Source: Macrobrachium rosenbergii
Taxonomy: Eukaryota; Arthropoda; Malacostraca; Decapoda; Palaemonidae
DNA: 64,000 nucleotides
Direction of reading: 5' to 3'
Assembly: GCF_040412425.1 (NCBI RefSeq)
Contig: NC_089795.1
Span: 86,232,730-86,296,729, forward strand
Below the pieces are notes generated by a model. That model was not told the origin of the DNA. It ran no database searches and saw only the letters and a list, made by a program, of their open reading frames with translations. The position numbers were made by a program, and so were the translations under genes. Numbering within the stretch: position 1 is the stretch's first letter; every line of letters begins with the position of its first letter. This document shows positions 1 to 64,000 of this stretch, piece after piece.

Positions 1-3000
1 CTCTGTTTCTTCGAACTTTCTGAGGTAGTATTCATAATCTTCAGAATCTGTACAGTCTGAGAGGAAGTATTCATCGTCATGAATATCTGTATACATGTGG
101 TGTCTTGGGATATCACGAACCACTGGCAGTCTGTTTTTCTTCGGTTTAGTAGCATTTACTGCTGGGGCAGTCGATTTTTTTATTGGTCTTAATTTGTCTG
201 CACAATTTGTTTCCTTTGGTTTTGTAATATTCTTTCCCCTTCTTTTACTAATGGGTTTGTCATGAACCACTGGCAGAATGTTTTTCTTTTGTTTAGTAGC
301 TTTTACTTCTGGGTCAGTTGAATTTACAACCAAGGTATTTTTCTTTTTGATTTTAATTTGTCTGCATAGTTTGTTTCCTTTGATTCTGGAATCCTCTTTC
401 CATTTGTTTATTCATTGGGATTTCACCAACTGCTGGCAGAATGTTTTCGTTTTGTTTGGTAACTTTTACTGCTGGTTCTGCTGATTTTGCAACTAAGGCA
501 TTCTTTCTTGTTGACTTAAATTTGGCTGTATAATGTGTTTCCTTTGATTTTGGAAGCGTCGTTCTCATTCGTTCACTCGGGGGTTTCACTCTTTTATTAC
601 GCCAAATAAACCTCGACATTTTGTCAGTGGTGTATAGATGTCCCTCGTAATCACATGTCCTGCATCTCTTCTGGAGTGTATCCACTGCTTCCTGTGAATA
701 GCAAAATATTACCCTCAAAAGTTTCTCCTTATTTTTATGTTTCAATATGCAGACACTTCCCTACTCACAAACATTCAACAGATACAGAAAAATGGGAATG
801 CAAATTAGAATTGTGTTCACAGCACTCACCTTTGCCACCTGTAAGTTCAGATTTTATTTTGCGTGCCTGTTCTGTACATACAGTACTGCATGTACAGTGT
901 ATTGTGTTTTAGGATGAAAAAACATACAGTACTGTACTGTATAGATTTTATGTACTTAAATGGGCATGAAGAGTACAGTAACCAACTTACAAAAAGTCCA
1001 ATATACAAATGGCCTTCCGGAACATAACTCGTTTGTGAGTAGGGTGGTGTCTGCACTTCAGTTCTAATAAAGACACTTATCAGACAGTAATAGCCAAGTT
1101 GTCACTTGAATGCTTTGTGACACTAGAATTGAAACCATAGCTCTTGAATTATGTTGGCAGCAACACCCCACTTTTCCCCTAACAAAAACAACAGAGCCTG
1201 ACCATTTTTTAAGTCCAGTATTCCTGAACATTGAGTTAAACTGTAAAAAACCCATAATTGAAATTTTTAATTAAAAGATATGCACTTACATTTGCACTCA
1301 GAGCAGTTCTCTTTTCACATTTAGGACAGAGGACAAACTTGTGGCAGAAATCCTTGAGCAGTTGGTGCAGCTTCTTTGTCCCATGAAGCCCATGGACAAT
1401 GACTCTACCTTTCTTTTTGTAAATTATTGTTCCAAGTTTGTAGGAAAAATATTTCATTATATCTGAAACAGAAAACCAACTGGTGTGAATGATTGAATCA
1501 TGAAATTTAGGCTATAATACAAAGCAATGGGGTACTTCCAGCCATTCAGCTCTGAGGAGCAAAAAGGAGGCACTTGAGTGATTGGACAGCAAGATAATAG
1601 AGATCCGGAAAATAAATGAGATGACGTACAAGTAACTAAAGGTGAAACTGGGAGGAAAACCCACTTAAGAGGTAACAGTCTGAGAGGTTGAATTGCAAGA
1701 TGGGAAAAAAAACTATTGGAGGCAGTACTGGAGATCTAAAACTATAAAAGGCTAAAATTAGAGTCATCAAGAATTTAGATCATGGCACTGAGAAAAGGGA
1801 TTATACACAGTAAGAAACTTTGGGGCATTTTTATCTTGTTCAGTAGTGCCTACACTGCATCACATAGGTACGCTGACACCAATAACCCCTTCAGGGAACA
1901 TGATGTGAACCGTGGTGTGTTTCACAATCAATCAGTCAGTCCCTGTGGTCCATAGGGGACACACTGAACCTATACTAATGCTCTCCACGAATGGCTATCC
2001 CATGTTCTCTGCCTTAGGTCATCTCAACAATCCTCTCCTGCATCCATCTTCATTGTTTTCTGCCATGCTCTTATAGGCCTACCCCACCCATGCTTTACCC
2101 TAAGAAGGGTTCAGTAATATTGCCATGATTATGTACTGTAACTCAAAATTTCTAGACAAAACTAATCTGTAGATTATCCTTTTATTCTCATTAAAGTAAT
2201 TGTGAAGATATTTCTCCTTCCAAACAGTACAGTATTCTTATTTTGTTTACCCTTTGGTAGTAACATTTATTATTCTTAAATGAATACTATTTTCTGTTTT
2301 AAGGAAAAGCCTCACAGTTGCCTTATACACCTATACAGAAGCCTGGTGTATAGGTGCATATCCTGCACACACTCACTCTCCATAATGTTAATGTCCTTCA
2401 CTTCTAACGCTTCTGCCACTACTGTATATTTATATTACTTCTTAGACATCCTATTCCCCTTTCCTTCTAAGACTTCCAAACTCTATAATCAGTATCCCAA
2501 TGTATTCTACAGTTCAACCCCTTGTTTTACATCAATGTGAATATTTGTTAATACATTTTGTATTAATTTCTCTCACTTTTAACCACCGCAGGTTTGATTC
2601 TGATCTTTGTTGTCTGCAATTCACTGACTTGCAAACATCAGAATGTTGATGCAGATATTATCTGAAACTAACATTCTGTGAACTAAACTAACCAAACTTA
2701 GCTTGATGTGGCCTGTCTCCTTTCCTAGCCATTCCTCTCACTGTAGTACAGTTCTAAGCATCAGTGACCACAGCTGTTGTGATGCTGATTTGTTGAACTA
2801 AATCAATCAATAAAACTCATTTTGATAACATACACATTTGACTTCATTGTAGTCAACAATAATTCACTTCCATTTTCCCATGTTTCAGTTTTGTATATTT
2901 TTTTTTTTTTTTAATGATCCCCAAACAAATCGCTCCTTTAAACCATTTTTTGCTTAAACTTCTTTTATCACTTACATCTTTTCAGTAATTATTTTCTAAA

Positions 3001-3967
3001 CATTTCATTAATTATAGTCTAATTTTCCTTACCTACCCCCACTCTTTTATTTTTTCTTACATCAGGCTTCCTTCTACACTGGAAACTCACTTTAAACAAT
3101 CTTCATTTCTCTTGCTAATCCTCTCCCATCCCACCATTTCAACACCAGCTACTAACTTCCTCGTCCTTACACACCTGTCTCCACTGACACCTAAGCCATA
3201 AACCTTTCCTCCTCCATAGAGACTGTTTTCTGTTCTCATTTTTTCCCTACAACCTAATAAATCTCACAAACTTCAGCCATGTCAACACCTCATCTATCAG
3301 TTTAACCATCCATCTTCTCTGTACTGGTAAAAGTTTTTAATACATTCCTGCTTTAACTTTCTTCTGCCCCTCACAATCATGCAGACAGAATAACCTGATT
3401 AAGTAATCCATTTTTTTTCTCATTCATCAGCAATGTACTTTACATCTTGAAAATCGATAGCAGTCTGCATATAACTTGAGAAATGTGTTTTGCATATTCC
3501 AAACTGATAACAGTTTTACATGATTGAATGCTGACAAAAGCTTTACAACAAACAAAGCCAAAGGCAGTTGAAAATACCTTACCATAGAATTACCACAGCC
3601 GAGATAGGAGTTGTAACCAGCTCCCTGGATTTACAAACCAAAAATGCAGAGAATAAGATTGTGCAAATAAATATCAAGAACGGGCAAATAAATATTAAGA
3701 ATGAGTAAAATTTTAGTTGTCATTCAAATAAACATGAAAATGGTGATATTGCTATACTGTATTGCTGTTTGGCTAAATGAGTTAACTTGCAAACATTGCA
3801 ACTTGAAAACTTACATATCAGAGGGTGGCCTAATGCCCTAGAAACAGCATCCAAGTTTAAAATGCGAGTCTGCAGTCTCGACTTTGCCATCACCTCGGTA
3901 AGTATGTGTGGAACCTTTACCCTGGACTTCTTTTCATAGTCCTGAGTGCAGTCATCACCTCTTGCAT
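1..3967 (-). CDS. eIF5 N-terminal domain / Gag-like fusion gene, copy A (3' end beyond window)
   Basis: Minus-strand gene with three recognisable coding exons: 3967-3815, 1462-1290 and 691 to the left window edge. All junctions have AG/GT signals, and the phases match copy B. Exon 1 begins at an ATG with A at -3. Exons 1 and 2 and the start of exon 3 encode an eIF5-type domain ending in two CxxC zinc pairs (CPKC and CRTC). Exon 3 then continues in the same frame into a basic Lys-rich linker. The acidic and Gag-like parts seen in copy B lie mostly to the left of the window. Two single-base losses relative to copy B break the frame: one in exon 1 (around 3,952) and one in exon 3 (around 397). 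The zinc-ribbon part of exon 3 is intact here but broken in copy B. It may be a pseudogene, or a gene with assembly indels. Confidence 0.6.
1530..1910 (-). repeat. SINE-like dispersed repeat, diverged, in intron 2-1 of copy A gene
   Basis: This stretch contains the run 'gccattcag ... gaggaaaac ... agtagtgcctacactgcatcac ... gctgacacc' seen in clearer form at 54,665-54,975. It is shared with copy B at 17,515-17,870, so it predates the duplication. It lies in the 2.35-kb first intron of the eIF5/Gag gene. Confidence 0.5.
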
Positions 3968-6900
3968 ACTTGCCCAAGAGCAATTTGCCCATCAACCTTT
4001 CAATTGAGAAAAGCAAGATATTTTACTACTTTCACTCTGATACTGTAAGAGAAAAGAACAAAAGGTTATGCAAACCCAATGCCCTTTTTAAACTCAGGTT
4101 TGAAAAACAAAAAAAAAAAGAGGAGGAAGAATACAGGTTTGAAAAATGGTAAACCTGCCTTTTACAGAACAACTATTATAAGTAAGGGACAAAAGGATGG
4201 GTATGAGAATTCCAAAGAATGTTATTTGAGGAAAAATGAAACCTACTGAATCGTGTAACCAAAATGCTGTTCTATGATGATTACTGATATTATTGCATTC
4301 TTGATTTTCCATCATTAAGGCTATGATTTGTGACAATGAATCTGGATGAAAACAAATCAAAGAATATTTTGCAGGATGCCAATGGATTAAATCTTGAAAT
4401 GTCACTAATGGTTTATGAATATTCTTATCCACTGGTAGGTACTATTTCAGATTCTAATAGTGTTTAAGGAATAACATGTAATTAATTTAAATTAAATAAT
4501 GTACAAATTAAAAGTGATTCTTGGGTAATGAGTTTGATGCAGTAACAATAACACAAAGAACCATTTGATGATTTGTTAAAACTTTTATCTGACAGCCTTG
4601 ATACTGCAGGCAGCTGTATGGAACATTCTCTAAGAATACCTTTGCAAAACTGATTAAAACTTGTGTAAAATTATTGGTCTGGCGAAATTTGAGTATTAAA
4701 TAACAATAATGGAAAGTAAAATATCAAACATTATTTCAGAAACTGTACACTGGTTTTGATACACTGATGACATATTTTGTAGCTGGCTGTGTAACAATTA
4801 TCAAATGAAAATGGACTATTTACCATATGGGAAATATCTCTTGAAAATACCAAGATATAAAGAAGAATAAAGAGTTCAAATGTAGGATTACAAAAACACA
4901 ATATTCATTCTATAATATATAATACACAAGATATATACAAGTTCGTGATAATGTTTATAAGGATTACAGACACAATCTTCTATTCTATAATATTATAATT
5001 AAAGAAATTGTTTTATAAACAAGTCCGAGATACAGTATCCAGCATATACTTCTGTATGTTTACAACGCATGTTCTACTCTGTATATGTGAATTATATATT
5101 AAATTTAAAAAATGGCATGTATAAGAATATTTTATCTATGAAAAACTCAGTAAAAATGAGGTTTACTTTGTTTTCATTAAAAGTATACATTAAAAGTAAT
5201 TTTCTAGGATCATAGATATAAACTTTTCCGGTTTACGTGATTTTCACACAGGTTTTGTCTTTATAGGCTATACTGTATTTTGGGTGAAAACAAGACATCC
5301 AACAATAATCATATCTAGGTCAGTTTTGTATTAGTGTTTTTAAAAACATATTGTCAGTTTAAAACTTTTTTTCAAAGTATACAATTAACTGATTATCTTA
5401 TCTTAATGGGGTTATCCAGTTCAATGGTGATTTGTCACTTTTAAATACTGCCTGTTTATATTTTATTGCTCCAGAAATTACACCTTATAAAAGTTTTTGC
5501 ATCATGCTTTACTGTATTCCCCTTATTGAAAGATAATAAGAAGTGCCCTAATGCACTTTTGCAGTCTTCTCACTTTTGTCTCATATGTTACTGACAAATA
5601 ATATAAAATCTTAATGACAAAACCAATACAATTAAAGTAACTTAAACACTGATGTAGTAGTCACTAGTCAGGTATTGTATTCCTCTGTTTGTATCCAGTA
5701 GCCACGCGAGCCATAAGTTTATGACATCATGGACACATGAATTTGCGTACTTCGCTTGATACGCTCTTCTAAAATGAGCACCCCCAACAGGACCAAGTTG
5801 GATTTTTATCTGTACACAGGTGTATACTAATGGTTCTTCTTCTTTTGAATGACTTTGTCTCAACTTGCTTATCTGTCAGCATATGAGAGTGGCAGTAATC
5901 ATATTCTTGGGAGGTCCTTTTCTTGAGGCAGAGAGACAAACCCTGTTTTCAATGCATAAACATTAGTTAACAAGCAGTTAGCAACTAACTTGTCAAGCCA
6001 AAGGAAGGTACAGTACTGGCAACTGTCCATATTATGAGAAATGGCATTTTGTTTTCCACATTAAATTTCACTTCACTTGAATATGATTAAAAGTATTGAA
6101 TTACAGCTATGGTCAAATACCTCTTGGCATGAGGTAATTCCTAAACATCAGTAATTTGCTGGAATGTGTTCTGCCCTAATTTGATTAGTGGTCATATTAA
6201 GGTGAAAAATTTGTCAAACTGCCCAAAGTGTTTACTGTTAACCTTGCATGTCAGTCTTAAATTATGGTTACAGTTTTCAACACTGTAAATTGATAAGCCA
6301 GGCTGTGGCACCAGATCTCAATAGCCTAACTATCCATTTAGGATATGGTTATAGGCTAGTCAAATACTAGTCGAAAATAAGACAGATAAAAATGACTATC
6401 AAAACAGGCTAAACCCTAACGGTTTAGATTGTTCCAGATACAGTTAGTGCCAGTTATTGTTTCTGCTTTATGAGCAAAATAGTCTATCACAAAACTTTTC
6501 TATGGAAGCTCAGGGTAAATAAGAATTTTTTACCTAAGTCATAAACCACATATTTATCTGATACTTATATTAAAATTTATGTATTTTTTCTAATCACTTG
6601 AGCAAACATTTATTTTTGTGTTTTCCTTCCTCCTATATCAAATTATTACAGTGGGACCACAGTGGGAAACCAGTGGCTTTTGGGTGGGGGTAAGCCACAC
6701 TGCATGAATGAAAAGGATTGGTAAAAACAAATGTGTAAATTATAAGTATGGGAAAAATCCATGCCTTATGTCTAACATCTGACCAGTAACAATCACAAAG
6801 TAAATTGTAATGGAAAACATTTTGGCCAGGACAATTACAGGGATACGTTCTAAGTTAACCTACGGTGCTGGATCTTATCTGACTGGAACCCCCTTTGACT

Positions 6901-8490
6901 TAGCCTAACAGTTTTTGCTTGCTTTACATTGCTACTGGAGTATGTGTGTGGCGTAAGGTAAAGTTTTGTGTGCAGTGGTCCAGTAATTCTTTGAGTGGGC
7001 TACCATTATCAAACGTTTTCTTTGTTTCACTTCATATTACGTCATTTAACACTTCTTAAATTTCATTGTTTCCTCTTAAAACTTCAAATAACTTCATGTA
7101 AAAGTTTCACTTGAACTACTTAAGAATACATTTGTACTTAATATTACGACACATCCATATTTGTAACTGAGGTCAGGAGGCCAATAATGATAGAAGGCTG
7201 GACAGTCCAAAAATATTTGGGGCCTTTACCTGGAGAACTATTGCATTACAGAAACAGTAACAAATTGCACAGTTGGTACAGTGTATCACATGCACTAGGC
7301 TATAAATGCTAAAGTATTCCTAACATTGTCACCATGACAAGTACCATCAAATACTTGTGAAATATTAATACAGTACCAAAGTACCATTTTATATAAGGTT
7401 AAACTTGATAAATCACAGTATGCTTAGCCCATGAAATTTTAATTGAATCCCATCTGCAGATTGGCTTAAGTTTGAAGTTCCCCCTTTGTCAGGTTAAAAT
7501 ACACCAGGGCTTCAGTTAGATGCAGGTAATGGCAGTAATACATAAAGTTAGGGTTATACTATAAGACAGCACTTTAGTTTAGTACCAAGTGGTTGAATGA
7601 TGGTCATTTTGGTGTATTTCCATAAGGTACATATAGGCCTTGGGAGGTTTTGCTGAAGCTGTTCCAAGTTCTTGGATATTGGGAGGTTGTAGGCACTTCT
7701 AGTACATACGCTATTTTGGATCGCTCATGGGAGCTTTTATGTGTTTCTTACCTAATAATTACCCACCTTTTCCAGTCAATTAACACTTTAGAAAATCTTA
7801 TGCTTAAGTTCTGGGCATTTTTTAACTCCTCTCAGTATGCCTTCTGCATAAGAAGCATTGACAGGAACTTCACTGATATATTTTAAATTATACATAAATA
7901 AAGTACCCTTTACCCATTTGAAGTAAAGTAATCTCACAGACAAATGTTTCTCTGCCACAAAACCTTGGCTGAAAGAACTGATTATCAGGATTCGGAATGA
8001 AGTGAGGAAATGTGCCCCCACCAAGGTAGGAAATATGATCTTTTTCACTTCATGCCCTAGGTCAGGTTAGGATAGGGGCTCAAGTAAGAGTTCAGCACCC
8101 TAGGTTAAGATAGGATGCATCCCTATGTTTTACTTTGTGACTTTTATGGTGCTTTAGGTTGGTTTAGTTTGGTTAGGATGCATCTCTGTAACTGTTCTTA
8201 CCGTATTTTCATGCTTTATAAACTGTTTTTGGTGATAACTTAATGATAATACTGATTTGGGATATAAATGAAATGTATTTTACATTTCATGCAAAACTGT
8301 TTTTGGTGATAATTTGATAATCTGATATACTGCATTTGGGATTTGGGATGATAAAATCTTTAAATGTCTTCATCTTTACATACATTACCGACCCTCAAAA
8401 TCTTCCTTTAAAACAACGTAATTCTTTGTTCACATTTATTAGCAGCCGATGTAATGAGATTTGAAAGATGTCATTGCCCGTCTGCTAGTA
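3968..8490. other. No gene recognised (duplicated, AT-rich)
   Basis: No open frame here is preserved between copies A and B. Differences are spread over all codon positions, and the longest shared frame (5,642-5,863, minus) shows no synonymous bias. The stretch probably holds upstream intron or 5' flank of the eIF5/Gag gene. A short imperfect direct repeat around 'actgtttttggtgataa' occurs at about 8,221-8,335. Confidence 0.5.
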
Positions 8491-8758
8491 CATTATGTAC
8501 AGTAATCAAACTACCATAAAGTTTGAAAGTTCACGGAGACCAAAATTATTTATATTGGGAGTTAAATGCTTTAGTTCATTTAATCATAGCGGTTCCGAGA
8601 GGCGTCCATGTTTGTTTGTTTACAAGTATCAGCTGATTCCTGTCTTCACGTCGTTCAAGGCCAACCAAAACTGTCATGAATCACTGATACAACTGAATGT
8701 CATGGTATGAGACCCACTTGAAAACACCCAGGAGTAATGAGTAATAATGCGAAGGAGA

Positions 8759-9094
8759 TTAAGAAATATAATAAATAACGAGAAGATGAAATTCATCACA
8801 CAACACGAACCGTCTGCCACTGAATTTCCAGCTGCATTTTCGTCCTTCCCAAGAGGACCGTCGTCGATATCTTTCCTTTTGCTCACAAAGGCTTCTTTTC
8901 GCTTTTCCTTTCATATACGTTTTGTAGCGGAGGTGACCGTAGAAACTGTAAGGTCGCTCTGTCAGCAACTTGAAGACTCTGGGACCAAAAGTCAAGCGAA
9001 TATGACTCGTGTGTCGTGAAACAGCGATGCGATCGCTTCTCATTTGCCTGTTGACAAACGCGTAGTTGGATACAATACACCTCCCCAGGCTCAC
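8759..9094 (-). other. Conserved ORF block, copy A (possible 5' exon)
   Basis: A 111-codon frame on the minus strand is the counterpart of 24,315-24,551. The shared part includes 'PYSFYGHLRYK' and 'RYRRRSSWEGRKCSWKFSG'. Between copies several changes are synonymous (for example CGG/CGC and GGA/GGG in the Arg-rich stretch), and the block is better preserved than its surroundings. I do not recognise the protein. It lies about 4.8 kb upstream of the eIF5/Gag start on the same strand, so it could be an upstream exon, a 5' UTR or a separate small gene. Confidence 0.3.
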
Positions 9095-9128
9095 CTACGT
9101 CTCGCGTACCGAACGTGACGTACCACTG

Positions 9129-9488
9129 CAGGGGCGTCAATTTTGCGGGGGGAGCACTTGCCCCCTCAATGCACTAATTCCCGCCCCCCTCGCAAAAAAA
9201 AAACTTGGTTTGTTCCCTAGCCTGTGAAACATATAATATAATATGTGGTTGGGTGTGGCACACCTGTTTGCTGCTTTATTAACTCAGTACAGCTCTTATA
9301 TGGCTTCAAAATTCCCCAAAATGCGCACAAATTTCTATACATTTCTTTGGGGGGCTTACGGCGCCTCTTCTACCCCGCCCCTGATAGGGCTCGTTTCGCT
9401 CGCTACCCCGCCCATACCATAAGTTCTAAACCTTTTGCCCCCCTCCCCCATAATAAACACAACAGAAAAATCTGAAATGACGCCACTG
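9129..9488. mobile_element. hAT-like MITE present only in copy A
   Basis: The ends are imperfect inverted repeats: CAGGGGCGTC on the left and GACGCCACTG on the right. Flanks CGTACCACTG and CTTACCAGTG look like a target duplication of 8 to 10 bp that has since diverged. Copy B has a single CTTACCAGTG at this place (about 26,098-26,107), which is the empty site. The 360-bp element is rich in C and G runs and encodes nothing recognisable. Confidence 0.7.
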
Positions 9489-10300
9489 CTTACCAGTGCA
9501 AGTTTGAAAAACAAAAACAATATCGTCATTTTGCATATTCATGATGTATAACACTCGTATATGCATAACTTGGTAATTTTCCTGTTGATGCTGTATTCAT
9601 AATAAACACGCAGTTCATGACAGTGAATCGATTTGACTTGATGAATTCATGAACGGTGTCGATAAGGCGGGGAAGTCATCCAAGTATCGGAGGAGATATG
9701 ATTATCGAACTCGTATACGAAACGTATTCTGTCTGAAGGGTTACTCGAGGAGAAGAGCCCACTATTTCACCTGTGGGTCCAGTTTAAAATTATAAGAATT
9801 TTTAGTTATCTTCTTTTAGTGTAGATACTTGCTCAGAGTAACTGGTCAACTGAAATCCACCTTCACCTTCGAAAATCATTTTAAAATGGCGATGGAAATT
9901 CAGGTTTTAATTTTTAATGGATTTTTGTTTATTGACAATGTCAGTCCTTTACCCCAGTAGGTAACCATGCTATTATAGTCTGTGTAAGATGTTTGGGCAA
10001 AATAACGCCCGTTGTGACTTTTTTATATAAATAAGTCGACGCCAAGCTATGGAGCAACATTCAGTTGACAATCTCAACAGTTTCTTCACAGATGCAGTTC
10101 TTTAAGGAACGCACAGTCAACTTGAGAACAAATAGAATGTGTGAATGCTTAGTCTTATTGGAGACACATATCGCATGTCGATTGATATTGATGATTGATC
10201 TTGATCTAAAATAGTATGAACACTCTCGGACCAAAAAAACGTAGACCAGGGTAAATATTACAAAAACTCGCAGCTTCAAAATAAAGATTATATACATACA

Positions 10301-10402
<102 letters not shown>

Positions 10403-10429
10403 TTCAAATTGAGGTGCTTCTTATATTTT

Positions 10430-11560
10430 ACAAATGTCTTTCAGTGTTTTCTCGTTAGTATCGTAGCTCCTGCAGAATAGGAGAATCTGTAGTTCGTTTT
10501 AAAATTTGCCTTCTTTTATGATCTTTACTTCAGGCGGTATTTTATTGTATAGTCTTTATGATCTTTACTTCAGGCGGTATTTTGTTGTATAGTCTCGGTG
10601 CACGTTGTACAAATGCTCTCTCGCCCGACTTACAATTTATTCTAGGTTCAAATAACCTATATGCTTCACTTGCATGTCTGATTACAATATTATTTCAGGT
10701 CTAAAGAAGCTTAAGCAGTTTCTCATTTATCTTGGTTCATCATATATTAGCGCTTTAAAGGCTGTAAATAGTAGGCCTATTTTATATTCTCTTCTAGCTT
10801 TTACTGGGAGCCAATGTAGCTCAATTTATAGTGCTGGGGTTATTCTAACACGGGAGCGTAGTCCTTTTTATTAATCTAGCTGCTCTATTTTGTACGCCTT
10901 GCAATGTTCTTAGTAGTAGTTAGGGAGACCGTAGTATATAACGTTGCAGTAGTCAAGCCTCGAAAGTATTTAGTTGTCAGAGTATCTTCGTTTAGGCATT
11001 TTCTAATAAATGCAATGTTTCTAATATGATAGTTACAGGTTTTGTAATATGCAATATATGGTTCTTCATCGACAATTTATTATCAATAAATACTCCTAAG
11101 TTCTTCACTGCTGCTACAATACTTATTGTTGACGAACCAATAGTTATTCATTTGAAATGTTCATATTTTCGTAGTGCACTGTCAGATCCAAATAGCATAC
11201 ACTCAGTTTTGTCTTAAGTTTCAATTTCTTTCGCCGACATCCCTTTTTCTATATCTTTCATTATTGCATCAGTTTTATTAATGGAGTCGTCTACTGTTTC
11301 TACAGGAAAATAGAACTGAGTATCCGCAGCATACTGTTTCTACTTAACCTTGTGCTCATTTAGAATTCTAGATAGTTCAGTTTTGTAAATGCCAAATAGC
11401 AGTGGGCCCAGAACGCTGCCTTGGGGCACTCCTTTTGTTAGACCATTCTTTTCTGATTTCACATTTGATATAACCAATGTAGCCTTCCTATTTTCTAAGT
11501 AGCTTCTGTACCATTTGTGTAGGCCTACATCATCTTCGATGCCTTCTCTGTAAGTAGTAT
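10430..11560 (-). mobile_element. LINE relic, reverse transcriptase 3' half
   Basis: On the minus strand, frame fragments read as a reverse transcriptase. There is an RT block with 'WYRSYLENRK' at about 11,500, then 'KGVPQGSVLGPLLF' at about 11,430-11,390, a damaged catalytic box reading YAADTQ where YADDTQ is expected (about 11,330), then 'LDYCNVIYYGLP' (about 10,950) and a C-terminal 'ERAFVQRAPRLYNKIP' (about 10,600). Stops and frameshifts show that it is dead. The clade is not clear; CR1/L2-like elements share these C-terminal motifs. It is absent from copy B, so it either inserted after the duplication or was lost from B. Confidence 0.85.
10515..10594. repeat. 40-bp tandem duplication inside the LINE relic
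   Basis: Two adjacent units, each starting at 'tttatgatctttacttcagg', differ by one base. They repeat the segment encoding the 'YNKIPPEV' region of the relic. Confidence 0.9.
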
Positions 11561-11575
11561 ATTGTTAACTTGAAT

Positions 11576-11768
11576 GTAAACAGCTTTCCTGCAGGTATTT
11601 ATTTGACTTAAGATACGTATGCTAATAATCGTATGCCTGAAATGAATGGCCAAAATCGAACTTGACTTGAAATGCTTGCAAACTGTTTTGGTAGGCTGCC
11701 ATTCATTTCATGTATACCGGTTATTAGCATACGTAAGTAAAATAAAAATCTTCAGGAAAGTTGTTTAC
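11576..11768. mobile_element. Foldback (inverted-repeat) element, copy A
   Basis: Outer arms begin 'gtaaacagctttcctgcagg' and end 'cttcaggaaagttgtttac'. They extend inward over about 60 bp, including 'gtatgctaata' and its complement. Only the central part is unpaired. The copy at 27,174-27,360 shows that it predates the segmental duplication. Confidence 0.75.
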
Positions 11769-12139
11769 CTAAAAGTTAACATTGCGCTTTTACAGTTCCA
11801 CACCTGTGAAGAAACCTGAGAGATTGTTAACCTATAATACCGTGTTGCGCCATGGCTCGGCGTCTCTCTTCTTCTTCAAACCCGTGTTGAAAGGCGTGCT
11901 GTGCTAGAGTGTTGCTTGTCTTTATGGGGAAAAAATATATTTTTTTATCTCGCATGTTATTGAGAACCCTTTGTCACTGTGGACACATTTCGTGAGCTAC
12001 AAGACTTTGAGATATATATATCTATATTTTTTTCTGTCATTCTTACCAAAAACATTATCATAATTTATTTACGGGTTTTTTCTCTGTAATATTATTTGTG
12101 TGTATGTATAGGTTAACTAAACCATTTAAAAAAAAAATT

Positions 12140-12311
12140 CTGCATACGATCTGGAGAAAAAATCTGCATACGATCCGGAGTAAAAAAATTCTGCATACGA
12201 TCCGGAGTAAAAACAAATTCTGCATACGATCCGGAGAAAAAAACTGCATACGATCCGGAGTAAAAAAATCCTGCATACGATCCGGAGTAAAAAAATTCTG
12301 CCTACGATCCG
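12140..12311. repeat. Minisatellite, about 7 units of 24-29 bp
   Basis: Units start 'ctgcatacgatccggagtaa' followed by an A-rich spacer of variable length. Copy B has a single related unit (about 27,773-27,800). The array therefore grew in copy A after the duplication, or collapsed in B. Confidence 0.9.
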
Positions 12312-12949
12312 AGTTACAAGCGATTGTAAATATAATCAGGATCAAGCTTTCCGTGCAGTTAAAACTTGATTTGTTTCAAGTCATGTTGAATTTAATCTTG
12401 AGGGAAATCTGATATGTAGAGACTTTATGTGATATGCGCATCAGTTCGACGTCTAAATGATTTGCGAGAGAAAATCGTGCACTTTTATGAAATGCGATGC
12501 GAGTCTAAATCGTGCACTTTTATGAAATGCGATGTTAGACTCACAACAAATTATTGGGGAGTGAGCTTCTATAAAAAAATAAAGCCAACACATCTGTGAG
12601 TGAGTTAGCCCAGCCAGAAGTTGTGTTGAACACCTGTTTTTTTCTTTTCTTATTGTTTTTAGAAGTGCACGGAAATGGCCGAGACTTGACACTACATTTT
12701 TTTCACACACGCACTGTGAAGGCAGAGGGTACTACTGTAAACATCCACTCTCCCTCGTAGTTTTGACAAGTTGACGAAGCGTAAAAAAATAAAAAAACAA
12801 ATTTATAGCCTACACCAGAAAGGTTCTTTTCACAATTTTCAATGTCAAAGTCTTTTATCCTATATTAAAAAAAAATACAATGAGATGCCTAAAAAAAAGG
12901 GGACCCATGCAAAACTCTCCGTAGGTGTGGCAAGGCCAGCAGCCATCAG

Positions 12950-13170
12950 TGAACCTCCGCCCGGTGCATGTATGCATTACTTACGGTTCTTTACAGCGTT
13001 CCTTCGGCCCCTAGCTGCAACCCCTGTCATTCCTTTTACTGTACCTCTGTTCATATTCTCTTTCTTCCATCTTACTTTCCGCCCTGTCCTAACAGAGCTG
13101 CTTAGTAGTGCTATTTCGAGGTTTTTCTCCTTTTACACCTTTCAAACCTTTTTCTTTCAGTTCCTTTGAG
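12950..13170 (+). repeat. SINE-like dispersed repeat, truncated, at end of copy A
   Basis: Contains 'ccttcggcccctagctgcaa', then 'cattccttttactgtacctc', and ends near 'cacctttcaaaccttttt'. It matches 28,660-28,920 directly and 54,665-54,975 in reverse. The duplication match stops inside it. Confidence 0.7.
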
Positions 13171-13530
13171 ATTAGAACTTTGTCAATCTCCCAGGCTTTT
13201 AAAAGAAATGTATTTGTTAACTTTTATTTATGTCACTCATAAATCTCTCAATAGTTTCAATTGGACCTGTATGTTGGACAAACCATTTTCCTCAACTCTC
13301 TGAGGGGGAGGGTGTGCAGTATGTAATATATAATCTAATCCATATTCCTCGACTTCCTGGCACTGCAACCTGGGGTAACAGCAGCTATGCCTTACTGGTT
13401 TGGCAAGTTGCATCTTTTTGACCAGCTGAGAAAGTACAACCACAAACATAGTACTTTATAACAAGGCCCTATTCCAATTCATGATCCCTTGTTCAAAGAA
13501 TTTTATCATTACTGAACTTGTACATCAAGT

Positions 13531-13632
13531 AACCAATTGGTTCTTAGCCACGTAAAATAAGTCTAATCCTTCGGGCCAGCCCTAGAAGAGCTGTTAATCA
13601 GCTCAGTGGTCTGGTAAAACTAAGGTATACTT
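13531..13632 (+). mobile_element. 5'-truncated SINE with 16-bp target duplication
   Basis: Contains 'ggttcttagccacgt', 'cttcgggccagccctag' and 'ggtctggtaaaactaagg', the same 3' part as the longer copy at 25,600-25,848. Identical 16-mers (aacttgtacatcaagt) flank it at 13,515-13,530 and 13,633-13,648. This is the mark of LINE-driven retroposition. Confidence 0.85.
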
Positions 13633-13648
13633 AACTTGTACATCAAGT

Positions 13649-14559
13649 ACAAATGGTTCCAGAGGCCCTGGTTCTAATTACCCTTGGGGGTGGGGTAGGG
13701 TTGGGGGAGCATATAGTCTCCCCAACCAAGCAGCTCTTCAATCTAATGTAAAGCAATGACTCTTTGATGAAATAAACATGACTTTTTACATGAAGATATT
13801 ATTTTCAACAATATTCAATGAACTTACAAGACTTTCCCTCCTCCCAGCCTGCCTCTGTGTTCCTTGCAACTGGTTCAGACAACACAAAGATAGAATCTAC
13901 CTGCCAGAAGTGCTGTGGAACCTGTATGCATACTCAGACAGGTGGGACTAGGAAGATTCTCCCTCTTCTGTAGAGTGTCTGGAGGACTGAAGTTGGACAG
14001 TATGACTTTTGTGTTGATATAAACTAATTTTCTTTTCAAAAATATATATTTTTGGCTTGCCTTCCTCTTTCCTAGCTTGTCCTATTTCATCTTTAAACAA
14101 TACGGAGTTCTATAACTTCCATTTCTTTACAAAAGTTTGGACAACATTGTATTTTGAGCTGAGCACTTCAACATGAAAATTATACAGACAGTATACATGT
14201 ATTATCGAAGTAACAAGCTAAGTTTCAAGTATTTTCAGGAATCAAATACATAAGTAGCAGATCTCTTTATACTGGTAATTTTTTTTTTTATCTGGGTATA
14301 GTTTTCCTTTGTCCACTTCCGACTTGTCTTTACTTAAGCAAAAGGTAATCAGTCTGATAAAATATGAAAAATAAAAATCGACACTTACATATTTCACCGG
14401 TTCACTTATCCGTACACCTAATGGCCTGATTTGGAAACTGGTTTATCTATGATTCTTGCGCTTTGTAGCAACTCTGGAAGAACGACTATTCCCCCATCAG
14501 ATTATCCTACCTTTGGCATGTGATGATAACGATGCAGCAGCCAGCATCATTACATTTCA
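13649..14559. other. No gene recognised
   Basis: An intergenic stretch between copy A and the 3' end of the copy B gene. Short poly-T and A-rich runs only. No endonuclease or reverse transcriptase was found downstream of the Gag-like gene here. Confidence 0.6.
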
Positions 14560-14565
14560 TTTATT
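14560..14565 (-). terminator. Poly(A) signal AATAAA for eIF5/Gag copy B
   Basis: TTTATT on the plus strand reads AATAAA on the gene strand, 171 bases beyond the stop codon. A cleavage site was not identified. Confidence 0.5.
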
Positions 14566-14587
14566 TCCGAATTTTATGCCATTGCTT

Positions 14588-14743
14588 GGCTATGCTTCTG
14601 TCAGCTGTAATGTATCGATCAGATCTGGCTATGCTTCTGTCAGCTGTAATGTATCGATCAGATCTGGCTATGCTTCTGTCAGCTGTAATGTATCGATCAG
14701 ATCTGGCTATGCTTCTGTCAGCTGTAATGTATCGATCAGATCA
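14588..14743. repeat. 39-bp minisatellite, four units
   Basis: Four units starting ggctatgcttctgtcagctg repeat with an exact 39-bp period. The last unit diverges at its end, where the stop codon of the eIF5/Gag gene lies (14,736-14,738). The array therefore sits at the CDS/3' UTR boundary. The plus-strand open frame through it is a shadow of the repeat. Confidence 0.95.
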
Positions 14744-17700
14744 AGTATAAGTATTTCTTGCGCTTTCTGGCTGGCTGTGGTGTTGGTTTGATAACTTGTT
14801 CTGCAAGGGCTATTGTATTTTTTGTTCCTGCTTCTTCTGCTCTGTTGTTGTTCTCCATGGTCAGTTGCATTTCTTGGTTTTGCTTCATTTTTTCTACTAC
14901 AGGCATGACATCTTGTTGTTCTCCATGGTCAGTTGTATTTTTTATTCCGGCTTCTACTTTGCTGTTGTTCTCAATGGATGGATGGATGCATTCATGATAT
15001 CTACGGCAGAAGTCCAGCCACCATTCAGCGGTCAGTTGCTGTCTTTGTTTTTTCCTCTTGATTTTCACTACAGGTATGATATCTTGTTTTCCTGGCGCAG
15101 TTGTATTTTTGGTTCTTGCTTCTTCTACTTTCTTGTTCTCCACGGTTAGTAGTGTTTTCTGTTTTTGCTCTGCACTTTCAACTACAGGTACAACTTGTTG
15201 TTCTCCGTGGTCAGTTGCGTTTTTGCACTTTGCTTTGTTCAATTTCTTGTTGCTCTTCACATTTACCTGTATATTTTCTTCTTTCTTCTTTCTTTGTGCT
15301 TCTTGTTTGATAGTTTTTTGTTGTTTTGTTGTTATATTTTTTCCTTCTGCTCCTTCACTTTGTAAATCTAGCATGATAACTTCTAGATGTTCTCCATGGT
15401 CAGTTCTATCTTTTATTCTTGCTTCTTGTTCTTTATATTTCTGACATGATCTGTTCCCTGTAATGTGTGGTCCCTTGCAAAGGAAGCATGTTGATGTCTC
15501 TGAATTACAGTCTCTTAGCCAGTGTCCTTTCCACATTTTGGGCATACAAGTTCTCCTCTACATTGGCCAAGCTTATGTCCAAATTTCTGGCATTTAGTGC
15601 ATCGTATAACATGGTATCTGTCATATACTTTGCAAAACTTTTCATCGCCAAACTTATCGAGAATATACAGCTTGTCACCACGTGCTGCTACATTCCTTCT
15701 TATTTTTGGTGAGCACTTTATGATGTAACCTGGCCTTCCCTTGGCGTCAGCTTGCACAGTTGCAACCTTTTTGAAGTCATCTTCATCTTTTATCAGATAC
15801 CTTAGCCATGGGTTCTTGTTTTTTATATTTTCTATGACATCCTCTTCTTTCACATCTTCTGGGACTCTACTTATCATGATTTTGGGGATCAATTTTCTAT
15901 TCTCACAAGCTGCAGTGTTACTTTCTACAACTGGTAACGCTTCACTTTCTTCAAACTTTTGGAAGCAACACTCATAATCGTCAGACTCTGTTTCTTCGAA
16001 CTTTCTGAGGTAGTATTCATAATCTTCAGAATCTGTACAGTCTGAGAGGAAGTATTCATCGTCATGAATATCTGTATACACGTGGTGTCTTGGGATATCA
16101 CGAACCACTGGCAGTCTGTTTCTCTTCGGTCTAGTAGCATTTACTGCTGGGGCAGTCGATTTTTTTCGTCTTAATTTGTCTGCACGGTTTGTTTCCTTTG
16201 GTTTTGTAATATTCTTTCCCCTTCTTTTACTAATGGGTACTGTGCGAACCACTGGCAGAATGTTTTTCTTTTGTTTAGTAGCTTTTACTTCTGGGTCAGT
16301 TGAATTTACATCCAAGGTATTTTTCTTTTTCGATTTTAATTTGTCTGCATAGTTTGTTTCCTTTGATTCTGGAATCCTCTTTCCAATTTGTTTATTCATT
16401 GGGATTTCACCAACTGCTGGCAGAATGTTTTCGTTTTGTTTGGTAACTTTTACTGCTGGTTCTGCTGATTTTGCAACTAAGGCATTCTTTCTTGTTGACT
16501 TAAATTTGGCTGTATAATGTGTTTCCTTTGATTTTGGAAGCGTCGTTCTCATTCGTTCACTCGGGGGTTTCACTCTTTTATTACGCCAAATAAACCTCGA
16601 CATTTTGTCAGTGGTGTATAGATGTCCTCGTAATCACATGTCCTGCATCTCTTCTGGAGTGTATCCACTGCTTCCTGTGAATAGCAAAATATTACCCTCA
16701 AAAGTTTCTCCTCATTTTTATGTTTCAATATGCAGACACTTCCCTACTCACAAACATTCAACAGATACAGAAAAATGGGAATGCAAATTAGAATTGTGTT
16801 CACAGCACTCACCTTGCCACCTGTAAGTTCAGATTTTATTTTGTGTGCCTGTTCTGTACATACAGTACTGCATGTACAGTGTATTGTGTTTTAGGATGAA
16901 AAAACATACAGTACTGTACTGTATAGATTTTATGTACTTAAATGGGCATGAAGAGTACAGTAACCAACTTACAAAAAGTCCAATATACAAATGGCCTTCC
17001 GGAACATAACTCGTTTGTGAGTAGGGCGGTGTCTGCACTTCAGTTCTAATAAAGACACTCATCAGACAGTAATAGCCAAGTTGTCACTTGAATGCTTTGT
17101 GACACTAGAATTGAAACCATAACTCTTGAATTATGTTGGCAGCAACACCCCACTTTTCCCCTAACAAAAACAACAGAGCCTGACCATTTTTTAAGTCAAG
17201 TATTCCTGAACATTTAGTTAAACTGTAAAAAAAAACCCATACTTAAAATTTTTTAATTAAAACATTTGCACTTACATTTGCACTCAGAGCAGTTCTTTTT
17301 TCACATTTAGGACAGAGGACAAACTTGTGGCAGAAATCCTTGAGCAGTTGGTGCAGCTTCTTTGTCCTATGAAGCCCATGGACGATGACTCTACCATTCT
17401 TTTTGTAAATTATTGTTCCAAGTTTGTATGAAAAATATTTCATTATATCTGAAACAGAAAACCAAATGGTGTGAATGATGAATCATGAAATTTAGGCTAT
17501 AATACAAAGCAAATGGGGTACTTCCAGCCATTCAGCTCTGAAGGGCAAAAGGAGGCACTTGAGTGATTGGACAGCAAGATAATAGAGATCTGGAAAATAA
17601 ATGAGATGACGTACAAGTAACTAAAGGTGAAACTGGGAGGAAAACCCACTTAAGAGGTAACAGTCTGAGAGGTTGAATTGCAAGATGGGAAAAAAACGGA

Positions 17701-19947
17701 GGCAGTACTGGAGGTCTAAGTATAAAAGGCTAAAATTAGAGTGAATTTAGAGGCTGAAAGGGATGTGCCGAAGAAACTTTGGTGCATTTTTTACTTGTTT
17801 AGTAGTGCCTACACTGCATCACATGGGTACACTGACACCAATATTCCCTTCAGGGAACATGATGTGAACCGTGTTGTGTTCCACAATCAATCAGTCAGTC
17901 CCTGTGGTCCATAGGGGACACACTGAACCTATATTAATACTCTCCACAAATGGCTATCCCATGTTCTCTGCCTTAGGTCATCTCAACAATCCTCTCCTGC
18001 ATCTATCGTCATTGTTTTCTGCCATGCTCTTATAGGCCTACCCCACCCATGCTTTTACCCTCAGAAGGGTTCAGTAATATTGCCATGATTATGTACTGTA
18101 ACTCAAAATTTCTAGACAAAACTAATCTGTAGATTATCCTTTTATTCTCGTTAAAAGTAATCGTGAAGATATTTCTCCTTCCAAACAGTACAGTATTCTT
18201 ATTTTGTTTACCCTTTGGTAGTAACACTTTATTCTTAAATGAATACTATTTTCTGTTTTAAGGAAAAGCCTCACAGTTGCCTTATACACCTATACAGAAG
18301 CCAGGTGTATAGGTGCATATCTTGCACACACTCACTCTCCATAATGTTAATGTCCTTCAATTCTAACGCTTCTGCCACTACTGTATATTTATATATTACT
18401 TCTTAGACATCCTATTCCCCTTTCCTTCTAAGACTTCCAAACTCTATAACCAGTATCCCAATGTATTCTACAGTTCAACCCCTTGTTTTACATCAATGTG
18501 AATATTGTTACTACATTCTGTATTAATTTCTCTCACTTTTAACCACCGCAGGTTTGGATTCTGATCTTTGTTGTCTGCAATTCACTGACTTGCAAACATC
18601 AGAATGTTGATGCAGATATTATCTGAAACTAACATTCTGTGAACTAAACTAACCCAAACTTAGCTATGATGTGGCCTGTCTCCCTTTCCTAGCCATTCCT
18701 CTCACTGTAGTACAGTATTCTAAGCATCAGTGACCACAGCTGTTGTGATGCTGATTTGTTGAACTAAATCAATCAATAAAACTCATTTCGATAACATACA
18801 CATTTGACTTCATTGTAGTCAACAATAATTCACTTCCATTTTCCCATGTTTCAGTTTTGCCTTTTTTTTTTTTTTTTTTTTTTTAATGATCCCCCAAACA
18901 AATCGCTCCCTTTAAACCATTTTTTGCTTAAACTTCTTTCATCACTCACATCTTTTCAGCGATTATTTTCTAAACATTTCATTAATTATAGTCTAATTTT
19001 CCTTACCTACCCCACTCTTTTATTTTTTCCTTACATCAGGCTTCCTTCTACACTGGAAACTCACTTCAAACAATCTTCATTTCTCTTGCTAATCCTCTCC
19101 CATCCCACCAACTCAACACCAGCTTCTTAACTTCCTCGTCCTTACACACCTGTCTCCACTGACACCTAAGCCATAAACCTTTCCTCCTCCATAGAGCCTG
19201 TTTTCTGTTCTCATTTTTTCCCTACAACCTAATAAATCTCACAAACTTCAGCCATGTCAACACCTCATCTATCAGTTTAACCATCCATCTTCTCTATACT
19301 GGTAAAAGTTTTTATGTAATTACATTCCTGCTTTAACTTTCTTCTGCGCCTCGTAATCATGCAGACGGAATAACCTGATTAAGTAATCCATTTTTTTTCT
19401 CATTCATCAGCAATGTACTTGACATCTTGAAAATCGATAGCAGTCTGCATATGACTTGAGAATGTGTTTTGCGTATTCCAAACTGATTACAGTCTTACAT
19501 GATTCAATGCTGACAATAGCTTTACAACAAACAAAGCCAAAGGCAGTTGAAAATACCTTACCATAGAATTACCACAGCCGAGATAGGAGTTGTAACCAGC
19601 TCCCTGGATTTACAAACCAAAAATGCAGAGAATAAGATTGTGCAAATAAATATCAAGAAAGGGCAAATAAATATTAAGAATTAGTAAAATTTTAGTTGTC
19701 ATTCAAATAAACATGAAAATGGTGATATTGCTATACTGTATTGCTGTTTGGCTAAATGAGTTAACTTGCAAACATTGCAACTTGAAAACTTACATATCAG
19801 AGGGTGGCCTAATGCCCTAGAAACAGCATCCAAGTTTAAAATGCGAGTCTGCAGTCTCGACTTTGCCATCACCTCGGTAAGTATGTGTGGAACCTTTACC
19901 CTGGACTTCTTTCCATAGTCCTCGAGTGCAGTCATCACCTCTTGCAT
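14736..19947 (-). CDS. eIF5 N-terminal domain / Gag-like CCHC fusion gene, copy B
   Basis: Three exons: 19947-19794, 17448-17276 and 16674-14736, with AG/GT junctions (phases 1 and 0). They would give about 755 residues if two missing bases are allowed for. Residues 1-141 match eIF5: the Arg15 arginine-finger position is kept (R16, in 'SRVKVP'), the Lys33 position is Gln, and Lys55 is kept ('MKYF'). Zinc Cys lie at 97/100 and 119/122 with 'KFVLCPKCE'. Residues 155-304 are three about 50-residue basic repeats and 313-355 are acidic. Residues 369-483 resemble the PRE_C2HC plus CCHC region of jockey-type ORF1, with knuckle C468/C471/H476/C481. Two more knuckles follow, then Lys/Glu-rich repeats. 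The eIF5 C-terminal HEAT domain is absent and no RT follows. One G appears lost from a GGG at about 16,626 and another at about 15,524. Role unknown; RNA or initiation-complex binding is inference. Confidence 0.75.
17515..17870 (-). repeat. SINE-like dispersed repeat, copy B counterpart
   Basis: Counterpart of 1,530-1,910, in the first intron of the copy B gene, with several small deletions. Confidence 0.5.
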
Positions 19948-20810
19948 ACTTGCCCAAGGAGCAATTTGCCCATCAACCTTTCAATTGAGAAAAGCAAGAT
20001 ATTTTACTACTTTCACTCTGATACTGTAAGAGAAAAGAACAAAAGGTTATGCAACCCAATGCCCTTTTTTAAACTCAGGTTTGAGAAACAAAAAAAAAAA
20101 AAGAGGGAAGAAGAATACAGCTCAACCAGGGAAAAATGGTAAAACCTGCCTTTTTACAAAACAACTATTATAAGTAAGGGACAAAAGAATGGGTATGAGA
20201 ATTCCAAAGAATGTTATTTGAGGGAGGAAAAACTACTGTACTGAATCGTGTAACCAAAATGCTATTCTATGATGATTACTGATATTATTGCATTCTTAAT
20301 TCTCCATCATTAGGGCTATGATTTGTGACAATGAATCTGGATGAAAACAAATCAAAGAATATTTTGCAGGATGCCAATGGATTAAATCTTGAAATGTCAC
20401 TAATGGTTTATGAATATTCTTATCCACTGGCAGGCACTATTTCAGATTCTAATAGTGTATAAGGAATAACATAGAATTAGTATTTAAATTAAATAATGTA
20501 CAAATTAAAAGTGATTCTTGGGTAATGAGTTTGATGCAATAACAATAAAACAAAAGAACCATTTGATGATTTGTTAAAACTTTTATCTGACTGCCTTGAT
20601 ACTGTAGCAGGCAGCTGTATAGACCATTCTCTAAGAATACCTTTGCAAAACTGATTAAAACTTGTGTAAAAGATTGTAAATTTGAATTCAATTGGAAAAA
20701 TTACTTTCAAATTGTACACTGGTTTAGATACACTGATGACATATTTTGTAGCTGGCTGTGTAACAATTATCAAATGAAAATGGACTATATAGAGATATCT
20801 CTTGAAAATA

Positions 20811-20938
20811 CCAAGATATATACAAGATATGCACAGGATTACAGACACAATCTTCTATTCTATAATATATAATACCAAGATATATACAAGATATGCACAG
20901 GATTACAGACACAATCTTCTATTCTATAATATATAATT
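20811..20938. repeat. 64-bp tandem duplication
   Basis: Two adjacent, essentially identical units starting 'ccaagatatatacaagatat'. Copy A does not carry the second unit, so it arose after the segmental duplication. Confidence 0.9.
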
Positions 20939-22266
20939 AAGTATTGTTTTACAAACAAGTGAGATACAGTATACAGCATATACTTGTGTATGTATACTCC
21001 TACTCTGTATATGTGAATTATATATTAAATTTAAAAAGGTATACATATTTTATCTTGTACACTCCTTATTAAAAGTATACAGTAATAAGAATATTTGCTA
21101 TGATCATAGATATAAACTTTTGGGTGTTCTCACACAGGTTTTGTCTTTATAGGCTATACTGTATTTTGGGTGAAAGCAAGCTCCCAATAATCATATCTGT
21201 GGTCAGTTTAATGGTTTTTAACGTTAATTGTGGGTTACTTTTTTTCAAAGTATACAATTAACTGATTAGTTATCTTAATGGGGTTATCCAGTTCAATGGT
21301 GATTTCACTTTTTAAATACTGCCTGTTTTATTTTTATTGCTCCAGAACTTACACCTTAATAGTTTTTGCATCATGCTACTACTGTATTCCTGCACAAGAC
21401 ACAAGTCCCCTGATGTACTGTGCAGTCTAATATCTCTCTCTCATATTTTACTGACAAGTGTAATGTAAACCAATACAACTCAAGTAACTTAAACACTGAT
21501 GTAGTAGTCACTTGTCAAGTATTGTATTCCTCTGTTTATGACATCATGGACATATGAATTTGTGTACTTTGCTTGATGTGCTTTTCTAAAATGAGCACAC
21601 CCAACAAGACCAAACTGGATTTTCATCTGTACACAGGTGTATACTAAAGGTTCTTCTTCTTTTGAATGACTTTGTCTCAACTTGCTTATCTGTCAGGATA
21701 TGAGTGGCAGTAATCATATTCTTGGGAGGTCCTTTTCTTGAGGCAGAGAGACAAAACCTGTTTTCAATGCATAAACATTAGTTAATAACTAACTTGTCTA
21801 GCCAAAGGAAGGTACAGTACTGGCAATTGTTCATATTATGAGCAATGGTATTTTGTTTTGCACATTAAATTTCACTTCATCTGAATATGATTAAAAGCAC
21901 TGAATTATAGCTGTGGTTACATACCTCTTGGCATGAGGTAATTCCTATACATCAGACCAGCCTAGTAATTTGCTGGGATGTGTTCTGCCCTAATTTGATT
22001 GGTGGTCATATTCAGGCACCAACTGTACCTGGAACAGTCTACGCCTTTCAAGGTTTAGCCTATTTTGACAGTCATTTTTATGTACCTTATTTTGGACTAG
22101 TATTTGATTAGTCTATAACCATTGCCTAAATGGATAGTTAGGCAATTGAGATCAGGTGCCTTATCCTGGCTTTGCAATTTACCTATTGTTGAAGACTGTA
22201 ACCATAATTTAAGACTGACATATAAGGTTAACAGTAAACACTTTGGGGAGTTTGGCAAACTGGAAA

Positions 22267-22395
22267 CTCAATGGGACGTTGTGTTTAGTACTAGCCCCTC
22301 AGGAATCAAAGATATCATTTATTAATATACAGAAATAGGTGTATATAATACTATGATCCCCGAGGGGCTAGTACTAAACACAGCATCCCATTGAG
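22267..22395. mobile_element. Hairpin (MITE-like) element, only in copy B
   Basis: Arms of about 42 bp begin 'ctcaatgggacgttgtgttt' and close with the near-complement ending 'acagcatcccattgag'. They share the motif 'gtttagtactagcccctc'. The loop is AT-rich. The same 'gtttagtactagcacctcgg' motif recurs just downstream at about 22,408. Confidence 0.75.
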
Positions 22396-24314
22396 CCTCC
22401 ACCATGTTTAGTACTAGCACCTCGGAGGTGACACATAGGTGGATACATACTGGGTTAATACCCATCTGATCTGAGCACTGGTGTACAGTATTTTAATCTG
22501 ACAAAGGGGAACCTCAAACCTGAGCTTAAAAACTTTGGCCAATCTGCAGACGGGACTTGGTAAAAGTTTCATAGGCTAGGTATATTGTGATTTGTCAAGT
22601 TTAACACTATAAAAATGGTACTTTAGTGTTTATATTTTACCAATATTTTATGGTACTTGTCATGGTGACTATGTTGGGAAAACTTGTGCATTTAAAGCCT
22701 AGTGCATGTGCCACACTGTATCCACTGTGCAATTTCTTATAATTTTATGATGCAACAGCACCTCGGAGTTGATGCGTAGGTCGATACATATCAAGTTAAC
22801 ACTGGTTAGATGTAGGTATTAGCAGTATTATGTAAAGTTATTATTATATAAAGTTAGGGTTATACTATAATACAGTACTTTAGTTCAATACCAAATGGTT
22901 GAATGATGGTCATTTTGGTGCATTTGCATAAGGAATATAGGTAGGTCTGGCTCAAGGTTTACATATTTCTTAAATAAAGGGGGGTGCTAGGCACTTCTAA
23001 TACATGCACTATTTTGGGGTGTACATGGGAACTTTTACATATTTATTTCATAATAATTACCCATGTCTGCCACCTGTGTAAGAAATGTTGAAAAGCACCT
23101 TCGACTGATATATTTTAAATTCTAGATCCATAAAGTACCCTTTATTTGTTTGGAAGTAATGTTATCCCACACATGAATGTCTCATCACCACAAAATAAAC
23201 CTTGGCTGGAAGAACTGATTATCAGGATTGGTAAGAGATATGATAAGTGCCCCAGGGTAGGTTGAAATGAATTTCTCTTTTTCACTTCATGACTCCTGCT
23301 CCCCTAGGTCAGGTTAGGATAGGGGGCTAGGTTTAAGCACCCTAGGTTAAGATAGGATGCATTCCTGTGTTTTTTACTCGGTGACTCTTTATGGTGTTTT
23401 ACGTTGGTTTAGTTTGATGAGGATGCATCCCTGTAACTATTCTCACCATACTTTCATGCTTTAAATTTTCTCTGGGGCGATTGTTACTGTTGATAAGCAT
23501 GACCTATGTATTTTTCAGACTGACCATGTTCTGACATATGCATTTCCTACCATCTGATTTAGTGCACTGTACTAATTTTTGGGTTTCCCCTACAGAAAAA
23601 CCCCAGTTATCAATACAGCAGCCCCCTTTAGTTGTCAGTTATCAGGGGGAAAGGTTTGTACCAACAGTATTGGTTAGACAAGAATTTAACACAAGGCAAC
23701 CAGTTTGAAAAACGTATGGTTCGTGTACGTCTCAAAAATTATAGTACTGTAACAAAGTCACACCCAAATGGCATATTGTTATCTTTCGTTAGGTCCTGAA
23801 TGGAATTCGTCTGGTATCTAATGTTATGAAGTGTGCCTAGACTAGCTAATGGGAATAAGGGACACAGTTAATTTTGATAATCTCTAATCTTACAAAGCGG
23901 ACATTTGCGAATAGTTAATATCTTTAGATGTCGTCATCTATGTGTACTCTGTCGAACCTATAAACTTTAAATAGGGCAATTCTTTGCATACGTATTATCA
24001 CCCTCTGTTATGAGAAATAAAAAATGCCATCGCCTTTCTGCTAGTACATTATGTACATTAACCAAATTACCATAAAGTTGGAAAATGCACGGATATCCAC
24101 GTTCATTGTACTGGGAGTTATTTGCTTTCGTTTATTCAATCATAGCGGTTCCGAGAGGCGTCCATGTTTGTTTGTTTACAAGTGTCAGCCGATTCCTGTC
24201 TTCACGTCGTTCAAGGCCAACCAAAACTGTCATGAATCACTGATACAACTGACTGTCATGGTATGAGGCCCACTTGAAAACACCCAGGAGTAATGAGTAA
24301 TAATGCGAAGAAGA

Positions 24315-24551
24315 TTAAGAAATATAATAAATAACGAGAAGATGAAATTCATCACACAACACGAACCGTCTGCCACTGAATTTCCAGCTGCATTTTCGCC
24401 CTTCCCAAGAGGAGCGTCGTCGATATCTTTCCTTTAGCTCACAAAGGCTTCTTTTCGCTTTTCCTCTCATATACTCTTTGTAGCGGAGGTGACCGTAGAA
24501 ACTGTAAGGTGGCACTGACAGCAGCTTGAAAACTCTGGGACCTACACTCAA
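24315..24551 (-). other. Conserved ORF block, copy B (possible 5' exon)
   Basis: A 78-codon frame starting at an ATG ('MSVGPRVFKLL'), the counterpart of 8,759-9,094. The Arg-rich core is unchanged in protein although bases differ. About 4.4 kb upstream of the eIF5/Gag start on the same strand. Not recognised. No strong splice donor is obvious before its stop, so 5' UTR or promoter function is as likely as coding. Confidence 0.3.
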
Positions 24552-25139
24552 GCGCTCAAGCGAACACGACTCCTGTCGCTTTCTTGTTGCTGTGCAGTAG
24601 GGTACACCTCAGTGACCTTGCGTACCTGTCACGTACCGAACAGTGTTCCCAAATCTTCAGGAAGATATGCTAGAATTGTTGTGAAATTATGCTAAATAGA
24701 CCAAAAAGATGCTAGATTTATCATTGAATTATGCTAGAATTGTGCCAGGTTTTAGACTAATGATCAGCTAAACATTAAAAGGCTAGTGATTAATTAAAAC
24801 AATAATGAATGTTATTTGGCATTTTAATAATAATCAGTTTATACTGTCGAGTAGAACTGTGTTGCAAGCTAGATGTTTCACACACATTCCTCAAAATGAA
24901 AAAAAAAAAATATAATTCTTCTTAAATTCAGGTTCCAGCCTACATACTTTATTATTTCTTAAAATTAAAATAAAATTAGTGTTTTTTTTGGGGGGGATAC
25001 AGACTGTAACATTTCTCAAAATAAAATGAAATTATTGTAAAGTCCCCGCAACAGTTAAAATAAATAGCTAGCCTACTTACTGATGCCACTGTGGATATAT
25101 ATCCTTTGTACGCACTGCTGGGAAGAAAGGGCGTTGGGT

Positions 25140-25312
25140 CGGGTATGATACATGAAACATACGTACCGGGGTCTAAGCGATGTCAGGCAGGGCAGCCGAT
25201 CGAGGCCACAGGTCTACCCCAAAGCCAAATCAAAAAGTCCTTCAAAAGAAGGCATCGTGCTTACCCCATACAAAAGTGGGAATAAAAGCACGTTAAAAGA
25301 AGAAGAAGAAGT
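25140..25312 (+). mobile_element. SINE nested in the hAT-like element
   Basis: A unit with 'ccaaagccaaatcaaaaagt' in the middle, ending 'cttaccccatacaaaagtgg' then 'gaataaaagcacgttaaaag' and a (GAA)n tail. The same 3' end occurs at 31,396-31,450. Tail and recurrence support retroposition. The exact 5' end is uncertain. Confidence 0.65.
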
Positions 25313-25599
25313 ACGCACTGCTTTAAGCATCACGTTCGTTGGTTCAAGCTTACCACACCCAGTTTTCTTTATTCCCGCCCCACTTATTATCTCATTGGCC
25401 AGGCTGCTGTTTTGCAGCCTTTCTTTTCTCTCTCTTTAAGTTTACCATTGAAAATATTCTCTCGCAGCCAGCATTTGACACGAATGGTTGACAGTGCTTT
25501 AGCAAGTTTGGAGACTAGTGGGTATTTCCCTGTTTGACATATTTTTGACCAAAAAGTTTCAATGTCAGTGGCAGTATTCTGTGAGAGAATATTCTGCGG

Positions 25600-25848
25600 A
25601 CTGTCACTCGATGGGCCGGAGTTCAGTTCCCCCGGCCGGCTGATGAAGAATTAGAGGAATTCATTTCTGGTGATAGAAATTTATTTCTCGCTATAATGTG
25701 GTTCGGATTCCACAATAAGCTGTAGGTCCCGTTGCTAAGTAACCAATTGGTTCTTAGCCACGTGAAATAAATCTAATCCTTCGGGCCAGCCCTAGGAGAG
25801 CTGTTAATCAGCTCAGTGGTCTGGTAAAACTAAGGTATACTTATCATC
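25600..25848 (+). mobile_element. SINE nested in the hAT-like element (longer copy)
   Basis: The head has a box-B-like 'gagttcagttccccc'. The body contains 'ggttcttagccacgt' and 'cttcgggccagccctag', and the 3' end 'ggtctggtaaaactaagg' is shared with 13,531-13,632. Probably tRNA-derived. Confidence 0.75.
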
Positions 25849-26739
25849 ACTTAGATGCTATCATAAGTGTCTCGTATGGCTAATATTCATTGATTGAATG
25901 CATTTAAATGTTTTTTCATATTCTGATTAAGCTGGAAAGTTGGAAATTATGAAATCTGAGTTTGTCGGGAAGATTATGCTAGAATTATGCCAAACATTGC
26001 AGAATTATGCTAAAAAATAAATTATGGTGGAAAAGATGCTATACACTTAATTTGAGGCAAAATTATGCTAGATTTGCGAACACTGGTACCGAACGTGACT
26101 TACCAGTGCAAGTTTGAAATAAAGTATCGTCTTTTTGCATATTCATGATATATAATACTCGCATATGCATAACTTAGTAATTTTCCTGTTGATGCTGCAT
26201 TCATAATAAAAACGCAGTTCATGACAGTGAATTGATTTGACTTGATGAACTCACGGAGAGTGTCGATAAGATGGAGAAGACATCCGAGTATCGAAGGAGA
26301 CATGATTATCTAACTGGTAGGATATGAAACGCATTCTGTCTGAAGGGTTACTCGAGGAGAAGAGCCCACTATTTCACCCGGGAGTCAAGTTTAGAATTAT
26401 AAAAATTTTCAGTCTAGATACTATGCGCGGAATAACTAGTCAACTGACATCCACCTTCACCTTCGAAAATCATTTTTAAATGGCGATGGAGATTCTGGTT
26501 GTAATTTTTAATGGATTTTAGTTTACTGACAATGTCTGTCCTTTACCCTAGTAGATGTAACCATGCTATTATAGTCTGTGAAAGATGTCTGGGCAAAATA
26601 ACGCCCGTTGTGACGACGCCAAGCAATGGAACAACATTCGATTGGCAATCTCAGTAGCGTCTTCGCAGATGCAGTACTTAAAGGAACTCACAGTCAACTT
26701 GAGAATAAACTGAACGTGTGAATACTATCGCATGTCGAT

Positions 26740-26742
<3 letters not shown>

Positions 26743-26799
<57 letters not shown>
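26743..26799. repeat. (TA)n microsatellite
   Basis: Pure TA run at the same alignment point as 10,301-10,399 in copy A. Confidence 0.95.
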
Positions 26800-26803
<4 letters not shown>

Positions 26804-26867
26804 AACTGAATCACGAAAATATGGAACGTGATGAATATATAAATAAAGATAAAATCCACGAAGGATA

Positions 26868-26969
26868 CGGAAACACTGGAGTGCTGCGAGGCCTTTCGAC
26901 GCCAGTCCTTTACTTAGCTAAGTAAAGGACTAGCGTCGAAAGGCCCCGCAGCACAGTCCAGTGTTTCCG
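26868..26969. mobile_element. Near-perfect palindrome (foldback element)
   Basis: About 50-bp arms from 'cggaaacactggagtgctgc' to its near-complement, ending 'gtccagtgtttccg', meet at a central 'cttagctaag' with almost no loop. Weaker complementarity extends outward through 'aagataaaa'. It sits between two TA runs and is missing from copy A. Confidence 0.85.
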
Positions 26970-26980
26970 TTTTTATCTTA

Positions 26981-27104
<124 letters not shown>

Positions 27105-27173
27105 AGATTAAGACGTCGAGTCACGGCGCAACAGGGTGGTTCTTCACAGACGTTGTATATTGTCAACTTGAAT

Positions 27174-27360
27174 GTAAACGACTTTCCCGCAGGTATTTAT
27201 TTGACTTAGATACGTATGCTAATAATCGTGTACGTGAAATGAATGGCCACATCGAACTTGAAGTGTTTGCAAATTGTTTGGCCAGTCTGCTATTCATTTC
27301 ACGTATACGAATATTAACATACCTATAAGTCAAATAAAAACCTTCGGGAAAGTTGTTTAC
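27174..27360. mobile_element. Foldback element, copy B
   Basis: Counterpart of 11,576-11,768, with arms starting 'gtaaacgactttcccgcagg' and ending 'cgggaaagttgtttac'. The 'acgtatgctaataatcg' stretch pairs with the opposite arm. Confidence 0.75.
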
Positions 27361-27888
27361 CATCAAGATGGGATTGCGCTTCTTACAGATCTACACCTGT
27401 GAAGAAACCACTGAGATTGTTAACCTGATACAGTGTTGCGCCATGGCTCGGCGTCTTCTTCTTCTTCTTCTTCTTCTTAACCGTGTTGAAAGGCGTGTAT
27501 TATGCGAGAGTATTGCTTATCTCTATGGGGAAGAAGAGGGTATTTTTGTTTGTTATCTTTTATCTCCTATGCTATCGAGAACCCTTTGTAAGATTAGCGA
27601 TAAGCAAGGTCAACTGTCGACGCAACTCATGAGCTATAAGTCTTTGAAAAAAAAAAAGTAATTTCATTCTTACCAATAACATCATCTTAATTTACCTACG
27701 GGTTTTTGTCTGCCATCTTGTTTGTGGGTATGTATGGGGTAAGGTAACTAAACAATCATTAGAAAAACTTTTGTGCATACGATCTGGGGTTACAAGTGAT
27801 ATAGTGGGTAGTCAAACTGATTGACTCAAAATGGTGGTGGACATGGTTGGGATTAAGCTGTGGCCACCAATTAAGCTAATTCTTTTTC

Positions 27889-27893
<5 letters not shown>

Positions 27894-27952
<59 letters not shown>
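27894..27952. repeat. (TA)n microsatellite
   Basis: Pure TA run of about 60 bp in the part of copy B that matches about 12,000-12,400 of copy A. Confidence 0.95.
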
Positions 27953-27957
<5 letters not shown>

Positions 27958-28659
27958 TTTTTTTTAAGAAATCATTGTTTTCATCGTGAACTGGCTTAAC
28001 CGAATCTTTGGTCATCCCTTTATTGTACCTATTTGGGAAAAGTAATTTAATTTCCTGAAAAATGGCCGCTTTTTACTAACATACAATGACCTAGACGCAC
28101 ACGGCAAACGTAGTTCATGCGAGCCAGCTTACTTAACGTCTCATTTTTAATGGGGCTGAATTACCATACTGGATTTAATCTGCTGGAAATTTTGATTTGT
28201 AGAGACTTTATATGCACTGCTCATCAGTTGAAAATCTACACGAATTGAAACAAGAATATTCACTTTATAAATTACGGTACGTTAAACTAACAACATATTA
28301 TTGCAAGCGTGAGCTTCCCTAAAAAAAGAGAGAGAGAGAGAAAAAAGCCAGCACACCTAGTGAGTCAGCACAGACAGGTTGTGTTGAACACCTGGTTTTT
28401 CTTCTTGTTTTTACAAGTGTGCTGAAATTGCTTTGAGTAGGAAGCCACTGTAAACACCCATTCTCCCTGGAAGTTTTGACACACAAAACGTAAAAAATTA
28501 AAGAAATAAATAAAAACTTCATCTTTATAGCCTACAACGGAAAGGTTCTTGTCACTAGTTTGAATGTCAAAGTCTTTTGTCTGATATTTTCAAAACTGCA
28601 ATGAGATGCTTAGGAAAGGTGGGGTAGGGGGAGCGGGGCATGAAAAACCTTCCTACGAG

Positions 28660-29010
28660 TACGGGAGTTAGCGACTTAGCGTGAGTTAGCGCCGTTAGTG
28701 CACCCCACACTCGGGCCTATGTAGGCGTTACTTAAGGTTCTTTGCAGCGTCCCTTCGGCCCCTAACTGCAGGCCCTTTCATTCCTTTCACTATACCTCCG
28801 TTCATAGTTTATTTCTTCCATCTCACTTTCTACCTTCTCCTAACAATGGCTTCATTAGCTTTATTATGCAACTGCGAGGTTTTCCTGCTGTTACACCTTT
28901 CAAACCTTTTTACTTTCAGTGTCCTTTTCAGCACTGAATGACTTCATAGACCCCAGCGCTTGGCCTTCGGCCCAAATTTTGTATTCCATTCCATTCCCAT
29001 GAAAACGTGC
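28660..29010 (+). repeat. SINE-like dispersed repeat, fuller copy
   Basis: Contains 'cccttcggcccctaactgca', 'gcaactgcgaggttttcctg', 'cacctttcaaacctttttac', then 'ccccagcgcttggccttcgg', and ends in 'attccattccattcc'. Other copies are at 12,950, 54,665 (reverse) and 55,185 (reverse). The end of the segmental duplication falls within it. Confidence 0.75.
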
Positions 29011-29234
29011 TCTTGCCTTTCAGTCATTACAATAAAAGGTTTTCAGACAAAAGATATTAGCTACTTTCGGCATTCGTTTATAGTAATATTTGGAAACGCT
29101 ATTCAACCCTGGAAAAGAAGTTGACAGACTTGATACTTCGTATGAATTGTGTTTAAATCTTGTGTAATTTGGATGTCGTCTGTTTACAAAGATTGCAATC
29201 AGTAATATAATCGTTACCACATGGACCATCATCC

Positions 29235-29470
29235 TGCAAATCAGGTTTCCATCCGTCTGACCAGCACAGTTGGTAACGTGTTGGTCTCGTAATCTCGGGG
29301 AACAGTGTTCGCTCTCCGCCAGGGGGCGGACAGTGAGACTGTCTACCAAGTGATTACTGCCATGAGTGATGTCATGGTCGGGGGTTGGGGTTACCCAGCT
29401 GACGTCCGACCGAGAGGCAATAGCCCGTGGGAGGAATGAAACCACCAAACTTTTAACTTTAACTTTAGAT
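29235..29470 (+). mobile_element. tRNA-like SINE
   Basis: The head 'cagcacagttggtaacgtg' with 'ggtctcgtaatctc' resembles a tRNA box A and anticodon-arm region, and 'cagtgttcgctctc' a decayed box B. It ends in a simple 'actttaactttaacttta' tail. Not a functional tRNA: no complete cloverleaf is visible. Confidence 0.65.
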
Positions 29471-29515
29471 ATGAATATTCATATGAAAAAAACTAAGGCA
29501 ATAGCAAATAAAGAT

Positions 29516-29518
<3 letters not shown>

Positions 29519-29602
<84 letters not shown>

Positions 29603-29604
29603 AT
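29519..29604. repeat. (TA)n then (TG)n microsatellite
   Basis: Pure TA run ending in a short TG run. The isoleucine-tyrosine open frames through it on both strands are artefacts. Confidence 0.95.
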
Positions 29605-29647
29605 ACCAATGCACAAGGGACGGGAATGCCCGAATACAGACATCAAA

Positions 29648-29835
29648 TGGGAATGCAGACAGGAATACTCTTGAATAGTCATTTGATTACATGTTTATTG
29701 CCAATGTTTCATAATCCATGATTACATCATCAGGGGTTCTAGAATTAAAAAAAAACAAAAAGCATTGACAATAAAAATTACAGAAAACATGTACTCAAGT
29801 GACTATTCAAAAGTATTCCTGTCCGCCTTCCTGTT
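29648..29835. repeat. Inverted repeat between two TA runs
   Basis: The left arm 'acaggaatactcttgaatag' continues to 'gattacatgttt'. It pairs with the right arm, which reads 'aaaacatgtactcaagtgac' and 'tattcaaaagtattcctgt'. Arms are about 50 bp and imperfect, and the unpaired centre contains 'ccatgattacatcatcagg'. Probably a foldback element. Confidence 0.65.
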
Positions 29836-29837
29836 TG

Positions 29838-29960
<123 letters not shown>

Positions 29961-30039
29961 CATTAAGCCAATAGGGTAGCATTAGAAAAGAACAAGGACA
30001 ATAATCACTACTGTACCATTAACCACTTCACATACCTCT

Positions 30040-31210
30040 TTATAAGGTTGACTTTTATTTTGCACAACTCTCTTTTCTTGAACATTGAGGCCTCATACTT
30101 CCATTATCCACACCCTGCCATCTATCCTGCCCTTTGTAGGCCTTCCTCTCCTCCTCCTGAATACTTCTGAACTGCATACTTTTTTCCTCAAAATATCCTC
30201 CATTCTCTCTGCAAGACCAAACCATCACCAAACACCAGTCCATCCTCGCCCTAACTAACACTTTCACCATTCATTCGTGTCTCCACGCTTCTAGTCCTTT
30301 CAGTTCTTCTTATGCCATGTATACTTCACATGCAAGCCAGCTCTACAGCTTTTATTTTTTATTACATTTCCATTCAACATTCACATTTTATTTCTCTAGA
30401 GGAGAGTTTGCTCAAAAATCATTGCATACATTCAAACCTTGGCTTCCATTGACACTCCAAGTCTCCACTCGGTATTTTGCACTTTCTTCTTCACCTACTC
30501 TGTGACCCACCTCTCCTCTCATCCTAACGTCATTCAAAGTATTTATCCTTAAATTCATTTGCTCTGATCTTTCTCCTCATAAAAACATTCTCTGATTCTT
30601 TCAGTACTCTGAAGTTTTTCTTAACCATCTCCTCGTAAAATAATTCTCTGATTCTTTCACTACTCTCTGAAGATTCTCTTGACTATCCCTAATCAGTACT
30701 CTTTCATATGCAAACATAAGCCATTCCAAGTTTCATTCAAGACCCTGCTCATTCTACAACTCTGCACGTGCATCTTCTGCCCTTGCTCTGACTTCTCACT
30801 TCACTGTATCCATATGGTAAAGATACTTTGGTAACAAGCCACGGATACATAACACAACCCTATCCCAGCTCCATCATACACCAAAACAGCCACTCTCTCT
30901 TTTACGAACTGTAATTCATGCGCCATTTCCATTATAATTGTGTTTTTCGCTCTAAGCAGCTTACCCTTAATATTAACACGCTTCACATTACCCTTCTCTG
31001 GGTCCATGTATGCAACTTTTCCCTGGACTTTCAAACTTCCCACATAACAGTTTCATAATAAACACGATGCACACACCTTCTTACCTGTCTAAAACCCCAC
31101 AGTTCTTCCCCTTATCAGTTTCTCTGTCATCTGTTTAAGCCCTTTGATTAAATAATACATTGCACCTTTCTTGGTATGCTAATAAGGCTTTGACCCCATA
31201 GTTCTCACTC
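30040..31210 (-). mobile_element. LINE relic (RTE-like), badly decayed
   Basis: On the minus strand at about 30,720-30,650 the frame reads 'LMFAYERVLIRDSQENLQRV', which fits the LLFADDTVLIADSEENLQ type of RT catalytic box with the Asp pair lost. Near 30,100-30,060, 'RKAYKGQDRWQGV' fits the C-terminal 'RRAYDRxxWR' motif of RTE-like elements. Stops and frameshifts throughout. Open frames at 30,055-30,270 and 30,801-31,043 are pieces of it, not genes. Confidence 0.5.
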
Positions 31211-31257
31211 TCCTTTATTATCTTGACCCCTTATATAATGTCAGAATTATTCCTCAC

Positions 31258-31543
<286 letters not shown>

Positions 31544-31768
31544 TATATATGTTTATATGCGTGTATACATGCCTGCATAATGTCTAGACTAGGAGGCTAA
31601 ATTGTCTCTCTCTTCTGTGCCTTTGGACACAAGATAAAAATATACATTTAGTGGCACAACACATTACTGCATGCAATTAGTCATACATCTACAGAGGACA
31701 ACATTTGTCAAGGGCTAAGGGTGATGTTTAAAAAAAATACATAACAAAATAGCCTGAGGTCAACTCAC

Positions 31769-31880
31769 CCTTGAAGAGAATGTTTTTGGAGATCGCTGCC
31801 ACTAATGTTCGTGGTTTGGTCGCACCAAAGCATACAATACCCAGGGTCATCATTTTCTTGACATCTCGGTCGAACGGACT
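31769..31880 (-). CDS. Candidate internal coding exon, unidentified
   Basis: A polypyrimidine tract and cag precede 31,880, and G|GTGAGT follows at 31,769. In between, 37 codons stay open (start 'SPFDRDVKKMM', middle 'LGIVCFGATKPRT', end 'AAISKNILFK'), entering in phase 0 and leaving in phase 1. The composition looks coding, with a mixed hydrophobic stretch after a charged start, as in small membrane or mitochondrial proteins. I do not recognise the family and could not place neighbouring exons. Alternatively a fortuitous open stretch. Confidence 0.35.
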
Positions 31881-32291
31881 CTGAAAAACAAAATATGTTT
31901 TGTAAATTATCCGTTTTTTTTTTTTTTTAGTGCTGACGAAACTTTTCAACTTAAATATGTATATATTCAGACGTGGTTAAAGCAGTGAATTCGGTTTTAA
32001 GTACAATGGCATGGAGGAAGGTAGGTCAATTGTATTTTTTTTTGTCAGTGGCGAGGCCTACGGTATTGTTTAGCCTAGTCATTTTTTTTTTTTTTTAGCA
32101 AGGTAGGTCTACAGGCCAAAATCTGTTGTAGGTTATTTAGATTACAGTCGGCTGAAAGATAGGCCTAAAACCAAAACAGAATAATTGGTAAAACTACAGA
32201 ACAGCTCCGTATGGACTATTACCTTGGAAATTGATTTTTTAATGTCGGTCAGTTAGGCCATTATTACCTCGTAGCCTATCTCTATCCAACA

Positions 32292-33420
32292 TGGTTGGTG
32301 ACCCCTTGGGAACGTGGGGTTTTGGGTTGGGGAAATTGTTGGGAGAAAGACCGGACAGTCTTGTTTTGTTATGGAATTGTTCCGTGCATGCACAAGTCAT
32401 TAGGGAGCCATATGTTCAAGAAGGGGTAGATCTAAGCCGGCTGTCCGCGGTGAGCTAGGCTATGGCAGTTGACGTTTTTCTAAAGAACTTTACCTGCTGA
32501 ACAAGAATTTAAAGTAATAATTTGTCGCTCGGCTGTAATTAAGCTGTAAATTTTCTTAGAACTGGTGTGGTAAAACCTTTCCGAGAATAGCTAACAGTAA
32601 GGGAGACCCGTTGGGAATTTGGGTTTTTTGGTTGGGTAATTAACTTGGGAAAAGGTTTCAGTGCCTTATTGTTGTATTTCCCGTTATATATGTCATTTGG
32701 AACACGAAAAACAAGCGTAAAAAGAAGGGCGAATAAATGGATAGTGGGAGCCGTTCCAAAGGCACTTTTCATTCATTACTAGTACTGCTGATTCTAAGCC
32801 TTAACACGCATACGCTAGATTTTGGTTCACCAATCACTAGTTGCCAGTTGTCTGCGCTTAGCGAGAACTGCGAGAGACTGGCAATTGACGTTTTGCTATG
32901 TTACTTTACTTGAAGAAGAATTTAAAGTAATTACCTCTTGCCAGAACATACGAGCTTGCTGTAATCTTTAAAAATGCAGAGAAGGCGCGCAGCGCTGTTC
33001 TGCTATGGCAACCTATAGAGGCCACCCAAGTTGAAAGCAGAAATGGTAATGTTTTGTTTCCCGTTTACGAAAGCTTCGAATAGTGTGCAGTGGAGCTAAC
33101 TATGGCAATTGATGTTTTGCTATGTTACTTTACTTGCTTTACAAGAGTTTAAGGTAATATTTTGCCGGTCGGCTGCTGCTAAACTGTAATTTAACCTTGA
33201 GCTGTGTGCAACCCACTGGCGGTTCTCTCTGCCCACTGGTACAGACGTGCAGTTTTCAAGGGTCAATTACATTTTAGTTACAGCTGACTGACAAAATATA
33301 TTATTTTAAATTCCTGTTCAGCAGGTAAAATGACATAGGAAAACGTCAATTGCCATTGGCTAGCTCACTGCGGACAGTCAGCTTAGAATTACCATTTCCA
33401 AGGTAATACCCCATGTGGAG
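32292..33420. repeat. Cluster of about 110-bp modules, three direct and one inverted
   Basis: Modules at 32,434-32,556, 32,868-32,970 and 33,085-33,195 (plus) and 33,271-33,391 (minus) share 'ggcaattgacgttttgctat' followed by 'gttactttactt' and 'aatttaaagtaat'. A second motif, 'ttgggaa.gtggggttttggg', recurs at about 32,300 and 32,608. 'attaccttggaaat' occurs at about 32,220 and, inverted, at about 33,400. This looks like a diverged local array with an inversion. No coding potential was recognised. Confidence 0.75.
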
Positions 33421-35224
33421 TTGTACCATAGTTCTACTGAATAATCTACAGTCAACGGCCATCAATAACTTGTGAAGTCTAGATTGGAATAATTGATCAG
33501 AATTTGTCAGGCAAGGTTTGTTGACCAAGGCAATTCCCTACTCTACTATGCTATTTCTATTAGTTAGGATAATGGCTTGTAGAAATTAAGTGATTGGTTA
33601 GTTTTGAAGGCAGTATTTAATTGAACTGAACATCTACCTCTGTGATATATTTGTACTGTTATTAGCCTATGTTGGTCTTGGCCAATGATCACATAAGAAC
33701 AATAGATTGGGCACAGCCATTTAACTAGCATTATTGGAGATATAGCCATTGCTGCCATCTTGATGTAGGATAGAAATGTCAAGCCAGGATTGGAGTATTA
33801 GAAATTTTTAATGCACGCTTATCAAATATTCAGTTATCTAACCTACTTAGGAAGAAGACAAAATGTTGAAACTTGACATAAGTGAAAAACATAAGTTATG
33901 AATGCTAACAATATCATTCAAAACATCAATAACTGCTACTTTATATTTTTTACAGTTAAATAAAGTTGAAATGTTTTTATGAGTTCTAAATGATGATTTG
34001 AAAAAGTTACTCTTTAATGAAACTTTTTGTTTTTAGGGCAGAGACATCACCAAAGTGACAAAGTTGTAGCCAAAAAGTTAAATCATTTGAATTACATTTT
34101 TGAAAAAAGTAGCTTGTGTATTTGGCTTATGTAGCAGTTAATAAAAGAGAGTTTATTATGTGATGGCAAAAGCAATGCAAGATGTAGACATTGCAAAGCC
34201 TTGTGCACTAGTGCAGTCTACAAGACAACAAGACAGGGTAAGACACCAATGGGCTAGGCACGCAGCACCTGCTGTGTGACTGAAAGACTGACTGGTGGCT
34301 TGGCTGGCCAGTCAGAAAGCGCTTGCCACTAGGGCGAGTCATCCCCGGCTGCCGCCATCTTGGTGCAGGTAGTGCTAACAGGCTGGCTTCACTTATCGGA
34401 TCCTGTGCCCTGTCTAATGTTTTTATGTGGTCATTGGTCTTGACTGTCAATTAAATTTGATTGCTTTCTAGCCAAAGTGGTAGTAAGTGATGCTACCTAG
34501 TCACTGACACCCCAATTTGTGCCATTATATGGGATTATAATACAATATAGTCTATCTCAAGATTTGAAGAGCACCCAGTAGAGGGTTGTGAATTCCTTAT
34601 GGGAGAAAATGTCCCTGAAATGACACAGGAACTTATCTTCTTATGCAAGAGACAACCACTAGCCGTTATCAGGTCAGTATTCTCTCTGTGGGCTGCTATC
34701 ATAATGGTATTAAGTGGTACTCTTTGTTTGCTGTAGAAAGTGTCAATGTTTGTGGTGCCGTTATCATGTACCCAAAAGTATAGGAATGCTTGGCGAAGGC
34801 TTGAGGATGTTGTGACATGAAAGTTACCAAATGGCTGGAGGCATGGGGCTGCAACTCCTCACCTTATTTTTATTTGCTGGTTATAAGGAAGGTAAAAGTA
34901 AAATGATGTATCTGGGTGGTTCATCCTCAGGTATGTAGTTTGAGTGCAGATGTGGCCATAACATTGTCTTGTCTTTTATTGGCAGCCACCCCCTGTTAGG
35001 GAAAACATCCTAATGTTGGAAAAAATTATTATTATTTTTACAAGCAAAGCTGCAGTGCTAGTTAGGAGGTGAGACTGCTACAAGCCCAAGGGCTCCAGTA
35101 AGAAAAAATACAGAAATAAATGATAAGTTGTAATAGAAATAATAAACAGAAATAAATAGGATAAAAAATTAAACAAATAATATTCATGTGAGCATGCAAA
35201 AAAAAAGTAAAAATGTGCTGAAGT
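33421..35224. other. No gene recognised
   Basis: Ordinary AT-rich intergenic sequence with no preserved motifs, splice-bounded exons or repeats that I can name. The frame at 34,208-34,450 (minus) shows no domain. Confidence 0.5.
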
Positions 35225-35650
35225 TTCTTTGGCGCAATTGAGTTTTCTGTACAGCGTATAATGCTGTATGAAGCTTTCAGCCATGGCCCTTGAAACTCCT
35301 AGTCGTTGCTCATGAAACTCTGCCACAGTCCGCTGATGGCCTAAGCTACGGCCCATGAAACTGTTAGCCACGGCCCATGAAACTCAGCCACGGTCCGGTG
35401 GTGGCCTGTGTTGTTGGTACGTATAGCAGTGCCAGAAGTACGATTATGGCTAACTTTAACCTTATATAAAATAAAAACTACTAAGGCTAGACGGTTGCAA
35501 TTTGGTGTTGATGATTGGAGAATGGATGATCAACATACCAATTTGCAGCCCTGTAGCCTCAGTAGTTTTTAAAATCTGAGGGCGGACAGAAAAAGTGCGG
35601 ATGGAGAGGCAAAGCCGTCACAGTAGTTTACTTCTACAGAAAACTAAAAC
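35225..35650. repeat. Dispersed repeat with internal hairpin
   Basis: Several 'gcccatgaaact' units (35,280-35,385) are followed by 'ggctaactttaaccttatat'. A hairpin at about 35,474-35,572 follows, whose arms 'aaaaactactaaggctag' and 'tagcctcagtagttttt' pair, with 'gatgatcaacataccaattt' in the centre. A tail reads 'gagggcggacagaaaaagtg'. I know this kind of unit as abundant in decapod sequence; that is recollection, not a search. Confidence 0.65.
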
Positions 35651-36189
35651 CAGTTGCATCCAGGTTGAAATTCTTTTTGAACTACCGGACTTACATGATC
35701 ATTCCTGATTTTGGATGCAACTGAAACAAAACTTCTAGAAAACTGTACAGAACCTCACATAAGGAAAGGTAATACTTTTGAGTTAACTGCAACTCTTGTA
35801 CTATGTAATGGATTATATAGTTTGGAAAGATCTGAATGTGGAGAACGATCAGATTATGAAGAATTTTTAAAGCATACTCGACGAGCTACCTAATACTAAG
35901 ATCTGGGATAAAAAGTTTATTAAAACAAGTTTTTATCCAAATAAAGGTATTCCTCAGGATAGACATGTCTACTAAAATCTTAAAAGCCTTTCATTATAAA
36001 TGTTTTTGAGCAGTGGAAGAAGATATACCAAGTTTCTTAAAAATTAGTTAGCAGCAAAGAAAGACACCTAAAATTTGAAAAGAGGTGCATATCAATAAAA
36101 CTTTTTCAATGAAAAGATGTGTGGGGGATCCTATGCTATAGCCTTACTAGTTTTGTTTATGGTTTAACTTCATTCCTATTATTTGCATC

Positions 36190-36400
36190 ATACACTTATG
36201 TTATCTAATTCTGTCAGGAGAACCAGCAGCTGCAGGTCTGCAATTAGGGGATGGGAGCAGTCCAAATTGATTAGCATCATGTACATAATCTGTGAGCTTT
36301 TTTTTATGTTAGATCTCATACTGTGCATATGTAATGCATATAGTATTGGACCAAGAACACTACTCTGATGAACAACAGTGTATTCTTGTATTCACTGAAA
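36190..36400 (-). mobile_element. LINE RT fragment
   Basis: On the minus strand, 'SSVLGPILYALHMHSM' fits the RT motif GVPQGSVLGPILF. About 30 codons later, in another frame, 'YVHDANQFG' stands where YADD would be. Short and broken. Confidence 0.5.
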
Positions 36401-36499
36401 TGACCAGCAACTACTCTTCACAATCAGTTTGTTAAAAATTTAATAATACTAGGTGATGTTTCCAGTGTCCCTGTGGCCAATAGCTGCTGCACCCACTTT

Positions 36500-37050
36500 T
36501 TTAGTGTTTTACTCTCCCCAGGCTGGATGACAATGTTGGCAATCCTGGTTTCCACCTGTGGCCCAGCAGCGAGATAGTTTCTGCAGTTGCCCATGGTGAG
36601 ATGGAGGAAGAAGTCCCTGGAGATGACGGTGAGTCTGCATCACACCCAACCACAGCATACAAGGATATGCAGATGGTCATGGACCCATTCATTAACCTGT
36701 TTCCCAAGGGTCTTGGAGTCTGCTGAAGGGACTCGAGAAATGCGATGGATGGTGACTGTGAAGCCGAATTGTCACTCCTATCACTGAGTACCCTTGACAG
36801 CTACTTCAAACCTTTAACCCCCAAGCCCATCATTGTTCATTTCATTTGTAACTTGGTTGTTTTACTTGGAAACACAAATGAACACCTTTGCACACACACT
36901 GTTGACATGCCAAGTTCTTCCAGTTGGAATCTTATGTCTCGGCCACCTCTTCAAGACCTTCTGGGCACGTCAGCACCTCTTCTGACCAGTTCACTACTTC
37001 ATGACCTCGACAGGGGACAAGACCTTAGTGATACAGAGGACTTGTAAGCC
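36500..37050 (+). mobile_element. Possible pogo/Tigger transposase tail
   Basis: An open stretch from about 36,517 reads 'GFHLWPSSEIVSAVAHGEME', then an acidic run and 'HPTTAYKDMQMVMD'. After a frame change, 'LSTLDSYFKPLTPKP' follows (36,780-36,830). The order (EIV, acidic segment, H-x-A-Y, then Q/S-T-L-D-x-Y/F-F-K) recalls the C-terminal tail of Tigger-type DDE transposases. No catalytic DDE part was seen. It could instead be an unrelated coding exon. Confidence 0.3.
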
Positions 37051-37079
37051 CTCCTTGCAAGTTTTTAAAAGTCTGGCCC

Positions 37080-38909
37080 AAATACAGTTTTGGCATTGCA
37101 CACAGGTAAGAGAGAGGGAAAAAGTTTTTTTTTGTAGATGTTATTGTATTTTTAAGACAAAATAGGAAAAAAAAGGATACAAACTTAGTTTTTTACAAAA
37201 CTACTGTAACTGTACAGTCCGGTAATGTACTGTACATACTGTACCTCCCTATTGTGTGCTGGATAAAAGAGAGAAAAATGTGTTTTATTTTTATTTTTTG
37301 TAGTCATTATTTTATTTCTGAAACATCAGGAAAATAGGTTCAAACTTACAGTTTTAATTAACTACAGTACATTACTGCTGATGTCCAAAAGCTACCATAT
37401 TGTGTTGTGTATAAACATATAGTGAATATAATATACGCACTGTATTATGTTACAAATAGGGGAAAAGAAGATATGAACTTTGGTTTAACATCATAAATCA
37501 TGATGTGGTGTTCGTTGTTTATAAGAGTATAGTATAGTGTATACTGTACTGCATATGTATTGACAAAATGAGAGTACAAATTACTATTTTATATTTGTAG
37601 TGCTTTTCATGATATCCAGAAATTTCCAATATCTGGCTAGGCCTTGGATGTATTAATCTGGATAAAAAAAGGGATTACTTATTTTAAAAGAATGTTACTC
37701 TTGTTTAGTCAGATCACCTTACCAAAATTTTCTCTTATAGACTGAAATAAATTGTGGGCGGTCAGATTAAAATGGATGATTGAAATGCAAACAAAATCAA
37801 GTTTTTGGGGAAACACCACCATAAAATGGTTAGTTGTTTGGAAATAGAGGTCAAAATTATGCACATCAGTAATAATTTCTTGCATTGCCAGTTGAAAAGG
37901 ATATCGGAATGATTTCTCATAAAACTCATACGTTACATGTTGAGAATTAAGGTTAAAATTAAAGTAATTTTATCAGAAACCATGAAAAAACTTATCCTCA
38001 GAATGTTTTGGTGTAATCAAGTGATTTTTTATAATTTTCATTTTATCAGATCAATTAAGTGGTGCTCAACAAGTCTGACTCAGATTAGTTGGCTTTGGAC
38101 AATGCTGTATATCAGGTGTTTAAAAGATTAAACAGTATTTGTGGTAAAAAGTTTGAGTTTGTATTAAAGCAGGCTCCAGTTCTCAGCCATGTTGCCCTCA
38201 CAGAGGGATTCTCTGAGGCACTTGGGAAGTGAATTGAGATCCACATCATATGAAATTTAAATGCTATTGTTGTTCGTCTATTGGCACTTGCTTTGTTCTA
38301 ACATTATGGCATGTTCAGTTTTTCCCATGTCTCGTTAGGCAATTTTTTTTCAAGCCTGTGCCCATACTCTCTCATCCCCACTTCTGCTTTAGCATTTATA
38401 GATGTCAATCCTGCATAAGTGCATGCATAAATACATACAGTATCTTCATCTAGCTGAACTTGGTCCTTCAGCTATCGTTCCATCTTTTTCAATTTCACAC
38501 TCTTGGATTGTTTCAGAGCTTCCAAATCCAGTGCAGGACTGGCAGTGTGTTACTGACAATTTAATCTGATTGTAGACACTTCAGTGACTTCAAAAGAAGC
38601 AAAATCACTAAAGTTAAATATGTAAGTTCCTGTTAAGAGTTACGGTTAGATTTCAAGAATTACAAGTACTGTAACATGATTTTGTAGGTTGTGTGTTATA
38701 CTCTTAATAGAAATCGCAGTAATCTTAGTAAGAGCTGTAGTTGTACAAGAATCCCATGGACAGCCCATTTTAGAGGACTGCGTGATAAAAAATGGAGTTT
38801 AGCATCCATAGCTTATTATACAATTTATCTTTGTATTTCTACAGGTACACTGCTGTTAGTGGCCTTGTTTTCTCATTTGGAATCATTTATACTTTCTCTG
38901 TACATTTAT
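37080..38909. other. No gene recognised
   Basis: AT-rich, with many 'tactgtac' and 'acagta' motifs around 37,200-37,550. No splice-bounded coding exon or named repeat. Confidence 0.5.
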
Positions 38910-38917
38910 ACTGTAAC

Positions 38918-39218
38918 CAGTGGCATAACTAGTGTAGTGGTGCCTTGGTGGACTCAAAGTGCTGCCTGCTTCCCATGCTAAAAAGTATTAAAGTGGTGAA
39001 AATTACATGCACGACCCAGAAGGAGAAAGAAACCAGGGTTGCTGTTGTCAAAAATTGTTTTCTGTCCAACAGCAGAGTTGATAAATCACTGTTCAGTGTT
39101 CCGATCAGAAGAAATATACTAGAAAATGTAGAATTATGCCAGACCAAACCTGCTCAAAAGATGCAGAGTGCTGCTGTCCCAGGGGCAGAACCCCCCCCCC
39201 CCCTTAGTTATGCCACTG
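38918..39218. mobile_element. hAT-like MITE with perfect 8-bp target duplication
   Basis: Ends CAGTGGCATAACTA and TAGTTATGCCACTG are exact inverted repeats. ACTGTAAC stands on both sides (38,910-38,917 and 39,219-39,226). The 301-bp element contains an open frame from 38,945 (plus, 'KVVKITCTTQKEKETR'), perhaps a remnant, and a poly-C run near its right end. Confidence 0.9.
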
Positions 39219-39226
39219 ACTGTAAC

Positions 39227-40735
39227 CTTCACCATTATTTTACTTATGCCACTGTGATAACATCACAATACTTTTATCCTTGCTGCAGACTGACATGCTT
39301 CTGCCAGAAATTAAAATTGAAGTTTTTGATATGCATATGTGCACTAAAATAATGCAAGATTTAAAAATAACTAAATAATTCGAAATTCAGTACTTGAGTA
39401 GATGACATAATACTGAATGCTAGTAAATGCCAACAAATTCTCAGTCTCTCTTCTGAAAATTGTCTGAGTTGTATCTTGGATCAAGAAACATTTCATTAGT
39501 GATCAAGTAACTGGCAGTGATTATGGAACTTTTCCTAGAAAATGACCTTCAGTACAAAAAATATAATTTAGGGGACCAAAGTCACTAATGTATCAAATGA
39601 ATAAATGATTGTAAAAACATTATATAAAAGCACATAAAGGCAAGATTCTAATAAATAAGGGTCAAAAATGAGATACAGTATCATTTATATCAATTGTAAT
39701 ACAAAAAATAGACAATCCAAAAATACCATTTACAACATGCTAACATCAACAAATCATTAGGTTTTATACTGCTTTTTTTTAATAAGTACTACCACTGATA
39801 TTTTTAACAGCAATGTGTGTGCAGTATACAACAAACAAGTGAATATGAGAATATACTAGTGATCATGAGGTTATATTACATCACTGGTTGATATGAAAAT
39901 CTGCAAATTAATGGAACTGCTTTTACCTCCCTCCACAATTTATTCATCCACTTTACTGAAATAAATGGTACAGGCATAAATCTCCGAATGTAATTATTAT
40001 GTAGTCCAGATGATTACAATCTGGATTTCCTGTCAAGACTATGTAGAGTTCATTCCATTCTGATAATTTAGAATTACATTTTGTATTTTTGCATTCTATG
40101 TAAGGTAATTAAAAAATAAATGGATATGAGTGTCGCTAATGTGTACAGCATATTTACATTTTTCTACATTAATGCCAATGTTTGACCCTTCTTAATTGCT
40201 CATTTAGCACAAATAATAGCCATCACTGATGTAGAAAATTGTGGATACTGAAACTGAGTTATTCACTCATTTCACCCTGAAATGATTCATTTTACAGTGA
40301 AATGAGGAACTTACATAGAGTACTCATGCCATTCTATAAACATTGCAATGTTTTCAAAATGTGAATTTTCTTGAATTTGCATAAATGATCTTCAATTTGC
40401 ATATTTGAACTTTTATGGGGCCTTATGTATTTTACTAATTCCCAGGTTATAATTTTCAGGAACAACGTCAAATATGAATTTTAATGTTTATATGTTAACT
40501 GAGGGTTGCAGAAGAATTTAAAAAGTTCAGTTGTACTGTACCTAAAATTTAAATAATTTTTTTTTCTGCAATTTGTCCTTTTAGGCACTGACTACGTCAG
40601 TGGTTCTGTAGTTTCTTCTGGTCATAAAATACTTCAGTTTCCTCAAGAAGATTATCCAAAACCTGTCTTCAATAAATCTCTAAATCATAATATTACTCCT
40701 AGAAGACCTTCGTGTGTGCCAGAACAGGAGTGTTG
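39227..40735. other. 3' flank of MND1, no gene recognised
   Basis: AT-rich. TTTAAT at about 40,478 gives ATTAAA on the MND1 strand about 260 bases past its stop, a possible poly(A) signal. Nothing else was recognised. Confidence 0.45.
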
Positions 40736-43700
40736 TTACAAATAATCGAGATCCTCTGGTATACCAAACTGCTTATTGATAACAGACTCTTCAATGAAAA
40801 ACTTGTTCTTGCACCATGTCTTTACAGAAAACAAGTTGTCAGTCCAACGGTTAGCAGCATCACGGGCAACCTATAAAGAGCAATAGCGTCAAGTTGACAA
40901 GGAATAGCATATTCAAGTGTATCAATTGGCCAGTCATGTGGAATCCATACATCATAAGCTATTAGCACAATTCTGTTTCTTGAGGAAAATACTAGATCCA
41001 GGTTAAAATAATTATGCAGGTACAGTAAATGGTACAGATGTAAGAAAATTTAATAAAACTGTTACACCAGTGACCTGATCAGGCTAATCAATCTAACTTG
41101 ACCCTCACTCAGTCTTGATTAGTCTCAGTAATGTATCCTCATCCGAGTTTCTCCACATCCATACATTGTTCTATTCCTGTCCAAGTTGGTTTTAAAGAAC
41201 TTTTCTGCGTAGGTTTTAAAGAACATGTATGTATAACTGCTCTAACTAAATTTCATGTATGTACAACTGCTCTAACTAAATTTCTTTAAACAAGCTTTAT
41301 TTTACCTAGGAATATTTCCCCCTATGGTATTTTATCTGAAATTATGATACTAATGAGTGCGAAGAGGAAATTTGGTGATCCATACAAGCTACCCAGATTC
41401 CTGTATTCTTTAATAAAATAATGGTTTCTATCAATTATCATCTGTACAAAAAAGTAGGCAAACTTCAGAGGTTGAGAGATCCATCTATTCTTTTCCCCTA
41501 CCATAGTATCTGTAAACAAGCAATTTTTCTGTAATATGTTTTTAATCCATCAGAACTTCATTCTTTGGGCCTTCCCTCAGTATATAGTTAAAACTAATTT
41601 ACTGCATAAATACCTTCTCAGAATTCTGCTTGGGCAATGGTTTTGTAATGGTTATCTTTTATGACTTTTATGCAAATTGTGACTTGTGGAAAGAAGGTAA
41701 TGTTTTCTGACACTCCTTTCAATGTACTTTCTATTGTAACCACACCAACTGCCATTTTGGAGGTGTAACATGATGCTTTCTTTTCAGTGAAGGTTGTGGG
41801 TTTTCCACTCCTTTTTAACAATTGTCGTCAGAAAATTCAGGTAGGAAAAATCTTTTTCTATTGCTCTCCAGAACAGAGAAACTATAAGCAACTTGCTTAA
41901 ATACATCTCTTGTTCATGATGATACCTTATGAAAACACTGAATGTTATTACTCTGAAATGGTTTGTTTTCATGAGCTTCTCCATGTTGGGAAATTGGTCT
42001 GTCTCCACCCTTCAGTATCTCTTTCCTTGGAATTTCTCATACGCAGAAGTCCACGTTGGGTACTTTCTTGAGTTTCCACTATTCACAGTCTCCCCTTGGA
42101 GGTACACTTATCTTTTTGCAGTCCAACATCTAATACCTACCCAACCCAAGGCCTCAACCTCCAGTGCTGAGATACCCCTTTCAGAAAGGAGAGAGCCATT
42201 TCCTAAGGCAGATTTACAGCTTCTCATTTCTTGAACCCTTATGGATTCCATCTCATCCTCTGGCATCAGCCACTCTTACAACTAAAGGAAATAACAGAAT
42301 ATGGTCCCAAAGAACAGAATAATCGGAGAGTAATGAACAGTTAAAGGTAATGGTTGTCCTAAAAAGCATTTCCAGCTATCAAAACTCACCAACATTATAA
42401 TGTTGGTGAGCTTCTCTTTTAAAGACCTATGAGGGAGTGTGATAGCATCAACTGCCAGCCCTTACTATCCTTAGCCATCATTTATTAGTCACCAGACTCA
42501 AAAAATGCAAAGGGAATGGGCAAGAGGTCCTGAGAAATAATTTCTGAAGACAAGATGGTGATAGCTTGGGTGCTACATGCACAGTCAAATCCATAGGCAC
42601 TAAAATGTCATTATTGTTTTTCACCTAAACAGTTTTACTTGAATATGGAATAGGGAAAATTACTTAGTATATAATTAATCAAGACTAGCAAGTGAGTAAA
42701 AGATAATGCCCAAGACTCGGACAAAATTTTGCTATATGATTTGTGTTCTACCTTTGTCATTTGCTACTGGGATGTCATAATTTTTGGTAGTTTTAACAAA
42801 TAGTTTTTTCAATCACTGAAAGAGAAGTTTTAAATCAGTATTTCGAAAATTAGAATGAGGTGCTCAATCAGCAGTAGTCCAGTAATTAACCCATCCCAAT
42901 CTTAATTTTTCTTGTCATGAAACTAGCCTTTAACCATAATTGTCAAGAATCCTACAAGCCAGTCACTCCCGCATATGAGAAATGAGATTGTGTGTTCTGA
43001 TTTTATAAACGTTTAGTTTTAAAACAGTATGTACTGCATGCCTGTTTAGTACTTTCGTACCACTGATTAAGACTACTAATGGGCTCCTACAGTTCACATT
43101 CCAGATACCACAACCATTTCCCAAGCCGGGACAGGGAGGGCTGGAGTAAGGAAGAGCATCTGTCTCAAAAACATCTGCCAAACCAGTTTTGAAGTGTTAG
43201 AAAAATCTGGATAAGGCTCATCCAAAACAGCAACAATAATAACCAATGGTTGATTGCTGTGTGCTAGGACTGTAACAGAGACTAATCATGAGGATGGGTA
43301 ACTGGCTTGCTGAGCTTTAATATGAACATATACTGTATATATACCCCTGCCAGCCATAGTTGACAGCACAAAACAGGTGTCAAACTAGTAACAGCAACAA
43401 CACCACCCTTAAGTTAACGTTCATGAAACAGGACCAATGCCACTCCATCCAGGAACTACATGCTATACACAATCCTCCCTAGAATGTTTCCATTACCTAA
43501 AAATCATGTAAAACCTGATGACAATCGGTTTTACACAGTAAGACATGACACTGAGTTCCAAGACATATTGCTGTATAAGATCACTGTAAAAAGTTATCTA
43601 TATCTAAACACAAAGTACAATTAGGATAAATTTGCTACAAAATGATCCTTGAATGCACATGCAGTAAACTTACAGTAGGACAAAAACAAATAAAATACAA

Positions 43701-46700
43701 GAACTGAAAAAAAAATTAAATAACGCCATTACTGGAATTAATAAGTGAACTCCAGTAAGTGAACATAATGATAATAACTGAAGAGAAGGCATATGAACAC
43801 CAGGCCTACTTCTTGGTGGAGTGATTTACATAACCAGTGGCTTACTTGCTTCAAGAGAGATGGTAGACTAAACTTCCATGCTGGAAGCTTATGCTTATTT
43901 CAGTAATAATTACTATTCTGTCTCAACAGATAAAATACTGAGGCTTGTATTAAAGTATGAACACATTTTTTTAAATCCAGTGATACTGCTTATGTTTCGA
44001 GCTAATAAAAAAATAAAAAGGACTTCTGAAGAAAATGTTTCAAATTTATGTTATAGAAACCAGCAGCTTTCAGAGGCTTTACGAATTCAAACTTAGGGGG
44101 TAAAGTGAATTTCTGCAAGTGGCTAAAATTAAATGGCTTCAGTCTTACCAGTATACCACTCTTCATTTCATTGAGAACCTCTGGATCACAGTCCCGGTAT
44201 TTCTGGATGTCTCCTAACAGTTCATTCTTTTTGGCTTCCAACAATGCAAGACGTTCAAGAATCTCTTCACGATCTTCACCTTCCTCCCGGCCAACCTAAC
44301 AAAGAATTGTTACCAATTTCAAAACATGGTTTTATGGTCACAAATACTGGATCAAATGATTTTATGGTAAGCTTACAAATTTTGCAAGAAATTTTTAGTG
44401 CACAAGCAGCATTTGGTGTAAGAATATTTAGACAGTTAAAATGCTTTTTATTAATTGAGTGAATGATTCAATTTAATTTTTGTTATTCTTAACACGGAGT
44501 CAAGCTTATCCTGACGTGACATCCACACTGAACATAATGCAATTTTATTCTCATTAAAAATTACTTCACAACTCTACAACCCTTACATGTTACCTATGAA
44601 AAGTCTTCAGTTTACTTTTATAAAGAAACTAGAATTCTTTATGCTACCTGGGTTGAATGAGCTGTCTTTACACTAATGAACATATTTTTAAGACTTATTC
44701 TGTTTATTTAATTTTAATAATTTACACATAGTGTAATAACAAGATTAAATGATTTTATCACGGTAATGCAGTTTCAGTTGCAAATTTTGAATATTTTTCT
44801 GTGGCCTGTAAAGTTATCACACTGTGCTGATAGATAGTTACAGAATGGAAGAATCAGCACATGGCACAAACAGTTAAAACCAATTGGTAATTTATGCAAT
44901 TTTTACATTAGGTTTTTTTATATCAATTAACACAAAAATTTAACTACTTCAATTCACTGAACAGCAGTTTTCCTTCTCAGTAATACTGTACTTTTCGTAA
45001 AGTAAACAGCATTGCATCTTGGTGATAGCACGTGATAATGGAAACCTGTTAAGAAATATTCTTTAAAATGCTTTGCACACCTGTATACAGTAGTAAAATA
45101 CATTACCTTGGCTGCTTCTAATTTTGTCTGGGCTGTTTCGAGTCTTTTGTTTGAATCCTGAAGACGAGCTCGAAGTTCTTCAATTTTCTTCGTACGTGTG
45201 CTGAGTGCTTTGCTAAGGTGGTAATGAAAAATTTTGATAATTAAAAGTTATGAGTGAGGTGGTATCAATTATATATTCTGGTTATGTGCTAAAACCTATT
45301 AAAGAATTTTACCAGAAAGTCATTACAATTCTCAGTTTTGCTAATTCATAGCATCTCAAATGAGCTGTTACATCCAAACCCACTAACATGGCAATTCCCT
45401 AAGATAACTGATAATACAGATCTGAGGATACAGTTCTTGGGATGCTCATTTGTGCCATATTTTGAAGATGCAATGTGTCCACACTGTAACTAGTGTCAAC
45501 AAATTATAGGGCCCAGACAAAACTGTTCCCTTTTGTTGCCTTATTCTATGAGCATCCTGACTTTCTACTTCATCCTATGGTTTCACTGTGAAAAGATCTT
45601 ACAGCTGTCTTTTCCTCTGCACTTTCCCTTTGTGAACCGCCAGATATTGTCGTCCTTACATCTTCAGCAATTCCTCAGGTCATGATCCTTGTGACACCAA
45701 CGTCATTATTTACCAATTTCAGTGTTATGTGAAACATATAACCCTTACCTTATTCCACTTCCTATTACGTAAGGTCAAACTATACAAGATCTGTCTTTAG
45801 CAAACGAAACATAAATAACAACCATTCCCTGCCATAATACAATATTCCATTATGATTACATGGCCAGGGTAATTTCTTCATTTTCAAGCTCCTACTTTCA
45901 GTATTTAGATAAGTTACTTGAGATTACTATTCGCGCCTCCTGCAGTGCATATATTTCCATGCTGCACATCAGAAATGAACAGTAAGTAATGTAATAGCAT
46001 ATCATGGATGTAGAAGTATGCTATAGGTAAATTATCTGAACAAAACCTTAAGATTTATGTCAGATACTGTATATCCATCCGTCTACGGAGTATTATTCTC
46101 ATAGCTGTCAAGGTTCTTCATACTCCCCTGCTCTTGATATATCTGTATCTAAGGGTTTCCATCTGATAAATAATCCACCTTATAATCCCCACTATTGTCC
46201 ACTTCAGCTTTGTGGTTAAGTCGCATGTTTATAGATATATTTTGGGTATTAAGTGTCAAGAACCTGGTTTTAAGCTGCTTTAAACACTTAGCCTTGCACA
46301 AGTCGGGCTGTGAAATCCTGCAAAGAAAGATTGTTTCCTTGGTTTTATTCTATCCTTTCTTCAACTAAGTTAGGAGTGTACTGAGGGAGACGTGCTTTAT
46401 ACTTAACAAAGGTGGGCTAGATAATCTAAGTCTAGTTGTTTACATAGCTGATAATCTAACAGGACTCTGTTTAAGCCTGTTTCTTCTGCCTCTTGCTAAT
46501 AAGATTCCTATACTATGATGAAACAAATGATTCCAGATAGCTTAATAGCAGCTGCGAATGATACTTTGATTTTCTCTTCGGACCTTTTTCTGGCTTTGTC
46601 CACCAAAAGAACAAGGCTCATGTCATGATGGCAAGTAAGGTAGTTACAGGACCCATCAATAAGGGCATCGGGTACAATTTTGAAGTGGCAGATACAGGAT

Positions 46701-47892
46701 TCAGCTGTATAAGGGCCAAACTTACTCTCTCTGAGACTTGTTTTTTTTTTTTTTTTAAGATATATGGTTCAATTTCTCGAGATGCAGTGGAGACCTGGCT
46801 CTGATGATTTTCACTACAGTAACATTCAGTTATTGATCTTAAAACAATATTTTAACACATTCTGTTACAATCAGTACTTACATTTGGCTTCAATAAAGAT
46901 TTTGCATCTTGTAAAAAAGAGAGAATAAGTAAGGTAACAAAAATCTTTAAAGATAAAATCCAACACAGTACCATGAAAATACCTGACGTTATATTCTTGT
47001 AGATACTTCAGTACACTAATATTTTATTTATATTACTTCAATAGTTACACACACTTTACCTTGGAAAAGCCCAGAAATAGATACTAGTGCCTATTTTGTC
47101 TGTATCAATCATGCCATCATCAACAAGAGACTGAACAACATCTTTTACAGCTTGAGATATGACGCCTTTTTCTTTGGGTCCCAGCTTCTCTAGTTCCTAT
47201 AAACGATCAAGTTAAAGAATACATATAAAAAAAAATTAGTATAAATTTCAAAAATCCTAAAAGAAATACACCACAGATTAAATACAATACAGTACTGAGT
47301 AAAGATTTTGCAGTAATCTTAAGTTCTACAGTGTTAATGAACTATTAATAATGGATGAGGGATATATTTCTCACAAATATTCCAATGGTCTGTTCTGTTA
47401 ATACTGTCATGTCCTACCTTTCTAACTTTGAAAAGTACTTAAGATTAACATAAGCCATATGAAAATTTGTAACTATGCTCCAAATTTAAACAAATGAAAA
47501 TTTCAAATATCGTAACAAGAAACTTCAAAGTTACACTGTTTTTTAGTACTGTATAATATGAGGTAATTAAAGACTTTTAAGTTTCAACTTTAGATGTTGG
47601 ACAATGCACACGTAACATCTGCCAAGTCATAAATTAAACTTATTCGTAAATGTACCATCGCCTTGTGTGGAAGTACTTTTCTTAATCCTGAATATTTTCG
47701 AACTTACATGCAAACTAAGTCCAGTACATCTTCAAGTTTATCTTGAACATCCACTTCATCCTAATGAACTGTACCATCAAAACCAATCTTTCCTTCACTA
47801 ACCTTCAGTTGGAAAAAATCCTTTTTTTCATAGAACAGTTCCATGATTTTAGTTCTTTTCTCCTCGTGACTTAACCCCTTTCTTCGAGACAT
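40736..47892 (-). CDS. MND1: Meiotic nuclear division protein 1 (MND1), complete
   Basis: Five exons: 47892-47803, 47196-47060, 45212-45107, 44295-44149 and 40870-40736, all with AG/GT junctions. They give 204 residues against about 205 in human. The start '[20 protein letters not shown]' matches the family N-terminus (winged-helix DNA-binding domain, residues 1 to about 80, including '[19 protein letters not shown]'). Residues 80-160 form the coiled coil that pairs with HOP2, with the conserved 'YRDCDPEV'. The C-terminus has '[14 protein letters not shown]' and ends '[10 protein letters not shown]'. Family knowledge: the nuclear HOP2-MND1 heterodimer helps DMC1 and RAD51 pair homologous DNA in meiosis. 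HOP2 is not in the window. The last intron is long (about 3.3 kb) and no disruption is seen. Confidence 0.95.
41224..41283. repeat. 30-bp tandem duplication in MND1 intron 4
   Basis: Two units starting catgtatgtataactgctct differ by one base. Confidence 0.85.
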
Positions 47893-49055
47893 CTTGGTGT
47901 TGATGTAAGCTGCAGATACACTTCAGCAGCTGAAAGATAATAAAATATTAACTTTCTACAATGGATATTCAATTGAGTTAGCGATTCACATGAAGAATAT
48001 ACTATTAGTATTGTTCAACAGAAGAAATACCATTCAATCATACTTTCTGAACAACAGAAAGAATATCACAATATAACAGAAAATAAAAGAGGCATTGACA
48101 TACAAAAGAAAATATGGTAAACTTTATGAAAACTTGGCATAAGGTAAGAGAGGCCTTGCTAGAATACATCCGAGTTTGAGTTGCTGAGACAATCTTATTA
48201 CATCCTCTGGGTATTTGGGGAAGTTTATCCATAGGGTATATGTATTTTGTCAATTGGATGCAGTTTGTTCATTAGGCATATTTTCTCTGTTGGGTACATT
48301 TCTTCAACTGTGTATATTTTGTCAATAAGGTATATTTTGTATTTTTGGTAAACTGTACTTACTGTTTCTCAATAAACAAAAAACCTAAGCATACTATTTC
48401 TACAGCCCAAGAAATGTCTACTGATTACACAAATTAGTGGATTTCCCCTCAGTTACTATATATCATTTGAGACTTGTGCATTTTTTTTGTAGTAAACACT
48501 TGTTACTTGTTTTTTTTATATCTTACAATCATAGATTTGATCTATGAAAATACTAATATCAGTTATCGGGGATAAATTCAAATTTGGGTGGAATGGTAAG
48601 TAACATCTTACTTTGGCTCCACTTGGAACTCTTGTGATTTCTGCAGTAAAGGGCCGTTTTATTGTTAAATCCAATTTACCATCATTACGAGTCGATCACA
48701 GACCGCTCCTTATGATGTCAGTGATGCAACCTTGACTTCAATCAAAACATTCTTGGCCTGAAGTTGAAAGATTATACTGTAAATAGTCGAAATAATTTTC
48801 ATGAAAAACGTTTGTTTACTTCATCAGTCACGACCAATAATTATTTAAGACATTTGTACCTAGATATTAGAAATGTCATTAATTTTGGCTGAAATGTAAA
48901 ACAACCTTCAAATATGGACGAATGAAATTCATACTAAAAAATTAATATACATGCATTCATACACTGTATATAGTATATTTACATATAATTTGAAAATGAA
49001 CATCAATATTCCTTTGCAAAATTATCTGTGTATCAAAAGCTAAATAAAATATTAT
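47893..49055. other. 5' flank of MND1, no further exon found
   Basis: Holds presumptive promoter and 5' UTR sequence. Short repeats of a 'ttttgtcaat.aggtatat' motif at about 48,245-48,345. No TATA box or initiator could be assigned with confidence. Confidence 0.4.
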
Positions 49056-49059
49056 TACC

Positions 49060-50190
49060 ACTCAAGCCAGAAGTTGCTGGGCAGCTCCTAAGAATAACAG
49101 GAAGCAGCAGAGAGCTTTGGGTTTAACTTGATGGGGTGAGCAAACTACCGCCCAGCTGCGATGGTAAAAATACAAAGCAAATAAGTAAATGAAAACAGAG
49201 GATTTTCTGGAAATCTGTTTGGAAGGATCTAGTGAAAGAGAAAAAAAGTAAAGGTAAGGGTTGGCTAGATTATATAGGCTATTAGCACACAGTAGATGGT
49301 TGGGTAAGTTGATGGATGTGATGGTAAGAGGAAGAATGGCTGGAAGCACAAATGATCATTATTTGAGTGAAGTAAAAAATAAGATGGATATGAATTTAGT
49401 TTAAGTTGGAGGAAAGGGGTGAAAATTTGGCTTTATATTTAATTACAAAATAAGTGAACCCGATACGTAAAAAGTAAGATATGGGCTGGGTTAACGACAG
49501 AGGTGGAAGGAACAAATGAGAAGTTAGTGAAATTCCATGACAGGGTCCTAAGGTAAGCAAGAAAAAATGTGGGTATAGGAGGGAAGAAAGAGGGAATAAA
49601 GACAATGAGTGGTGGGGTACAATTGCAGGATAGGATAGAATATCATGTACAAATAGAAAGCAACATACGGCAAGAAATAAAGACAGAGGGAAGAAGCTGA
49701 GGAAGAACTTTGAGGACAAAAGTTGTTTTATAAGGAAGTTAATGTCAACAGAAAGGTTAACGAACAAATGGATCTTCTATCTTTCACACAGAAGATAGGC
49801 AGAGCTAAAAGACACACGAATGGAAAGGGTTGATATAAGTTTGAGAATGATGTTTACTGCAAGGAGACAATGAGTGTCTATAGAAGCCCAGATGGTAATG
49901 TATGAAGGGATTGTTGAAGCAACACTCCTTTACTGAAGTGCAAAAAAGAAGAAGAAGAAGAAGTTTCGAAGATGTAAAAGTGTGAGAAATGTGGAAATAT
50001 ACAGAAGTGGAGAACGGGTTAGTGTGTGTTATGTGATAGGATGGATCAGTGTTTTAAAATGGCTTGTTCATGTGAGAAGAAAAGCACAAAATGGGCTGGT
50101 GAAAAGAAAGGGCTGGATGATGGGGTGAAAGGCCACAATGGAAAGAAAGGGTCTTAAATATCTATATAGCACCAATCCCAGTACAAGATG
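49060..50190 (+). mobile_element. LINE relic, 3' part
   Basis: At about 49,910, 'EGIVEATLLY' fits the motif before YGSE/YGAE in RTE-like LINEs. At about 49,985-50,100, 'SVRNVEIYRSGERV' and 'VLKWLVHVRR' fit the downstream R(V)RNEEIRRR and VLRWFGHVERM motifs. It has lost frame in several places and ends before the TG run at 50,203. This is a different copy and orientation from the relic at 30,040-31,210. Confidence 0.7.
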
Positions 50191-50202
50191 GAGGTGAACA
50201 GA

Positions 50203-50276
<74 letters not shown>
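50203..50276. repeat. (TG)n microsatellite
   Basis: Pure TG run of about 74 bp. Three apparent reading frames through it are artefacts. Confidence 0.95.
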
Positions 50277-50278
<2 letters not shown>

Positions 50279-50821
50279 GTGGGGGTGGAGTGGGGGTTTG
50301 ATGCACTGCTGACAAGTCTGGTGTGGTGGCGTATGATGCAGCTGATGTGGAAGTTTCCTGCACAGGGGTTCATCCACATTTTAGCAGTTAAAGTTTGAAT
50401 GTGGAAGTGGCTGCTGTGTTGTTTTCTTTGCTCTCGAGCTACCCCAAAGATACAAAAAGTACAGCAATATAAATATAAAGTAAAAGAATCAAATAATAAC
50501 ACCTCTTAAAAGTACTTGTTCAAGTTAAAACCGCAAAAGGCGACACAGACAAAATAATAATAATAAAAAAACAACGCTAAAATATAAAAAAAGCACAGCA
50601 AGAAATGACCATTTTAACAAGATAGAATGCTACATATTTTGAAAGGGTTACAAGCAATGTAGCTAGAAAAAAATTACATATTACAAAAGGGAAGTTAAGA
50701 CAGTAATATAGGTGCAAAGACAAAAAGAAGTTTAAAAATAAATATACATAAGTAACTATACAAGATATTTCAACAGAAAAGAAATTGAGATAACAATGCA
50801 AAATGTAGAAAACATATACAC

Positions 50822-50825
<4 letters not shown>

Positions 50826-50885
<60 letters not shown>
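50826..50885. repeat. (TA)n microsatellite
   Basis: Pure TA run followed by a short (AG)n stretch. Confidence 0.95.
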
Positions 50886-53236
<2,351 letters not shown>

Positions 53237-53662
53237 ATGTCAATAAATACCTCCAACTCCTCGCGTCGCAGGGGCAACTCGACCACCAGTCAGAGCAACG
53301 GTTCCTCCAAATCTCACTCCTGGCGGAACTCCAAGCCTGGCGGCCTTCAGAAGCAGCATTCCAACAAATTCCAGAATTCCAGTCCGAGAGCCTCAAAAAG
53401 CAGCAACAACAACGAGGTCGCAAGTGCTGCTGCTGCTGCTACTGCTGCTGCGGGTAAACAGGGCAAGGGAACTCCGGGGCTCTTCTGGGCAGTTGCCCGT
53501 CTCCTCGTCATTTTGGCCAAGGGCCTCGTGGCCGTGGTGATCTTCGTCGTGCTGTTCAACCTGGCTCTGGTCGTCATCAACAAAACGCTCCTCGGCGGAA
53601 AGTTAGCTCAGTACATCGATACCCCTTCCTGGAAGGACATCTTGGGAAGGCGCATACTTTAG
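53237..53662 (+). CDS. Single-pass membrane protein, unrecognised family
   Basis: Intronless open frame of 141 codons, with G at -3 of the ATG. Residues 1-60 are Ser/Asn/Arg/Lys-rich and probably disordered ('SINTSNSSRRRGNSTTSQSN'). An Ala run follows (about 61-72), a short basic stretch, then a strongly hydrophobic segment from about 80 to 114 ('LFWAVARLLVILAKGLVAVV' onward). The charged tail ends 'WKDILGRRIL'. Codon use is GC-rich compared with the surroundings, which favours real coding. I know no family match. The tail-proximal membrane segment suggests an organelle or plasma-membrane anchor (inference). It lies 640 bases before the sulfotransferase start on the same strand, with its own stop and poly(A) signal. 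Confidence 0.7.
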   Translation: MSINTSNSSRRRGNSTTSQSNGSSKSHSWRNSKPGGLQKQHSNKFQNSSPRASKSSNNNEVASAAAAATAAAGKQGKGTPGLFWAVARLLVILAKGLVAVVIFVVLFNLALVVINKTLLGGKLAQYIDTPSWKDILGRRIL

Positions 53663-53949
53663 CCCGAAAATTTTCAACCCAACCATTAATTAAGCTCAGA
53701 GAATATCTCTGTCGACTGTAGTGTACGCGGTGTGAAACGTAACTGCAGTTATTTCTCATAAGTTATCCTAATTCTAGTTACTGTCAATTCCCTACTCAAA
53801 GGGGATTTAGTTGAGGAAAATTCGTGACTGACACTCCAGTCGGAAGAATACTTATAAATAGAAAAACAAAATCAAAATCAATACATTCATGGTAGACTGA
53901 AGAACTTGCGGTCTACTGCTGTCAAATGTGCAAGTTCCCGAAGCCATTA

Positions 53950-53955
53950 AATAAA
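53950..53955 (+). terminator. Poly(A) signal AATAAA
   Basis: Lies 288 bases after the stop of the 53,237 gene and before the next gene. Confidence 0.5.
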
Positions 53956-54301
53956 GTGCATTCTAAGTGAAGGCATGAGCTAAGAATGAATGATTTTATA
54001 GATGCCAATACGCAAAAAGGGGAAACAGACATCAAATTCTTTCAATTACAGTAAATCTTAGCACGTGCTTTTCTTTGTATAGTATAAAATACCGGTTAAA
54101 TACCACAAAACAATCCTGAGAGCAATACCAGACTTAACAGTGATGGGCGTTCCTTTCGTTAATGTCACCTTGTAGCCTAAAACTCGAAACGAAGAAAACT
54201 GATAAAATTTTAATGGAACTGGAAGCGAGACAAGAACAAGTTTGTACCCAAAGGAGAGAAAACAGTCACTGGAAAGTTTTGACTTTGAATACTCGATTTC
54301 C

Positions 54302-56220
54302 ATGACTGCAAAGATGCGTATCAAGCACAAGAGACCACTAGCCTTGGCATTGGTAGTGACTGTCATCAACCTGCTGATTTTCTTTTATGGCGAGTACACC
54401 GCCAACATATCAGGTAGGATAACATGAAAGGGGCGCCTAAAATTAAGGTATCCTTTTTCTATATCCTTATTATTTTCTCTACCACGTTCTTTAGAAATGA
54501 TGTTTTCTTAAGGGCGTTTTCTTCATTGTATGAGGAAAAAATATTTATTATTATTATTATTATTAATTTCAAACAAGTAAAAAATATCATCAACTTATGA
54601 TGGTTGAAAAGATTACATGGAGTGTACCTCAGTGGGAAGAGTTGGTCTTAAACTTGACAGAAAAGAATAAATATAGGTATTAGGCACACATGCCAAGCAC
54701 TGGGGCAACGAAGGCCATTCAGCGCCGAAACTGACAGTGAAAAAGTTTGAAAGGTGTAACCGGAGGAAAACCTCAAAGCAGTTGCACTATGAATCAACTG
54801 TTAGGAGAGGGTGGACAGTAAGATGGAAGAGAGAGAATATGAACAGGGGTACAGTAAAAGGAATGAAAGAGGTTGCAGCTAGGGGCCGAAGGGACGCTGC
54901 AAAGAACCTTAAGTAATGCCTACACGGCACTGCATGAGGTGCACTGACGGCACTAACCCCCTACGGGAGGGGGTGTTGACAGAAAGGAAGTTATAAATGA
55001 ACTGAGTGATATAAGAAGGTATGGCAGTAAAGAGAAGTGTGGATATATGTAAGGTCGTGATAAAAGTAAAATAAAAATAATGGGTTTTAGTCTCGTCTCC
55101 CGAGAGTTCACGTGACAATATCTGACAATAAGTTCAAGGCTTTTTTTTTGACGAGTGAAGCTTTCATGCAACTATGAAGATAAGGACTGGAATGGAATAT
55201 AAAATTTAGGCCTAAGGCCAAGCGCTGGGCCCTACGAAGTCATTCAGGACTGAATGAGAAATTTTTAGTAAAATATGTGTTAAAGGTGTAACAGTTGTTA
55301 AGAAAGGGTGGAATGTAAGATGGAAGAAAGGGTATGAACAGTTAGTGAAAGGAATGAAAGGAGTTGGTGCGATATACTGAAGACCCTCAATGACATACGA
55401 AAGTGTCATTGTATATATTAAGTGACAATGACAAAAATCTAACCCGAATTTATATGATCTCAAAATAAATACAATCTGAGAGAGAAAACTCGTGAAGGTA
55501 GAAAATGTATTAATAAGAAGGAAAGAACTGAGCTTGAAAGGCGGAAGTTGGCAATTTTCACGACAATCTTTTATTGAAAATAAAGATCGATTTTACGAAT
55601 CTGTAATTCTTAAGGCATAATGGGGGTAGTTCAGATTCATGGACCTTGTCAGTTCAAATGAGACATTTTAAGAAACGCCGAATGATAAAACTAACGAGAC
55701 TATAAAACGATCTTTCGTTATTACAAATGAGAATTAATATATATATATATATATATATTATGCCTGTGTGTAATTTTTTTTATTGATTACGTTTCATCAC
55801 CGAATGACGGCAAGGATTTCATCACTGCCATCCCCAGCCGATAAACTTTTATTTTTCTTTTAATAACGCCTGGTGCACTCATACTTTCATTTCCGTACAC
55901 CTGCCTGCTGAAAACTCAAAACATACTTCTGGTAGGCGTTACAATAATGACACTCGGAGCTGGTTTGTAACAAAATCGAACTTATTACATATTCTATAAA
56001 TGATGCTTTGCCATCACCGAAGAAGTCTTTTCTGATGGACCAGTTAACCACAATAATTATTCTCCCCCCGCGAACTGATCACACCCTCGCCTCGTGACTT
56101 TCACACGTCAACAGGGGACAGCAACGCCTTGTTAAAAATAACACTTGATAAAACTGACAGCTAACAAGCAATCGATTACACTCCTGATATTTTATAGATT
56201 AACTACGACACCAGAGACCA

Positions 56221-56255
<35 letters not shown>

Positions 56256-59200
56256 ATAATAATAATAATAATTATAATTTCATCTGTAACTTCTTGCAAA
56301 TGAACAAACTGTTCTTGGGAAGCTTGAATTTCAAGTCAATTTGTTCTAAATGAGTAGAGTTCACCTTCTGAATAATAATATCTTCTGTAACTTCTTGCAA
56401 ATGAACACCATACGCTTGGGAAGCTTGAATTCCAAGTCAATGGCCCCTATGGGTATATATCACCCAATCACTCAACTAAAAACCTATGAACTTCTGTGGC
56501 TTCAGCAAGAGTTTCTGTGATTTTTTGAAAATACTCTGTCACTTGTTATTCATATTTGGTATCACGTTTTCGCAACCATACTTCCTAATTTTGAGCTTTT
56601 TTTCATTTGAACTGAACTGTACTGAATGCACTGCTAAGGACTTTCCAACTCCTCTTTCAAATATTCTTAACATGTGATGCAAACCTAACTGGCCTGTAAT
56701 GTTTTGGAGGTGAGATAGATGCGAAATGACTTCGTAACACGTCATAACCACCTGTCAGCAACTTACACATATCGCATAAGAGTTGTTAACAAGTCGGTGA
56801 TTTTAAGTGGAGAACTGATTTTTGGCAAATGCTGTATGATCGGGCGATGCAGCAGTTAGGATTAAGGATAATTCACTGACTTCTTTGTAACCTGTCTGTG
56901 GTGTGTTTGTGAAGCTGACAGCTTATGTTTATGACACTTTACTGCACTGTGGACCCAAAAATGCACCTCAGGAATTACAGAAGGGATGTTAACGATAATG
57001 AAAGCGACAAAAATTACAAACCAGAGGTCATAATGAAGGAACCCTGGATTTTAATGATTAATTACCTACTGATGTCATTTTCATTCTTCCTTTTGCTAAC
57101 AAGAAGGTCACAGATCACGACCTAAGCTGAGCATTTTTAAGTAACACGAGAACGTACTAGCATAGCTAACTGAAAAACCTAGTTAGCCTATGATAGGTAA
57201 GTATTGTTTAAGGGGCTGTAATGACTTCCATTTCTGACCAGTGGAGATCCATATGAAGTTCTGATGCTGAAATATCTTGGAGCATTCCTATGTTAATTAG
57301 TATCCTACAATACCCTTGATTCAAATTTAAATTTATGTCCAGTCAAATTTTAATAAAAATTTCATAAATGTTGAGTTTTGTCTTGAATGGCGTTTTGTCC
57401 TGAAGGTGAGAAGCATGTTTTCCATCGTCAGCACTGTTCTTAGTCGTACTGCTTCTAAGTACAAGCTAATATTTTCTATTTCTTGTTGAATACAGTACAG
57501 TATGTTTTGAATATCCCTGATCTACAGTCATTACAATCAATTAATTCACAGTAAAAAACTCACAAGCTTCCAAATTTTTACAGCGGATATTCTACGAAGG
57601 CCGGCAATCTTCGACAAACTGGGGCCAGGCCTGCCTCCAGAAGATACTGAAGAAGCGAAGAAAGATCTGGAGACTATACTCCTCTTATCAAATGCCACTC
57701 TTTTTCGCAACACCTCTCAGATATCAGATGGAGAACTCAAATCGAAATCTGCGACCAACAGATTCCTCATCCACTCTTATCTCAAGAGTGGAGCCAGCAA
57801 AGTGGCAGAAGCTCTCAACTTGCACCACAAGGAGATCTTCTATGTTCATCACCCACTGCAAGCTTTGGACAAAGACAATCCCTCCTCGGGACTCAGTGTT
57901 GTAACTAATAAACTGGTAAAGTACTTTTATTATTTTTTACTTTTAGTGCACTGAAAAATTGAACCTATCTTCACAGCTGAAAGTCTAAAACTTCCTAAAG
58001 TTTCCCACCTTGCAAGTTTATCTATTAGATATGCAATATCGACCCCTACATACAATCACTATAGCTTTAGCCAAGAGGCAAGGGCTTATGCTATGAACGA
58101 GTAAACAGCTTTGTGAAACTTGACAGATATTCTCACTCAGTTAAATTCTGGAGTTGATTAACTTGTGGGAGATTAGCTAACAATCCAAGAAAACTTTCAT
58201 GGTAACAATTCAACTCTCAATTGACTTTACTCTTAAGTTAAACTTCAGGTCACACACTGAATAAATGATAAATTCTATTAAACTGGTAATGTGTTCTTGA
58301 GATAGCCTGCTATCACACAGGCATACATCCATGAGGGAAAACACTATATCCATCCAACTTTGTTGGCATAGGTAATATTGCATATTTAGTTGCACAGTAC
58401 CAAATGACTTTGCTGGAAAGAAATAACCCTTGTTCTAATCATTCCACAGGGCACACAAGGCATGAACTGGTTGAAAGCTATTTACAACTGTTCATTCCAG
58501 AACAACAAACAGGTCATCTCAGAACCTGAAATATGGAAGTCTCACTCCATCCGCGTCACTTACAGAAAAGAATGTCAACATCTCAAACTACCAGTAAGTA
58601 GCCCTTCTAAGCTGAATACAAATACTAAATAACACCAACCTTTAGTAACACTATAAATCTCTTCAAAAATAATAATTTTAGCTTATAAGGTGCAAAGTTA
58701 TTCATAAGGTGCAAAGTTATTAAGTATCAGAAGGGTTAGATTTTGAATCTTGAAACAAAACTCGCACACTAAACTCTCCAACAATATTACACAATACTAG
58801 GAATTTTAAAATTCAGGAATTCCCTAAGGCAACCTTGGGAGCCAACTACCTGACACTTTGCATGCTATCTATATGTGAACTGCAGTGAGTAACCTAAAAC
58901 ACTGAATGTCAGGCCACCTTGAACAGCTAAGCTAGTATTTTGCATCACTTCCCTACTAACTGTCTTCCAGTACTGGTTACTTTGGATACCTGAGGGTTAA
59001 TTACTCGAGATATGAGTTTTTGTGTCATCTTAAGGCTATTTCAGTTGTGCCTAGGATACCTGAGGGTTATTTACTTGAGATATGAGTTTTTGTGTCATCT
59101 TAAGGCTATTTCAGTTGTGCTTAGAGTTACATTACAGCATCTGCCACCCTAGAGTCAGTCAGTTGACAGTTAGGTTCAAGTAATTTTTCTAACAATGCAT

Positions 59201-62200
59201 TGGGAAAGACGCCACTGCAGTTCCACTGCCTTGACAGCCGTCACTAAGCGGTCATCTACGTATTCGAGTGTGCCCATCCTGCCACCAGTGCCAAGGTCAA
59301 GGTAAAGACCTGCTGGACATTTACTAGGCTAAAATAGAAGATTCAAAACTGGAATAGCTTCCCTGCCTACAGAATATAAAGATATTTCCTCAAAGACTGG
59401 TGAACTGTATATGTAGATGCACATCCTTGAGGTTCAAAGATGCCAGGAAGTTCCTCTTCCTGATTAACATAATTTCCATATTGAAGGGGAGCTTACTGCA
59501 CAAATCCTCAACAACGAAAAGTGACTAAAACCCTGGGCAATCCATCCTGCACCTCCTCAGTCACTTGCATCTACAAAATCAACCTTACCTCTGTTCACTG
59601 CCTAAAACATCTCAGGATTGCAGCTATGTACAGTATATCAAAGAATACAGGATACAATGAACGTGGGAGCTTACTGCCAAAAGGGATGTTGATAGCCTAT
59701 TCTGTTAACTAATAAACCCTCAGCTCCATCAAACCTACTGCCACAAACTTCACAATTCATGTACTAGACCTGTGGAAGACCTTTCTCTGTCTTCTGCCCA
59801 CCTTATCAAGGGATGTCATTTTAAGCCAAAGGACAACTGAAGAGAGCCCTTCATTATGGTTTCCACTAACAAAAAAAATTCACACAGATTTATGTACCCT
59901 TGAAATAAACTTAAAATACATATACAAATAGAGCAGCCAAAATTTCAAAAATATAAAAACACAGGAATAACATATACACTGTACTGAGAACTGAGTTACA
60001 GTAAGCGTAAATAAATTGTTAACAGTAAGGTGTGTAAAGAAAACAAATATAACATTACTAAAAGCCCAAAATACCAAAAAATACCCAAAAATAATGCACA
60101 AAGAAGTAGGGACAGTCCAACTTACTCCTTCCATAACAACAAATACAGCACCACGAAGATGGATATTCCAACTAACTCCTTCATCATTAAAATACAAGAA
60201 AAAACAAAAGCAAGGTGCTACAGTTATATGAACGTGCCTCAGAATGCCAACATATTAACCGTTCACAAGCTAGTTAGCAGTAAACAATGGGTTAAAATAC
60301 TGTACAATATCCGAACACAGTAAAGACACTGGCACAATGCTAATGACAACCAAGAAATGCAATGCTGATAAACAAGTGGTGTTGATCTACAGGTAGACCA
60401 GATGCCAGAAAAGTTACCAGCTGAAGCATACAAATTACTTTTCACTGCTTGAGAGGAAAATGAAAGAGGGTGCAACAGAAAATGAAATGATTATATTGAA
60501 TTCAATCATTCTGAATTTAGTCATTTTATCAAGAAAACAATCTGGGGTAAGTCAGTTCAGAGGTGCATAAGCCCTGAATGATTCATTAAAAGTGACGAAG
60601 TTGAATGAAGGGTAACTAAGCTCCCAAAGAGTTCATGTTCCATAAGACTATCATTCTTCCTCTGTTAGGCCGGGTATTCACGATCAGGTTTACCTGTCAG
60701 TTCACCCCTGACTGTTCATCAGATGAGTGTCCACATGTAAAGAGTAGAACTGTCAGTCGGACAGTCAATTCGAGGTCATCACCCTCAGTTCTCGCCTAGC
60801 CTTCGCCGTGGCACACTACATGGCACCGATGAAAACTCCGGCAATTCACTTACAAATAGGAAAGAAGCAAAAAGGTGTAACAGAGTATGGTGTAAATATT
60901 GGCTATTAAAGAGAGGTATCTATTCTCATAAAATATTAATGAATAAGGTTAAATTAGACTGGGGGTTGGTTCATTTATGAAATGGACCATGAAGCCTACT
61001 TTCACTAGTAACACCTTTCATAAAAAGGCAGGACACTGGCCTAAGCCTTAGCCAAGTCATCTATCACATGGAAATATTTTTAAAAATTTTTTATCATAAG
61101 ATTTGGACTCACAACGATCTACAAATAGTGCTGCAGGGTCTAACAATAAAATGAATTAGGCCTATACAGTTTATTCATACATATTCTGGTCCGAGCGGCT
61201 GAGATCCTTCCCAAACGAAATCCGGCAGCGAACTGTCATAAAATCATTGCTTACCCATCCACACATGCGACCACCTGTCAGTCAGTCGGAAGAACTTTAG
61301 GTAATTTCATCAGTTCATCCGTTTTGCCGAGTGGACTGACTCCGCCCACAAACTGTCGTCTACACGCAAGTTTTGACGTTAGTTTTGATGAACTGACAGG
61401 TAAACTTGATCATGAATACCCGGACTTAAACAAATGGCTGTTGCATCTGACGACATTTGAAGACTAATAATGCAGGCTTATATATGGCTGATCAGTCATA
61501 ATGAAACAAACCACCTATGAAAAATGGATCAATTAAAAAAAAAAGATTCTACTGGAGTACAGTAACATAAGCAATTTACAAGGGTGCCTTCAGGAACTAC
61601 AAAAGGCATCAGCGATCCATCTAACATAGTCTCAAATTTGATACTGCCTTGATTGTGAAATTTCAAATGAGTTTGCAGAATCGGAACAAGAGGTTTGGTT
61701 ATTAACAAATCCTTAGACCAGGCCCTATCAAATGTGTAGTGACAAAAGATTTGCTACAACTTTGAATTCTATAGAATCTTATCTCAGTAAATACTGTACA
61801 GTACTCGCTGACTTTGCCTTAGAAAGCCATATAGGATAGGTAACCCAATTCAAAGATTGAGATTTCAGGAAAATGGATGTCATGTAAATTTCCAAATTCT
61901 TTTGTGGTACCATAACTCAAGCAAAACAATGGTAATTGGTAAGGTTAGAAAGGTCACCTTTCTCTTGATTGCCGTATAAAATAATCTAAGTGCAGCAAAT
62001 TAGAATAAAATGACAATAAGCATTACACAGGAAACTTATTACAACTGACCTTTTTATTTTGATAATTTAGACTCTTAAATAAAACATGTATTCCTAACCA
62101 AACAGGTTGAGGAGTGCTTGGAGAGAGCTTGCAGGGCACGCTCCCTGCGTGCAGTCTTTACTGTACGGCTTGGGATAGACTTCATTTACCAAATGATGAA

Positions 62201-64000
62201 ATCTTATGGAAATAAATTCAAGGTGTGTAAAACTTCTGAAAACATTTTGCTTGAACCTATGTATGTCATTTAGTGTCATTATTATCAATATTACAGCAGA
62301 GGCAATTTGGGCTGTGGGATTCTCAGTTTCCAGCTAAATCAAAGGCTGTTTACTGTATAAAATGCAACTTCATGTTAATTCAATTTTCTGTTGGTCTACC
62401 ATGTTCAGCTTCTGGATCAGTTCTACATCTGTGCTAAAACTCTGCATAAGCTTATCTGCATGATCAACAATATTTTTTAGAATTGTCAATGTCTTTTTGG
62501 AATTAATCATAGATGCAATTGTAATAAATTAGTAAAAGAATACAGTAAAATAAAAGTTTTTAGCCTGGCTTTTCATACAAAAACTTTTTTTCTTTCAAAG
62601 TGATGTAAATTTTTTTTTGTTTTTAATAAATAGAATTTACAAAATCATATCTACAGGTGATATCTTTAAAGTAACTTTTACAGTGCATATAAAGTAGTAT
62701 ACAGTATTATCACACAAACCTTTTTTTTTTTTTTTTAAGTTTCAATGCCCATATTCAGTATACAGAATTAATTGATTTTTTAATTCCAAAGTACATGTAC
62801 AGTACTCTATATTCTTCCTTCTTCTGTTATTCCAGTTGTGTCTCAGTTGATGAATTAAGTGACCCCGTAATATGAGAGCAAAGAATTTTTATTTAATTCT
62901 TTATCAAATTACAATACCATCAGGACTTTCTATCTTAAACAGTATTATAAGATTCATACTGCTGAGCTTCAAGTGTTGCGCAGTGGTGCAATTCTCTGTG
63001 TGATGTTTTTAACTACAACTTTTCTATGTGCGAAATTTAACTCCCATCTTCCTTTAGGTAATATTTGTAGTGAGAGACCCTAGAAGCATTCTTAGTAACC
63101 GTCGTCACCGCAAACTTGTGCCGCTAAAAACTTCGGAGGAATTTAAGAAACAAGTATGACAGTCCCCTGCATTTAAAAATTTTTTTAAACTACTCAAAAT
63201 TTCAACAATCGAATGTTTGAATATAAACACAGTATATTAAAAACATTGTAAATATTGTATACAGCATTAGGGCAGAGCTAGGCTAAAAGTGCTATCCTTT
63301 CTTAATACACAGGCTTCAAAACTATGCAAAGCTATGGGAAGTGATATGCTATATGCTGAACAGATTAAGAAAATACTGCCAGAATCCATTTTGGTAAGTC
63401 AACAGGCTCATGATTCCCTTACAACAAACACATTGCACTTGACCAACTTGAAATACTCCTCTTAATGACATCACTGCCAATGAGACCTAATATATCTTGT
63501 CCTATATTAGTCATTTATTGCATATTGTATTGTCTTGTTTCAATAAATTTGCTTCTGCATTTCACTTTTACATTTCTATCACTGCCTCACCATAAACTGC
63601 TTTTTTGAACCATAAATGTTTTTGCACTTGCACTAAAATGTCAATTGACAGCATCAATATTATCATTAATGGCAATGAGTCAAAATTCAAATGGAAAATA
63701 CAGTACCCAAGATGACCCTAGGTCTAACTTGCAAAGGAAGTTTCCACTAAAAAGAAAGACCATACATGAAAAAATATAAGTCAACTTGGAGAAAAGAAAA
63801 TAACAAATGGACAAAAATAACCATCGATTAACATAACATGCACGTACTTAAACTTGAAATTACAATATACTGTAGTATTACAGATTGCAGGCCAACAAAG
63901 AATGGAACGAACTCACTATGTACTTATGTCTCAACAAGAAATATTTCAAAAGATTCCATAAAACTTCCGGAACAGTTGCTAGTCATGTATACTACACACA
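54302..64000 (+). CDS. Carbohydrate sulfotransferase, type II Golgi membrane enzyme (probably partial)
   Basis: Exons 54302-54413, 57584-57915, 58450-58593, 62106-62222, 63058-63153 and 63313-63393, all with AG/GT junctions and consistent phases. They give 294 residues so far. The start is a short basic tail then a signal anchor ('PLALALVVTVINLLIFFYG'). Exon 2 holds the 5'-phosphosulfate loop region as 'RFLIHSYLKSGASKVAEALN', unlike the usual TRSGSS. Exon 5 has the 3'-phosphate motif 'VRDPRSILSNRR', as in the CHST1/CHST3 group. Family role: moves sulfate from PAPS to sugars of glycans in the Golgi. The acceptor is unknown. The rest of the domain probably lies to the right. A possible alternative last exon is 63884-63961. 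An earlier in-frame TTG at 54,242 is not a plausible start. Confidence 0.85.
54665..54975 (-). repeat. SINE-like dispersed repeat in sulfotransferase intron 1
   Basis: Reverse complement of the family at 28,660-29,010, with 'gaaaggtgtaaccggaggaa', 'gcagctaggggccgaaggga' and 'agtaatgcctaca'. It ends 'taaccccctacgggaggggg'. Confidence 0.8.
55185..55380 (-). repeat. SINE-like dispersed repeat, second copy in intron 1
   Basis: Starts with 'ggcctaaggccaagcgctgg' and includes 'gtcattcaggactgaatgag'. It lacks the distal part present at 54,665-54,975. Confidence 0.8.
56221..56445. repeat. (ACT)n microsatellite and about 101-bp tandem duplication in intron 1
   Basis: ACT triplets occupy 56,221-56,254. 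From 56,283 two units carry 'tctgtaacttcttgcaaatg' and 'ttgggaagcttgaattycaa' with about 101-bp spacing. Confidence 0.85.
58984..59123. repeat. 70-bp tandem duplication in sulfotransferase intron 3
   Basis: Two adjacent units starting 'ggatacctgagggttaatta' differ by three or four bases, so the duplication is young. Confidence 0.9.
60668..61425. mobile_element. PIF/Harbinger-like MITE in sulfotransferase intron 3
   Basis: Terminal inverted repeats of about 36 bp (left start GGCCGGGTATTCACGATC, right end GATCATGAATACCCGGAC) match at all but a few bases. They are flanked by the trinucleotide TTA on both sides (60,665-60,667 and 61,426-61,428). The 3-bp TTA target duplication and 758-bp length fit a non-autonomous PIF/Harbinger element. 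No transposase was recognised. Confidence 0.85.

Follow-up and report, generated by a model that had tools for sequence, protein, structure and literature searches.

An eIF5 N-terminal domain joined to a LINE ORF1-like region in a duplicated locus of Macrobrachium rosenbergii

Host genes partly built from transposons are known. A locus in the decapod Macrobrachium rosenbergii raises the question of whether the N-terminal domain (NTD) of the translation initiation factor eIF5 has been joined to the RNA-binding region of a LINE ORF1 (Gag-like) protein, and, if so, whether the product is a host gene, part of a mobile element or a decaying remnant. The analyzed stretch, referred to as the window, spans 64,000 nucleotides. 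The join is genuine, reading in frame in one window copy (copy 1) and in the annotated protein P0002, and we consider it probable that these loci are a few related host genes of chimeric make-up, in which an eIF5 duplicate gained a LINE ORF1 tail.

Gene organization and tandem duplication

All parts of the fusion, the eIF5 exons as well as the Gag-like region, lie on the minus strand (Table 1). As the initial annotation had described, two exons and the beginning of a third encode the eIF5 NTD with its zinc ribbon, which is borne out by Pfam PF01873 matches and GT/AG exon borders; exon 3 then enters, past the eIF5 part, an ORF1/Gag-like region containing an RRM and CCHC knuckles. The exon 2 to exon 3 join of the originally named copy (copy 2) is the same in P0002, an uncharacterized protein of 537 aa that constitutes a third M. 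rosenbergii fusion, in which the eIF5 and Gag halves share one frame across the predicted junction.

Table 1 Features of the fusion loci in the window
Feature	Position	Strand	Description
Duplication, first unit	1..13167	.	
Duplication, second unit	15986..28927	.	gene body (5.7 kb) 92% similar; ten chained blocks beyond, 77-90%
Copy 1 exon 1	3815..3992	-	start MGKLLLGK...; other start set by two one-base differences from copy 2
Copy 1 exon 2	1290..1462	-	
Copy 1 exon 3, truncated by window start	1..691	-	frame runs from zinc ribbon into Gag linker; single-base indels near 402 and 347
Copy 2 exon 1	19794..19947	-	start of eIF5 NTD, Arg15 equivalent; donor GTAAGT
Copy 2 exon 2	17276..17448	-	NTD core, zinc ribbon first Cys pair (CPKC); acceptor TTTCAG, donor GTAAGT
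Copy 2 exon 3 start	16570..16674	-	zinc ribbon second Cys pair (CRTC); eIF5 frame ends at TGA 16572-16570
One-base deletion separating eIF5 frame from Gag frame	16626..16627	-	GG here, GGG in copy 1 (alignment of both copies)
Copy 2 Gag open frame	15515..16633	-	basic linker, acidic patch, RRM, knuckle 1, beginning of knuckle 2
Linker	16162..16539	-	165-bp (55-aa) tandem units, 2.3 copies
Acidic, tyrosine-rich patch	15947..16081	-	from sequence
RRM-like domain	15611..15889	-	beta-alpha-beta-beta-alpha-beta; pLDDT 83-93 in blocks, residues 11-90 of piece
CCHC knuckle 1	15560..15601	-	C-x2-C-x4-H-x4-C
CCHC knuckle 2	15507..15544	-	C-x2-C-x3-H-x4-C in P0001; in copy 2 split over two frames, base missing at 15526-15527
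CCHC knuckle 3	15444..15488	-	C-x2-C-x3-H-x6-C
Copy 2 second open frame	14736..15557	-	end of knuckle 2, knuckle 3, repetitive TDHG-rich tail

The uninterrupted chimeric frame initially ascribed to copy 2 is contradicted by two one-base losses that had been overlooked. Because of the first, the spliced eIF5 frame stops after 143 aa and the Gag frame sits behind a TGA; the second breaks knuckle 2, so that its remainder, knuckle 3 and the tail lie in a different frame. Each break is the loss of one base in a GG run, with copy 1, and P0001 and P0002, as references. The open frame of copy 2 had been read between its own two breaks, and P0003 begins at its first ATG. Copy 2 as assembled encodes no single chimeric protein. 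In copy 1 (window 1-3992), eIF5 reads into Gag in frame and the breaks come further along; its exon 3 most likely continues beyond the window as P0001. Both window copies may be broken genes or contain assembly errors.

A literal reading of copy 2 would yield two separate genes, a 143-aa NTD-only eIF5-like protein and a nearby LINE Gag ORF, the fusion protein never being made. We regard this as very improbable: both copy 1 and P0002 have a zinc ribbon that runs straight into the Gag frame, the eIF5 frame of copy 2 beyond the deletion (DIYTPLTKC) no longer matches eIF5, and the Gag-frame reading GHLYTTDKMSRFIWRNK extends the eIF5 match up to FI..N.

The initial annotation had also overlooked the tandem duplication and the in-frame second copy. 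Its argument that the intron-bearing N-terminal part is not processed holds for the window copies, both of which retain introns. These occupy identical places, and kilobases of flank are duplicated as well, so the copies arose by duplication at the DNA level. Between copies 1 and 2, divergence amounts to 0.65%, 2.9% and 2.0% in exons and 3.2% and 1.8% in introns, exon 2 differing by three synonymous and two nonsynonymous changes, too few for dN/dS. The similar exon and intron divergence, together with zero substitutions in the opening 289 bp of exon 3, suggests gene conversion between the copies, which would mask selection.

The eIF5 domain and its degeneration

The NTD is readily recognized in both window copies, with PF01873 E-values of 6.4e-18 (copy 1) and 8.7e-19 (copy 2); residues 20-131 of copy 1 align with profile positions 6-115 of 117 at 65.2 bits, against a cut-off of 27 bits, and human eIF5 (2e9h) matches copy 1 at E 6.1e-21. 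Identity to the prawn's own canonical eIF5 (P0026) is 34%. The fusion retains all four zinc-ribbon cysteines, Arg15 and the fold signature, and 30 of 70 invariant eIF5 positions survive, including Arg15, Lys17 and Lys55, while the other 40 are lost. The C-terminal domain (PF02020) gave no convincing match in the window when the C-terminal halves of two decapod eIF5s were searched by tblastn (best E 0.054, at 60879-60965).

The losses extend to beta-hairpin 1, described in PMC6298780 as contacting initiator tRNA and the start codon. It carries K24E, G27A, G29S, N30R, a gap at G31 and K33Q, so that all five test residues (K24, G27, G29, N30 and G31) differ. The position of yeast Arg28, a Lys in prawn eIF5, is kept, as is that of Arg73 in hairpin 2, and through the latter some tRNA contact may persist. 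The proposal that the protein docks on initiation complexes is weakened by the altered hairpin 1 and sustained in part by the kept Arg15. With hairpin 1 not conserved, the eIF5 half would be unable to read the start codon; with Arg15, Lys55 and the fold signature kept, it might still touch eIF2 and so serve for docking or as a scaffold.

In a tree that combined the NTD with 25 canonical eIF5s, chosen by hand from species-named entries among the best 120 of 6350 matches (some such entries going unused), the fusion was left unplaced on a branch of about 10 changes per site. Of ten malacostracan-typical columns, four show the malacostracan state in the fusion, one a state found elsewhere and five neither, a weak hint as to its placement.

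The ORF1 region and its relatives

Structure prediction places an RRM in the exon 3 region, a feature of LINE ORF1 Type I. Folded alone, the RRM piece gave a good predicted fold, and every Foldseek match to it had E > 0.001; P0002 folded whole was predicted poorly (mean pLDDT 47.9), again with all Foldseek matches at E > 0.001. Three CCHC knuckles are present in P0001 and P0002. The Pfam check of the protein had a divided outcome, PF01873 being matched and the fusion knuckles scoring under the cut-off of zf-CCHC_5.

Two proteins, P0004 and P0005, share 41% and 40% identity with the Gag region over 90% of its length, and a RIK-x2-TDHG end is common to the fusion Gag and its relatives. N-terminal PHD-like fingers, all under the Pfam cut-off, occur in three of the four relatives scanned (P0004, P0006 and P0009), some of the nearest relatives apparently having a PHD finger at the place of eIF5 in the fusion. 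Neither the window copies nor P0001 or P0002 gave a Pfam match to a PHD finger, and the N-terminal place of the PHD in the PHD-bearing ORF1 subtype is held in the fusion by the eIF5 NTD. PHD-bearing Type I ORF1s are reported in PMC4120745 from the CR1 and L2 lineages. Type I ORF1 with seemingly PHD-bearing nearest relatives is a better description than the earlier label "jockey-type", clade assignment requiring an RT. Derivation of the basic linker units from the first RRM of LINE ORF1, considered for a common KKNTLVVKS-like motif, was rejected by a shuffle test in which 26 of 500 (P0004) and 61 of 500 (P0005) shuffles reached the observed score.

These relatives raise a further explanation, in which the ORF1 of a mobile LINE family exchanged its PHD finger for the eIF5 NTD, a newly captured module, and the loci are the 5' ends of that family. 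The PHD-like fingers fit such an exchange, as does the module shuffling that PMC4120745 describes in ORF1s of the CR1 and L2 lineages. We nevertheless judge it very unlikely, since identical intron places and duplicated flanks denote DNA duplication, three copies apparently share one contig, and six downstream minus-strand open frames gave no Pfam match at E 0.05, to endonuclease, RT or any other family. The latter result agrees, for the six frames checked, with the initial statement that neither endonuclease nor RT follows the stop. The poly(A) signal adduced for capture of Gag alone was dropped as evidence, AATAAA occurring 179 times in the window against 125 expected from shuffles.

The fusion was confined to M. 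rosenbergii in two protein searches (9 hits from 266 candidates and 2 from 92). Both domains in one decapod protein, the object of a search proposed at the outset, were found in P0002 of this species; no other decapod with eIF5 in the protein database yielded one, in a search that depends on shared 5-residue words. P0002 lacks exon 1; it seems to share a contig with the window copies, and its tail appears to depart from their frame.

A chimeric host gene family and its known counterparts

The family that we favor would have formed as follows. A duplicated eIF5 gene retained its first coding exons, encoding the NTD and zinc ribbon, lost the C-terminal domain just past the NTD and gained, within the same exon, the RNA-binding half of a LINE ORF1 (RRM and three CCHC knuckles). 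Duplication with introns would then have produced the two tandem copies; a third copy is seemingly on the same contig. The predicted protein combines a degenerate eIF5 fold, a basic repeat linker, an acidic patch, an RRM and zinc knuckles; its ORF1 half would bind RNA, perhaps LINE RNA, and form ribonucleoprotein particles (RNPs).

Alternatively, a LINE fragment may have landed in a redundant eIF5 duplicate, leaving an open frame by chance, and segmental duplication spread functionless copies that are now decaying. We hold this to be possible but unlikely. The frameshifts in both window copies, exon divergence close to that of introns, the apparent loss of the tail frame in P0002 and an NTD without 40 of 70 invariant positions all agree with decay. 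However, retention of the four zinc cysteines, Arg15 and the fold signature at 34% identity suggests constraint during much of the divergence, and the fused frame of P0002, contrary to expectation, survives 77 changes over 327 residues relative to copy 2, with the proviso that P0002 was found as an intact annotated protein and its intactness is thus ascertained. We infer that the fused frame was maintained for long.

For a host chimeric gene, the likeliest role by analogy would be RNP or LINE control, like that of mammalian L1TD1, rather than translation initiation. More tentatively, and doubtful at present, it could be a working decapod host protein in which a domesticated LINE ORF1 has the eIF5 GAP-domain fold as its N-terminal module. 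Such a protein would link LINE-type RNPs with the eIF2 initiation machinery and either silence transposon or viral RNA or steer germline mRNAs. If expressed, the fusion would offer a natural test of the abilities of the eIF5 fold after loss of the start-codon hairpin and of the ways in which LINE ORF1 proteins are put to host use outside mammals.

Our literature search agreed with the initial view that no gene of this architecture has been described, finding no case in which a LINE ORF1 is fused to a domain of a translation initiation factor. Canonical eIF5 (P0026) shares the nearly whole-profile PF01873 match and the four-Cys zinc ribbon, whereas the fusion lacks a PF02020 match, has an altered hairpin 1 and bears an RNA-binding tail instead. 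The PHD-bearing Type I ORF1 subtype (IC in PMC4120745; CR1 subgroup 3 and L2 subgroup 2) likewise has an RRM followed by three CCHC knuckles; in the fusion, the PHD, coiled coil and first RRM given there for the subtype are replaced by the eIF5 NTD and repeat linker, and no ORF2 adjoins it in the frames checked. New genes have also arisen from host exons and transposon coding sequence in F-box genes that carry a mariner HTH (PMC12062965, whose main text contains none of the terms eIF5, eIF-5 and PF01873), and Imagin of malacostracans is a domesticated transposon gene in crustaceans (PMC12863088), each with other domains. A further parallel is L1TD1, a mammalian host gene for an RNA-binding protein derived from LINE-1 ORF1p (PMC4161310, PMC11925450) and named in PMC4161310, in 2014, as the sole known domesticated gene almost entirely LINE-1-derived. 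By contrast, the N-terminal half of the fusion is a host translation-factor domain, and its ORF1 half comes from another type of LINE, in a predicted crustacean protein.

Reading frames of the fusion copies

The eIF5–Gag arrangement represents a real family of fusion genes. P0002, listed at NCBI as an uncharacterized M. rosenbergii protein within a cluster of three member sequences, carries exon 2, exon 3, the linker, the RRM and the knuckles in a single protein of 537 residues without exon 1, and its exon 2/exon 3 junction falls exactly as predicted from the window. It most likely lies on the same chromosome as the two window copies; PMC11373640 gives 59 chromosomes for an assembly of this species, which may differ from the present one, so that chance sharing of one chromosome would be unlikely. 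From about residue 515 onwards P0002 seems to follow a different frame from the window copies, on a weak match with E 0.30, so that constraint may be lacking in the tail that follows the knuckles.

Exons of the second tandem copy (copy 2), in window coordinates
Exon	Position	Strand	Borders
Exon 1	19947-19794	minus	GT/AG
Exon 2	17448-17276	minus	GT/AG
Exon 3	from 16674	minus	GT/AG

All parts of the fusion gene lie on the minus strand. The eIF5 domain proposed in the initial annotation is certain from comparison with the eIF5 domain profile and with human eIF5, and the Gag-like region does follow in exon 3, but not in one frame in copy 2; the uninterrupted chimeric frame, obtained by joining frames by eye, does not hold there. 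Aligned with copy 1, its tandem partner cut by the window start, copy 2 has GAGGACATC in place of GAGGGACATC (GG for GGG); consequently its eIF5 frame is only 143 residues long, and a TGA precedes the open Gag frame. The window-encoded protein P0003 is part of this open frame (15515-16633). Knuckle 2 of copy 2 is split by the loss of another G, again within GGACA; neither P0001 nor P0002 is broken there. The breaks, at 16626-16627 and 15526-15527, are the same event (GGGACA read as GGACA), for which a systematic error in sequencing or assembly could be responsible. Four perfect 39-bp tandem repeats (14587-14742) cover the Gag tail stop codon and the sequence just past it.

Spliced copy 1 is in frame across the join: its product starts with MGKLLLGK and includes the complete N-terminal domain (NTD) with the zinc ribbon before it enters the Gag linker. 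Past the join it has one-base indels near 402 and 347, and therefore also lacks one continuous open frame as assembled. The sequence after the indels is most likely that of P0001, which has three knuckles; the first 32 residues of this protein correspond to window 96-1 and the rest lies beyond the window.

Duplication and possible retention of the fused frame

Window 1-13167 matches 15986-28927, with 92% likeness over the 5.7-kb gene body and 77 to 90% in ten chained blocks outside it. Substitutions between copies 1 and 2 amount to 0.65% in exon 1 (1/154), 3.2% in intron 1, 2.9% in exon 2 (5/172), 1.8% in intron 2 and 2.0% in exon 3 (14/686, none within its first 289 bases), and those between units reach 11% just upstream of the gene. 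This divergence pattern suggests that the duplication is old and that gene conversion has recently acted on the gene body. In the second unit, a 64-bp sequence stands in two perfect tandem copies (20807-20937) upstream of exon 1, and a repeat of about 200 bp, probably a dispersed element, occurs on both strands at 12969-13162, 28719-28927 and 54727-54957.

The eIF5 part of copy 1 is identical to that of P0002 at 90/90 residues, which gene conversion may explain. P0003 and P0002 share 148/202 residues in the linker, 76/93 in the RRM and 26/32 in the knuckles; for P0001 and P0002 the counts are 23/39 in the final stretch of the linker, 77/93 in the RRM, 56/62 in the knuckles and 43/47 at the tail start. 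At the rates of the non-coding parts of the locus, and with one base change assumed per changed residue, the 77 P0002–P0003 changes would be accompanied by about 13 to 21 frameshifting indels. Two were observed in copy 2, where P0003 is defined as the sequence that two breaks enclose, two in copy 1, and none up to the knuckle end in P0002, which was found because it is intact. The breaks in the window copies look recent.

Elsewhere in the window, a plus-strand open frame (57511-57951) matched the C-terminal domain of Lon protease (PF05362) below threshold, at E 0.0011 and 19 bits against a cut-off of 21.1. Two exon-like charged minus-strand frames may resemble the coiled-coil protein MND1; Pfam returned no match for 44005-44295 and weak matches for 44957-45247.

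Occurrence and comparison with canonical eIF5

Protein searches requiring shared 5-residue words, with the Gag half (9 hits from 266 candidates, six Gag hits being without a name) and the eIF5 half (2 from 92), recovered no fusion outside M. rosenbergii. The database holds eIF5 of Penaeus, Cherax, Panulirus, Eriocheir, Petrolisthes and Portunus, but given the word requirement this absence is weak evidence. As far as the searches show, the family is undescribed among the open-licence papers searched.

A normal eIF5, P0026, is encoded in M. rosenbergii on other contigs than the fusion, and the fusion NTD is 34% identical to it; other malacostracan eIF5 proteins (ten other named species among the matches listed) share 82 to 88% identity with the Hyalella query. 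No convincing match to the eIF5 C-terminal domain was found in the 64-kb window. Of 70 positions invariant across the 25 canonical proteins used, the fusion NTD keeps 30, including Arg15, Lys17, Lys28, Lys55, Gly62, Arg73, His80 and the four zinc cysteines, and has lost 40, among them K24, G27, G29, N30, G31 and K33. In the yeast 48S structure described in PMC6298780, the initiator tRNA is contacted by Lys24, Gly27, Arg28, Gly29, Asn30 and Gly31 (hairpin 1) and by Lys71 and Arg73 (hairpin 2); Asn30 contacts the codon as well, and GAP activity needs Arg15; K33 is outside the contact residues taken from this source. With K24, G27, G29, N30 and G31 lost and Arg15 kept, the residue pattern makes the normal start-codon role of eIF5 unlikely for the fusion NTD, and contact with eIF2 possible.
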